Below are positions 1 through 64,000 of a DNA stretch of 64,000 nucleotides, piece after piece. The stretch lies in the NCBI GenBank assembly GCA_001247695.2, contig LGRX02024727.1:1-64000 (forward strand), read 5' to 3'. Numbering within the stretch: the stretch's first letter is position 1; every line of letters starts with the position of its first letter. A program made the position numbers and the translations under genes. This DNA comes from Cymbomonas tetramitiformis. Taxonomy: Eukaryota > Chlorophyta > Pyramimonadophyceae > Pyramimonadales > Pyramimonadaceae. The notes beneath the pieces were generated by a model, which was not told where the DNA came from, did no database searches, and worked only from the letters and a program-made list of their open reading frames with translations.

Positions 1-1326
1 CGGCTATCTAAGGTTGAAAACCTTGCGCTCCCTACGAGGCATCCTGACCATGCTTTTGAACCGAGAAAGAGCTGCTGCCGGCCGTGTCCCGCGGGCTTTG
101 ATGGCGGGCCCCGCTCCCGGCATCGTGGTCACTACCTTCGGGGAGAAGGGCAAGCCATTGGAGCTAACGTCCTTGGAGATTGACCAACTGACCCGCTGGA
201 TGCGAGCGAGTATTCCCGCTTACCGAAAGCTTTTTCAACAACATGCTGAGTACGACCTGTTCCGGCGGAGGTGCAACCTGCAAGCTCGCACGCATGTACT
301 ATCTGTAGTATACCTGCAACATATTGTCAACTTGTTTCTGTATGTTTATCATATATTGTAAGTATACTAAGAATATGTTGTCATCACAGGGAGAATGCCG
401 CGCGCTCTAAACAAGCACTGCGGTACCGACAAGAGGTGGGTGGCGTGCCCGCGATCGCGTTCGGCCCATTGGAGGACCCTGAAGGATGGCTTGGTCGTCA
501 ATACACGGCTTACGAGAAGTCGCTCATGATGGGTCCCGAACCCATGTGTTCCAAGTACAACAAGGTGAACATCGGCGGTGTCTTCTATCGCACTAGAGAC
601 GGGGACAAAGGGAAAGTGACAACCCAGTGTTTCGTCCGCGCAACCTTCCCCAAAAATGATGCCGATGCCGATGACGAGTGGGAGGACAGGTACGACCTCA
701 ACCACCAGTTTGCATGCTTCTTTGCCTTTTCGTATATCTCTGCAACATATATGCAATACATCCCCAACATATTGAGGGCATGTTGTACGTATATTACAAA
801 AACATGGAACATTTCGTGCGCAGGTATGGTATCATCAACGCCATTCTGCGGGTTAGCATTGGCGGTGTGCTCTACACTTTTTTAAAGTGTGATTGGCTAC
901 CCGTGCCCACGGAAGCTCAGATCGCAAGCTTCAAGCAGAAGAACTCCATCCTCGGCGTGGACAAGGTGTCCAAGGCTTACTACACCTTCAACCCATGGGA
1001 CACCTCCAAGTACACTATGGACAACCGAGAGCCCTACCTCCTGGCCAATCAAGTCCAAGCGCAAGTAGTGATAGTCAAACACCCCTGCATGGATTCAGCG
1101 GTGATACTTGATACGAGCGACCGCAATATGGAGAAACTTGCACTCGTTGATAGGCCCGTAGGTAGTGATCGATGGTCACTTTGACACATGCGGGAAGTGT
1201 AGAGTCGGTGGCGAGCTCCTTCTGTGTGAGAGGGCAGGCTGCAAAGAGGCTATGCACGTGCGATGCGCAGGGCTCACCGACATCCCCACTGGAATGTGGT
1301 ACTGCAGAAAGTGTGATGACGCATAG
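1..1326 (+). CDS. PHD-finger protein, 3' part of a spliced gene (left end off window)
   Basis: Proposed exons are <1-270, 390-689, 824-1064 (or to 1100) and 1162-1326, with TAG at 1324-1326. Reading frame is kept across 270/390 (AG+G, Arg) and 689/824 (AG+G, Arg), with GT donors at 271 and 690 and AG acceptors at 389 and 823. The last junction is less certain: donors at 1065 and 1101 are both phase 0 with the acceptor at 1161. The final exon encodes a C4HC3 PHD finger (CGKC, CERAGC, MHVRC, CRKC), a zinc fold that in known families often reads histone H3 tails. I do not recognise the roughly 270 residues before it. The frame is open to base 2, so an upstream exon probably lies outside. Introns and the 3' flank are rich in CAATATGT/ACATATTG words. 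It could be host or transposon-derived. The next gene starts 725 bp downstream and carries a methyltransferase fold, so a functional or transcriptional link is possible. Confidence 0.6.
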
Positions 1327-2051
1327 TAGTGCCTCTGTACACATTTGATATACCTGTAATATACCAGATACGTATTGCGGACATATTGTAAGTATTATGC
1401 AATATGTGAGCAGCAGGGGGGTCTTACCCCTTCACCCCATGCAGTCATGTGTTGCATAATTCACTCTGATTGTAGACATATTGCACATGTACTAAAGATA
1501 TTCTGCATGAGGGAATGTTTCAATATGTGTTCAACACATATATTGCAAACGTGTTGAATGATTCATCTGATTGTAAACATATTGCACATGTATTGAACGA
1601 TTCCTTATGCGTGAATGTTTCAACATGTGTTCAACACATGTTCAATACGTGTGTTGCAGGCGGTTGCAGACATATTGAACACCCCTCCAATCGTTTTGCC
1701 TTATTTCAATACATCGGCGCCCCAATTCATAAAGCCCCCCAGAACCGACTTCTGCGATACGCGTCCAAATGCCGTGAAAATTTGTCCCCATAACGCTAGA
1801 CCCTTCCTTAGATGATACCAAGTGCTAGTGGGTGAGTCTGGCACCATTTGGGTGCCCATGCTAGCATACTCATTTTCGCTGTGTCCAGGCTGATCGCGGT
1901 TCAATAGTTTGGCCAATATGTTACACGTGTATTGGAATATCCAGATATTAGCATACCGTCTTCAATATGCCTCCAATATGCCTCCAATACGTGTTCAACA
2001 CGTGTATTGAACCCGTCTAGAAACGTAGGGGCGGAAGGCGTTCATTAGCTA
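1327..2051. other. Non-coding stretch with many CAATATGT-type words
   Basis: Between the PHD stop and the next ATG I see no coding exon. The stretch has repeated near-palindromic words (CAATATGT, ACATATTG, CAACACGTGT, TTCAACACATG), densest at 1370-1680 and 1910-2010. The same words occur in the two introns upstream. It may hold a promoter for the 2052 gene or be a long intron. Confidence 0.5.
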
Positions 2052-5036
2052 ATGAACAGTTTCGTCTTGTCCCAGGCTGCCAGGAGAACGGCAGTGGAGC
2101 TTGCTGCCCAACGCGCCCTTCAAGGACCCGGTGGCTCCAGAGCGTTTACTGGAGCGGGCGCTAATGTGGATATGTCTCAAGTGGCCACCCCATCTGAGGC
2201 AAGGAAGGCAGCCGAGGAGGCTGCACATGGGTGGCACGCTAAGCTGAAAGTGGAGCATGCAGCAAAGTTAGAATATGCGGAGAAAGCAAAGCTGTGCAAG
2301 AAAATCGAGATGGAGCACCGGTGGCCGAATCCGATGTCGAAAGACGAGGCGGCGGAGCAAGGGAGTGTGTTTCGTCTCCCCATTGGATGCCTGTACCACG
2401 CGAAGGGGTACGAGGCCTGCCGGGATCAAGAGAAGGGCTGGGTGAACGAGATCAAGTCCGGCAGGAAGGAGAACCCGTGGGCCCCTTTCAATGCGGGTCT
2501 CGTTGCGATCGACGATGTCAAAACCCGTGCCGAATTCTCCCTGATGAAAAAAGCTCTGAAGGGAGAATACAGTGGCAAGGTTTTTGGGCACCAGCACTGT
2601 TATCAAGCCACCGAGGAGTGTCACGAGGAAATCCCGTTGGAGGTAGCTTTCCAGTCCTTCGAGAGCAAGATCTACTACATCGGTCTCACGCCTGACATGA
2701 TTCGGTTCTTAGGCGAGATGCAGAACCAGATCGATCAGAAGCAGAAAGGCAAAGACAACACTCAGTTCATGCAAGGGCTCCGTTCGACCCTTTTCGAAAA
2801 GCATGGGGTCGTGTACACCGTTTACCGAGAAGCGTTGATCTCCGAGTTCGTCGCCAGCGTCCCCGAGGACACCGAAGGGGGTCGTATCCCTTATCAACCT
2901 GGGCGGTACCAGGCCGGAGGGCTGGTGGAAAAAATGGCGAGATACGAATCAGAGCATGGATTTGCAATCCCGGATCCCGTGAAATATCCCAAGGGATTCC
3001 AGTACATCGAGAAGCGGGAGACGTTTGAGCACGAGGGAAACCCTGAGGCAGACCCTGAGGTAGAGCTGACGGTGACGGTGCTGGACGATGACATCAACGC
3101 TCACCTCGATCGGGTCACAGATTGGTACCCCGTAATGTCTCACTTGAACCAGTCGATGGAGACGCATGTGAAGCAAGTAGCGATGTCCAAGCATTCTGTG
3201 TTCGGCAGCGCGCAAATCAACCACTACTTCATGCACTGGACCGTTGCCAATTTCCGGCCGCAGACGTGGGACCTCTGCGTTAGCATCATGGAGGCTTACA
3301 GAAGGTTTGACCTGAAGGGCGTGAAAAACCCTTTGGCTTCGAAGACCAAAAAGCGCAAGGCCTCATCTTCGCCCGCTAGCGGACACTCCAAGAAAGCTGG
3401 CAAAAAGGCCACCTCCAACCGACAGGTAAATTATTTTTTGCTTCTGCTTCAAACAGTGTTCTCCCTCCCAAAGCATCCTTTTCTATATTTTAAGACATGC
3501 TAAAAATGTTTTTTTTTACTTACAGATGGAAGACGAGGTGCAACGAAGAGGCGGGGACCACGGAGCGGGCTCGTCTAGAGGGGCAGGCATTTTGGTGGAA
3601 GAAGCTCAGTTTCTCCACAATGCCAAATCCATGGGTATGACGTTCTGGATTAACTTGGGCGGCTTGGCGGGGGATGCGGAGTTCGACAAGGCGGACACGT
3701 ATCTGCGCCTGATTATTGACAAGGAGATCTCAATAAAAGAGGGGGACAATATGATAAGCCAGTTCAAGAAGGAACGCATGGTGCAGAAGCACTTGGTGTC
3801 CGCGGCGGGATTGCAAACCTGGGACGAATTCAAGGACGAGTTCACCCCCTACTGGAGCTCCCACCAAGAGAAAATCGAGTCGTTGATCGGCTGCTTACCT
3901 TCAACTCAGGGGGGAGCGCGCCGGGGGGGTCTGGGGAAGTTCCGCTAGCGATCTTCAATTACGTCGAGAACGCGCGGGCAAATCTCAAAGAAGCGCAGGC
4001 GCCAAGCGCGGCTCACATCCTAGGCTTGCAACAGATCGAGGTGAAAGTCGACATCAAACTCTATCGGGAGGCGCGGACTGACGGGCCGCAGCCTAAGGTT
4101 GCAGGAGAGGCAGGCCTGGAGGACGACGAGCCCACACATCAGACGGACGTGCCGATGCTCCCTCGTTGGAAGATCGTCAAGGGCAGCATGAACGATTTGA
4201 AGAACATCCCGAGGCTGCCCTTCACGGGGACGATCATCGACTGCAATTACGCCCTTGACAAGGAGAAGACTCCCGACGCGATGACCAAGGGCGAGGTGCA
4301 ACCGTTCCTGGAGTCTTTCAACGCCAAGACCACCGCCCCGGCATGGACAGTCGCTATCTTTTGCGGTTTCGTCCAACAAAACGATTTCCTGGAGGTGATT
4401 GACAATTACTGCTCCGGCCGCGCGGAGCGGTTCTTCTGGCACAAGGGGAACGTGCACATGAAACCCAACAAGTCCGTACGCTACAATGACGTTGAATGTG
4501 GCGTCCTGGGGTACCATGTAAAGAGCGATGCCCAGGGGGAGTCTTCTAAAAAGCCGGAGTGGATGTTCAACTTTGATTTTGGGGACGGTGAACGTCTGAG
4601 CCGCGCGTCACTTTTGCGCGGCTTCCCGGTTGTGCACCAGATGTACAAACGCGCCGGCAAAGTCGTGAATAACCATCAGAAACCCCTAGCATTGTTGATG
4701 GAGCTGATCCAGTGCCACATGCTCGGTGACAATCCGGGCAAGGTGGATGAGAACGGCCATCCACTCAACTGGATTCTCGACGCTTGCTGCGGCGTCGGCT
4801 CGACGTCCATGGCCGCCATGAGGTGTGGTATGAACGCGATCGGCTTCGACCACGACCAGTACATGGTCAGCTCTGCGCAGCAACGGCTGATCAATTTCCA
4901 CGCCGAGCCCGATCAGGATGCCGAGACGAAGCCAAAACAGAAGAGTGAACCGACGACGAAGGGGAAGGAAGCAGCCACTGTTGAGTCGGATGAGGACGAA
5001 GCACAAGTAGAAGAGGCCGAAGAGAGTGATGAATAA
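2052..5036 (+). CDS. Beta-class N4/N6 DNA methyltransferase-like protein, spliced, with a frame break
   Basis: Exon 1 runs 2052 (ATG)-3425 and ends in a Lys/Ser-rich basic stretch that could be a nuclear signal. A 100-bp GT-AG intron with a T-rich acceptor (3426-3525) joins in phase 0 to 3526. That frame stops at 3948, but a second frame is open from before 3860 to TAA at 5036. The frame must change near 3885-3930, by the G-runs there, through an indel, a sequencing error or an unseen intron. The last 336 residues (from 4029) carry a beta-class order: a motif IV-like block with DCNY (residues 72-75) where DPPY is expected, then QKPLALL (219-225) and LDACCGVGSTSMAAM (251-265) followed by GFDHD, matching motifs X and I of PF01555-type methylases. 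The tail is acidic. Changing DPPY to DCNY should weaken or abolish amino-methylation, so activity is doubtful. The first ~600 residues are unrecognised. Confidence 0.6.
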
Positions 5037-5125
5037 AATAGTAGGATTTGTCGACCGCCCTGACTGATAGTATCAGTCATGCCTCGACGGTATAGGGTGA
5101 AAAGTACTCTGCTCGTAAACATTTG

Positions 5126-5131
5126 AATAAA
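5126..5131 (+). promoter_or_regulatory. AATAAA polyadenylation-like signal
   Basis: AATAAA lies 90 bp after the methyltransferase-like stop codon. It is a plausible poly(A) signal for that gene, supported only by its position and sequence. Confidence 0.35.
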
Positions 5132-5311
5132 GAATGATACATGTATGCATATTTCGGTGTTTTCATTGTACGCATACTGCACTTTTCTACCTTGTTGCCT
5201 TTATGTATCCCTATTTCGCGCATAAATATCACTAAACCCTGATTTTTATGAAATATATATATAAATCCAAAAATGACATATGATAATGTCATTTTCATCG
5301 AATAGTGTGTT

Positions 5312-5639
5312 CAAGTTTCCTAAGACTTGGGCGGGGCGATGACAGTGACCGCCCAAGTTTCCTAAGACTTGGGCGGGGCGATGACGGTGACCGCCCAAGT
5401 TTTTGAAGACTTGGGCGGGGCGATGACAGTGACCGCCCAAGTTTCCTAAGACATGGGTGGGGCGATGACAGTGACCGCCCAAGTTTCCTAACACTTGGGC
5501 GGGGCGATGACAGTGACCGCCCAAGTTTCCTAGAACTTGGGCGGGGCGATGACCGTGACCGCCCAAGTTTCCTAAGACTTGGGCGGGGCGATGACAATGA
5601 CCGCCCAAGTTTCCTAAGACTTGGGCGGGGCGATGACAG
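5312..5639. repeat. 42-bp tandem repeat, ~7.8 copies, each a hairpin
   Basis: Each unit has a 9-bp inverted pair CCGCCCAAG / CTTGGGCGG around a 10-bp loop, then GGCGATGACAGTGA. Loop bases vary while the stems are nearly invariant. The period is a multiple of three, so both strands show long repetitive ORFs, which I treat as non-coding. Confidence 0.9.
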
Positions 5640-5835
5640 CAGGGTGGATATCTTCCGATAACGTGATACGGTCCGCACTCGAATTTTCCCTCGGTCCACC
5701 TTCGGCCACCTCGGCCTGCCGGCCAATCTTTCTCGGCCGGCCTTCGGCCGGTGCGGAGCAATAAATCGACTAGATTTTACCGATTTTGATCTTCGGCCCG
5801 ATATCACTCAAAATTGTATCGGTCCTATATCGGCC

Positions 5836-6643
5836 GATCATTGAACCCTATCATTATCGCGATATATGCCGCACGTTTCCCAGGAATGTCTGATTGGACT
5901 GAAAAACTGACCCCATGCCTACGTTCGATGACTCAAAATGACGGCCTTGAATTCCTCTACGTGTGACACAAAATTACGGGACGATTGGACAAGTAACGAA
6001 TAAGGTATGACCCGATCAGTGAACCCTGTCATTATGGCGATATATGTCGCACGTTTCCCCGAAATGCCTGATTGGACTGAAGTCTGACCCCATGCCCACG
6101 TTCGATAGCTCAAAATGACGGCCTTGAATTCCTCTACGCGAGACACAACGAATTACGGGACGATTGGATAAGTGACGAGTAAGTTATGACCAAATCAGTG
6201 AACCCTATCGTTATGGCGATATATCGGTCGCACGTTTCCCTGAAATGTCTGATTGGACTGAAAACTGACCCCATGCCTACGTTCGATAGCTCAAAATGAC
6301 GGCCTTGAATTCTTCTACGCGAGACACAAAAATACGGGACGATTGGACAAGTAACGAATAAGTTATGACCCGATAAGTGAACCCTGTCATTATGGCGATA
6401 TATGTCGCACGTTTCCCTGAAATGCCCGATTGGACTGAAAACTGACCCCATGCCCACGTTCGATAGCTCAAATTGACGGCCTTGAATTCCTCTACGCGAG
6501 TCACAAAATTACGGGACGATTGGATAAGTGACGAGTAAGTTATGACCATATCAGTGAACCCTATCATTATGGCGATATATGTCGCACGTTTCCCTGAAAT
6601 GTCTGATTGGACTGAAAACTGACCCCATGCCTACGTTCGATAG
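5836..6643. repeat. ~178-bp tandem repeat, about 4.5 copies
   Basis: The word CATGCC(T/C)ACGTTCGAT recurs at 5914, 6091, 6272, 6449 and 6626, giving periods of 177, 181, 177 and 177. Units also share GCGATATAT, GATTGGACTGAA and GACGGCCTTGAATTC. It is nucleosome-sized and non-coding. It differs in sequence from the 179-bp array further on. Confidence 0.85.
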
Positions 6644-6820
6644 CAACAACCAAAAAGACTCTTTCGAGCTTCACAAATAACATCAAATATGGTGGAAACT
6701 AATACAAATCGAAACCGATGTTATTAAATCATGAAATACACGTTAAAACAAAAATACTAATCTGAAAACTGAGAACACTGAACACTTAAAATATCCGAAA
6801 TCACTGAAAACTGAAAAGAT

Positions 6821-7042
6821 CTAATCCACGATAGGCTGCTTCTTCTTTGGCTCCTTTTTCAGAATGCACCACATTTTCTCGGGACCATACTCATCTAAAT
6901 TCAAGCTATGGAAATACAAAAGCTTGTCATCTCCATAGTATACCGCCTTTAAGCCCTTATACTCGCCTGTGAAACTAATATACTTGTACTTTCCTGTGAA
7001 CCACTTGTTCTTGAAGGGAAAAAGTCTTTTTGGGGAAGAATT
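6821..7042 (-). pseudogene. Coding-like terminal fragment of unknown protein
   Basis: The minus strand is open from 7042 to a TAG at 6821-6823, giving 73 codons with coding-like composition (Lys, Tyr and Phe rich, with WFTGKYKYISFTGEYKG and YFHSLNLDEYGPEKMW). There is no start codon near its beginning, so it would be a last exon or a truncated gene. Its upstream edge runs into the GGGAAGAATTTT repeat that is also found, inverted, at the end of the hAT pseudogene. I do not recognise the family. Confidence 0.35.
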
Positions 7043-7110
7043 TTAGAGCCATTTGGGAAGAATTGTGACATGGGTCATTTTTGGGAAGATTTTTGACAAT
7101 GACTCATGCG
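7016..7110 (+). repeat. GGGAAGAATTTT repeat, inverted copy of 14283-14382
   Basis: This segment (GGGAAGAATTTTAGAGCC, TTTGGGAAGAATT, then GACTCATGCGTG) matches the reverse complement of 14283-14382 with few differences. The two inverted copies lie about 7.2 kb apart, one beside an exon-like fragment and one overlapping the hAT ORF end. They may be subterminal sequences of one transposon family. Confidence 0.65.
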
Positions 7111-7570
7111 TGACGCACGCGACATATATTCACGCGTATGAGTGTGTGGCACACTGCACTGGACAATTCAAGTTGAAATCTGGTTTCCCTCTCTTGTGAC
7201 AGTCGAGTGACACTCTCAGTCCTCATAACATTAAACATAACATTTTGCCACGATGAGTATAAATCGTACAATAGACAAAATACCATATATATTTATAAAC
7301 ATTTTACGATTCCAGGAAGATAGCTTCCAGGTCATGTTAGCCTGTGGTCTGGATGACCAATAACCAAAAGTCTTGCGGGAATCATTTTTCCCCAGCCAAT
7401 AATCTGGCCGTGATGTAGTGTATATACCAAAGGTTTATATTCACCAAAATATTGGTTGGTGAAATTTAATTTTTATATTTTCCATTCGTATATCCGTGGT
7501 ATGATGACGTGTCTAGCCTCCGCTCCGTCACGTGCTCACGTCGAACAAACCTCTGTCCGCTCAGGTGTTT
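7111..7570. other. Non-coding, nothing recognised
   Basis: AT-rich sequence. I see no gene, RNA or clear repeat here. Confidence 0.4.
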
Positions 7571-7660
7571 TCTCTCAGACGTCTACCTCACGCTGCTGGA
7601 CAGTGACTTACGTGACCCCGTAAGTCACTTTCCAGCAGCGTGAGGTAGAGGTCTGAGAGA
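7571..7660. repeat. Foldback with 42-bp arms and a 6-nt loop
   Basis: Arms 7571-7612 and 7619-7660 are reverse complements with two mismatches. The loop is TGACCC. The stem is too long and regular to be chance and resembles a foldback MITE or a small-RNA precursor. Confidence 0.85.
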
Positions 7661-9280
7661 GAGACCTCAAGCATCGAAACTTAGCATACTTATTGTTGGG
7701 CGTGTTAGGAACAACATATTTTTTGCGCGCGCGAGATCCGTGCACATTATGGGATCTGGGACGCCGCGCAAGGGAGGGGGTCAATGGGCACGCATCGAGT
7801 GAAAGGCTCGACATACGCACCGCATGAAAGCATCATGCATAGCACAAGCGTACCACGCATATCATATACGCATAGCAAACACTTTTTTAGCATCTGACAG
7901 CGCGCTGTCAACCCTAGCAAAAACGCGGATGTCCACCGCGTCCACGTTTCCGCTAGGGTTTCGTCCCTCATCCGCGCGCTCGCTTGCAAGCAAGCATGCA
8001 CAGCGGATGAGGGAACCGTTTACCAAAATATTATGTCATATGTGTTATCTTTCAACATCATTTCGTACAGTCTGAACGGCCAACCACAAATCTCGCTAAG
8101 GGCCGGCGCGTGCATGTGGGTATAGTGAGCGGGATTTTAGGTTTTTCGGGACTTCCAAAAGTAACGAAAGCGGTTATCATTCTCCGCGATGCGGATACCC
8201 ACGGACTCAGTAGAAATCTGTGATAATATTAGATAGGAATAAGTTACTTAGATGAACACATAATCTTAGAAATCTTCGCCTGGCTGTACAGGGTCTCACT
8301 GCGAGGGAGAGCGCGTTCCGCGTTAAGTTGAAATTGCATAGTTAACAAATAGCATCTGTACATCGCAAAATGCTCAAAGCGACATCTGCTGTAAAATGGG
8401 ACAGTGACACTGCGAGCATCATACGCATGCCGCGAGGTGAATCTGTCAAAAACCAACCAAATCTTTTGCGTCTCAAAATGACATACCGTACAAAAATGCA
8501 GTCATATGCCATACACCCCATTGTGGCGTACCCCACTGCGACTTTTTCGCGGGTACGCATACTCTTGTCCCCAGAGCTTATGGACGAAAATAGACTTTTA
8601 GGGTTTGTAACTCTGTGGGGTCCATAAGCTCTGGCATGACTCGGCAGGCCTCCAAATCGATGTCCTCCAAAGTGCACACCACTTCAGGGGCTTCAGCACG
8701 AGGGCCAAACAAACAGAAGTTCTCAACACATGCCCAGAAATTGACCTGAGCTCAAGTTATGGAGGTAAACGTCCTGAAAACTGCCAGGTTTTCAGTGAGC
8801 TGCAAAAGTCTGGCACCAAAATCATTCAAAACTACATAACTTTAGCGCACTCTATCCAAATTCAACAAAGTATATAGATAACTTCATCAGTTTTTCACGA
8901 CTTACGCACTCCAACCATTTGTTTGTACAAATAAATGGGCCAAATCACCATATTGTGACTTGGCCGATCTAGATGTTGATTCATAGGGGATGGTATCGAG
9001 CCGTTAATCTTCCGTATTAATGCTCTTTCCGCATGATTTCGAGTATTCTGTTTGTATGCTACCTTTTGATGTTTGGCCACTACGATATGGTTCATCACAT
9101 TATCCCGTTGAAACACCTTTGAGTAATGTTGATAGATCGATAATGCCACATTTTTTATTATTTGTATGACATGTTACGCCGTGAGAAGTCGATGACTATA
9201 ATCATATCAAATTTTGATTTACCATCATATCACCGTCTTTATCGGAGCATAACACAATGACACAAGGAGCCGATGTCTCT
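7661..9280. other. Non-coding; one 15-bp inverted pair
   Basis: No convincing gene. A perfect 15-bp inverted pair lies at 8571-8585 and 8620-8634 (CCAGAGCTTATGGAC and its complement). Other ORFs are short and unsupported. Confidence 0.45.
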
Positions 9281-9460
9281 TTATCTTAAGTCAAACTCTT
9301 TCCAAACTCTTGTCAAACTCTTTCCAAACCCAGTGTGTTGCACAACAAATACTTCTTTATCATCTAAAACTGTCTGACAAATTCTCAGTTGATCTCCGCG
9401 GAAGCTGTCATTGTTGAAGATGCGCCGGTTTCCTAATGTCAACAAATCTGGCGCCTCCAT
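9281..9460 (-). pseudogene. RecQ-type helicase fragment (Walker A region)
   Basis: About 45 residues on the minus strand (roughly 9436 to 9308) read FNNDSFRGDQL, then VLDDKEVFVVQ and HTGFGKSLT. This matches the start of RecQ-family helicase domains: an F..FR..Q block, then a Walker A of the TG.GKSL type. Nothing downstream continues the helicase. It is an isolated piece, either a decayed gene or transposon, or one exon of a gene I cannot join. Confidence 0.5.
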
Positions 9461-9494
9461 TACAACCGCACGTGTCCACACCCGCCCCCCGCGA

Positions 9495-9830
9495 TCCCAT
9501 CAATTTTGACCCCAACACATTAAAGTTGACCCTTAAACACTCATTTTTGCTCCTAAAATACTATTTCTGACCGTAAAACACCCATTTGTGACCCCATGCA
9601 GCCGTTGTAGACCCCGAAACACTCATTTCTGACCCTAAAACACTATTTCTGACCCTAAAACACTATTTCTGACCCTGAAACACTATTCCTGACCCTGAAA
9701 CACTCAATTCTGACCCCACAACACTGTTTTTGACCCTGAAACACTCATTTCTGGCCCGGGTACACTTACGTCTTGACCCTAAAACTCTATTTTTGACCCT
9801 CAAACACTCATTATTTATGACCCCAAAACA
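9495..9830. repeat. ~18-20 bp minisatellite TGACCCTAAAACACT
   Basis: About 15 imperfect units of TGACCCTAAAACACTATTTC. Many contain CCCTAAAA, the complement of the TTTTAGGG telomere unit known in some green algae, but it is spaced and mutated here, so this is not a telomere tract. Confidence 0.75.
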
Positions 9831-9831
9831 A

Positions 9832-11414
9832 TTTACAAGTTACACCCATCCTTATACCCACATGTTCACCACAGCCTGCACTTTAAGCCGGTGCCATGCA
9901 TCATGTGCCAATTTCACTGCCTCGTCCACCATACCCTAAAATGTATGACAGCTGATAACACGCTACATGCAAATGCACCTAACCCTACACCCCTAGCCTA
10001 AATGGACCCCCCCGGGAGCTCACTAAGCCCCCTACACCCATCCTTATACCCACATGTTCGCCACAGCCTGCACCTTAAGCCGGTGCCATGCATCATGTGC
10101 CAATTTCCCTGCCTCGGTCACCATACCCTAAACTATATGACAGCTGATGACACGCTACATGCAAATGCACCTAACCCTACACCCCTAGCCTAAATGGACC
10201 CCCCCGGGAGCTCACTAAGCCCCCTACACCCATCCTTATACCCACATGTTCACCACAGCCTGCACTTTAAGCCGGTGCCATGCATCATGTGCCAATTTCC
10301 CTGCCTCGGTCACCATACCCTAGACTATATGACAGCTGATGACACGCTACATGCAAATGCACCTAACCCTACACCCCTAGCCTAAATGGACCCCCCCGGG
10401 AGCTCACTAAGCCCCCTACACCCATCCTTATACCCACATGTTCACCACAGCCTGCACTTTAAGCCGGTGCCATGCATCATGTGCCAATTTCCCTGCCTCG
10501 GTCACCATACCCTAAATTGTATGACAGCTGATGACACGCTACATGCAAATGCACCTAACCCTACACCCCTAGCCTAAATGGACCCCCCCGGGAGCTCACT
10601 AAGCCCCCTACACCCATCCTTATACCCACATGTTCACCACATCCTGCACTTTAAGCCGGTGCCATGCATTATGTGCCAATTTCCTTGCCTCGGTCACCAT
10701 ACCCTAGACTATATGACAGCTGATGACACGCTACATGCAAATGCACCTAACCCTACACCCCTAGCCTAAATGGACCCCCCCGGGAGCTCACTAAGCCCCC
10801 TACACCCATCCTTATACCCACATGCTCACCACAGCCTGCCCTTTAAGCCGGTGCCACGCATTATGTGCCAATTTCCCTGCCTCGGTCACCATACCCTAAA
10901 ATGTATGACAGCTGATGACACGCTACATGCAAATGCACCTAACCCTACACCCCTAGCCTAAAGGAACCACCCCGGGAGCTCTCAAAGCCCCCTACACCCA
11001 TCCTTATACCCACATGTTCACCACAGCCTGCACTTTAAGCCGGTGCCATGCATTATGTGCCAATTTCCCTGCCTCGGTCACCATACCCTAAATTGTATGA
11101 CAGCTGATGACACGCTACATGCAAATGCACCTAACCCTACACCCCTAGCCTAAATGGACCCCCCCGGGAGCTCACTAAGCCCCCTACACCCATCCTTATA
11201 CCCACATGTTCACCACAGCCTGCACTTTAAGCTGGTGCCATGCATTATGTGCCGATTTCCCTGCCTCGGTCACCATACCCTAGACTATATGACAGCTGAT
11301 GACACGCTACATGCAAATGCACCTAACCCTACACCCCTAGCCTAAATGGACCCCCCCGGGAGCTCACTAAGCCCCCTACACCCATCCGTATACCCACATG
11401 TTCACCACAGCCTG
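9832..11414. repeat. 192-bp satellite, ~8.2 copies
   Basis: Units restart with ATGGACCCCCCCGGGAGCTC at 10002, 10194, 10386, 10578, 10770, (10962), 11154 and (11346), an exact 192-bp period. Units differ at only a few bases, apart from the more altered 10962 unit. Because 192 is divisible by three, each unit shows the same 63-codon ORF, which I regard as an artefact. Confidence 0.95.
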
Positions 11415-11754
11415 TACCACAGGATGGAAAACGTCACCTAACTCATGTCCCAAATCTTTGTGCACAATACCAAACCCAAAAAGAGGCTGAGTGCACGCCT
11501 TATGCTTTCGCGCCAAACCCTACCCTTCCAAGCTAAACAAGCCGTTGCGTGAGCACCATAAGCCCCCCACACACACTCTCATATCGAGGCGATATTGGGG
11601 AAGCCCACACCTTTTATTTGCCGTTTGGTTTGCTGAAATCACTCAAAAATTCAACCCGGGGTGCTCATTCTCACTCCACGAGGGGATGCCCCACCCTGCA
11701 AACATATCCCATGAGCCATCAACATTGGGCAAGTGTGCATCAGTTTCATGACTA

Positions 11755-13260
11755 GTTCACGAATTAAAGCAGTTAGGGGAGAGCCTTACCTTCAATATGC
11801 CGTTGAGCTTGCTCGATTTGACTAAGTTTTGAACCTTGGGGACTCAATCTCGTTTGGGGTGGCCATGCTCCAATCTGCCAACATACCCTATCAGCCCTCA
11901 ACGTTTGCGACCTCTACACAACTTTCATGACTACTTGCAATAGAAAATATGATAGGTAGGACCTTTACCTTCAATATGCCGTTGAGCTTGCTCGATTTGA
12001 CAAACTTTAGAGCCTTGGGGACTCAATATCGTTTGGGGTGGCCATGCTCCAATCTGCGAACATACCCTATCAGCCCTCAACGTTGGCGACCTCTACACAA
12101 CTTTCATGACTACTTGCAATAGAAAATATGCTAGGTGGGACCCTTACCTTCAATATGCCATTGAGCTTGCTCGATTCCGTTAACTATGGAGGTTGGAGTG
12201 CTCGTTCTCGCTCATTGGGGTTAATGCCGCATCTGCGAACATACCCTATCAGCCCTCAACGTTTGCGACCTCTACACAACTTTCATGACTACTTGCAATA
12301 GAAAATATGCTAGGTGGGACCCTTACCTTCAATATGCCGTTGAGATTGCTCGATTCCGTTAACTATGGAGGTTGGGGTGCTCGTTCTCGCTCGTTGGGGT
12401 TAATGCCGCATCTGCGAACATACCCTATCAGCCCTCAACGTTGGCGACCTCTACACAACTTTCATGACTACTTGCAATAGAAAATATGCTAGGTGGGACC
12501 CTTACCTTCAATATGCCGTTGAGATTGCTCGATTCCGTTAACTATGGAGGTTGAAGTGCTCGTTCTCGCTCTTTGGGGTTAATGCCGCATCTGCGGACAT
12601 ACCCTATCAGCCCTCTACGTTTGGACCCTCTACACAACTTTCATGACTACTTGCAATAGAAAATATGCTAGGTGGGACCCTTACCTTCAATATGCCGTTG
12701 AGATTGCTCGATTCCGTTAACTATGGAGGTTGGAGTGCTCGTTCTCGCTCGTTGGGGTTAATGCCGCATCTGCGGACATACCCTATCAGCCCTCAACGTT
12801 GGCGACCTCTACACAACTTTCATGACTACTTGCAATAGAAAATATGCTAGGTGGGACCCTTACCTTCAATATGCCGTTGAGATTGCTCGATTCCGTTAAC
12901 TATAGAGCGTTTAATCAATCATCTCCGCCACGCTTAGCTTGCGCTATTCTGCGAAAGTACCCTATCAGCCATGCGTTTTAAAGGGCCCTAGAGGCCTCCC
13001 ATTCGCAAGCAAGCAAGAAGAAATAAAATTTAGAGTTCACACCTGCAATATGCCGTCGAGATTGAGCGATTCCGTTAACTATAGAGCGTTTAATCCATCA
13101 TCTCCGCCACGCTTAGCTTGCGCTAATCTGCGAAAGTACCCTATCAGCCATGCGTTTTAAAGGGCCCTAGAGGCCTCCCATTCGCAAGCGAGCAAGAAGA
13201 AATAATAGTTAGAGGTCATACCTTGAATATTCCGTCGAGTTTGCTCCATTACGTTAACTA
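11755..13260. repeat. ~179-bp satellite, about 8 copies
   Basis: The word TAGAAAATATG recurs at 11941, 12120, 12299, 12478, 12657 and 12836, a strict 179-bp period. Units carry CCTTCAATATGCCGTTGAG, GATTCCGTTAACTAT and ACATACCCTATCAGCCCTC. Two diverged units follow at 12890-13260. It directly follows the 192-bp array, separated by about 340 bp of unique sequence. Confidence 0.9.
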
Positions 13261-14282
13261 CACAGCTTGCAATAAATTATCGTATCCTCGTTTTCGGCTG
13301 TTGGTTTAACCTATTTGCGGGGAAAAGAGATAGCGAAAACGGGCATTTGAGCGCTTTTGCCAAGTAATGCCAGAGTTTCTCCGAGCCTCTTCCATCAACT
13401 GTAACGTCGACCCTCGCGTGTCGCAGGCCGCGCAGCGGCCGCGCTCGGAGAAACTCTGGGAACAAGAGTACGGGTACGCACGATTGAATGCAGATATTAG
13501 AGAGGTTCCGCAAAAAGGCATCTTTTCATAATTCGGGACCAAATCCCGGTGCCACGTGGGATTTTGTGTCGAGTCACTTCTTGGGTCCTGGCGTAATTCC
13601 AAAATGACGCCAGGGAATCTTTCAGTCTCGCAAAAAACGCGAAATCCATTTTTCGTGTGAAACAGTCCGCAGTCGCAAAGATTTCGAATGCTTTCGCGAT
13701 ATCGAATGTTGTAAATGGCAGCGACGGTCAATTCTCCGCAGTCTTTTGACTGCACTGCTGCAGTAGCATGTGCACACCACATACAAACAAAAGAGCATCT
13801 TTTGGGAGCCTAAATCCGTCACATGCATGAAGCGCACGCGTGATTTTCAATTTATATAAACAATTTTCATCCGAATTCGGGAGCGATTTCCCGAATTCGG
13901 ACGATTTACAGTGTTAAGAAAAAACGGAGCCCTCAGTGTTAATTTTCATTTCACGCGTAAGAATCTTTCCATAATTCGGAGCAAAATTACGCCAACGTCC
14001 GACGTGTCTCGTGAAATTGTCCACGTCACCCGTTTTTTGACCGAATTCGGCTTGCGGAACCTCTCTATTGCTACATTTTCAGTTCACGGTGAAGATTAAT
14101 GAATTTACATTTCCAACGTTTCTCTCGTGACTAATGTATCACGTAATGTATCCAAGATGTGAATGCTATGGCGCCACATCGGCTATAGCGAGAGTTTGCC
14201 GTTGCGTTGCGTTGGACCTTTTCAGGCTGGTATGGCCAGTATAAATCCCACCGTGCGGCGACTCATGCGCGTCAGTGTCACG
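13261..14282. other. Non-coding with a perfect 12-bp palindrome
   Basis: No gene recognised. At 13871-13900, CCGAATTCGGGA and its exact complement flank a 6-nt loop. Related CGAATTCGG words recur at 14041-14048. Confidence 0.45.
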
Positions 14283-14382
14283 TATAAGCACGCACGCATG
14301 AGTCAGTTCTCATCATTCTTCCCAAAAAGAACCAATGTCAAATTCTTCCCAAATGGCTCTAAAATTCTTCCCAAAAAAAACC
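14283..14382 (-). repeat. GGGAAGAATTTT repeat overlapping the hAT ORF end
   Basis: Reverse-complement counterpart of 7016-7110. It encodes the last ~20 residues of the hAT reading frame, so the apparent C-terminus is repeat-derived. Confidence 0.65.
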
Positions 14383-16559
14383 CTAGCCTTCTTGAAGCGA
14401 TGGGCTATTTTAGCGGTCTTTTTTAAAGAGGCGTGTGTCAAACAATTTGGCGCAGTAGTTTGCACCAAACACCCTTCTCCGGGCTGAAAAATGTCTGTGC
14501 ACCATCCGCTCTCCTCTGCACTTTCATCATCTTCTTCAGCTACCGCCTCATCAACCAGCGCTTCTGTCTCTGCCTCAACGTCTTCACTGTCAACTATGTC
14601 CTCAATGATGTCCAACATACCACTCACAACAATGCACCCTTTATCAGCCTTCCTTGATATCGGTTTCCCTCTGTAGTGCTGCTTCTTACGCGTCGCGCCG
14701 GAAGATCGCTGAGAAGTCCTGCTTTTCAATGCGGCCCATTTGAGGTAAGCCTTGTAACACACGTCTTGGACTCCCTTTTTATCTGATAACTCAGGACCAT
14801 TTATGCTAATCATCATCAATGCGGAAAGGGTAGTAGCATGTAATCTGTTCCTCAAATATGTCTTGATGAGCTTCATCTTTGAAAATCCCCGCTCACAGCC
14901 CGCAGTGTTGAGGGATAGGATCCTGCGAACACTTACGAAAAATAAAATATCCTGAAAGTCTTCTGAAGGCTTTGCCAAGCGAGGTGTCCAGAATTCCTCA
15001 AAAGTTCCTTCCCAGATCTTTGCCCCAAACATCACTGTTTTCATATCCTCCCATTGCTGCTTCACCCTCTTAGGGTTCATCAAAGGTCCAGCAGACTCGT
15101 AATCCCGATGAACTTCACAAAAAATGATCGATCAAAATGTCTAACTTATCGTCGCCATAAGAATCCAAACATTGTATATCGCGTGGGAACTTATGTGGGC
15201 TGAAAATGTCCAGAGCGCCCATGATGGGTTGGGATGGAAAGCGCTCTCCAAGCTCAGCATGTAGAGCAGTAGCGAACAGTCGAGTATGCAGGTATAAGGC
15301 GTTCACAATGTCTTGGTCAAAAGTAATTGTGATAGCGCCCCTGTCATGTGCGAACTCAAAGGTCGTCGCACCCTCCTCCGCATTATCCATGGTTCGTAAA
15401 AGTCCCTTCAAAGTTGTCCCGCCTGGTCTCTTGCTGTTAATATAGTAAACCTCCAGACTCAGTCGCGTTCCCTGCACCAGGTCAGCAGCGGCCTCGAAAT
15501 CGATAGTGTCATATTGAAAACACTTGCTGAGGGTATTCAACTTCTGCAGAATATCTTTATAAAAACATAGAGTGCCTAAAAACTGAAAAGAAGTAACTTG
15601 AGTTAACAACATTTTGGCAACGTCACTGTGTCCTGCAGCTTCTTGAAACTCGGTTATCAAAGCAGGCAACGTGTTATATACTGAGTCCATAGATATACCT
15701 TTAGACAACCAACGAGTCGCGACATCTTTTGCTATGCCAGTAGGTGTGATAAACCCAAGCTCTTTTTGAATGGCTAAGAAGCCGTGCTTACGGAGACAAG
15801 AACGAGCAAAATAAGTGCTTATCGCGTGCAGGGAGGTATCAAAGTTATCGAAATAGGGAATACCCTCTGCAGCATCCTTTGAGCATAAAGCCAACTTGTG
15901 GGCGAGGCAATGAAAAGACAGCATATATGATGGCATGCGCATCTTTCGAAGTCTCACTGCCACTCCAGCCTCACACCCTGTCATCACACTTGCACCATCG
16001 CTGCCAAAGGCCAAGAATTTAGACTCGTCAAGATCGTAGCCTAAAACCTTCTCTTGAATAGTGGAAGGAATTGATTCTGCATCTGCTTTGGGCATAGCAT
16101 AGAGCCCTAAAAAGCGAACCATGGGAATCCCAGACTTAAGAAACCAAGTGTACATTATCATCTCCTCAACAGTAGAGATATCTGTGGATTCATCCACACC
16201 ACGATAGCATATGCAGGTGACAAACGAACATCCTCCAAAATATAATCACGAACCACATCACCCAGGCACAGAATGAACTCACGAGCAGCATCTTTATTGC
16301 GATATTCCTCAACCCCAATATTCACTGTGGCTGTCAAATCATCGGTGATATAAACGGCCTCAGTTCCAAGCAACAAGCTTTCAAATTTCAAGGTGGCCAG
16401 ATCTTCCTTGCCAAGCATGTATGCCATATTCAAGCAATTAAGAATGCCAGTTTTCTCACGTAAAATGGCGTTTCGTTGCGCGAGGTTCCACTGCTCTTGA
16501 TCAATTTTAGCACGCTCTGCAGCAAATATGTGATTTTTCTCGTTCTCATAATGAGACAC
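14313..16559 (-). pseudogene. hAT transposase pseudogene with two frameshifts
   Basis: Three minus-strand frames form one transposase: 16559-16158, 16197-15115 and 15083-14313. The family is shown by DESTDIS, the FGSDGASVMTG block, SFHCLAHKLAL, and the C-terminal dimerisation motif AGCERGFSKMKLIKTYLRNR, as in ZNF862/KIAA1586-type hAT elements. Break 1, near 16195: two extra bases in the GTGGTGTGGATG context shift the frame just before DESTDIS. Break 2, near 15115: the T-run in GATCATTTTTTGTGAAG is one T too long, which makes a premature TGA; the next frame continues directly with CEVHRDY. The first in-frame start is GTG, so the true N-terminus (and BED zinc finger, if any) is missing or displaced. 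No intact terminal repeats were found. It is inactive as read. Confidence 0.85.
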
Positions 16560-16600
16560 CCGCGTGTCTCATTTTTGCGATATGGTCGTTCTGTGCGGAC

Positions 16601-16870
16601 CTCGCTGCTCTGGCAGCTCGCGGTGGGCTCGCTGCCCCGGCAGCTCGCAGTGGGCTCGCTGTCTCGGCAGCTTGCGCGGACCTCACTGCTCCGACAGCTT
16701 GTGTGGACCTGGCTGCACTGGCAGCTCACAGTGAGCTCGCTGCTCTGGCAGCTTGAGGAGAACTTGCTGCCCCGGCAGCTTGCAAGGACCTCACTGCCCC
16801 AGCAGCTCGTGAGGACCTCGACGCCCCGGCAGCTTGCGGGCAACTCGATGCCCCGGCAGCTCGTATGAAG
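16601..16870 (+). repeat. 27-bp coding-type minisatellite, 10 copies
   Basis: Ten 27-bp units (CTCGCTGCTCTGGCAGCTCGCGGTGGG type) encode 9-residue repeats. The more natural plus-strand frame reads DLAAPAAR-like units and runs on into MKKENALADMDMLSTRMDE and a TAG near 16957. That frame has one in-frame TGA near 16755. It looks like the remnant of a coiled-coil repeat protein, possibly the 3' coding end of an LTR element. Confidence 0.7.
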
Positions 16871-17340
16871 AAGGAGAACGCGCTCGCAGACATGGACATG
16901 CTATCAACACGCATGGACGAGCACACGTTGGAGCCTCAAGATACTGAGGCGAGCTAGTCCCAGGGCGCAAGGACAGAGGGGGAGTATCGTTGCTACCACG
17001 ATCCGTCTGAGCGTTGGCAGTGTGAGGCGGAACGGAGCTTTCGAGAAACCCCAACAAGCAGAAGGGGACCCAGACCCAAGGACTGGGGGGCACGGAACCC
17101 AAGAACCGAGAGCTTAGTAGCTCAATTATTGTCACAAGTGCATGCATACCCTCTCCTCATACAATGTATATAAGGGCAGGACAGCCTAGCGAGGTCGTAG
17201 GCGCGCCTAAAAGGGGGGAGAGTTGTACTAGGGTGTATCGTGAGTCAGTACGAGAGACAGACGTGTCAGAGTGACGAGTGACAGCACTGATGACAGTCAC
17301 CAGTATGATCGAGAGGTATGACGAGGATGACTGACAGAAT
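16871..17340 (+). mobile_element. Probable 3' end of an LTR retroelement
   Basis: After the TAG near 16957 comes a purine tract (GGACAGAGGGGGAG, about 16971-16984), then a sequence with a TATA-like box (GTATATAAGGGCAGG near 17166). Stop, polypurine tract, then promoter-bearing repeat is the order expected at a 3' LTR. I found no second LTR copy in the window, so this is tentative. Confidence 0.35.
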
Positions 17341-20254
17341 GTGACATACGAATATCTGCACCCACAGCAGATCAGGTTTGAGAAAATTTGTGGGAAACCA
17401 TCCAAAAATGCTGGGAAACCATTCAGTACTCAAACAGCCGAACAGAACTGGAGGGAAACCAGAAGAGCCTCAGTAAGATTGCACAGAAGAACTTGCCACA
17501 TCATCACATCTATGATTATTCAGAGGAGAACTCTAGGATTGCACAGAAGGCAGATCAGAGTTGATTGGCAGCTGCAGTCCGAGGATTGTATGCCATGCCA
17601 GATATCGAGACTGCTTAAGAAGCGACTAACCAGGTGACATTCGAATCCGAGGTGAGCCGAGTGAATTCGAGTCGGCAAGTTACTACTAAAAGAGCTGAGC
17701 AAGCTCTCACATCAGTTTTTGAAATAGTTACAAGTAAGCACCCAACCTCTGGTTGCTAGTAACTCCGACTCAGTAAGATTCAGCCGATATTTCCGATATC
17801 CAACCTTGGGATCCTTTGTATCTCAACCGAGTGCTATTAGTGCATTCCATACCGGTGTGATCCTGCCTTAGGACTCACTCCCAACCGAACATAGCCATTG
17901 GGCGAAAATCCAAACCTAAAGGTCGCATGGCAGTCGCGAAAGGTCATTTGGGTAATGAAAGGTCAAATTTGGAATGAAGCGATGTTTTGTTTGTTTGTTT
18001 TTTTTACTGATCAAGTGCTTCCCGTTGTTTGTTTGCAGGTGTGCCATACGCACAGCATGTAACCCTGTTAGTGTGCACCCGCAGTTGCACAGCGCAACTA
18101 AGTTCTCCCCAACTACTTGTAGCGTAGCGGGGAGGCTGGTAGCTATAAATCTCTGCTCTTAATGTTTTAGGACAAAAGCAAAGCTATAGACGGGCTCTTT
18201 TGAAAAATCATGTTTTTGTGCCCCCCCTCCCACCTTTGACTCAAATGTGAGCACACAGGTGGGGAGGGGATGCCACTTGGGACTTGGAGGCGTCTCCCGA
18301 AAATCCCCATACTTCAGAGCTCCGCTTAAATATGGAGGGGGGAGGGGACTTGGACTTGGGGGCTCGGACAAGGCAGGGCGGGGGGCGGACCTTGAGCCTT
18401 CTGAGACGAGAGCAGCCGATAGAAGAACTACACGAAATATTTTCACAAAAGCTCGTATATCTTACCTTGCCTTGCTTAAACGACCAAACCGCGAATGGCA
18501 CAGCGGGATGGTGGCACTGTCGGCGTCGGTCATGGCTATGGCTCAGTCAGCGTTCGCTGTGTATTATTTGTAATAAAATATAAAACGAATGATGAGATGA
18601 TCCAACGATCAGATTTCAGATGGCCTACAGGCCTAGCGGAGATCTCAAAATTGAGTTCGACCAAGCCGGGTATACATATGTGACGCGATCGACATGCGAA
18701 TTGCGCCGAATCGATGTTCCTTCCCCAAAAATGTAAGATCACAATGCTGAATGGTTTCATGCCGACAGGTTGAGTTTCGTTGACGACTAGAGCACATGCA
18801 AAACTTCAGAGGAGCGATATATGGGGAAGGGGTTTAAATTTGGGGTTCACCCCACCTGTCCATGTGTTCCATATGTTAAGTATGCAAACTTGGACTGGGA
18901 TGTCGTATTCGGAATCGAATTCGGCTGACATTATATCAGTCTCGATCTCTCCAACAATGTGTTCGGCCCGAATGTCAATTTCAGTGGTCAGTAGACCGCG
19001 TTGCACGCGTGTAAGGGCTGGTAGCAGTTCTCCGGTCGCCGCCGCGCGACTACGGGTATCAAATGATATCCCGGAAACTTCGAATCACGGAATGTTGACA
19101 TGTTCTATAAAAGCAGCAAAGTTATATAGGAATAAATTATCGATCCCTGTATTTCTCAAGCATCTGACGTGTGAGATAGTTTGAAATATGTTATTTTCAT
19201 GCAATTGTGTTTTGACACCTGCCGCCTGTGCGTTTCGGGTTGGTTCATCATGTCGAAGTCGAGTGCGAAGTGTCCATCACCAGCACCCTCGTCTGCTGCT
19301 GCGTTTATACTGCCGCTGCCGTCGAGAATAATCAGGGAAATTCCAAATTATGCAGTCGAGAGCGACCGGACGGGAGCTCGGGAGGTAATGGATATAAAGT
19401 GGGGGCAAATGGCATGTCTATATGCGGTGTTGGGCGTTGACTCAATAGAATTATGGTATCTGTTGTCTCCGTCGAAGCGTTTTTATGAGCGCACACGGAC
19501 AAAGGTCTGATTTGGCTCTCTAGCAGGGCTTTGGGCGGATGAGAGGGGTGAAGCAGATGATGGGAGGGGTGTGGTGAGCAGGGGGAGCCGGTCATATAGA
19601 GCGCAGAGGTTACTGACTTGATGCGCGAGTTTGTCTCGACCATTGGGAAATGGACGGTTGGGATGTCTACTTGTGAATGACTCGGACGTTCCAAACATTG
19701 ATGTTAGCAAAGGACTTTCGGGGCCTAGGCTGCCCTGACTGTGCCTGGTAGCCGGAGTAACGGAAGGGAAATTCCACAGTAAAATCGATATGAAATTTTA
19801 CCAAGCAGAGAATCATTCCGTGCTGGAAACAAGTGTGTGATGATGATTTCCCCCTGAGGACTTAAACAATATCCATGAGGTTACCCATGCCATGCAATGA
19901 ATCCATAATCTTGTGGTTTGGACAAGCTCAACATATCAACTTCCCCCAAAACACCGATTGTGACGATTTACAGAGACCAAAGATGGTGACCAAACGGGTT
20001 GGCACATTTCGAGACAATTGTCGTGATACACATTATTTGTCAGAAGTCAGTTATCCTTAGTCCGGAATTGACATGGCCTGATCACGCAGTTCTACAGTTA
20101 CGAGTTAGTCTACGGCTTTGGCAAAAATAGCAGAGGAGGAGATCGGAATTTTCCCTATTCACGCCAGCTACAATCACACATTGCTCAAGATGGTACATTT
20201 CCACTGTCACAGCAAACTGAGGGAGCTGTGACACAGTCAATGATACCAAATTTC
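17341..20254. other. Long non-coding stretch
   Basis: No gene supported on either strand. ORFs are short and lack coding character. A local inverted pair CCCTCCCACCT / AGGTGGGGAGGGG lies near 18225-18270. The right end is the 3' flank of the EF-hand gene. Confidence 0.4.
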
Positions 20255-23200
20255 CTACTTTTTTACTATAATTTCCTCTGGAATATCCTCAGATTCCATG
20301 CTCTCACTTACTGGCTGCGCTGAGCTTGAAGGGGCGGCGGCGAGGGCGGCCTTGGCAGCGGGACCGGCCTCGGCAGCAGGGGCTGCATCGACAGCAGGCT
20401 CAGGGGGTGAAGGGGCAGCCTCGGCAGCAGTTGCAGTGGGGGCGGCCTCGGCAGCATCTCCAGCAGGGGCGGGGGCAGCCTCGGCAGCAGCTTCACTTGG
20501 AGCCGGGGCGGCCTCGGCAGCGGGTGCAGATGTACTGGTTTCTTCTGCGGGAGCTCCAGCAGGGATAGGTTCGTGAATTGCCGCATTTTGTACGATGAGG
20601 TCAGAGGCCATGCAGTAACTGATGTATTCCACAAATGCTGTGAACTCATTCTTGTCAAGTTTCGCATCGTTGTTGACATCAAACGCCATGAAAATTTCGC
20701 CCACAGCAATTTCATCTGTCGGCCAGTTGTCAACCAGCTTGGAGAATTGCAAGGCTAGGGGCACAAGCTCGTCCCTGGTGAGGAATGCATTTGCATCTGC
20801 ATCGTGACTTTTGAAGGTGTCGTCTACCGACATCGCAAACTCCTCCGATCGGACCACCTCGTGTGTCCTCTGTACCACCTTCATGGAATCGTCAACAAGC
20901 GTTGGTGGCAAGCTGGCAATGAGATCCATAATCTGCCTGATCTTAAGTTCCACCAGGGACGCCTTGCTTAAAAACATGCCTTCTATCGTCTGCTCACACA
21001 TATGGAGGGTGATGTATTTGGCAAACTCAAAGAACTCATTGCGGTCGAGCTTCTCATCACCATTCACATCGAAGGACATGAAGAGAGAGAGGATAGCTGC
21101 CTCGTCTGTGGGCCAATTGTCAACAAGGTCACTGAAGTTCAGAGCCAGTGACAGCAGTTCCTCCTTGAGAAGGACCTGCGTCTCGCTTACATCGTGCTTG
21201 GTGAATGTCTCTTCCACTGATTGTGCAAACTCCGGAGACGAAATCATCACCTCCGTCTTCATCAGAGTCTGCATGCAGGAGTCCCGAATGGTATCCGAGT
21301 ATCCATTCACCTTTTCGGCGAGGTGGCGAAGCTTGTGTTGGACAATCGTGCCCTTACTGCGGAAGATGCCCTCACAGGTTTCCTCCGCAATGTGCAGTGC
21401 GACGTACTTGGCAAACTCTAGGAACTCAGTCCACTCCAGGGCGCCGTCATTGTTCACATCGAATGACATAAACATCTTGACGACGTCCTCCTCATTTGTG
21501 GGCCAGTTCTCAACGAGAGTGGAGAATTTCATAGCCATCGGAATCAGCTCTTCCTGGGACAACACCTCATTCTTGTCCTCGTCATTGCGATCGAAGGTAT
21601 CAATCACTGAGTCCACAAAGCTAGACGAGGTGATCATATCCTCCGTCTTCATTACAACCTGCTACCAACAACGCATCATGCTAAGTCTCACCACCTTCAC
21701 AAGGTCGAGGTACTGAATTTTTCAGACTATTGAGTGTGCGCACTCTTCCCGACTTCACGCAAGTGGAGCAGGCTTTCGCTACATCTCCGGGGAAGTTTTG
21801 CCCTGCTCTCGGCCTTGGTTCAGTGGCAACTCAAACCGGGTAAAACACTCCACCATCGGTTTCTCCTTTTACCGCCATTGCCTGCTGGCATTTGGGGAAC
21901 GAATCCTGTGAAGATGTGCATCTTGTGCAAAATATGCTCCAACACAATGCCACAGATGGCGCGTGCAGTGTGGTGGCTCACTGGTCAGACGCGGGCGTGG
22001 GAAGCATGAACAGCAGCAGATCTGATCAGTGACTGCCCTTTAACGGAAGCGCGGAGGAGCAGGTATGATGCTCACCTCTTGGCACATTTCTGCAATCTCC
22101 GGCGGGTACGACTTAACTTGGTTCATCAGGGCGCGATGCTTGAGGTGTACGAGGGAAGCCTTGGCCTCAAAGATGGCGTCACACTGTTTCTCAGTGATGT
22201 TGAGTGTGATGAACTGCGTGAAGGCCTTGTATTCGCCCAAGTCAAGCCTGCCGTCACCATTCACATCGAAGGCCGAGAAGAAGTCGATGACGGCCTCCTC
22301 GTCGAGGGCACCCATTGTTTTAATCTTATCCTCCGCAAGGAGACCAAACTCGATGGCCATCGGCACCAACTCCTCGAGGGTCAGATGCTGGTTTGCATCC
22401 TTGTCAAAGTCCTTGAAGGAGGCGTTCACCTGGTCGTCAAACTCGGCCGAGTTGATGTAGAACTGCACATCCTCAAAGACCTGCGGACCGTCCAACAGCT
22501 ATCCTCGGTCAGCAACCTACGGAAGTTCACCCGTTTCATTCATACTTTTTGGTGCAGGGAAATTCTGCAGAAGTGAGATGCCCAGAAACATGGTTGTGGA
22601 AATGGAGATTACGGAGACACCGCGGGCTTCCATCCCCCGATTAAACTGAGTTTTTTGGTTCCGAATGGCGGTCTGTAAATCGATTTGCTTGCATCGAAAA
22701 GTCTTGGAGGCCCCGTCACGATTGTCTGAGTGGTGCATGCAAAGTGGGTGAGGAGATGTCTTCAAAGGTGTTGGAAACCGTTCTAGAGCGGGGGACTTGT
22801 CCAATGAGTTGTTGCGAACCGTCACTGTTCAACGCGAAGCTAAGAAACGCCGAGCCGCACGAAGTGGCTGCATGGGACCTTGTTGAAGAGAAGGCAGATC
22901 GTGTTGGTGGAGGAGGGGGGAAGGGGACATGTTGGCCTGGGGGGCAGGCACGTACTCCTTGGCACAAGCTCTGCACCTCCGGCGGGAACTGCATAATTTT
23001 GTACACGATGCTGCGCATCTTGAGCGTGACCAGGGACAACTTGCTCTCCATAATCGCATCGCACTGTGTCTCGGCGACATTAATGTAGATGTACTTCATG
23101 AACTCACGGAACTCGTCACGGTCGAGCTTGCCATCGTTGTTGACATCGAAGGTGAAGAAGAATCCAGCGAGTGCCTCCTCATCCACAGGCCAGCCCTCCT

Positions 23201-26200
23201 CCACCACGCCAAACTGCAGCGCAATGGGCAGCAGCTCCTCCTTATCCAGGAAGTTGCTGCCGTCCTCGTCGAAGTACTTAAAGGTGCTGGCAATCTGGTC
23301 CTCGAAGGCGGCCATCGTGAACATCTGCTGCAGCCCCTTGAGCACCTGCGAGGCAGTGCCCATAGCACACCGCCAGCTGAGCACTTCGTCAGTCAGCACT
23401 TGCTCTTGCTCACCGCCCGCATCCTGACAGCAGATTTACAAGAGAAACAAGAAGGTCCTTCAGTCGAGGAGGCATGAGGCCCAACTTCCTGCCGCACCGC
23501 GCTTCTTCCCCACATTCCTGCGTGTGCACGGCCACTCCTACTATCCAAGAAAAAATCCAACGCTGTCCCAAAAGCAAAAGCCTAGCCTGATCATCGACTC
23601 TGAGCAAGTGTCCACAAATACGAGTTGTCACAGTAACACCTGCATGTTCCCATCGAAAATCACCCGCGAATCACTCTTACTTTAAAAGTTGGAACTTAGC
23701 GCATAGCGCCAAGCTCCCGGGTATCTCAAAATGTTGAGAATGGCTTGCTTGATCCCGAGATTGTTGGTGCCCTCGTGATACTACCAGTCTTGAGGAAAAC
23801 ATATGACCCATATGCGTGCTCAATATCACGCAGATGGTTCGTATGCTTCAAGTCAAATAAGGGCTTTGCGCTTGCGAGGCGCAAAACCAAAATGAAAAGT
23901 GCGAGAGGCGGAAATAGGTCTGAACGGGGGAAACAATTCTGATCGATCGCTCCGAATTGCTCAAATTGTGATTCTGTCATTTTCGACAATTCTGAGCCGT
24001 CATCGCGATTTCGTGGCCCATTGCGAAGCTTAAGTATCTGAGCAGGGTCATTACTTCGGACGGCTGTTTGTACCAACTCAAAGCGAGAAGGTAAGAACTG
24101 AACGAATCCACATCACCCTTAACGAGGCAGTGCTTCCAGTGAAGGTGTCACAAGAAGCCATTCACCCACCACCACAGAGCAGTCATTTCCTTTCACAACG
24201 AAGCTCGAGCACTGCAGAAACAGCTCTCACCAAGTCTCCCCACCCAAGAAGCACGCAAGTCTCCCATCTTGTCTTCAGCCGCACAGCGCCGGACCAAGGA
24301 CAGAAGGCAACTGTCGGGCTAAACCTCATCACCAAAGTAAGGAAAGTCACACCCGAAGTGTCCGCAAAGAGGCAGTATTCAAATGATGGTACCATGGGAG
24401 TGGCTGCCACCCATCAACCACCTCTACCAAGCAGCCACCCCCCTTCACAACCGACCTTGGGTTTACAGACTGTATCTCCAACCAGCTCCAGCGCAATTAG
24501 GCTGTCACCCAAGGCCTTGCTTGCGCGTAACAAGTTAGGTCTCCAGCCCCTGCTTATCGCGAAAGCAAGGCTTTCCCACAACAAGGCACTGTAGCAAGCC
24601 CCACAAACATTTGTGCAGTATTTCATGCGCACCATGCCATTGGACAAACATAATGCCATTGGACGAGTCTGACTTAAGATCAGATCTCTGAGAATTTAAG
24701 GCAAGCAGGCCAAAAATATATCTAGACACAAAGAAACATCCGTTTCACCTACTGAGCAGATATACGCCTACATGGAAACATGGCACATGAGCATATCAGC
24801 ATCATGTGCACCGAGTATGCTTGCCTGCGTGATGATACCAGACAGGTGTCGTGCGGGCCAGGCTGCAATGCCACACAGCACCCGAAGACCTGTGTAACGC
24901 GGGGTGACCACCTTCCAGTAGTATGCCCCCCGACAGCTCAAAAAATGCGCACAACAAATGTTGAAGATACAGATGACAAAATGAGAATGAGACGGAGCTC
25001 ATAGGACTCGGAGTGATGCCGTAGCGACAGCTTGGCTAACCAAGATGCATCAGCTCTCCCAGGTGCACGTGACTGTGTGGTGTGAGCTGCGACTGTCTCC
25101 ACATCAAAGGCAGGTTCATCAAAGATTGCTTTTACGCCTGCACTTTGGTTGACGTGGCCGTGGCATTCGACGCACGAACATGGTAACTTGAAGGGAGTGC
25201 CTTTTGGCAGCATATGCCCACCCCGGCAACTCACATGATCTTCACGAATCGCCATAGAGGATGTCCAGGAAAACAAACAAAAGCAGAGACGGGCACCGAA
25301 GTGCACTCACCAAAGCAAAGGACAGCGCAGCACACAGCGGGTCAAGCCACCTCTGCCTCGCCTCACTGCAAACAGTGAAAGAAGAGATTGCCTACAATGC
25401 CCGGGCCGCCAAAGAGGGTATGTTTGCCAGTAAGGCACCACACCACTTCCAACAGGCGCCATTCCCTTACTTGCACATGAGGCCTCTGAATGGGCGCCTC
25501 ACATGACCCCAAACACATCCCCCTTACCGTGTGTCCAATCCATGGATCGTCAAACCCAAGAAGGCAATCGCAAGACTAGTATCCATTGCCTTCACACAGG
25601 CAACCACCAGAAAGGTACTACAGGAACAGCCACTCCACAGCAGCCCCAATCTCTGTTTCACACACCAAACGACGTCTGGCATGCCAACTGCAGGAACTGG
25701 GAAGCGTGCAGGAACAGGGCGGCCGTGACAAGAAACCACAGACATACTCTGATCAAATAGCCAGCATCTCTCTCACACACTGAATGCTGTAAGGCATGTT
25801 TACCACCAGACCACCACCACCCCAGTGGATGAGAGCAGCATGCAGGAACACGCGTGGACAAGATACCACTGACATACTCCCGTCAAATAACCTATTGTGG
25901 AGCCATTATGGCATCGCTCTTGCTCTCTCTTGCCCATACACACTAATTTGTTATCGATCTGAGTGGTGTCACCAACGAAGTCCAAACCCAGTGTAGCACA
26001 CACAACGACCAACACGAGGCACGCGCCGAACAAGGCCAGCCCAACAGCACCCCAGTGGACGCGAAGTAAGAGCCGGGCGAGGCCGTCACAAGGCGACCCT
26101 CATCCACTTTAAACTTGTGAGCATGGAGAACAGCACGGCCCGTAGATATGAACCACTGTCGAGTGCGCCATACCCACACGAGTGCTTGTGCCACATACAA

Positions 26201-29200
26201 ACACCCAGGCAACACAGAGTCCCTGACCCAACCCAAGCCATGGTGGCGTAGCTGGGAGCTCTTACACCACAGCACGGCAATCCCCCCCCCTTGGATGATC
26301 TCCATGCTGTAAGGCACAGGGAGGGAGTTGCCTAGACCCAGGCAGATAAAAGTGGAAAGGAAATCAAAACGGGAGCCCACGTGCAGTGCAGTGCACGTCA
26401 CCGGCGTTCTCCCTTTGCTTGCTCTGGGTGCTCCAACGTCCAAGCCAGAGCGTGTTCTGCTGACTTGCTCCACAGGGTGCTCATGTGAGATGCACAGCAA
26501 GTATCGTCGGCAGAGATCAGAGAAAACGGCTGGAAAATGGTTCCAAGGCAGGCACCGAGGTGCTCCACGCCAAGATGAAGGGACGGGGCAGCGCGTGGAT
26601 GGATCTGGCCAACCACTACCTCTTCTCGCAACACACAGCAAAAGCAGACAAGTCTGACTTGCCAACAAAGGTCTCTCAAACAATTTGAAAGGTGTGCGGA
26701 GAGCCTGACGGCCTGGCCACAGCATCAAGCACACCACAACAAGTGCTCGGTGGCCCGTCCCTCGTGCCAGCCAATATACTTAGCTCAAATATGAAGACGG
26801 GTGTGGATTCTTTCCACGATCGTTTAAACTTCCGTTTTGTAGTGCCTGGAGATCCTATTGCCCGCCTATTATTATTCTTCTAGCTATCTTAATCGAGGGG
26901 TCCATTACACCTGGCAAAAGGTGGGGACCTCACCAAAAAAAAGAACGAGCACAACGCAAGTACGGACACTCGAAGCGAGGTCACCCGATTACCAGTGCGA
27001 CAGCGAAGGTGAACTCGGCTCCCTCACACTTTGAATCGTGAGAAACATCCACACCAGAGGCCAGCCCACCATCACCTTAGTGGAGCATACAAGCATGCTG
27101 GGCTCCCTCACACACGCGCGCACCTCTTCGCACATGACCCGTGCTTCCTTCGGGAACTCTTTCACTTTCAGGCTGAGCTGGCGCAACTTGAGCTGATTCA
27201 GGGACGCCTTGTTAATGAAGATTTCCTCACACTGCTGCTCTGCCATGTTGAGCGTGATATACTTGCAGAAGTCCTTAAATTCTCCACAATCCAGCCTTCC
27301 GTCGTTGTTAACATCGAAATTCGAGAAAAACTCCAAGCAAGCTACCTCGTCCACCTCCAAGTAAATATCGGAGGCGAGCAAACCAAAACGCATAGCGAGA
27401 GGAATCAGCTCCTCCTGGGTCAGGAACTTATTGGCGTTGGTGTCACTCTCCTCGAAGGTTTCCTGGACTTGTTCATCGAAACCGGAAGATGCGATGTACT
27501 CTTGCACCCCCAAGACAACCTGTGCGGGACACCGCAGTTGGGCTTTAATAGTCCCGCACCTGTGTGACCGGATAGTCACCTCCACTATGTCTGATGCTTG
27601 AGGCTCAGCGTTGATCTACTTACTACTTGCCACCCACGGTGTCTCCATCCTGTCAGTCAGTAGGTACACTACGTTCTCTACTGCCTCCGCATCACCGAGC
27701 AATTCAGTGACCTCAAACCGCGAGGAAACTCAAATCGTGTTGCACAAAGGAAAGACGAGGGCAACTAGCTCCTATGGACAGTAGCACAGGTTTTCCCTTA
27801 GAGCTTTGACCCGGCCGTAGGGGTGAAAGCAGCGGCCACAACCTATTCGAAAGCAAGAAACAATTGAGCAGAAAGTGGGAGTGTATTAGTTGTGTGTGGT
27901 TAGAGTGATTCCACTTGCAAGGTCGAGCTGTCGATTGCATATGCTGGAGAGAGAAAGCACAACTTCGGTCACTGTACCTGCTTGCACATCTCCAGTACTT
28001 CAGAAGGATACGATTCAACTTTCTCGATAAGTGCCAAGAGCTTGAGCTGAACCAACGTAGCTTTGCTGTACATGACATTTTCACAACGCGTCTCAGCCAT
28101 GGTCAACAGCACGAACTTGACGAACTCCAAAAACTCGGCATGGTCGAGCTTTTGGTCTTGGTCCATGTCGAAGGCAAGCAGGATTGCGAGAATCTCGCCA
28201 CGATCCGTAGGCCAACTGTCGCCAAAAGAGGACATTTTCGTCGCGACTTCCACAAGCTCGTCCCGAGTCAGGAGCTGGTTGTCATCGAAATCGAACGACT
28301 TGAAGAGACCGGCCACTGAAGTAACGAGTTCAGGCGAAGAGATTGTACCTTGCACCTCCGCGATAATCTGAAAAAAGAAAAAGCAACACCTGAACTAACT
28401 TCATTTCATCACCAGGCGTGTCTTGGCTTTGTCGACCTACTTTAGTGCCTGGAACATGAGACCTAAAATGAGCAGAGAAGTGTGCGAGAAACATCTGTGT
28501 CCCAACGTCTGTGGACGTTCCTAGCCAACGAATGACGAAGGGGGTGTAGCTTCTATCATCGTGTAGATTCAATTATCACCCACAAGAAGCAGTAGCAGTA
28601 GCTTTACAACAAGGAGACTCATCGAGGCAGGCAGCCAAAGGGGCCGCTCTGCTCCGCCGAACAAGTGCGTTGTGGAAGACAAACAGCCTCTCGTTCGTGA
28701 GCCGTACGCCAGCGCCCAACTGCTGTAACCCATAACCCGAAATTTCGGGTGGATATGCGGACCCCTAAACCGTTCTCTCGAATGAGCTGCTACACTTACC
28801 GGAGCACATAGTTCTTGCACGTTCATGTCATACGTCTGAACCTTGCTCACCAGCCCGAGCATCTTCAGCTGCACGACCGTAGCTTTGCTCTGCAGGATTT
28901 GCTGGATATGCCCCTCGGTAACAGCAACTGCCACGAAGGTTACAAAATGCAAAAACTCGGAAACATCAATTCTGTGATCCTTATCGTCGTCAAAATCCAA
29001 GAAAAGAGCGATCATATGCTCAGATTCTTTCGGCCAGAAATCTATGCTTTGACCAAACTGCAGCGCGAGGGGAAGAAGCTCGTCAATCGTAAGCAGCCCG
29101 TTATCATCCTTATCGTAGTCTTTGAAAGTTCCGTACAAATCTTTCATAAACTGCTTCGACTTCACTGTACCTTCGACCTTTTCCAGAGCCTGCGCACAGC

Positions 29201-30137
29201 ACGATAACGCGGCGTATTATACGTAGTATACGTATTATACGCGACTGTGCTCTGGCGACTGTTTGGCCGCCCTTGGTAAGCACTGTTGACGAGTGAGAGG
29301 ATGATTGCACCACGGCCAGTGTCTCTAAAGTCAAGATGTGCGGTCCGGAAATCTCCAAGTTCAGCCCACATCCCGCCCCTTCCGCAAGGACATATCGAGG
29401 TGCAGAGGCTTGGAATACAAGAACATGATTCATCGGGCAGAGCGAGGAATCAAGGACAAATCGATACCGATTCGCACTGCGCTCGGACATCTGAAAGTTC
29501 TAGACAACGAATCGCGGCTTTCAGGTTTTTAATCTTCAAGTCAACCGTGCGCTGCTTCTTTTTCGCCTGTATGCAAGTTCAACCAGCACTCAACACACAG
29601 CATACATGCACTCATATAATGTTGAGGATAATACTGCGAGTGGGATATCACAATATCGAGATGATGCATGAAGCGAGCGACAGCAGGCACGTGTAGAGGA
29701 TTGGCGCCAAGCGGACATTGCAACTGTGGGTGAACCTCCCCAGCGCCATTCCCACAATATCGGATACTTCATTAAGCGTATTGCAGGTTATCCCCTGCCA
29801 CCCGTGAACTTACCGCGGCCGTTTGCTTTTGGAGCAAGGATAAATCTTCGGGCCAGTTTTCCTGAGTAACAGAAAGATATGGGTAAACGGCATGGGAGTA
29901 TATTGACACGCAGAACTCGGAAGAGTATGACGATCAAACTTCCTGGAGACTTATTTCAGCACTATCATCACACCAGGAAAATTATCCAAGTATTCAAGGT
30001 AAACTTAATTAGATGGTTGTGCTATTGCCCATGGAGTGTAGCGTTGCAACTGGGGAGGATGCAGACACGTTTACCTTAGCAGGTGGAAAGTTCGGGCAGT
30101 AATAGTTGTACTTTGGAGGAAGCTTGGATTCCGGCAT
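20255..30137 (-). CDS. Modular multi-EF-hand calcium-binding protein (8 exons, ~1,161 aa)
   Basis: Proposed minus-strand exons: 30137-30075, 29861-29814, 29189-28800, 28367-27978, 27519-27124, 23345-22956, 22480-22076 and 21658-20255. All have GT donors and AG acceptors and all are phase 0, so the frame stays open to TAG at 20255. The product has eight modules of ~130 residues. Each holds two EF-hand loops, for example DKDDNGLLTIDE with DDDKDHRIDVSE, DTNANKFLTQEE with DVNNDGRLDCGE, and DKDANQHLTLEE with DVNGDGRLDLGE; up to 16 loops. Some first loops are degenerate (DVSETQVLLKEE), so not all bind calcium. Five modules occupy single exons of 390-405 bp; the last three share one 1,404-bp exon. 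The C-terminus is an Ala/Pro/Glu-rich low-complexity tail. The 21-residue first exon starts at the only ATG in its frame. No signal peptide or membrane segment is seen. It probably acts as a Ca2+ sensor or buffer; I cannot name an orthologue. Confidence 0.8.
23346..27123 (-). other. 3.8-kb intron of the EF-hand gene
   Basis: Between the third and fourth EF modules. It holds several ORFs of 80-264 codons on both strands, none recognisable, and CA-rich, loosely repetitive sequence at 25500-26700. I see no further EF-hand module here. Confidence 0.6.
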
Positions 30138-30898
30138 ATTCACTGAAACACCACCAAACTGACACAGGATACAGTGGGATGAACCAAATAAGTATACAGT
30201 ACTGTCGCCCCCGGTGCGAAACTTCAAACTAAGGAAAGAGGTAACGTCAACTCCACTTGGTCTTGCGTCAGACTTCAATCACCACCTCTAAAATACTAAA
30301 TTCGGCGAGACACAGACACGAGACAGCCTGAAGTCCAAGTGAGTGAGTAGAGTGTCACAGAGCGTAGAGCTCTACAAGTCTAATGCGGAATTATTTAACA
30401 CAAAGAGGACCGTCTGACTAAAATTTTGTATTAATTAATTGTGGCCGACTAAAATCCCTGTAAATGGTCCCAAATTGGCCCAAAACGTGCTAAAATTGGC
30501 CAAAAATCGCCAAATTGCTTACATACACCCCCTGACGACTATATTTATAGGGTTTCATGTTATATACACTAGGCATCGACCCAATGAGCGTATCTAATGG
30601 TCGTTGGACCGATAAGTACCGCCTGGTATCCTCAAGTCTACTTTCCCCTGGGGGAAAAGCTATTTTCCCCTGGCCAATCACCGGACTAGGGGAAAATAGG
30701 CCGGTGACTAGGGGAAAACTGGCCCACCCGACCGGAACATCGCATGTCACGACTAGTAGTCCTAATCCCCCAAAAAATTCTACCTCCTTTGACTTAAGTA
30801 TTTCCTCATGGGAGGTTATCTTCACAGTTAGTCCGCCACACGACAGTGACAGTGAGAGAATTTTCGCACCACTCATATTCACACTTTTCTCTAGCGCC
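30138..30898. promoter_or_regulatory. Divergent intergenic region, probable bidirectional promoter
   Basis: This 761-bp gap separates the EF-hand gene (leftward) from the small coiled-coil gene (rightward). It contains TTAATTAATT near 30430 and a cluster of CTAGGGGAAAA / TTTTCCCCTGG words at 30640-30725. The promoter role is inferred from position only. Confidence 0.35.
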
Positions 30899-31873
30899 AT
30901 GCCTTCGAACGGGCGACAAGCAAAAAGGAGACTTTTGGGTGAAGCAACGAAAAAGGACGCACCACCCACGCCTATGACCCGAGGACAATGGCAAGCTATG
31001 ATTGAAGGCTTGCCGACCGTTTCTACATCACCACGACCACGATCGCAGGTGCACGCTCGCTTACACGCAACCCTCCCATAGGCACGTGATAAATCACCGT
31101 CAATGATCTCGCACTGAATAGTTCGCTTTCCCCTGCAGTGCGGGTGTTGTTCACGAGGTTTGTGCGTTTGTTCCGCACAAAACTTTTCCGCGCGTAAGAA
31201 TGGCGTTCGAGAGGAGGGAGGAATGAGTATGCTAGGATGTGGACAGGGCAAGAAGACGACGAACAATGATGAGGACATGAAGCAGGTTGAGGTGATACGT
31301 TATGTCTCCCCCTTTCATTCCTGCATGGCCCTCGTTTTTTAAGTCGCTTACACAAAACAGTTTCGTGCTTTGTCGAGCGCCATGAAAATAATTGCGAAAG
31401 AAAATTAAGTCGTAACTCCTAAACTTTCCATATTTCTAACAACCCCACGCATACGCTGATGTGTCTACGTGCAGGAAAAGTGTCGAGAGTTGTCCCTTCA
31501 ATTGGGTTCCCAGTCCAAGCGATTTGCAATGCTTCGAAGTACGCACGATGCCCTAGCAGTGTGTCATGAACAAGCGCTGCAAACAATTCACGACCACGAG
31601 GAAGAAATAGAAAGGCTTTCTGCCGAGCTTTCTGCCGCGCGTTCTGCCCGCCCTCCGTTGGAGCATGCTAGTAAAGATGATGAGTGCGGGGAGAACGCTC
31701 TGCCAAAAGCACCCCCAAGGAAGTGTGCCGAAGAGGTGTGTGGAGCGATAGAGGGAAAGATTCACTCCGACGGTAAAATGCATACGTTCGCCAAGCCAGA
31801 AAATTGTAAGGGAATTTGCATCAACTGCATCCGCAAAAGGGGTAGCGATAAGAGATGGGATCCAAGGGAGTGA
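30899..31873 (+). CDS. Small two-exon coiled-coil protein with Cys-rich C-terminus (182 aa)
   Basis: Exon 1 30899-31048 (ATG, 50 codons) joins in phase 0 to exon 2 31475-31873 (TGA). The donor is GCAG|GTGCAC and the acceptor GTGCAG|GAAAAG. The N-terminus is basic (MPSNGRQAKRRLLG). Residues ~50-110 are heptad-like and charged (EKCRELSLQLGSQ, EEEIERLSAELSAAR), predicting a coiled coil. The C-terminal part has a CKGICINCIRK cysteine cluster that could bind metal. I do not recognise the family. The phase match and consensus sites make the splice believable, but there is no homology support, and a transposon origin is possible. Confidence 0.5.
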
Positions 31874-31946
31874 CCTTGTAAAGAGGGGCAACTTAATGCC
31901 ACAACATTGTGTGTGTGTATATATATTATATATCTTTGCACAAAAT

Positions 31947-32031
31947 AGAAATTCTAGTAGGGGTCATATGCATATTAATGGACAACACCACTAGAAATTC
32001 TAGTAGGGGTCATATGCATATTAATGGACAA
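31947..32031 (+). repeat. Direct repeat of 39 bp, two copies
   Basis: 31947-31985 and 31993-32031 read identically (AGAAATTCTAGTAGGGGTCA onward), with 7 bp between them. Confidence 0.85.
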
Positions 32032-32085
32032 TCGGACTGTGGGTGAAGCTAGAGAGGGCTTGGCTCAACCCCTTGTATGTGTTAT

Positions 32086-32379
32086 GAGCTCGTGATACAC
32101 ATATCTATCATTTAGACTGCTTTGTATCAGCCATCTTGACCGGAACAGGAAATCTGTAGGGTATTTCACGTACTACGCGAAATTGGGGAAGCCATTGCTT
32201 GTGTGGTTTCACTGTAAAATCGATATCTATCGATGCACCGCGATGCATCATGCATATGATGGCTTCCGGAGCTCATGATACATATATCTATCATTTAGAA
32301 TGCTCCGCATCAAGACATCTCGACCGGAACGGAAAATCCGTAGGGTATTTCATATTACGCGAAACTGCGGAAGCCATTG
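32086..32379 (+). repeat. ~111-bp direct repeat, two diverged copies
   Basis: 32086-32197 and 32269-32379 share GAGCTC(G/A)TGATACA, ATATCTATCATTTAGA, GACCGGAAC and GTAGGGTATTTCA, and both end in GAAGCCATTG. The second copy abuts the 524-bp LTR. Confidence 0.75.
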
Positions 32380-32901
32380 TGTTGTAACAAACGCCGGCTT
32401 CTCATGGTACCGCGCCGGGTTTGTTCTGCTGGTGACACGCGTGACAGTGGTGACAGCATGACAGGCTTTGCTAAGATGACCGTCTGAGAGATGCAGACCT
32501 GCCAGAGAAGATATGGTCATTATCGGATGACCAGGGAATGATAAGATGAAGATGGCAGTGACTCCTTTGCCACTGACGTGTTAGTCAGAATGTGGTAAAC
32601 GGTAACATTGTTAGAGCTGGCATGGAATAATGACTTTCCATTGGCCAGATGAAGATTTGAGGGCTAGAACCCGTTACAGTTTTGGGAAATGTGACAGAGC
32701 ATTGAGATATAAGTAAGCTCTGACCGTAGGTCAGGCTAGTGGACTCATTATTGTTTTGCTTCGCAAGTACTAGGTGGCTGTTCGCGTGCCAGTGCTAGAG
32801 TGCTAAGACAGTTCTGCTCACAGCTTTTGTACACAATAATTCGTATTTTGTGGTTATTATATCAATTTTGATGGATATGTTTTACTGATTTTTTCATACT
32901 T

Positions 32902-33142
32902 TGCGAGGAAGACAGATACGCTGTCCGGCTAAGCTCGCTAGGAGACAAACTGATAATCGCCTAAACAGTGTCTGGCCGGAGCTTTATGCTCTCGGAAACC
33001 CAGACAGTAACAATGACTGTACTACTGTACTGTACTACTGTACAGTACAGTGCTAAGATGTCACGGACACGAAACGGAAGCAGGGTCAGGCTAGGGGCTA
33101 GTCAGAGCCCATAATAACTAAGCCTAAACCCGAAGTCCAGCA
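32902..33142 (-). repeat. LTR of the gag-only element (3' LTR by gag orientation)
   Basis: TGCGAGGAAG...CCAGCA in plus orientation, 241 bp. It contains an internal tract of GTACTACTGTACT / ACAGTACAGT microrepeats. Confidence 0.93.
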
Positions 33143-33327
33143 CACCACCCGTGGGTGTGACTACCTAGCAAAGCAGGTACAGAATATACAGCCACGAGAC
33201 ATAAACAAACACCTAACATTCACTTCGGTGGAAACCGATCACTTCTAGCTGGGTGCCGGGGTCTTGACCCGGTCATCCCACCACTGGGCTAAAGCTAATC
33301 AAGCTGCCAGGATGAATTGCAAGAAAC

Positions 33328-35502
33328 TCAGCCACTTTGAGGCTGGTCAGCAGAGCCGAGTTCAGCGGTTGGAATGTAAATACAGAAGAGTCCTGAAGTG
33401 AAATGCAAGCTGTCTGTTGTAAATTGAGCACCACCAGACCCAAGTGGGCAAGGCGGTTCCACAGTAGAGAGTAAATCAACTGAAGAATTCTGATAAGCAG
33501 ACCCCCATGGTGGTTTGAACTTTGAAGAAAGAGATAAGAGAACTCGATCGTCGGGCGGCCAATCACGGATGTCCAGAAAGCCAAGTGGCGGATCCGAAGC
33601 AAAGAGATCTCCAGTAGACCGATGGACGATGACTCCGGGCTCAACCAGGCCCCTGTCACCACCGCCCACGGCAACCAGAGACGCCGTAGCACTGGCCAAC
33701 AGAGAACAGCAGAGCACCGAAGACATCAATGCACACCGTAGAAAACTCGGCGGAGCCCGCGGACGGTACATCGGAGCTGCTAGTGGCGATGCTCCCCCGT
33801 CAGAGTCATGCTCAAGAGTGCCGAAGGAGTCAAAAGCCACTTGCCGCCCGCCGTCAGAGTCATTGTCAGAGCTTTGGTCGTTGTCAGAGCCTTCAGAGCC
33901 AATGTCAGAAGCCTCAATCGTCATGCCAGCAAACAGCGGAGCCGGCGCAGTGTCGCCAAGCTGGAGCGATGGGACAGAGCCAGGCAAGCCTAGAGAGCCA
34001 GGCACAGCCACTGGTGGGTCATGAGCCGTAGGCACACCACCAGCCACGAGTGCAGAGGGATCCCGAACCGCAGGCGGTGGCGGAATCGGACCCCGCGTAC
34101 CCGAGTGGAATGTGGCTAGAGGAAAGTGAGCCTCGCCGTCATCGTCAGCTGCCGCATCCTGAGCGGAAGCCGCCGCATCCTGAAAGTGCTTCAGAGATGT
34201 GGGCTCAGCCGGCACAAAGGAATGCGCCGACAGCTCGCACACCTCTGGGCGACCCTCCATCGTGCAGAGCGACTCGAAGGCGTGCTCATCCCCCGCGTCA
34301 TAGAAACGCTGGAAACGAACAGCCAAGCAGTCAGTCTCGTAGTCTTCAACCGCACCACAATAGTGGGCAGAGTGAAGACCGCCGTTGGGGCATTCAGCAT
34401 GCCAGTGCTTCAAACCACTTTGTGCACACACCGCATTCTTGCAGTGGGGCACGAAGGCACCACTCTTCTTGTCAAATGAGACAGGAGGAGCGGTGCCAAG
34501 TGGTTTAACACCAGCACGATGATGCTTAGCAGCAGAGCGGGTAAGGTGCTTGCCCGCAGGCGGTGCCCCCTCCCGCTTCTGCCGCTTCAGGTCACGAATG
34601 TCCTGCTGCATGCGCTCCAGCTGCTTCTGCAGACTGGACAACGCCGCAGCCAGGTCAGACGCGCCATCGCCGAATGACAGAGCCGAAACAGGAGTGTCAG
34701 AGACTTGCAGGCCGTGGCGGAACTGCTCCCGCACACGAGCCTGAATAGTCAAAAGAGACACGCCTTGCCGCTGGTCAGCCCGAGCCAAGGAATTAGCCAA
34801 GTCACGGTACAACGCCGAATTGCCGAGAGCCTTGAGAAACTGCCGCTTCACCGCGTCCTCTGGCAAGTTGTGGGAACGCTGAACGTCCCTCAACAGGCCA
34901 TTGAACTCGCGGATGCCACGGTCAGGATCTTTGCTGCTGGGGATGCGGACCGCCAGCAGCAACTCAAAAGAGTCAAAGGGTTCCGAACGCTCCTGGAGCA
35001 TGCGCACCACCTCAAGGGCAGCGCGCTTGCCATCTCCAGGAACGTCGGACCCAGAGGCCTCAAGCCAGTCACGGGCAGGCGAGCCAGGGCGAGCCAGAAA
35101 TGTCAGAGCCGAGAGCAGCAGTTCATTCGCTTCATGCCTAGCCTCCACAGTCATGTTGGCCAAGTCAAACAGGGGAGCAAATGCCTGCGACTGGAGCAAG
35201 AACTGTGTGCGCAGCTCATGCATTAACTGCGAAAAAATGTCGACTGCGTCGGTCTCTGTGCCAGCGAAGCGCTCCGATTTGTCTCCGAGAATTTTGGTGG
35301 CAACAATTTTGGCAACCCTTCTGTCGAAACTGTCTCGAGCCAGCTGTTGACATTTCTCAAGAACTTCTCTCGCAGCTGCGGTGGTCGGAGCCGGCAGCTG
35401 CGGTGTCTGCGGTGTCGCTGAGTGCTGTGCACCCACATCGTCAAAAATCGTCTCCAATCTACGGACGCGTGAACGCGTCATTCTATTTGCTGTGGTAACC
35501 AT
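33328..35502 (-). CDS. Gag polyprotein of the LTR element (724 aa)
   Basis: A single intact ORF with a true ATG at 35502-35500. Residues ~45-265 are helical and capsid-like, with an RDLANSLARADQRQG segment typical of retrotransposon Gag. A coiled coil follows at ~283-310 (SSLQKQLERMQQDIRDLKRQ), then a basic stretch, then a Cys/His cluster C354-x4-C359...H366-x-H368-x2-C371 that may replace a standard CCHC knuckle. An acidic Ser/Asp-rich region leads to a hydrophobic segment (MSSVLCCSLLASATASLV), unusual for Gag and possibly a membrane anchor. No DTG/DSG protease motif occurs. The intact frame agrees with recent mobility. Confidence 0.8.
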   Translation of the reverse strand: MVTTANRMTRSRVRRLETIFDDVGAQHSATPQTPQLPAPTTAAAREVLEKCQQLARDSFDRRVAKIVATKILGDKSERFAGTETDAVDIFSQLMHELRTQFLLQSQAFAPLFDLANMTVEARHEANELLLSALTFLARPGSPARDWLEASGSDVPGDGKRAALEVVRMLQERSEPFDSFELLLAVRIPSSKDPDRGIREFNGLLRDVQRSHNLPEDAVKRQFLKALGNSALYRDLANSLARADQRQGVSLLTIQARVREQFRHGLQVSDTPVSALSFGDGASDLAAALSSLQKQLERMQQDIRDLKRQKREGAPPAGKHLTRSAAKHHRAGVKPLGTAPPVSFDKKSGAFVPHCKNAVCAQSGLKHWHAECPNGGLHSAHYCGAVEDYETDCLAVRFQRFYDAGDEHAFESLCTMEGRPEVCELSAHSFVPAEPTSLKHFQDAAASAQDAAADDDGEAHFPLATFHSGTRGPIPPPPAVRDPSALVAGGVPTAHDPPVAVPGSLGLPGSVPSLQLGDTAPAPLFAGMTIEASDIGSEGSDNDQSSDNDSDGGRQVAFDSFGTLEHDSDGGASPLAAPMYRPRAPPSFLRCALMSSVLCCSLLASATASLVAVGGGDRGLVEPGVIVHRSTGDLFASDPPLGFLDIRDWPPDDRVLLSLSSKFKPPWGSAYQNSSVDLLSTVEPPCPLGSGGAQFTTDSLHFTSGLFCIYIPTAELGSADQPQSG

Positions 35503-35940
35503 GATAGAGTGACAGGGGAGAGGGTTGAGCTGAACAGGGGGATGGTGAGAGAACGCTTACAGCGGCCAGACGCCCGTAGAAGTCTCAGTTGAATGGATCG
35601 CGATTCACAGGTCGTAAGCGGAAGACGCAAGAGCGGCCAAAACAAGTCACGTGTGGAACGACCTCGCCGGAGCCAGCGGCGCACGAAACAAATCAACTCT
35701 CGCTGCGACGATGCTGCCGTAAAATAAAAACAATCCGTCACCAACTGATCTCCTGCGCAGCGAAGGCGAGCACAACGCGTGCCGCCATCACTGCCAAGCT
35801 AAAAGGCCATACCGTAAGAGCAATTCACCACCGCCCAAGTGGGCGCTCAACCCCTCCTACGTCCTACTTAGCCGAACATGGCAACAGCTAGGCGCTGTGC
35901 CATCATCAGAATCACCGGAAAGCCGGTGCGGCCTATAACC

Positions 35941-36181
35941 TGCGAGGAAGACAGATACGCTGTCCGGCTAAGCTCGCTAGGAGACAAACTGATAATCGCC
36001 TAAACAGTGTCTGGCCGGAGCTTTATGCTCTCGGAAACCCAGACAGTAACAATGACTGTACTACTGTACTGTACTACTGTACAGTACAGTGCTAAGATGT
36101 CACGGACACGAAACGGAAGCAGGGTCAGGCTAGGGGCTAGTCAGAGCCCATAATAACTAAGCCTAAACCCGAAGTCCAGCA
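35941..36181 (-). repeat. LTR of the gag-only element (5' LTR by gag orientation)
   Basis: Second 241-bp LTR, identical by eye to 32902-33142. Immediately right of it TACTT repeats the left flank, marking the target duplication. A tRNA-primer site next to it is not obvious (GGTTATAGG on the minus strand). Confidence 0.93.
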
Positions 36182-36191
36182 TACTTTTTCA

Positions 36192-36887
36192 AAACAATAA
36201 TGTCCTGCGCGGAGCGGCTTTTTATTTCAGTGTTACAAAGGTATGCCCGTTGTGAGGTCACAACTCTTTTAAGAGGGGAGATCTGTCAGGGTTATGACCG
36301 ATGACACATGTGTCATACATGTCATACATGTCATACATGTCATACGTGTCATACCTGTCAGATATGTCATACCATGTCATGTCATGTCGAGTCATGTCAT
36401 ATATTATAATGACAGACAGTCGTCAATACGGTCGACTATGACTGTACATGTCACCGAGATGATAAGTCACATCATCTGTCATTTATTCAAGGAAAGACTT
36501 GAATGACACCTGTCATCGAGAGTTCGTATGTCGAACTCGAAGATGGCAAAGCAAGATACAATCTTGAAGTACCGAACAAGAAATCATCTTCGCTTCTAGC
36601 ATGTGCGGAACAAGCATGCGCAGTATCATAGGGCGAACGCATCATTCGTTCTGCCAATACTGGTCGTTCAACCAATGTCTCGGGTTCACAACCCAATAGC
36701 GGCACTATCTATGCGATGGGAGACATTCGGTATAGATGAGCTAGCGTTGTGCTAGAGCAGTATCTTCTCACAGAAGTCTGCACTCATCCCGCTAATAACT
36801 TGCACGTGTGTTACAGTCCAATAACACCGCGCTTTCTATTATATTATTGATATATTCGTTGAGGGCTCGCATATCAGCCCGTATCAA
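36192..36887. other. Polypurine-like site, TGTCATACA microsatellite, possible degraded LTR
   Basis: AAGAGGGGAGA near 36270 precedes TGTCAGGGTTATGACC, the arrangement of a polypurine tract and LTR start. A (CATGTCATA)n microsatellite occupies about 36301-36410. No partner LTR was found and no gene is supported. Confidence 0.35.
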
Positions 36888-37440
36888 GTTTCACAATTTA
36901 TTAAGTTATAGTATAATATAGTTATTATAGTATAGTTATATATATACTATATATATTCTCATCTTCACCATTATTCATGAGTTTCACAATTTATTAAGTT
37001 ATAGTATAATATAGTTATTATAGTATAGTTATATATATAATATATATATAACTATAGTATATAGTTATATAGTACAGTTATATATATATATACCTACAAT
37101 ATAATCAAGTATTTCACGTTTCCCCATCCAAGGTACAAATTATACAGTTTTCCCACCACTTAATTTTTACTCAGATTATTTCACTACACAGTCCTCCCGC
37201 CATTGTATTTATACTCGATACTGAATTTCACTATACAGTAGCATACCGACTTTCACTATACAGGAATTACAGGAATTACAGGAATTACAGGACTATTACA
37301 GGAATTCATTATAGTAGGAATTTCAATACAGGATTCAAATTCAGTAGCGTACCTGAACTTCACTATGCAGTCCTATACAGTATGCTACTGAATTTCACTA
37401 TATTGTACAGTCTTCCCACCATTGAATTTATACCAAGATT
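36888..37440. repeat. AT-rich tract with a 60-bp direct repeat
   Basis: The block GAGTTTCACAATTTATTAAG (preceded by A/T) followed by TATAGTATAATATAG occurs at ~36886-36950 and ~36978-37038. TATATA runs and GGAATTACA triplications (37260-37290) follow. Non-coding. Confidence 0.6.
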
Positions 37441-37849
37441 ATTTCACTTTCCCACCACTGATTTCATATGTAAGTTTCCAATTTCCAATTTTAAGTTTTG
37501 AAGGTGATGGCCGATCGAACGTGATGACCGATTTGGCAGAGTATTTCGCGTCGCGCCATTGGTATGTATAATTTCTGTCGCAGCCCACATCCACATCGGC
37601 GTCTTTGATGGCAGTGTCACCAACTTTCATTTATATGTGAGCTTTGCGGCATTGCGGGCTTCGCAATCTAAATATAGCATACGACAGTGTGACAGGCTGA
37701 CGACGTTTAGCGCCCGCAGAAGGATATGTATGCAGTGTCTACGAAATCCGACGTGTAAGTGGTAGCTACCACCGGTCAACGACTAGCTACCACCAGCCGT
37801 GGATCTCTTTGCTATAGATAATGTGTTGGACCATACTTTAGTAGGGATG

Positions 37850-38400
37850 CCAACATTTGCTTAGCCAGCTCGTACAGAATGGGCATCTCACACAATGATC
37901 GCACAATGACCGGCATACACAAACGCCGGTTTGCATTATAGCCAACTCGCACACAATGGGCAACTCACTGAATCACCGCACAATGGCCAGCTTGTACACA
38001 GGCCGGCTTGCATAATAGCCAGCTCGCACACAATGGCCAGTTCACACAATCACCGTACCATGGCCGGCTTGCACATAGGCCGGCTCGCATAAACGCCAGA
38101 TCGTACACAATGGGCAGCTCAAAGAAACACCGCACAATGGCCGGCTTGAATCATAGCCAACTCATACACAATGGGCGGCTCATCAAATGACCGCGTAATT
38201 GTCGGCTGGAACTCAAGCTGGCTGGCATATAGCCAGCTCGTACACAATGGGCTCCCCACAATGACCGGCTCGCATAATAGCCGCACAATGGCCGGCTTGC
38301 ACACAGGCCGGCTCGCATAATATAGCCAGCTCGTCCCCAATGAGCTACTCACACAATCACCAGACAATGGCCGAAAGATAAGTGTGCTCCTGACATACCT
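37850..38400. repeat. Irregular GCCGGCT(T/C)GCA satellite
   Basis: Words CACAATGGCCGGCTTGCACA, AGGCCGGCTCGCATAA and AGCCAGCTCGTACACAATGG alternate irregularly about every 50 bp. Similar words recur at 39540-39850. No gene. Confidence 0.6.
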
Positions 38401-38419
38401 GTGAGTGTGCACACGCTCT

Positions 38420-39421
38420 TCAAGGCTCCAATTCCTGTGCGTCCCTTCACGGTCCATGCACCTTTGCCACACTTTATCACCGGTATGTCGACACTCGGTT
38501 CGCGCCATGGCCGGATTGCAAAGTGCCCAGCTCACAGACAATCGTCGAAACGCAAAATGGCCGGCTCGCAAACAATCACCAGCTCGCAGACAATGGTCTA
38601 CACCTTCTTCAAGCTACGCAGCGCCCCCATTCATGCTACGACTATGACCGCGTCATTCAAGCTATGCTGCACCCCCATTCATGCTACGACTATGACCGCA
38701 TCATTCCAGCTACGCTGAACCCCCATTCATGCTACGACTATGACCGCATCATTCCAGCTACGCAGAACCCCCATTCATGCTACGACTATGACCGCATCAT
38801 TCAAGCTACGCAGCACCCCCATTCATGCTACGACTATGACCGCATCTCAAATAGTGAGAGGCAGAGAACGCACCTTCACGGCGTGTGGCAAGGAGGCGAG
38901 GAGCAGCGCAAAGGAGCTATCGTCCGTGAGATGCCGATATTTCTCTTCAAGGCTCCAATTTCTGTGCGTCCCTTCACGGTCCATGCACCTTTGCCACACT
39001 TTATCACCGGGATGCTGACACTCGGTTCGCGCCATGGCCGGATTGCAAAGTGCCCAGCTCACAGACAATCGTCGAAACGCAAAATGGCCGGCTCGCAAAC
39101 AATCACCAGCTCGCAGACAATGGTCTACACCTTCTTCAAGCTACGCAGCGCCCCCATTCATGCTACGACTATGACCGCGTCATTCAAGCTATGCTGCACC
39201 CCCATTCATGCTACGACTATGACCGCATCATTCCAGCTACGCTGAACCCCCATTCATGCTACGACTATGACCGCATCATGCAAGCTACGCAGCACCCCCA
39301 TTCATGCTACGACTATGACCGCATCTCAAATAGTGAGAGGCAGAGAACGCACCTTCACGGCGTGTGGCAAGGAGGCGAGGAGCAACGCAAAGGAGCTATC
39401 GTCCGTGAGATGCCGATATTT
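38420..39421. repeat. ~527-bp tandem segmental duplication containing a 48-bp minisatellite
   Basis: 38424 and 38951 both start GGCTCCAATT(C/T)CTGTGCG and stay nearly identical for about 480 bp. Each copy holds a 48-bp minisatellite (CCCCCATTCATGCTACGACT start; PHSCYDYDR when translated): five units at 38610-38850, four at 39137-39327. The copies end at GATGCCGATATTTC. The unit-number difference suggests unequal exchange. A third, partial copy lies near 39755-39840. Confidence 0.85.
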
Positions 39422-39540
39422 CAGGAAGGACAACACCTCGATCAACGTCTGCAATAGGGCATGCCAACCGCGTCCGCAAACGATCATAGAGGTTCCTCCC
39501 CGCAAAGCACGGCAACTCACAACGCGGTGAAAGGTGAACC

Positions 39541-41129
39541 CGTGCCGGCTCACATAAAAACCAGCTCGCAGACAATGGCCGACTCGCTGACATTCGCCAA
39601 CTCAAACGCAAGCCAAGTCTCAGAATAGCCAGCTCGCATATAATGGCAAGCTTACGCAATCTTCCGCATACAGACCGGCTCAAACAAAGACTTTCAACTC
39701 GAAACGGTACCAGCAAAAACAAATCAATAACATAAGATCTATTGTCCACACCTCTGCCACACTTTATCACAGGGATGCCGACACTCGGTTCGAACAAAGA
39801 CCGGATTGCAAAATACCCAGTTCGCACACAATTGCTAGCGGTACATTTGAATAAAAAACAACGCTCGCTGAAGACGCCCCATGAAAGGTTCAAGAAATTA
39901 AAGAAAGCCACGAGGTTAGGAAACATACCTACGAGCGCGAAATGCTTGTCTTACGCGGTGCACTAGTTGTTTCCCTCTAGCGACGCGACGATTCCAAAGA
40001 ACATTTTTTCTGTGCGTTCAAGGTTGTCGATTATGGCTAAGTGAAAACTTCTTGCTCTGGCAGACGAACTCTTCAAAACAAGGATCACGGTAACCAAGCA
40101 CTTGAACGAGATCGCCATCTTGGGTTAAGTTAGTCTGGGTTGAGAGTGTATATTTTCGTAGACACAATTTATGATAAAGAAAATTGAGCTGTGAGATACA
40201 TGTTCTCTATGGTTATAACACAAGCTGTCACTTGATTGTTTTCGTTATTACCGTTTGCTTGACAAGCTGTCTTGGGGTGGGAGAGCCAGCATAGCATACG
40301 ATAGCATGCCATATCGATATGATTACAGTAATGATATGCATATCTTTCCAAACGCCATCGTCATATTGGCCACACGAACTAAAGAAAAAACCAAAAAACT
40401 TTTCAAACGCCGTCGTCATATTGGCCACAGCCTTTTCACAAACACTTATACTATAACTATAACTAGCAGATTTTAGATTAGCACGCCCCAACCGGCTCAC
40501 CGTCGGAACCGGCCGGAGTTATGACAGACAAGGGACCGTATTCAATTGGCCGCCGGAGCCGGCATTTCCATTCACCGGCTACCCACGACCAATAGAACAT
40601 TAACGATCAAAAAACCGTATCTGATCCGATTCCTCCGAATATCCCCTATCATTATTTTTTGCACTGTAAGTACAAGGAAAGGACTGTTAAGAAACAAGGA
40701 AAGGTGTGCGCAAGCATCTTTTTAACTACCATCGTTTCACTGGCTCACCCCCATTTTCCACTGTTTTCATTGGCCCCCCCCGGGACCGTGATTTCCTAAC
40801 GATTTCGAGGTCCCAAATGTTGGACGATTACTTGCTTTTTGGCATTTCACAAATAATGACTTCGCATGACCTCGCATGACATCGCCGGATGACAGTCGCG
40901 ACAGGAGCCAATGAAATCGCTGCGATCAACACATTTGCTTTCCCAAGTTTCGGTGTAGCACAGGCCTTAATGCAAGACCAACTGTCGCTGTCGCGCGCGT
41001 GAGCTGGTGAGCAACAAACTGGACTCTTCAGCGCTCAGGTCGAAATTGAACTGGGGAAATTCAAAACCTTGGCAGCCCTGGAATGCAGGATATATAGAAG
41101 CTCACGTCTTTTTCAGGGAATCAGGCAGC
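39541..41129. other. Intergenic region upstream of the ARP7-like gene
   Basis: The left part continues the GCCGGCT-type repeats. A 25-bp word AAACGCC(A/G)TCGTCATATTGG... repeats at ~40350 and ~40408. The last few hundred bases should contain the ARP7 promoter and 5' UTR, but I see no clear element. Confidence 0.4.
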
Positions 41130-44100
41130 ATGAGCGAATCTGCGGTCGTAGTGTTAGATTGTGGCTCGCACACAGTCAAGGCTGGATACGCTCTTCCCGA
41201 ACAAGATCCTTACGTGGTGAGACGGTTCGCCTGACCTTTCTCGATCACCGGAAACCTGTTCGGAGAACTACAACAGATTCCGGAGTTTTCAAACTCTTTC
41301 AGGATTTTCCAGTCTGACTTATATATACATATATATACACAGGTGACACCCTCTGCAGTGCGTGTTGTTGAAGATGAAGCTTGCGAGAGCACGGATAACG
41401 AATCCTTGAGTTGCCCAATCAGAAGAGGGCTCGTCGAAGATTGGGAACAGGTTGAGAGCATTTGGCACTACATATTTTATGAGGAGGTGCGCAAAAACTT
41501 AAAGTGTTTTTACGACTTAAGTTTTTGTTTACTGCAGAGAGCTCAGTTGTGAATCAGGAATCGAGCCAACAGGAGATGATTTCACCTGAAGCCTAAGCAC
41601 TGCTGCCAAGCTTCAGAGCGATTATTATACTCACGGCTGGCCGTAGTTCATTTTGATCTTAGACTTATACGCTAGATGTTGAATTAAACTCGTCATTGCC
41701 CTTGCCCTTGTATGCAGTTGGGTTGGGTATACGGGGACGAAGGCTCAGTCCTCTACACAGAACCTCTGTTTACCCCAAGGGTGCGTAAGTACTTCCCCTG
41801 GGTTCAAAGCTCCACATCTTGAGCGTACTAGTCTATTATTCATACTATTATTTTCATTTGCCAGGAGTTTTTCAATCTTCCAACCAGTTTGGCTTCCTGG
41901 GTTGTTGTGTTTCAGAATCGATCAGACGAGTGTAACTCACCAGCATTCATTGCGTGTGCAGAAATCCCGGGAGAATTTATCGCAAATATTGTTTGAAACC
42001 TTCAACGTACAAGGATTATACGTGCAAGACCAGTCTGTCTGTTCCTTGTACGCAATGGGCAGGCTTACTGGCTGTGTGGTCGACATCGGACACGGACGCT
42101 ACGGTGCGTATTTATATTTCCGTAACGCTTAATGACTGAATGACTTTGGCATTAGTAGCATATTCTTGACTTTGCTTAGGTCACTCGTGAGATTGTGCGC
42201 TTGCGCGCTTTGCATCCAGCAAAACCCTCGCTCGCACTTTACGACTCCCTTGCGATGCGAGCGAATGCGTACCGTTTGAAAGATTTTTAAAAGCTGTTTT
42301 ATTTTTTTCTGCAGACATCGTTCCCGTGCACGAGGGTTTGGCCTTATCGCCAGCCTCGCGTCGTATGCCGTATGCTGGAGAAGATCTGACAACGCTGCTG
42401 CAACGGTTACTGTCCGAACGGTATGCTCACTCGAACGTCCAATTGAATGCTTGCCATTTTTCCGAGCTTGATCTATAGCTTCTTAATCATCTTTTGAGTG
42501 GCGGTTATGCGTGTATCAGGCCGGGCGGCGCTGCAGCGCAACTCGACTTTGCTATTGCTGCCACCATCAAAGAGGCTTGCATCACTGTCTCAGAGGTATG
42601 ACCCTTCAAACCTGAAATAAGTCTGAACAGACCGTATGAAAAGTATCAGAGGTCTGAAAGTTCTTTTAAATCAGACGTGCAAGCACGCTGAGGAGTGGTT
42701 TTTAGTTTTCAGTCGGAAACAGATAACAGAGTTTCACTCTTCTCGATGAGTTCGAAGTTTGAATGTACCGTATCGAGCCGTCTCAAAGGCAAGCACTGTC
42801 GAAGACACAACGCACGATAGCGTTATGCACATCGCTTGTAGAACCGTGAGCTTGCTTGTGGGATTTCTGTTTATTTCCTTGTTTCCACTAGGGTGGCAGT
42901 TATATCTAAAGAGTCTTGCCTGCAAGCTTTCACCTTTCACTGGCCAACCCTTCTAAGTCGTCATCATATCTTTGGGGTCTGGCTTACGCTTGTCGAAGAT
43001 GGTCCCTGTCGTGTGCCTTAGCGTCCGAGTTGATAGCTGACTTTCTGAATCAGGAGCTCAGCTCGGGGCATTCGCTTGCAATGACATCAAACGCTGCGAG
43101 GGGCCACGCAGAGCCAAGCAAAATATGAGGAGTCTATGCGAATCGGTGTCGAAGAGGAGACACACACGCTCCCAGACGGCAACCAGATCAGCATCGGGAG
43201 TGAGCGTCTAGATCTCGGAGAGGTTTTTTTCCAGGTATGTGGCGTGCACGACCTCTCATTGCAGGTCTTCAGGGTCTCAGTTTGAGGGGGATACCTCTTT
43301 ACGCCGTCAGTCACAGTCACGCTAGGGCGCAGCAGCTCTTGGAGCGTTAGCAAATCATATGGGCACGGCCCAGTAACCCTCTTTGGGTCAGCACACGCGC
43401 GCACTCTACGCGCTCCACCGACAACCCTGACCCCGAAGATTGTGGCACCTAGGCACTGTTTGCAGAGCTATGTTCTTGATGTCTTCTAGCAATCCGGCTA
43501 GGCCTGAAATGTCCGTCTCTCACTTGCAACTTGCTCGTTAAGATCTGCTCTCTTCAAATTACAAGAATCCTTCTCGGTGAAAGGCTGTTGCGAGGAATCG
43601 AGGATATTGCTCCAAGTTTAAGGCGCGCTGCACACACCTCTCACTTTGCTCATTTTGAGAGTGAAGCACCTTCCAAGCTGGATAAAACATTGTCTAAAAT
43701 TTGTGTCCCGAGGCGTTGGCAAAAGGGTGCATTATGCGCTGACAACGCTGCTGGGAAGGGGAGGTATGTGACATAGCCCGGACTCCTCGGACTGGATCCA
43801 AACGAGGCGGGGATCGTCGACGAAACATACAGCGCTATCATGGCTTGTCAGTCAGAGCACCGGAAGTCCATGTACGACCGATATCTTCTCCATCCGCACA
43901 ACCCTGTTCTTGCACTTTCCACCCACATAGCTCCCGTCCTGCACGTTTACCCCGGGCATATGCCCTCTCTTATTTCCAGTGGGATCCCTTCAGTGCAAAC
44001 CTTCTTCGGCGTCCAAGCCCCTCGCCGTGCAGTGCTACTGGAGCACCCAACTGTCGCCACTGATTGTGTGCACGGTTGCCGACCTTTCCAAACCCTAAAG

Positions 44101-45905
44101 CGCAGTAGGATGTGATATTGAAAGGTGGCAATACTCTCGCTATTCGCCGCCAGCCGTGCATGGGAAATATTTTCAGGTTAAGCATAACTTCATTAGAAAA
44201 GAAGCCTTGGCTCCAGTGTCCTACGAGCAAACCACTCTTCACCCCACAACCAACACCTCTCAGAGCAAGGAGCTACTGAGTAAAACTCGCAGTCAGTTGG
44301 CGCTGCCACTGGCCGGAAAACTAGCGCGGCGAGCCTGTGTGCATCGTACACTAATTTTGGCCGGTTGCTTGGACGATGGGGGCTTAGTGCAGCCCGCACA
44401 CCTGGCAGTGTATGGAGGCCCTTGGTGTGCATGCCACGTGGCAGGGCTCAGTCGTTGGGAGGTTTAAGTCGCTAGTGATCTGGTGCGGGCTTGCACCCCC
44501 GGCAGTGGATGGAGCGTTTTGGTGTCCGTGCCACACGGAAGGTGTGAGCTGCTGGGGGCTTAGTGCAGCCCGCACAGCCGGCAGTGGATGGAGCGCCTTC
44601 GTGTGCATGCCATGTGGCAGGGTTCAATCGCTGGGAGGTTTTGAGTCCCTAGTGATCTGGTGCGGGCTTGCACACCCAGCAGTGGATGGAGCGCCTTGGT
44701 GTGCATGCCACGTGGCAGGTTTGAATCGCTGGGGACTTAGTGCAACCCACACCCGGCAATGGAACAAGGGCCTTAGTGTGCGATCCTTGTGGCAGGTTTG
44801 AGTCGGTTGTGCTCTGTGGTGGCACTGGAGTGACCAAGGGTCTTGACTCCCGGTTCCAAGACGAGCTCAACCAGCTGGCACCTCGCCCAGTGTCGCTGGC
44901 AAAGGTGCGGCATACTTCATTTACATCAATAGCTTCTTATGTTGTTGCGTGGTTGACACAATCATTCGTAAAGTGGCAAATAGGATGGTTTTGAATATTC
45001 AGCTCACACAGCCAGGACTCCCGTGTTTTTAATCTATAATGATCGTCTTGAACTGAAGACGCTGTCTGAATCTGCAAAGTTTGGAAGAGTTTCCAAAGCT
45101 GCACAGATGTTGGCAGCGCAGTAGTTTGCTAGGTCAACAAACTAGAAGTGCCTGCAAGCCCACCCCGCTGTTTTTGCAAGAGAAGTTCCCGCAGACCGTG
45201 TGTGACCAATTAAGATCAGTAGGGACTTTAGGATATTGGCAACGCATGCAAAACCTGCGTCTCCATTTATAACTTAGATGCGGGTTAGTGAGCGACGTTC
45301 TCCCTCTTCCGACTCACGTATGCTGTATCCAAAAAAGAGCAAGCCTCCCCTCTGATTGTGGCAGCTCTTGTCTAGATTCCTAAGGTGGTTCCAGTAGGGA
45401 AATAACCCTGTGACAGTAATTGTTTTAGGAAAGAAAACCAGAAAATAGTTAAGCCGTAGTAGAATTGTGATATGTGGTGCCAAGAAAGCAAATGTGAACA
45501 CTCGTAAAGTACTGTTACCGAGACTCACTGTGCTTTGCAAACTTGGCAATTTACTGGTGCAGCCCCCGGAATACCTCCCTGAAGACACTTTGAAATATTC
45601 AGCCTGGACGGGCGGTGCAATTTTGGCCAAGGTATGTTCGACGAACATTTTTATGCAGTTGAAAGAGAACAACACCTTTTAGGAGAATTACAGTGAATGA
45701 ATTGGGATAGCATGGAAGAGTAGCCATCTTATTGCTTCATTTCCTCAATGCCTATGTGAAACAAGAATTTGAGATCAAATGTTATTGGACGAATGGGGAC
45801 ATGGACTGTGTATTTCAGGTGGTATTCCCGCAAAATCAATTTGTGACGAGGTTTGACTATGATGAATATGGCCCGATGATCATGCACAAAAAATGCTGTG
45901 CTTGA
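41130..45905 (+). CDS. ARP7: Actin-related protein 7 (ARP7-like), 11 exons, 366 aa
   Basis: Exons: 41130-41216, 41343-41486, 41718-41780, 41962-42103, 42315-42420, 42520-42595, 43112-43234, 43777-43871, 44796-44904, 45563-45631, 45819-45905. All have GT...AG borders, and the frame holds through phases 0,0,0,1,2,0,0,2,0,0 to TGA. Diagnostic segments are the actin phosphate loop (VLDCGSHTVKAGYALPEQ), LGWVYGDEGSVLYTEPLFTP, QILFETFNVQGLYVQDQSV, GRLTGCVVDIGHG, HTLPDGNQISIGSERL, VVLCGGTGVTKGLDSRFQ, PPEYLPEDTLKYSAW, GGAILAKVVFPQNQF, and YDEYGPMIMHKKC at the end. From family knowledge, PPEY(L/M)PE and AILAKVVFPQNQ distinguish plant ARP7, and length (~363 aa) and C-terminus agree. ARP7 is a nuclear subunit of plant SWI/SNF chromatin remodellers, present only in the plant lineage. 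The gene looks intact. Intron 8 (43872-44795) contains a tandem array with copies of its own acceptor region. Confidence 0.93.
44400..44800 (+). repeat. Intronic tandem array with decoy splice acceptors
   Basis: Within ARP7 intron 8, units with GGCAGTGGATGGAGCGCCTT, GTGTGCATGCCACGTGGCAG and (G)GTTTGAATCGCTGGG recur about four to five times. They alternate with CTTAGTGCAGCCCGCACA and GATCTGGTGCGGGCTTGCAC. The true acceptor (TTGTGGCAG|GTTTGAGTCGG at 44796) is the last member of the series. Confidence 0.8.
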
Positions 45906-46874
45906 GCATAGCGTATAAAGAAGCTTGTGATGCTTTGTCTTCCTTTAACATTCTCCTTTTGTGTACTGGTATTATATGTGTATTGAGTAAACTATATGTT
46001 GTCGATGATCGCAAAAAAATAGCTCACAAATGTTGAAATGGAATATTGCATATGATTTATGTTGTTTGATGTGACGAATGTTGTGCCATGTTTATGGCCG
46101 TCTACGTACAGCAGGGGAGCGATCAGCCTCGCTAACACCTATTCTACGAGCAAAGTGGCCGTATGAAGTGCGAATTTTATCCATGATCGCCTTCTCAAAT
46201 AGTATAATTTGGAGTTTCATGGTGATGGCTTCGAAAGCTGGGTGCTTTTAGTCCAAGGAGAACACTAGAATACATATATTTTAGTGCGGCAGACTTTCTT
46301 TCCAAATCCGTTTGCAGACGAAAAGTTTCAGCATGATGTGGGAGCTTCCGAGGATTGATGGGGGCAGAGGTTCTAGAAATACCCCCTAGAACTTGCATTT
46401 ACTTTGGGGGTTAGCACCCCCCTAGGAGTTGCTTTTTGCCGCTAGTCACCCCCTAGAACTTTGTATTCTGCCCTTGGAGGGTAAGCATCCCCCCCAGTCG
46501 CTCACCCCTAGAATTTGTTTTACACTATTTATTGGTACAGATGCACACGCGCGCATGGTAATAACACAATTTGTTCATGGGATATTGATATTTAAGGGCT
46601 GCACCGAATAATTTGTGAAAACAACCAAGTAAAAATGTAGAAAAGTAGATAATTATGCTCGGATATTCAAGTCGCAAGTCCACCACCGCCTGAAACCGCT
46701 ATTTCCATGCCAAATTTACGAGCAGGGTTAGGGTTCCAGGCGCTGATTCAGATGCCTGCTTCTATTCTCAAATTTGAGCCACCTGCACATCCTACACCTT
46801 GCATACACTTCTATAACATCAAAAGCAATATATTTACCACTTTTGGTTGGGATTTATCCGTTTTGTTTTCACAT
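45906..46874. other. 3' flank of ARP7 and repeats
   Basis: No gene. ACCCCCCTAG(A/G)A words recur at 46380-46510 in both orientations (CCCCCTAGAACTT, TTTGGGGGTTAGCACC). Confidence 0.45.
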
Positions 46875-47093
46875 TGTCGCAAACGCGTGTATATGATGGT
46901 ACGAACATTCTCGGAATCGAGCAAGCTTAACACTCGCGGCTGGTCATAAGTTCGTCATTAACATTCACTGGTGCCGGTAACTGTTCAAGCAATTCTCAAC
47001 ACAGCACAAGATCGTAGAGCTACAAATTTTTTAAAATTCTGATATTCTGAGATCGAACGCTAAGCTCTTACATGCAAGCCCAGATTTCCAACA
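46875..47093 (-). repeat. 219-bp LTR-like repeat A, copy 1
   Basis: Direct repeat of 47626-47844 with about three differences. On the minus strand it starts TGTTGGAAATCTGGGC and ends GCGACA, so it has LTR-like TG...CA ends. The flanks of the A-B-A block (CACAT left, TCCCC right) do not form a TSD. Confidence 0.8.
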
Positions 47094-47617
47094 TGAAAAA
47101 GTATAAAAACAGCAGTAAAATATATCCGTCAAAATTGATATTATAACCACAAAATACGAATTATTGTGTACAAAAGCTGTGAGCAGAACTGTCTTAGCAC
47201 TCTAGCACTGGCACGCGAACAGCCACCTAGTACTTGCGAAGCAAAACAATAATGAGTCCACTAGCCTGACCTCCGGTCAGAGCTTACTTATATCTCAATG
47301 CTCTGTCACATTTCCCAAAACTGTAACGGGTTCTAGCCCTTAAATCTTCATCTGGCCAATGGAAAGTCATTATTCCATGCCAGCTCTAACAATGTTACCG
47401 TTTACCACATTCTGATTGACACGTCAGCGGCAAAGGAGTCACTGCCATCTTCATCTTATCATTCCCTGGTCATTCGATAGTGACCATATCTTCTCTGGCA
47501 AGTCTGCATCTCTCAGATGGTCATCTTCGCAAAGCCTGTCATGCTGTCACCACTGTCATGCGTGTCACCAGCTGAACAAACCCGGCGCGGTACCATGAGA
47601 AGCCGGCGTTTGTTACA
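47094..47617 (-). repeat. 524-bp LTR of family B, inverted copy
   Basis: Reverse-complement counterpart of the split LTR at 32383-36191 and of the same length. It lies exactly between the two 219-bp A repeats, joined to copy 2 of A by 8 bp (47618-47625). No 5-bp TSD flanks it (CAACA / GTTAC). Confidence 0.8.
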
Positions 47618-47625
47618 GTTACAGC

Positions 47626-47844
47626 TGTCGCAAACGCGTGTATATGATGGTACGAACATTCTCGGAATCGAGCAAGCTTAACACTCGCGGCTGGTCATAA
47701 GTTCGTCATTAACATTCACTGGTGCCGGTAACTGTTCAAGCAATTCTCAACACAGCACAAGATCGTAGAGCTACAAATTTTTTAAAATTCTGATATTCTG
47801 AGATCGAACGCTGAACTCTTACATGCAAGCCCAGATTTTCAACA
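47626..47844 (-). repeat. 219-bp LTR-like repeat A, copy 2; probable 3' LTR of the large retroelement
   Basis: It begins on the minus strand directly after a purine tract downstream of ORF2 and has TG...CA ends. Position and ends fit the 3' LTR of the element encoding ORF1 and ORF2. The matching 5' LTR is absent from the window. Confidence 0.6.
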
Positions 47845-47854
47845 TCCCCCATCT
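47845..47854 (-). other. Polypurine tract (AGATGGGGGA)
   Basis: On the minus strand a purine run immediately precedes TGTTG of repeat A, 28 bp after the ORF2 stop. This is the expected plus-strand priming site of an LTR element. Confidence 0.6.
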
Positions 47855-47881
47855 GTAGCTGCTGCGTGCAGTAGCACAGAC

Positions 47882-50800
47882 TCAAATATGGGCTTGTTCA
47901 GCATACTGGGTCGTATCACCATCTGCCATGAACTTACCCAAACTGAAAGTGAACATGCCAATGCCTTCACCTTCTCCACCCTGTAACATCCTGGCTCTGA
48001 CCAGCGGATTCTTGAACACCAAGACCCACATACACCTGCGGCCAATAGGTCCATGTTCCAGATGCCCAATCACATGCAAGCGTCCCGTCTGACTCAATCG
48101 TCTGAAGTACGCAGCCCTGCTCTCGGTCATGTCTGTCAAGTAGTAAGATGGAACGTGGACACATGCCACCACACGACTGGCCATCACTGCCAATGGAAAC
48201 GCGATATCCAGCGCTGCAAACCACGGCGAAGTCACCACTGCGTCACAGACACCATACTTCTCCTTCCATATGCGGTAGTTACCTGGCTGAAGTGCGTCAT
48301 GCGCCTCAGACCAACCCAACTGAGAGTTCCAGTCATTATTCATAAATCTCAACTGCGGCCATTGCTCCACCATTACCTCACTGATGACCCCAGTACCTGC
48401 CCATGGGTCCCACACGCCATCGACGGACTTCCAGTCCACCTCTGTCGCCAAACGCCTCACCTCGGAGGGCACTGTGATGACCAGTTCAAGCCCCCACTGC
48501 AGTGCGCTAGCTTCTCTCACCTGAGCCTTAGTCATGTGTCTCAATTCTCCTCGTCTTTCAACTTCTTCTTCAGCCAACGCAGGCACAAGAGGTGCATCCC
48601 TCAGCTGCCTTGCCATGGCCTTCTGTTCCCGATATTTCTTGCTCAGCACCGTGCGATGCCCCTCATTCCAGTGCCCTGGCATGAAGATCTGCACGGCCTC
48701 AGAGAGCTTGTCCTGTCTTCCCCAATCAATCTGATCTGGCATGCCCAAGAACATGTCCTTCTCTTTCAACAACATCTCCCTTGATGAGATAGCATGCCAT
48801 GGCTGAAATTTATCTCCCTTCACCACACGACGGGGACCCACGTCTGCTGGCAGCAGGCGCATCTCCGCAGACAGCTTCTCATTCAATTGCTGCTCCTTCA
48901 TGCCCAGTCTGTCCTCTAGGACGCCAGAGCTCTCGTCTTTCTGGGTCTGCACCTCAGCGTTGGCAGCTTGCATCCCCGTGCCTGAGCACCTGGGACATAG
49001 CCACTCGCCTTCTGGTACTCCATCCAGTGCTGGGGTTAGACACCACAAGTGGTACCCCCTGTTGCATGCGTCGCACAACAACATCTCTGCTTCCCCATCA
49101 GTCTTCCTGCACGCTTCACATGCTAGGTGCTTGCTGGGAACGGCTGCACTGCAGTCATACTGGTCCTTCACCTGTAGGTGACATGGCGCGATGCTCTGCA
49201 CGGTGCTCTTCTCTCTTAACTTGGTGGCGTCCTCAAGCACCACCACGCCATCTCGCTGTATCTTGACCAGCTTCAGAATGGCGGATTTGGTCGCGACTTC
49301 CATGCCGCTGCGAGGCTTCTGCCTGATGTAGACGAAATCGCCCACCTTAAACTGGTGTGGACTAGGCTCATAGCCCCCACCCCTTCTCCCTTCATAATGT
49401 AATGTATCACGATGCTGTGCGACCTCCAGGCTGCAACCAGCGTGTACCATCAGTCGCCTCACCACCTGTGCTCTCCGGAGGAGGTCCTTGACTCTGGCAT
49501 CCTTCTCATCTTCGACCCCAGCACCGAAATCCATGCTGGGTGCCTGCTTCAAATCGGGCGGCACTACTGCCTCTTGGGCAAACAACATGATGAACGGCGC
49601 CACCCCCGTGGACTCCTGGCGTGCTGCATTATAACTCAGCACTAGTGGCCAGAGCTGCTCATCCCACTCATAATCGAGACCCTTCTCCAAGGCAAGCTTC
49701 TTGAAGCAAAACTTCATAGTGCGTACCACTCGCTCGGTCAGCCCATTGCCTTCTGGTGAGTCTGGCGAGGTGACTCGTCGGTCGATCAGGCAGTCTCTGC
49801 ACAGCTGCTTGAACTCGCCCTCGAACTCCTTACCTCCATCCACCAAGCACTCTGCTGGCGCACCAAACACCGCCAGGACATGACTGCGAAATGCCGCCGC
49901 GATCTCGTCCGTAGCCTCATCCCATCGATGTCGTGCTGCTCGTCTCCTCACACGACGAACTTCCTCTTCTGGCAACCTCACGCTGCCATTGGACTTCAAC
50001 CATCTGAGGCACCATGCATCATCGTGTACATCTCGATGCTTGTCACGGTCTACCTGCTGCTCGGCCACGCTGGCCATCAAGTCCTCGAATCTGGTGGTGC
50101 ACGCCAACCTGGGGAGTCTCATCTCTGAATCTTTGGCAGGCGGACTCCAAGCAGGCACATCCACGCGCGCTGCTGGGGTTGCGCCCTCCTTCACGAAGTG
50201 GTTCTCATGCCTCTGACGATACTGCGCCATAGTGTAGAGCTGCCACTCCTTCTTCTTCTTCTTCTTCTTGGTTCCAGCCTTCTGTCGCTGAGCCCCAATT
50301 CCTTCTGCACCTGTCTGCCCTCGCGAGCACATTACCTGCAGCTTCTCCTCCCAGTCACGGTGAGACATAGTCTTCGCCACCTGCTGAGTATATGCATTCG
50401 AATTCTCAACCCATTCCGCCAGCAAAGCTTGCCTCTGCTGAAGGTCCGACCTCTCGTGGTCTGCCCAGTTGTTGTCTACAGCGATGGGCTGTCCTGGGGA
50501 ATTCTCTGCCTCTGGGGATTCCTCGCTATGAGGGAGCCCCTTCCTGCTCGCTTCTGCGACCGCCATCAGCAGCTCCATTGCCCTGCGATCCATGGCCAGG
50601 CCCAGAATGCTTGCCAATTCTACGTCGTTCAGGCCATCGGCCATGCGTAGCTCACTTGCGCTGTAGCCCATGGCTCGCGCCTTCTCGTCGAGGTTCACTT
50701 CTCGAGATTCTTCCTCGGCGTCTTCATCGTCCTGGTTGCGCACCACGGTGCCCATCCTCGCTCTTCTGAACGCTCTTGACCCTTGCGTCGCCATGATGGT

Positions 50801-53800
50801 GGGAAGTGCCCTCAATGGTTCTCCCACCACGTTCACCACGTAGTGAGGCGAGCGGTTTGTCCTTATCACTGGCCTGGGATGCCAGCCCTTGCATAGGATT
50901 GACGATACGATTCGTCCTTCTGGTCGCACCACCTTGCTCATAACGGAGCGAAACTGGTGGCTCTGGAACAAGTTGCTCCAATACGCTCGCAATCGGTGTG
51001 CGTAAGCGCCTGCTTGTGCTGCATCAAAGGACACTGGTCGGCCAATGACGCTGGCAATGTACGGGAACACCTCGTCCCTGATCTTGGTTCCGGGTCTGTG
51101 TGACAACGGGGAAACGTTCTCCAGGATATAGCCTGGAGGCCTCTGCTGCTGCAGCTGCTGAAGTGTGGACAGAAGCCTAACCACTTCATAAAATAATTTG
51201 CTGTGCCTGCCATCCAGGCCTGTGAGTGTTCCAGCAGGAGAGAGATCCTGGCATGGGAACCCACATACCATGACCCACTGGCGTCCTTGAAGAGCTCCCG
51301 CTCGTATGAAGTCGGCACTGGTGGTGTCGTGCAGATCTTGGGGTAGAGCCCCAAACTCTATTGCACGGGGCGAAATGAGGTCAGGATATCGTCTTAGCAA
51401 CGCCGTGCACCTGGCCCTGGCAACTGTTCGACTGCTCGGGGATATGTCCTGATACAGGTAGCGATCCACCTTCATCCCACTGCGGAGCAACATCTCTAGG
51501 CCAGCACAGAGGCCTCCACATGGCTCGTAGCACACCACACCTTCCTCCCGAGCTTGCGAGAAGAACTGCCTGCCCAGCACCCTGGTGTCCACCTTCTCAG
51601 GCTTTAAGATGCGCTCGCCTTCAAAGTACTCATTGCTGTACACAGCGGGGCTTCCCTCGCCGTGCGTGCCTCGCGTAGGCCTCACTAGGCTCAGCGCCTT
51701 CCAAGCTGCTCTGGCTAGTCTTCCAGAGTCGGTCACTAGCTCGGGTAAGTCAGTGTCAAACATGTCCCCATGATTGCACTCCAATTCCTCGCGGTAGTGC
51801 AAGTCGAATAAACGATGCACTGGTCCCGTGCCCAGCTGCTCCATGGCAGCCATCCTGCAGTAGTTGGCAACCTGCACCTCTGGCGTGGCCTCTTCCCCTG
51901 GGGAAGCATCCCCAGCCAACATAAAGCACAAGTGGTCACAGAAGTCCTTCGTGTGAACTTCCCCCACGCCTGCGTGTAACGCAGTCACCTTCTCCCTCTC
52001 ATGCCTCGCTCCAGTCTCATCTGTCGTGGACGGCAGTGGGTAGCGAGACGGCACGTCAGCGTTGCTGTTCTTGGCTCCTGGACGATACTGCACCGTGAAG
52101 TCGAACTCCTGCAAACTGATTGCCCAGCGTAGGTGTTGCCCTTGGAGATCGGCCTTCTCCATCAGGGTGGTGAGCGGTGAGTGGTCGGTCACCAACGTGA
52201 AGTGAACTCCATGCAAGTACTGCCTCAGTGTGCGCACTGCCCATACCACTGCGAGCATCTCCCCCTTGAAGCTGGCGTACTGTCTCTCCGTTTTACTCAG
52301 GGATCGGCTGATTGCCATACAGATGTACTCCTTCCCATCATCGTCCTTCTGGCCCAGCACTGCGCCAATGCCATAGGTGCTCCAATCGGTGTACAATATA
52401 AGGGGTCTGTCATAATCGATAGGCCTCAGGCACCTCCCAGAACAGAGAGCATCCTTCAGGTCTTGAAGTGCTTGATCTTGCTCCTTCCCCCAGGCTCCCT
52501 TGATGTCAGTGACCTCCTTCTTGAGCAGGTCATTGAGAGGGCGGGCCATCTCTGAGTAGTTCGGCCCCCCTGGCTCACCCACCAGGCCCTTGTAGTAGTT
52601 CATCATGCCCAAGATCGAGCGGAGCCCAGTCTTGTCCTGGGGGCTTGGAAGCTCCTGGATGGCCTTACATTTAGCTTCTTGCGCGCCAATGGAGTTGTGA
52701 CCAATGCGGTAGCCCAGAAAGTCCACCGTGGCTGCACCAAAGGTACTCTTGCCTGCATGCAAACGGATGTCAGCGTCCCCCAAGGTGCGCAGTACGTCCT
52801 CAACATCCTTCAGATGCTGCTCAGGCGTGGAATCCGTGTAGACCACTACGTCGTCGACGTATGCCACCGTATAATGCTGCAAGTGACGTAACTCGTAGTC
52901 CATGATTCTCACGAACGCAGAAGTAGCTCCAGCTGCACCAAAAGGCATCGAGGTGTACTGGTACAGCTGATTATTCCACCAAAACGCCGTCTTGCTCCTG
53001 TCCTCTTCCGTGGCCATGGGAATCTGGTGGAAGGCTTTGGTGGCATCCAGCGTGGTCTTGAACTTGGCCTTCGCCACCTTCTGATAGAGCTCCTCTGGTC
53101 GATGTGGCAGCGTATTGTCTTTGAGGGAGTGCCGGTTGACACCCCTGAGGTCCACGCAGAATCTCGTCTGGGTCCACAGGCCAGTCTCATGATCTTTCTT
53201 GCCAGCCACGACGACGTTACTCGCATGCCTGCAATGCTTGGCTGCAGGCTCTATGAAGCCATACTCCAAAAGTTCATTGCAATGAATATCGATGATTTCC
53301 TGCTCGCCCGGACTGTACTTCCTGGGTCTCTGGTAGGCGGCCTTGGATTCGTCTACAAAAGGAATGGAGAACGTGTTGTGCTCCGCTTTGCCCTTGTAGC
53401 CTGTCAGATCGTGAGGACTGTTGGCAAAGGTGGTCTTGCACCTGCGAAGAACATTCCGCATTTCCTCCCAGTGCTCCTCCTTGAAGTCAGGATGTCCTCC
53501 AAACGTGGCATTGAGCTCGGTGTCGAGCCACGCTGCCTCGTCCTTGGTCACTGTCGTGTCACCTAGAGGTTGAAGCTCGTCCAGCACGGTGTACGGCAAG
53601 ACCTCATCCTGCTCCGCGACGTTGGCCTCCCAGCCCGGCTCCCATTGCCTTGAGGATTGCTGAGCCTCCCAAGAAGTGCAGGGGGACGAACCCCAGGCAC
53701 TGCGCGTGGGTGACATGACATCATACGTAGGCACACTCTCGGTCAGCTTGCCAGCGACCCACAAGATTCCGCACAAAAGCAGAAAAAATCGCAAAATTCG

Positions 53801-54667
53801 GTTGAAATGCACTGCGGCTGCCGGCGAGTTCGAAGCGAAGAAGCACGCCATTACTCTCCACCCCCCGTGCGCCAAGCGAGTACTCCCACCAGCGGCGGTG
53901 GAGACCACGACTGCAAGGACAAGCGCCATGTAGGCGGCTTGCGCGATGCGATGAAGGCGGAGATTGCGTCGAAGCTGCGTCCAGCGCGCCGCGAAGCGAG
54001 GCTTGTCCAACCTGGCCGGCAAAGCGGGCAGGCACACGCGGCCCAACAAGAAGACTTGGGACCAACGCAGGGACGGAATAGTCCATCCACGGCCACGTCG
54101 ACTGTGACCTGCGTCCGGCGGGTCGTGCACGATACAGGAGGCGTGGCACGCCACGTCCTCAGCGTAAATGCTGGTACAAACCCAAAGCCAGGCGAGGACC
54201 ACGAGGAGGAGGGCGGCCGCACACTGTGACCAGCATGCCAAGGAAACGACCACCCCCCGAAGGGGCACCACCATCCAACCTTCTGCACGAACACGGTGCA
54301 CGCCAGCATAGATGCCCGTGGCGCGCACGGTAAGCAACCCAACGTACCAAACGCAGGCGAGAGCCCATAAGATCCAAATGTCGTAAGATGCACGACGGGG
54401 ATAACGTCGAGCAGACGACCACCATACTGGCAGCTGGCTCAAAAACGAGGCCACGCAGCGCCTCCACCAAACTTGAAAAGGGCACCATGACAAGTGCCAT
54501 GCCATCGCCTCCCACATCGCCCACACGGCGGCCATGGGAATGGGACCGCGTCCCAGCCACCACCAAACCACTGCACTGCCCGCAAACGAGATACACGCCC
54601 GCAGGACACCTGGCCTCAAGTGGACTGCCTGTGCAGGCAGCCCACGGCCACAGCGTTGGTTGTGCAT
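47882..54667 (-). CDS. ORF2 polyprotein: TM region-RT-RNaseH-C5 MTase-integrase-PHD-MTase2 (~2,261 aa)
   Basis: Residues are numbered from a GTG at 54676; the first ATG is residue 4 (54667-54665). Residues 25-312 hold about five hydrophobic Trp-rich segments. RT is ~430-665 with AYVDD (D608, D609). Ty3-type RNase H is ~755-880 (D764, E806, D831, D874). A cytosine-C5 methyltransferase is ~1045-1370: EPCGGLCAGLEML (motif I), CGFPCQDLS (IV, catalytic C1142), ENV (1186-1188, VI), HRLRAYWSN (1227-1235, VIII), then a motif X-like end; LFYEVVRLL and HRxRxxW spacing resemble DNMT3. A lysine run is at ~1470. The integrase keeps D1613 and E1648 but lacks the H2C2 finger and first Asp; its C-terminal SH3-like part is ~1774-1836. 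A C4HC3 PHD finger is 1853-1897. A second Rossmann domain is ~2070-2225 with DPWAGTG (2090-2096), NND (2113-2115) and DAVVTSPWF (2145-2153). There is no stop or frameshift. Confidence 0.9.
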   Translation of the reverse strand: MHNQRCGRGLPAQAVHLRPGVLRACISFAGSAVVWWWLGRGPIPMAAVWAMWEAMAWHLSWCPFQVWWRRCVASFLSQLPVWWSSARRYPRRASYDIWILWALACVWYVGLLTVRATGIYAGVHRVRAEGWMVVPLRGVVVSLACWSQCAAALLLVVLAWLWVCTSIYAEDVACHASCIVHDPPDAGHSRRGRGWTIPSLRWSQVFLLGRVCLPALPARLDKPRFAARWTQLRRNLRLHRIAQAAYMALVLAVVVSTAAGGSTRLAHGGWRVMACFFASNSPAAAVHFNRILRFFLLLCGILWVAGKLTESVPTYDVMSPTRSAWGSSPCTSWEAQQSSRQWEPGWEANVAEQDEVLPYTVLDELQPLGDTTVTKDEAAWLDTELNATFGGHPDFKEEHWEEMRNVLRRCKTTFANSPHDLTGYKGKAEHNTFSIPFVDESKAAYQRPRKYSPGEQEIIDIHCNELLEYGFIEPAAKHCRHASNVVVAGKKDHETGLWTQTRFCVDLRGVNRHSLKDNTLPHRPEELYQKVAKAKFKTTLDATKAFHQIPMATEEDRSKTAFWWNNQLYQYTSMPFGAAGATSAFVRIMDYELRHLQHYTVAYVDDVVVYTDSTPEQHLKDVEDVLRTLGDADIRLHAGKSTFGAATVDFLGYRIGHNSIGAQEAKCKAIQELPSPQDKTGLRSILGMMNYYKGLVGEPGGPNYSEMARPLNDLLKKEVTDIKGAWGKEQDQALQDLKDALCSGRCLRPIDYDRPLILYTDWSTYGIGAVLGQKDDDGKEYICMAISRSLSKTERQYASFKGEMLAVVWAVRTLRQYLHGVHFTLVTDHSPLTTLMEKADLQGQHLRWAISLQEFDFTVQYRPGAKNSNADVPSRYPLPSTTDETGARHEREKVTALHAGVGEVHTKDFCDHLCFMLAGDASPGEEATPEVQVANYCRMAAMEQLGTGPVHRLFDLHYREELECNHGDMFDTDLPELVTDSGRLARAAWKALSLVRPTRGTHGEGSPAVYSNEYFEGERILKPEKVDTRVLGRQFFSQAREEGVVCYEPCGGLCAGLEMLLRSGMKVDRYLYQDISPSSRTVARARCTALLRRYPDLISPRAIEFGALPQDLHDTTSADFIRAGALQGRQWVMVCGFPCQDLSPAGTLTGLDGRHSKLFYEVVRLLSTLQQLQQQRPPGYILENVSPLSHRPGTKIRDEVFPYIASVIGRPVSFDAAQAGAYAHRLRAYWSNLFQSHQFRSVMSKVVRPEGRIVSSILCKGWHPRPVIRTNRSPHYVVNVVGEPLRALPTIMATQGSRAFRRARMGTVVRNQDDEDAEEESREVNLDEKARAMGYSASELRMADGLNDVELASILGLAMDRRAMELLMAVAEASRKGLPHSEESPEAENSPGQPIAVDNNWADHERSDLQQRQALLAEWVENSNAYTQQVAKTMSHRDWEEKLQVMCSRGQTGAEGIGAQRQKAGTKKKKKKKEWQLYTMAQYRQRHENHFVKEGATPAARVDVPAWSPPAKDSEMRLPRLACTTRFEDLMASVAEQQVDRDKHRDVHDDAWCLRWLKSNGSVRLPEEEVRRVRRRAARHRWDEATDEIAAAFRSHVLAVFGAPAECLVDGGKEFEGEFKQLCRDCLIDRRVTSPDSPEGNGLTERVVRTMKFCFKKLALEKGLDYEWDEQLWPLVLSYNAARQESTGVAPFIMLFAQEAVVPPDLKQAPSMDFGAGVEDEKDARVKDLLRRAQVVRRLMVHAGCSLEVAQHRDTLHYEGRRGGGYEPSPHQFKVGDFVYIRQKPRSGMEVATKSAILKLVKIQRDGVVVLEDATKLREKSTVQSIAPCHLQVKDQYDCSAAVPSKHLACEACRKTDGEAEMLLCDACNRGYHLWCLTPALDGVPEGEWLCPRCSGTGMQAANAEVQTQKDESSGVLEDRLGMKEQQLNEKLSAEMRLLPADVGPRRVVKGDKFQPWHAISSREMLLKEKDMFLGMPDQIDWGRQDKLSEAVQIFMPGHWNEGHRTVLSKKYREQKAMARQLRDAPLVPALAEEEVERRGELRHMTKAQVREASALQWGLELVITVPSEVRRLATEVDWKSVDGVWDPWAGTGVISEVMVEQWPQLRFMNNDWNSQLGWSEAHDALQPGNYRIWKEKYGVCDAVVTSPWFAALDIAFPLAVMASRVVACVHVPSYYLTDMTESRAAYFRRLSQTGRLHVIGHLEHGPIGRRCMWVLVFKNPLVRARMLQGGEGEGIGMFTFSLGKFMADGDTTQYAEQAHI

Positions 54668-54669
54668 CA
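54665..54669 (-). promoter_or_regulatory. TGATG stop-start overlap between ORF1 and ORF2
   Basis: On the minus strand ORF1's TGA (54669-54667) shares its A with ORF2's first ATG (54667-54665). Such UGAUG/UAAUG junctions allow termination-reinitiation in some viruses and retroelements. A frameshift would be the alternative; no slippery heptamer is obvious. Confidence 0.6.
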
Positions 54670-57600
54670 GGGCCACCCGCCCGCTGTGCCCGGGGAGCCC
54701 TGATGAAAATGCGCGTGCTGTCTCTGCGCCTCACGTTGTTCGTCTGTATGGCGCTCGAACGCCTCCGTCACCTCGCTGCATATTGAAACAGCCGGAGAAG
54801 GAGGACGTCGTGAGTCATGATTGGCCGGCATCCTGGACGCCCTCGACGCATGGACGACATGGGTAGCAGTCCCATGGCGATCGACAGAAGGGGCAGATGA
54901 GCGCGCAGCGCCGCCCGCGCCCGGCTGACGCTCAGACGTTCGGCCAGAAGGCCGGCCCTGATGACGCGCAGGGGGGTCGCGAACCTCGTGCACATTCCTC
55001 CCCCAGGCCGTATCCACGTGTTCGGATCTCTCGGCCACGCGAGCCTGATGGGCGGGCGGCGGCGGCGGCGGCGGGAGACGCAGCGCCTCCAAGGCCCCCA
55101 GGGCTGGCAGCAACCACGGCGCGGCCACCTCCCTGGTCCCCCACTGCAAGCCTGTGAACTTCCGGTCATCTCGCATGAAGTACTCGTTCGTGAACTCAGC
55201 GTGCCAAGTAGGACATCGCTGGTCCTCCATGAAGATGTAGTACACTGGTGTGGCATTTGGGTGCGCCATGCAGCGCAGCACGTGCGCTGCCCCAAGCTCC
55301 ACGTAGGCGCAAAGCGAGTACGCAATGTTCCTCGCATGACCCCCTGGCAACCTGTGCCCTGAGCCACGGTGCGACAGATCAGCGTAGGCTGAAATCATAG
55401 CCTCCAGCAGGTTGGAAGACGTCGTCTGTCCCCCAAGAGGGAGGTGCCAGCCCCGGTCTCCGCACGCGATGGTCTTGTCATGCTTCTTGGCGACCTTGCT
55501 GGTGATACCCGGATGTTTCCGCAGCCTGAGACCTCGCTCCTGGTTGCACACGCCAAGCTCGTACACGACTCGCTGGCCCCTGCAACGGTCAACGAACGTC
55601 ACGCCAAACCGCACCATAAAGACGGTAAGGTTGCGGCGGTCCTTCAAGGCTCTCACCTCCTCCACGGACAGAAATTTGCACACTGAACTGTCGGATGTGG
55701 TGGCCATTCGTGCGGCATCCCAATCTGACCCCGCTGGAGATGGAGGCGCCCTCGCAGGGGACCGAGGCAGACGACTCGCCCGTGGTGGACTCGGAGGCGT
55801 AGGAGGCGGGCCCCCCGGGGAAAGTGATCGGGAATCACGTGGGACACGGATCGAGTCCGCCCACGAGCCAGCGTTGCTCACAGCGGGCGATGCAGGGGGC
55901 GACCTCCCGCGAGAAGGGCGGTCAGCAGGACCTGGCGGCCAAGCCGCGGTGGCGCAAACGAGTCGAGGTGACATCAAGTCCTCAGGCCCAATGTCGCAGG
56001 ATGATGGCGACGGTGTACGGCAGTGTGCGAGGTGCGACAAGTGCGGTGGCGAGCGGCTGCCGGACCTGGCCCGAGATGGCCCCGCGACAGCCTGAGATGG
56101 TCGTGCGATGTGCGACAAGCGCGGTGGCGAGCGGCTGCTGGACCTGGCCCGAGATGGCCCTGCGACAGCCTGGGATGGTCCTGCGCCTGAGGCAGGAGCA
56201 GGTGGCTGCGCAGGGGCTCGCTTCTTGAGCCTCGTGTTGACCATGTTGTTGGGCGGTGGTGGCCTACGCCTTGCATCTGCCTCGAGCGCATCGTAGCCCT
56301 GCTGCCTGGTGTTGACCGACTTGAGCATTTTCCTCATCTCCCCCAGACGCACGTACTCCTGGGCAGCGGCATTCTCGGAGAACACCCTGCCAGGCCCCCC
56401 AAGACCATCCCCCACTGGGTAGTACTTGGTGCTCGAACCCAGTGAGACGAGCTCCAGAGGTGGCCCCTCGCTGCCATGTCGATTATATTGTCGGAGGATG
56501 CCAACCGCGAGGGATTCCATGTCCACCGGGCAAAGGTACCTGAGCAGCTGGTATGTCCAGACACCAGTGCTCTCGTACCAGTGAGGGAGTTGGAGCTCGT
56601 CCAGCAACTCCTCACTGTTGTACACGAGCGCATGATCCAGCGTGCAGCGCATCAGCTCGAGGTACTGCGTGGTTGCGCTCGGTTGGACACAGAGGACACG
56701 CTCCTTCAGGTCCCACATGAGGGTGGCAGTGACCTCACCACTGGGGTATATGAACAACGCCTGGAGCGTGTCCTGCAGTCGCTGGATCGGGTTGAGGCTG
56801 TCGCGCGATCTGCCTCGCTCCCTGGGCTTGACGACGTCCTGCTTGCTGGCAGAGGACGGCACGTGTGTCATGTAGCTCCCATTGAGCACCCAGCGGTCCT
56901 TCTCCTCATCGTGACCCAGCTTCTGGTCCACATACAGCCAGTTAGGGGGCATCAGCTGGTCCACCATCACCCACTTCTGCTCGAGACAACGGACGAACTC
57001 CACGCAGACATGTTCTTGGGAAGGTCTGGCCGGCATGTCCTTGGGAAGGTCTTGAAGGATGCGGCAAAGACGCGCGATATGGTGCCGGTCCAGGTACAGT
57101 CTCTGATCCGCCCAGTTGTGGTCGAGAGGGGCATCCAGAGACGGACGACCCCCAACAACCTGGTCCTCAATGACCCACCTCGCGCGTCCACCCTCCCAGG
57201 GGTTCGGTTCTGCGTAGAGTTGTGCGAGCATGCGCTCCGACGCTGCCTGTACGGCGGGCGCCAGTGACGCCAGGTCACTCCTTCGGCCACCTTCAAGGGA
57301 ACATGTGTGACTGCGACACCTCTCCTCGACCTCCGCGCGCGTGGCGAGTCGGGGTCGTGGGGGCTCAGCAGGAGGCCTCGACGAAGACGCTGGTGACCCC
57401 AATGGTGACACGTAGACGTCATCAATGTGCTCAGGCTGAATCCCAGAGGCAGCAAACCTCTCCTCCCTTGTGCTCAGAGGTGGGTGCTCTAGCCATTCGC
57501 ACTCCATCCCCTGCCCAAAGATCTCCGACTGCAAACACACCACTGGGTCCACCCGCCTGGGCAGGTGGGGACGCCTGGGTGGTGTCATGTCAACCAACGG

Positions 57601-57900
57601 AAGCACCACCTGAGCATCCATGCCCAAAATCGTTGGCGCATGCGACACGGCCACGCAACTTCCAAGCTTGATGTCGATCATCAGGGAGTTCTTCAGTGGC
57701 CCGGTGCCTATCAGCAGATCCCACGAGTTCTCGGGCTCGAAGGTCACGAAGGCGTATAGCCGGTGAAGCGTCATGTGCGGTGTGCCCGCAGCCAGTAGGA
57801 GGAGGACAGTGTCACGAACCATATTGTATGATATCCACGGCAGGATTGCCGTGGATACTTGCAGACTCAGGAAACCACTCCCCACTAGGGCGGTAAAAAG
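54667..57900 (-). CDS. ORF1: protease-like remnant plus novel domains and an RS/SP-rich linker (~1,072 aa)
   Basis: Open from 57900 to TGA at 54669-54667. The first in-frame ATG is residue 22 counted from a GTG at 57885, but the true start is probably lost with the missing 5' part. Residues ~1-90 suggest a decayed retropepsin: ALVGSG where ALVDSG would be expected (upstream of and at residue 1), and WDLLIGTGPLKNSLMIDIKL resembling the flap-to-ILG segment. Residues ~100-545 are unrecognised but look folded. Residues 545-725 are Pro/Ser/Arg-rich, with a tandem 26-residue duplication (PSQAVAGPSRARS, ~569-618). Residues 735-920 form a second unrecognised globular part with several Cys and His. 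The end is Pro/His-rich. The stop overlaps the ORF2 start as TGATG. The protein may supply protease plus an accessory function. Confidence 0.6.
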   Translation of the reverse strand, partial: LFTALVGSGFLSLQVSTAILPWISYNMVRDTVLLLLAAGTPHMTLHRLYAFVTFEPENSWDLLIGTGPLKNSLMIDIKLGSCVAVSHAPTILGMDAQVVLPLVDMTPPRRPHLPRRVDPVVCLQSEIFGQGMECEWLEHPPLSTREERFAASGIQPEHIDDVYVSPLGSPASSSRPPAEPPRPRLATRAEVEERCRSHTCSLEGGRRSDLASLAPAVQAASERMLAQLYAEPNPWEGGRARWVIEDQVVGGRPSLDAPLDHNWADQRLYLDRHHIARLCRILQDLPKDMPARPSQEHVCVEFVRCLEQKWVMVDQLMPPNWLYVDQKLGHDEEKDRWVLNGSYMTHVPSSASKQDVVKPRERGRSRDSLNPIQRLQDTLQALFIYPSGEVTATLMWDLKERVLCVQPSATTQYLELMRCTLDHALVYNSEELLDELQLPHWYESTGVWTYQLLRYLCPVDMESLAVGILRQYNRHGSEGPPLELVSLGSSTKYYPVGDGLGGPGRVFSENAAAQEYVRLGEMRKMLKSVNTRQQGYDALEADARRRPPPPNNMVNTRLKKRAPAQPPAPASGAGPSQAVAGPSRARSSSRSPPRLSHIARPSQAVAGPSRARSGSRSPPHLSHLAHCRTPSPSSCDIGPEDLMSPRLVCATAAWPPGPADRPSRGRSPPASPAVSNAGSWADSIRVPRDSRSLSPGGPPPTPPSPPRASRLPRSPARAPPSPAGSDWDAARMATTSDSSVCKFLSVEEVRALKDRRNLTVFMVRFGVTFVDRCRGQRVVYELGVCNQERGLRLRKHPGITSKVAKKHDKTIACGDRGWHLPLGGQTTSSNLLEAMISAYADLSHRGSGHRLPGGHARNIAYSLCAYVELGAAHVLRCMAHPNATPVYYIFMEDQRCPTWHAEFTNEYFMRDDRKFTGLQWGTREVAAPWLLPALGALEALRLPPPPPPPAHQARVAERSEHVDTAWGRNVHEVRDPPARHQGRPSGRTSERQPGAGGAARSSAPSVDRHGTATHVVHASRASRMPANHDSRRPPSPAVSICSEVTEAFERHTDEQREAQRQHAHFHQGSPGTAGGWP

Positions 57901-58684
57901 TCACTTCTAAAATGTTGCACATTTGAAGCATACCATCTTGATTGATAACTTTAAAAACACCCATGATACGCGACATCCGGACCAAATCAGCAAGGTTGAA
58001 ACATCGGAATTAGCATTAGCCATCTAACGAGAAATTCGTGTTTTACGCGGCGTTCGGTTTTTCATTTTCCTTTAAAGAGGCTGTGTCATCACGTAGTTTT
58101 ACGAAGCCGATACTATCGAGTACCGTGTCTACATGATTGATTTTAATACCCGAAAAGGGTATTAAAAGTTAATCTAAATTCGGTTTCTTGATGGATCGAT
58201 TTTTTTTCTTCATATACTTTGTTTTTCTATGCGCTATGCTCCCTGGGGAATTCTGAATTATGAACTTTGTTTCTTTCTGAATCATGAACTTGTGAACTAG
58301 GGTTTTCTTCTTCTCTTCACCCTAGGGCGGTGCTTTCAACTACCTATTTATCTGTATTGTCCGTCGTTTGTTGCAGTTACTTAAGGCGTAATGCATGTTA
58401 ATTAGACGCCATTGCATGGTCATAGAAGATCCTGGGATATTCCGTGTACAACTGGACGACAAGCTCAGCACCGTATTTTGGTGCCTTTCTTCTCGTACGG
58501 TGATCTTTCTGCGCAATTTGTCCCTTGGTGGCGAATTCGTACGAAAATTAACGACTACTGACACCTCTTGCTTGCTGCCGTTTCCGTGCGCAAGGCTGGA
58601 GGCGTAATCGACAGCAGCAGCGTTTTGTTGCGAGAGAAATCTTCTTTTCCAAGTTCTCTTAGCACATATACAAAATGTAACTTC
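57901..58684. other. Non-coding gap with a perfect 11-bp hairpin
   Basis: TTTTAATACCC and its complement flank GAAAA at about 58141-58167. No LTR copy, primer-binding site or gene was recognised. This is the junction beyond the truncated retroelement. Confidence 0.45.
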
Positions 58685-60136
58685 ATGAAACCTAAAACTG
58701 TTTGTGTAATTTACCTGATGCGGTCCGTTAACTTAACACAATATATTTATCAATATGCAAGTATAATACGGCAGTATGCTCGGACCGTAGAAAACCAAAC
58801 ACCGCACGCAGATAACTTAATACGGCTCACAACGGACACGCTTTGGTTTGCTGATAACTTAATACGGACTGTAGTTAACTTTACAACACACTTAGTTAAC
58901 TTAAAGTGTTACGTGGCCCTCTGTATATGGCCTGCGGTATACCTATTATGGTGTGCAGATACTCTAACATGGCTCACTAATAACTCAATACGGTCAGTAG
59001 ATAACTTAGCACGGCTTGCAACAAACTTAATAAGGACAACCAACAAATGTAAGCGGCTAAAGGATAAACAATCACAGGACTCGGGAAACCCGAAGCAGCA
59101 TGCGGCTAATTCAACACGGAGGTTAGATAACTTTAATATGCCGACAGATGACCTGAAGCGGTCCGGTTCTAACTTAAAGCGGTCTCCGAGAGCTGAAGGG
59201 CGAATAATAAGAAACCCTAAGCCTAGAGGGCCATACCTAAAGGGAAAGGGGGGAATAAAGACACATGAGGGCAAAATTACACAAAAACACTTCACACAGT
59301 GGCCAGAAAAGGTGGCACAAACAAGTATGGGGAAAATAAATAAGAACAGCCAGCCTTGGAACTTTAGCGAATTGTGTTATGTGCTATTCGTAAAGAATCG
59401 AAATTTCATACAAAAGGGCATAGTACTGAAATATTTGGGGGAAATAACCCGAGGGTATGTACGAAACTGCATACAAAAGCATGAGACCCAATTAAGAGAT
59501 ATTACAACCGAGAGAAGACAACACATGGTTGTAACGCGTAACAAGGGAAACAATGATATGCTGAAAACAAGTATAAACTGGCGGGTCAGGATGCATGCTG
59601 ACCATGGAAATGACTTACGAGAGGCCCGGGAGCACGAACACATGATTATAGGGGGAAAGGCGGCTATAAGCACCAAAATAATGGGAAACCCTAACCTCTT
59701 GAGGCGATACCTAGTGAATATGGGACGGGTAGAGGTGCGTAGGAGTAAAATTGGGCGAAAATATTTCACACAATGCTTATATATGACAATAAGGGATAGC
59801 AGGGGAAAAATAAAGGCAAACGGACAACCTTGGACCGGAAGCGAATTGCATGAGGTACAATTCGTAAAAAATCGAAATTTTACAAAAAAGAGCCTAGAAC
59901 CAAAAAAATTCAGGGAAGGGACCCGAGGACATATACGAAGCCATGTGCGAAAGAGGAATGCCCAAATAAACGATATGGTAGCTGAGGGGAGGCAACAAGT
60001 GGGTGTAACGCGTAACACGGAGAGCACAATAATGCTCAGAAGCCGCGGAAATGGGGGAAGCAAGGTGGGCACTGGTCTTGCAAAAGACACACGGGATGCA
60101 GCCAAGCAGGGTACAGATAAATGCACACGAAGATGA
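58685..60136 (+). CDS. ORF with internally duplicated basic domain, upstream of the C48 protease ORF
   Basis: The frame is open from before 58568; the first ATG is 58685 and the stop TGA is 60134-60136, giving about 483 aa. The first half contains repeated DNLIR-type words from a GATAACTTAATACGG repeat and may be non-coding sequence that happens to be open. The second half carries two related ~115-residue units (about 59250-59580 and 59690-60050). They share KNRNF, a GxITRGYVRN / GTRGHIRSH segment, a Q-rich turn and VVTRN / GVTRN. The protein is very basic. No known family is recognised. Base composition is clearly more A-rich than the retroelement or ARP7 exons. Its end overlaps the next ORF as ATGA, which suggests they travel together. 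Confidence 0.4.
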   Translation: MKPKTVCVIYLMRSVNLTQYIYQYASIIRQYARTVENQTPHADNLIRLTTDTLWFADNLIRTVVNFTTHLVNLKCYVALCIWPAVYLLWCADTLTWLTNNSIRSVDNLARLATNLIRTTNKCKRLKDKQSQDSGNPKQHAANSTRRLDNFNMPTDDLKRSGSNLKRSPRAEGRIIRNPKPRGPYLKGKGGIKTHEGKITQKHFTQWPEKVAQTSMGKINKNSQPWNFSELCYVLFVKNRNFIQKGIVLKYLGEITRGYVRNCIQKHETQLRDITTERRQHMVVTRNKGNNDMLKTSINWRVRMHADHGNDLREAREHEHMIIGGKAAISTKIMGNPNLLRRYLVNMGRVEVRRSKIGRKYFTQCLYMTIRDSRGKIKANGQPWTGSELHEVQFVKNRNFTKKSLEPKKFREGTRGHIRSHVRKRNAQINDMVAEGRQQVGVTRNTESTIMLRSRGNGGSKVGTGLAKDTRDAAKQGTDKCTRR

Positions 60137-61359
60137 AAACTGACAAAGACATAAGCGGCAGCATGATTATGACATATTACATAATGCGGCATTTTTTGAG
60201 ATGTGAAATAAACTACATCAAAACACAAGCGGAACTGCAAGCAACCTCTCATTGGACTTTTATTATGCTCTTTCACCTAATGACGGGACTTAGCAAAATG
60301 AAGCTGTACCCTAAACAATATTTCCCGGGGCCTAGAGTCATAATACACCTAGCCCACAAGAGACCTAAGGCCTGCAAAAGGATAAGCAAGAGCGCCTTGA
60401 AATACATGATTCAAAACCCCAAAATGGCATGGCTTTGGGAGAGGACACGGACCCAAAATACAAAGAAATCTAAAATGAAATCACCTCTAAGAATAACGAA
60501 ACATAAAATTCACCGAAAAAAGAATAACGTCACCAAACAACATAATACGCCTGAACCTGATCGGATGTTAAGCGGTGGAGCAGGCACCGTAGATAATGCA
60601 GTAGATGAAAATATAATGGCTACGGAATCACTTCTCTCGGAAAAGGGATGGTTAAATGCAACTCATGTTGGTGATGCCATGAAAATACGGGACCCGAGTA
60701 CCATTGCCCCCATGGACCTCACGGACATGATGCTGAAGATGACAGTGGAGGACCAAAAACTCACACAACTCATTAACAGCAGACTCAAAAAACATGGCCA
60801 CACCCAAATAGGCGTGTGTGACAATATACATTGGCGTCTCATAATGATCCGCTTATCATCATCCGGAAAAATAGATGCTTACATATATGACCCTTTTGGA
60901 GATAATGCCGAAAGAGAAACCATCAATATGATTGTGGTAGCACTCACAACCTGGCTGAAAAATCTCAAAGCCATCACAGAATTTAAGGAATTCACAGTTA
61001 CTATTAGCAAGGATACATTTCAAACAGATACATACAACTGTGGCACATGGGTAGCAAAAACCGCCTTCAGATGGGCCCAATGGAACAGAGGTTCACATCA
61101 GACCACATTCCCTACAAATTTAGGAATCGTAGGTAGGGCCATGTTTGCCTTGTATCTACCTTGTGTCTGGATGGCCAAAAACCACGACCAGACATGGCCA
61201 TGTTTAGTCAGTTTTTCAGCGGCGCAACACAACCCAAGTAAGGCCATGTTTGGTCGTGGTTTTTGGCCTTACTTACCCCTTACTTACCTTGTACCTACCC
61301 AATGTCTAACGCACCATACGTACGCACGTGAATGCATGAATCACTTAGACATTGGGTAG
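60121..61359 (+). CDS. C48 (Ulp1/SENP-like) cysteine protease ORF (412 aa)
   Basis: ATG at 60121; a second ATG at 60133 overlaps the previous ORF's TGA as ATGA. The N-terminal ~150 residues are basic and unrecognised. The protease fold spans ~170-345: substrate-side GWLNATHVGDA (176-186), catalytic His in DNIHWRL (H237), Asp in YIYDPFGD (D257), and the oxyanion Gln and nucleophile Cys in FQTDTYNCGTW (Q301, C307). All four are present, so activity is plausible. In eukaryotes this family cleaves SUMO or related modifiers; stand-alone or transposon-borne copies are common in plant and algal mobile elements. After ~residue 345 the reading frame runs into a dispersed repeat (TGGCCATGTTTGGTCGTGG and the 61283 hairpin), so the natural C-terminus may be earlier. 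Confidence 0.75.
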   Translation: MHTKMKTDKDISGSMIMTYYIMRHFLRCEINYIKTQAELQATSHWTFIMLFHLMTGLSKMKLYPKQYFPGPRVIIHLAHKRPKACKRISKSALKYMIQNPKMAWLWERTRTQNTKKSKMKSPLRITKHKIHRKKNNVTKQHNTPEPDRMLSGGAGTVDNAVDENIMATESLLSEKGWLNATHVGDAMKIRDPSTIAPMDLTDMMLKMTVEDQKLTQLINSRLKKHGHTQIGVCDNIHWRLIMIRLSSSGKIDAYIYDPFGDNAERETINMIVVALTTWLKNLKAITEFKEFTVTISKDTFQTDTYNCGTWVAKTAFRWAQWNRGSHQTTFPTNLGIVGRAMFALYLPCVWMAKNHDQTWPCLVSFSAAQHNPSKAMFGRGFWPYLPLTYLVPTQCLTHHTYARECMNHLDIG

Positions 61360-61371
61360 ATACAAGGTAAG
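61283..61371. repeat. Foldback with 27-bp arms at the end of the C48 ORF
   Basis: Arms 61283-61309 and 61345-61371 (CTTACCTTGTACCTACCCAA... and its complement) differ at one base. The ORF stop lies inside the right arm. Confidence 0.85.
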
Positions 61372-61720
61372 TATGGCCATGTTTATACATAAACAAGGTA
61401 AGTAGGGCCCTACCTATCATGTATCTGTACTCAAGTACAAGGTAAGTATGGCCATGTTTATACATAAACAAGGGTAAGTAGGGCCCTACCTATTATGTAT
61501 CTATATCCAAGTACAAGGTAAGTATGGCCATGTTTATACATAAACAAGGGTAAGTTTGGCCTTACCTATCATGTGTTTATTCTCAAGTAATGATCAAACA
61601 TGGCCATGTTTATACATAACCAAGGGTAAGTATGGCCTTACCTATCATGTGTTTATTCTCAAGTACTGATCAAACATGGCCATGTATATATCTACCGCAT
61701 ATCGAATACGATGTAAACAT
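61372..61720. repeat. Tandem GGTAAGTATGGCCATGTTTA repeat
   Basis: About five units of ~60 bp carry GGTAAGTATGGCCATGTTTA, CATAAACAAGG and CCTACCTATCATGT(A/G)T. They share words with the foldback just upstream and with 63380-63730. Confidence 0.8.
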
Positions 61721-61818
61721 GGCCATATCTACCTAGATATTCGGTCTTTCAACGAATAACAAACACATATTAATGATATGCTTTAACACACACATATTGG
61801 ATATGCTATGTATGCGTT

Positions 61819-61870
61819 GCATACTAAGTTTCAATATGTTGCATGCACAACATATTGAAACTTAGTATGC
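61819..61870. repeat. Perfect foldback, 23-bp arms, 6-nt loop
   Basis: Arms 61819-61841 and 61848-61870 (GCATACTAAGTTTCAATATG... and its exact complement). The arm ends in CAATATGTTG, the word enriched at 300-2010. Confidence 0.9.
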
Positions 61871-63442
61871 ATACCGCAAGTTGGGATGCACTATACTTCC
61901 TAGTTGATGCTTTCGTGCTTTGAAAAGTATGCATGTGATATGTGAAAATGCGACAAGGCAATAGCAATTGCTATTCGAAACTATTTTTTACTCACTACGT
62001 AACTACATGCTCAATACGATAGGACACACGAATGCAAACAAGCATGGGTTCTAACGCACAAATGAGTACATTATGCAATACAGTTAATACAAACCAATAT
62101 CGCGTAACTACTATATTTTCTAATCTACTCCCTAAATATTCACTACATTACAAATCCTACTTGAAAACTATTTCGTAAAATACAAACAATAAGCCTATCT
62201 ACAATCTACAACGCGAGTGTTGGCGTCGTTGATGAGCACGTGCCTTGCTCCTCATAAATTTTCAGCCATCCTATATCAAAGGACAAGGAACCAATCGTTA
62301 GTAAATCTGGAAGAGAAAAAAACAAGCACGCAAACGAAAACAATTCAAAGACAAGGGGTCAAAGGAGAATAGAAGTCGAAGGCGATGGAGTCGTTCGTGG
62401 GTTGAATCGCGTTTTCGCCGGTCCAACTCACGAGTCAATCTGAAAAATAGCGCCAACGAAAAAGAGGTTAGTAACGAGGGAAAAAAGGGGAAAAAAATAA
62501 GAAGAAAGTTAAGGAGAGTGAAAGTTTAGAGGGGGTGAGTTGGAATAGAACCAACCAAATCTAGTCCAAAGGACTAGCGGGAAAAATCTCCCGTTCACCC
62601 CATGTAAACGTTCAATACGCGCAGATCTAACTACATCTGCGCGTAAAAGACACTACGGCACAAGTACTTGCACGCAGGAGAAAATATGAAAAAGCAAGAA
62701 TGAATTCAGAAGCAACGCATGGAAACAAAAGCAAAAGCGCAAGCAGAATTTTGTACAGTGCAGACAGGCACTGCACTGTACAGATGGTCAACGAGAAGAG
62801 GAGGAATTTCGAACTCCAACGTTTACAAGTACCGTGACTGACAACACTCGAACTGTGCACTGTACAAGTATGGTGACATGACATGACGTCTACGGTGACA
62901 CGCGGTCACCTCTGCCATCGGCTATCGCAATGTCGCATGTCAACGTGCTATCAGATATCGAGCTATCGATGCCGTGTCTCTCACCCGATCGCGCGACGTT
63001 GTCTTTTGTGTCATCACTCGAGTAATGTGTAATCGCCTGGCATCTTCTGGGATAAACTGAAGACTCTCGATTTTCGAACGCCGCGATCTGAACGGTCTGA
63101 ACCTGTCCGCGAACGGTCGGCGATCTGAACCTGCGCGAGTGGCGATTCCGGGTCATGGGACCCATGTTTTTTCTGTTGCGCTTTCTTTTGTGCATATTTT
63201 TTTCAAGGGTTTCCCACTTCTGGACCATTCCTGAATGGCCCATAGAATATTTGAGCAAGCCGTTTTCACCATCGTATTTTGCGAGCAAGCCCCTTTCTTT
63301 TGAGCTCAACTTGTTTTTTTCATGAAAATGACCGATTTTTGTCCACGCTTGCCCCTGCACCCTAAGGTATGGTCTAGACATGACCATGTTTGGGTCGTTT
63401 CCCCATTGGGTTTTGCATTTGGGGCATTGATTTGGGCTATGT
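61871..63442. other. Non-coding stretch
   Basis: No gene supported. Small palindromic words (CAGGCACTGCACTGTACAG near 62765-62790) and A-rich tracts. A minus-strand ORF at 62890-63498 has no recognisable content. Confidence 0.4.
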
Positions 63443-63678
63443 GCGCCGCTGAAGATGTCTACCTTGTGTTCGCGTGAATGCTGTTCGAACCGGGCCATAC
63501 CAGGGCAATTCTACTCAGGTACAAGGTAAACATCTTCGCGGCGCAACACAACGTGGTTTGCCTTGTTTTACTGCCAACATTGCCCAAAAATGGCCAAGTT
63601 TGCCACGTGTTTTTAAACACAGATCAAACATGGTCCGTTTTATGTACGTCTTGCCCAATGTTGGCAGTAAAACAAGGC
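63443..63678. repeat. Two adjacent foldbacks sharing the GCGGCGCAACACAAC edge
   Basis: Foldback 1: arms 63443-63467 and 63521-63544 (GCGCCGCTGAAGATGTCTAC... with one gap and one mismatch). Foldback 2: perfect 23-bp arms 63560-63582 and 63656-63678 (GCCTTGTTTTACTGCCAACA...). GCGGCGCAACACAAC, between the two, also occurs near 61213, linking these to the repeat at the C48 ORF end. Confidence 0.8.
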
Positions 63679-63804
63679 TAACAAGGCCGTGTTTCACCAT
63701 CTCGGCTGTTGAAACTGCTTAGGTAGGGCCATGTTTACGCCATACTTATGATGGTACAGCAGGTTACGTACGTGGGCAAAAGCGGTTTGCAGGCACAATA
63801 GGCG

Positions 63805-64000
63805 ATGACATCCCGCGCACAGAGATTGGCGCAAGGTGGGATTCCGGAGGAGAGACGGAGGGTCAATCCCGCGAAAAGAGCCACTGTTGCATATCGCTTG
63901 GCAAATTCTCCGGGTGAGGGCGATGGGTTGACGACGCCGCCGCGTGCGGACGATGCCTTCAAGAGGCAACGTGTCCTCGAATGGCGGATGCCAATCCCAC
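63805..64000 (+). CDS. Possible N-terminal ORF running off the right edge
   Basis: ATG at 63805, just after an in-frame TAG, opens 65 codons to the window end with coding-like, Arg/Pro-rich composition (MTSRAQRLAQGGIPEERRRV...). No family recognised and no way to see the rest. It may be chance. Confidence 0.25.
   Translation, partial: MTSRAQRLAQGGIPEERRRVNPAKRATVAYRLANSPGEGDGLTTPPRADDAFKRQRVLEWRMPIP

Follow-up and report, generated by a model that had tools for sequence, protein, structure and literature searches.

The 64,000-nt stretch of Cymbomonas tetramitiformis DNA analysed here (contig LGRX02024727.1, hereafter the window) contains a long reading frame that appeared to join reverse transcriptase (RT), RNase H, a DNMT3-like C5 cytosine methyltransferase, integrase, a PHD finger and a second methyltransferase fold, and this raises the question of whether such a combination belongs to a family of retroelements or is an accident of one copy. 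The frame is uninterrupted over 2264 codons, as the original prediction held, but it lies on the minus strand; the plus-strand translation of 47882-54676 is riddled with stops. No evidence supported the GTG at its beginning as a genuine start. The translation holds AYVDD, EPCGGLCAGLEML, FPCQDLS, ENV, HRLRAYW, DPWAGTG and TSPWF. In a Pfam search of the frame, RT_RNaseH (3.9e-33), RVT_1 (1.3e-21), PHD (5.8e-11) and C5 DNA_methylase (3.1e-9, residues 1135-1198) all scored above their curated cut-offs. The predicted RT, RNase H and C4HC3 PHD finger were thereby recovered, and the C5 match falls within residues 1045-1370, the stretch on which the prediction hinged. The integrase gave a weak match (rve_3, 0.18), and the same search returned no H2C2 and no match for the C-terminal domain. 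The host had been taken for a charophyte; the nearest proteins are CYMTET_* entries of C. tetramitiformis, a chlorophyte of the Pyramimonadales. The features of the element are collected in Table 1. Ahead of the RT, window 53762-54382 (minus strand) encodes hydrophobic, membrane-like segments, and at least one such segment precedes the RT in 9 of the 12 proteins scanned, with none in P0025, P0048 and P0049.

Table 1. Positions in the window of the element's reading frames, predicted protein domains and repeats.
Feature	Position	Strand	Basis or remark
Upstream ORF of the same element, 1072 aa	54667..57885	-	Homology to other copies from ~57,800 downwards
Pol-like frame, 2264 codons	47882..54676	-	Translation and Pfam
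Reverse transcriptase, AYVDD	52580..53332	-	Pfam and family alignment profiles
RNase H	52025..52423	-	Pfam and family profiles
Predicted DNMT3-type C5 cytosine methyltransferase, residues ~1045-1376	50549..51544	-	Pfam and PDB profile ranking
Integrase remnant, second Asp and Glu	49556..49936	-	Weak Pfam match and sister-copy comparison
PHD finger, C4HC3	48974..49138	-	Pfam and zinc-ligand conservation
C-terminal domain DPWAGTG...TSPWF, probable methyltransferase fold	47981..48469	-	Family comparison
Polypurine tract GATGGGGGA, directly before B1	47845..47853	-	Same place in 4 other copies printed
Repeat B1, TGTTG start, GCGACA end	47626..47845	-	Repeat comparison
Repeat A2, TGTAACAAACG...TTTTTCA	47098..47617	-	Repeat comparison
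Repeat B2, its end being the 3' end of the element	46875..47094	-	Repeat comparison
Lone further A repeat, 96.5% identical	32383..32902	+	Followed near its end by a 3.3-kb LTR element

The window copy belongs to an abundant Cymbomonas element of ~16.6 kb that is related to Ty3/Gypsy, and it has lost its 5' end and part of its integrase. At ~49,900 it lacks, in frame, 399-402 bp that are present in all five sister copies covering this position (seven copies were read), and comparison with P0003 and P0005 shows that the lost segment carries the zinc finger of the integrase and its first catalytic Asp. Sister copies such as P0003-P0005 have both the HHCC zinc finger and the DDE core (PF17921, PF00665), which the window copy does not. 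The integrase is incomplete because of this in-frame loss: the second Asp and the Glu of the predicted D/E motif are kept, but a complete integrase in the window copy is ruled out by the weak rve_3 score, the lack of H2C2 and the ~400-bp deletion. The remnant is catalytically incomplete.

The adjoining upstream ORF shows a 91% match to copy C25055 and a weaker one to P0014. Among the 40 scored matches of window 57000-58800, the window and one identical duplicate contig align throughout, and the other 38, a count that leaves out two small extra pieces, start at query 1001-1028, corresponding to window 57,800-57,773. Since homology ends at ~57,800, the window copy must be 5'-truncated. Other copies continue further upstream into a Gag-like part that is absent from the window copy, in which no match to Gag was found. 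A DTGA protease motif precedes the RT in one of nine long proteins scanned (P0014); by homology to P0014, the window copy lacks the corresponding region and with it the DTGA half of the protease. The duplicate contig (G000:C366:12004-13804, identical to window 57000-58800) indicates that the assembly holds a duplicate or a second haplotype.

The intact architecture is found in the relatives of the window copy. Protein searches, of which the best 120 of 167 and 120 of 132 matches were listed, gave a family set of 218 proteins (216 matches and the two window ORFs) that we scored with our own profiles. All six modules occur in the order RT-RNase H-C5-integrase-PHD-C-terminal domain in 80 of the 218, counting the window protein with its partial integrase, and a further 47 have every module except the C-terminal domain, which an early end of the protein may explain in some of them. 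Among the 218, many entries from Cymbomonas are copies that closely resemble one another. The predicted placement, in which RNase H is followed by the C5 domain and then by integrase, PHD finger and a further C-terminal domain, therefore recurs family-wide. In two proteins (P0079 and P0214) the C5 domain stands before the RT, which could reflect a move or a second capture. P0079 is also listed with zinc-finger Pfam domains such as PF00642. The named hosts are Cymbomonas, Haematococcus, Pleodorina, Monoraphidium and Scenedesmus, and most other entries carry metagenome source labels; P0135, labelled as a bacterial metagenome bin, is probably mis-binned. The Pol order RT-RNase H-integrase with a Gypsy-like RT is that of Ty3/Gypsy elements, and Ty3 Gag-Pol was the best PDB match of sister copy P0003 (6.7e-56). 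The integrase is of the DDE type, and no tyrosine recombinase (PF00589) appeared in the Pfam columns among the matches listed.

Nor is the methyltransferase private to the window copy. A C5 profile scan of the Cymbomonas assembly (851.7 Mb; the published genome size is 850 Mb-1.2 Gb, PMC5741210) yielded 123 scored candidates, and 97 of 124 genomic C5 rows align to one and the same section of the profile, lying within positions 22-157 (hand count). This is a lower bound because the window's own match was not among the 123 candidates. A private insertion is ruled out by these genomic matches together with the 80 six-module proteins. First-look candidates in Cymbomonas for three parts of the element numbered 3064, 1686 and 2465 (40 scored each), and the element looks very abundant there. 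Burns et al. (2015) reported Cymbomonas scaffolds at >10,000x coverage with homology to cytosine methyltransferase, RNase H and chromodomain (PMC5741210); these high-copy scaffolds probably represent the same or related repeats, and the available text of that paper describes no architecture or family for them.

Pooled over five to eight Cymbomonas copies, pN/pS was 0.13 for RT, 0.04 for RNase H, 0.28 for C5, 0.18 for the integrase remnant and 0.06 for the C-terminal domain; the value of 0.86 for the PHD finger comes from few changes (5 synonymous, 15 non-synonymous). A chance fusion or pseudogene read-through, with modules inserted into a dying copy, would suit the truncated and integrase-deleted state of the window copy, but it conflicts with the finding of this module order in 80 of 218 proteins, which come from several algae and a large number of metagenomes, and with pN/pS values that stay below 1 for all domains measured. 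We give it practically no credence: as an account of the architecture it is already refuted, and it holds merely for the decay of the window copy.

We then asked how the C5 domain and Pol are related by descent. A FastTree phylogeny of RT, RNase H and integrase comprised 127 tips of the 153 proteins that were long enough, near-duplicates having been dropped. All 101 tips bearing C5 or PHD formed one clade with a support of 0.79, and the same clade without P0079 (100 tips) had a support of 1.0; support is low on many inner branches. The clade also contains three C5-less tips (P0072, P0074 and P0080, with 186-213 residues between RNase H and integrase) and three without a PHD match (P0214, P0067 and P0188), so both modules can be lost. 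P0094, a C5-less Klebsormidium Gypsy, was sister to 99 of the clade tips (support 0.997). C5 and Pol distances were correlated over 97 tips (r 0.61; highest of 999 permutations 0.22). Because the carriers form one Pol clade and the two sets of distances agree, the C5 domain appears to have been largely inherited with Pol, and our reading is a single C5 capture followed by such inheritance. P0075, which is not among the C5-less tips, has 194 residues between RNase H and integrase.

What kind of enzyme the C5 domain resembles was read from its profile. Built from 12 sequences, it matched 49 PDB sequences, with DNMT3A first (7.7e-12), then DRM (3.8e-7) and then HhaI (7e-5); neither DNMT1 nor DNMT2 was among the 49. 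The motif I residues were invariant in 12/12 members, 11 of which had a Pfam C5 match. Under the usual C5 motif numbering, the Cys of motif IV, the Glu and the Asn of motif VI and the two Arg residues of motif VIII were each retained by 96 of 97 sequences. We classify the domain as DNMT3-type by motifs I, IV, VI and VIII and by profile ranking. The residue before the motif IV Cys is Glu in 66/97 (e.g. P0032) and Pro in 21/97, the window copy keeping the Pro. This exchange of Pro for Glu would be compatible with a domain that modifies RNA (the element RNA or a tRNA primer) or binds nucleic acid non-catalytically during reverse transcription, and methylation of RNA has been considered possible for DNMTs carried by LINEs (PMC5890265). 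Such a role is nevertheless improbable in view of the near-complete conservation of the catalytic Cys, Glu, Asn and Arg, the closeness of the profile to the DNA enzymes DNMT3 and DRM, and the lack of DNMT2 among the PDB sequences matched. Stand-alone C5 frames of ~385-400 aa, covering profile positions 2-322, were also seen (L008 and L007, together with C8, C6, C2041, C154 and C16883); L008 is nearest to DNMT3C/3B among solved structures, and these frames may belong to the host or to endogenous viruses. A scan of IMG/VR with the C5 domain returned six short distant matches covering 36-72 query residues.

The PHD finger keeps all eight zinc ligands of the C4HC3 pattern in 99/99 sequences, and in the PDB the finger of P0003 matches CHD4, WSTF, ATXR5, Lid (KDM5) and BAZ2A best. 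Readers of H3K4me3 have a cage Trp two residues before the His of this pattern. Here that residue is Gly in 89/99, and our guess is therefore that the finger binds unmodified H3K4. Chromoviruses are Ty3/Gypsy elements in which a chromodomain, a chromatin-reading module, lies C-terminal to the integrase. The Cymbomonas element likewise has a putative chromatin-reading module after its integrase and differs from them in having a PHD finger instead of the chromodomain, whose place the finger would occupy, as well as a C5 domain and permuted repeats. Chromoviral pol genes are also present in Cymbomonas (PMC10675990).

The prediction of a second methyltransferase held in part: the DPWAGTG...TSPWF motifs are present, the domain gave no Pfam match in the window copy, and the fold is only probable. 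In 4 of 14 members we found a weak match to D12 (best 0.0094) and in 4 of 14 a match to the phage DNA methyltransferase PHROG 799 (best 4.3e-6), in neither case including the window copy. The motif I-like DPWAGTG and the motif IV-like SPWF vary widely over 73 sequences, motif IV being SPWF in 23 of them; D12/Dam-type N6-adenine methyltransferases have [DNS]PP[YFW] as their catalytic motif. A search for solved relatives gave three weak, unrelated PDB matches (best E 0.027). Free-standing relatives amounted to 30 matches, all of them Cymbomonas, EukProt or metagenome entries, and the names given, where there are any, are hypothetical protein, uncharacterized protein or methyltransferase. The low pN/pS of the domain corresponds to 35 non-synonymous versus 156 synonymous pair differences among eight Cymbomonas copies, such differences not being independent. 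The domain probably has a diverged methyltransferase fold that evolves fast. Whether it catalyses anything is doubtful, and its role may perhaps be structural or substrate-binding. Judged by its substitutions, it is strongly constrained within Cymbomonas and so presumably matters to the element.

The ends of the element are unusual for a Ty3/Gypsy retrotransposon. In the window, the Pol stop codon is followed by repeats in the order B-A-B, and a full element is ~16.6 kb long, arranged as A-ORFs-B-A-B with TG...CA ends (copy C25055 runs from 16730 to ~33338, 16.6 kb). The 5' end is A1, starting with TGTAACAAACG, and the 3' end is that of B2, GTTTGCGACA (one change in C12716). We fetched 30 loci of the 41 matches to a B-A-B query, one of the matches being the window itself; such a query selects for B-A-B. 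Pol lies directly before B1 in 30/30, and B-A-B is therefore not an unrelated small element inserted behind pol, an option that we reject. The A2-B2 junction is blunt in 30/30, CA being followed directly by TG, and the spacer between B1 and A2 is GC in 27/30 and 8-10 bases long in the other three, the window included. B1 and B2 differ by a median of 0.9% (27/30 copies measured) and in the window copy at 3/219 sites; the small median difference points to recent insertions.

Element ends were paired by contig and orientation. A perfect 4-bp target duplication was found in 5/7 copies with both ends read (TACA, AGCA, AACA, AGTT and TGTC), where the chance of one is 1 in 256 per copy; the other two had no perfect duplication (C396, CAAC/AAAC; C12716, none). 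In C16944 and C13181 the ends are ~22 and 26.5 kb apart, and nested insertions are therefore presumed. If A-B-A-B were an assembly artefact or the outcome of tandem LTR recombination rather than the normal integrated form, the B-A-B-A-B found at locus L038 would be readily explained. It is, however, very hard to reconcile with such an origin that the A2-B2 junction is blunt in all 30 copies recovered with the B-A-B query, that their flanks differ, and that the perfect 4-bp duplications lie exactly at these ends in 5/7, and we regard it as highly improbable.

The identical LTRs at both ends that characterise Ty3/Gypsy elements are absent, the 5' end being formed by A and the 3' end by B-A-B, and the split direct repeats A-coding-B-A-B that characterise DIRS elements are present. 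The element is best described as carrying DIRS-like permuted repeats and as being, in all likelihood, inserted by a DDE integrase. In LTR elements the polypurine tract usually precedes the 3' LTR, and the ends are TG...CA. By these rules the LTR would be B-GC-A, and the integrated form would be circularly permuted, opened at B.GC.A. The permuted arrangement suggests a circle or tandem intermediate from which the integrase would trim the GC.

Gypsy elements with Dnmt3 and DIRS-like repeats are already known in kind. KnitGypsy-Dnmt3 of Klebsormidium nitens (de Mendoza et al. 2018, PMC5890265) joins a Gypsy Pol ORF to a Dnmt3-type domain and has A-coding-B-A-B repeats and intronless copies under purifying selection; Gypsy Pol, Dnmt3-type domain and DIRS-like repeats are all shared with the Cymbomonas element. 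Compared by description, KnitGypsy-Dnmt3 has a streptophyte host and a PHD finger goes unmentioned in the main text of that paper, whereas the Cymbomonas element has a chlorophyte host and a PHD finger. Among the matches listed (best 120 of 132 and 120 of 167, most without a species name), none that bears C5 was named Klebsormidium. SymbioDIRS-Dnmt3 and SymbioLINE-Dnmt of dinoflagellates are further retroelement-borne cytosine methyltransferases (PMC5890265). The former has the same A-coding-B-A-B repeats as the Cymbomonas element, but SymbioDIRS encodes a tyrosine recombinase and SymbioLINE an endonuclease in contrast to the DDE integrase and 4-bp target duplications seen here. According to a 2019 opinion piece, green algae and charophytes are among the groups that have Gypsy and DIRS elements encoding a methylase, and the available part of a 2025 survey names retrotransposon DNMT3s for streptophytes and dinoflagellates. 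No published account of a PHD-bearing C5 Gypsy of chlorophytes was found in the literature covered, the scope of which excluded preprints and most subscription journals. As far as searched, the chlorophyte clade, the domain order, the PHD finger with the C-terminal module and the anatomy of the target duplications are new. Earlier reports came from one charophyte and some dinoflagellates; to these is now added a broad clade of chlorophyte elements whose architecture is fixed.

The explanation that we favour, and consider moderately probable as a whole, is a green-algal Gypsy clade marked by C5 and PHD that combines cDNA methylation, PHD-guided insertion and a circular intermediate. Pol would be packed with the element RNA, and the C5 domain would methylate double-stranded cDNA during its synthesis or before integration, so that new copies would arrive premethylated and be hidden from foreign-DNA defences and/or quiet enough for the host to survive. 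Behind the integrase, the PHD finger would bind the H3 tail and steer the insertion complex. The DNA would pass through a circular or tandem form before the DDE integrase inserts it, and the integrated A-ORFs-PPT-B-GC-A-B would be a circular permutation of an LTR element with the LTR B-GC-A, opened inside one LTR. We infer both self-methylation and chromatin reading by the polyprotein from its domains. Self-methylation of retrotranscribed cDNA has already been proposed for the relatives; in yeast, de novo CG methylation was observed with SymbioDIRS-Dnmt3 domains and none with the Klebsormidium Gypsy DNMT, the latter a result that its authors call inconclusive (PMC5890265).

The methyltransferase might instead restrain the element, self-methylation lowering its expression and copy number so that carrier host lineages survive, as de Mendoza et al. 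suggest as a possibility (PMC5890265). The apparent abundance of the element in Cymbomonas, with first-look candidates in the thousands, speaks against this, and we think it unlikely. Returning to methylation of the cDNA before a PHD-guided insertion, a bolder version is an ancient green-algal lineage with one DNMT3 capture across chlorophytes, in which circular self-methylated DNA is opened inside the LTR by the element's own DDE integrase and the PHD finger picks the chromatin; we put this forward tentatively, as a possibility that falls well short of probable. Why a transposon would methylate itself becomes testable in the carrier algae, e.g. Haematococcus and the volvocalean Pleodorina. 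The permuted LTRs and the 4-bp duplications also point to a DDE integrase able to act on circular DNA, unlike the textbook retroviral route.

The window holds several other repeats and reading frames. A young 3.3-kb LTR element with 244-bp LTRs (1 mismatch) occupies window 32902-36184, having inserted close to the end of the lone A repeat (start at 32383); it has a 5-bp duplication, TACTT, identified by eye, and a 724-aa minus-strand ORF without a Pfam match. A 412-aa ORF at window 60121-61359 (plus strand), also without a Pfam match, contains DTYNCGTWV, which we take to resemble the active site of an Ulp1/C48-like protease. Tandem arrays with units of 42, 192 and 179 bp lie at window 5270-5723, 9841-11484 and 11694-13219, respectively.
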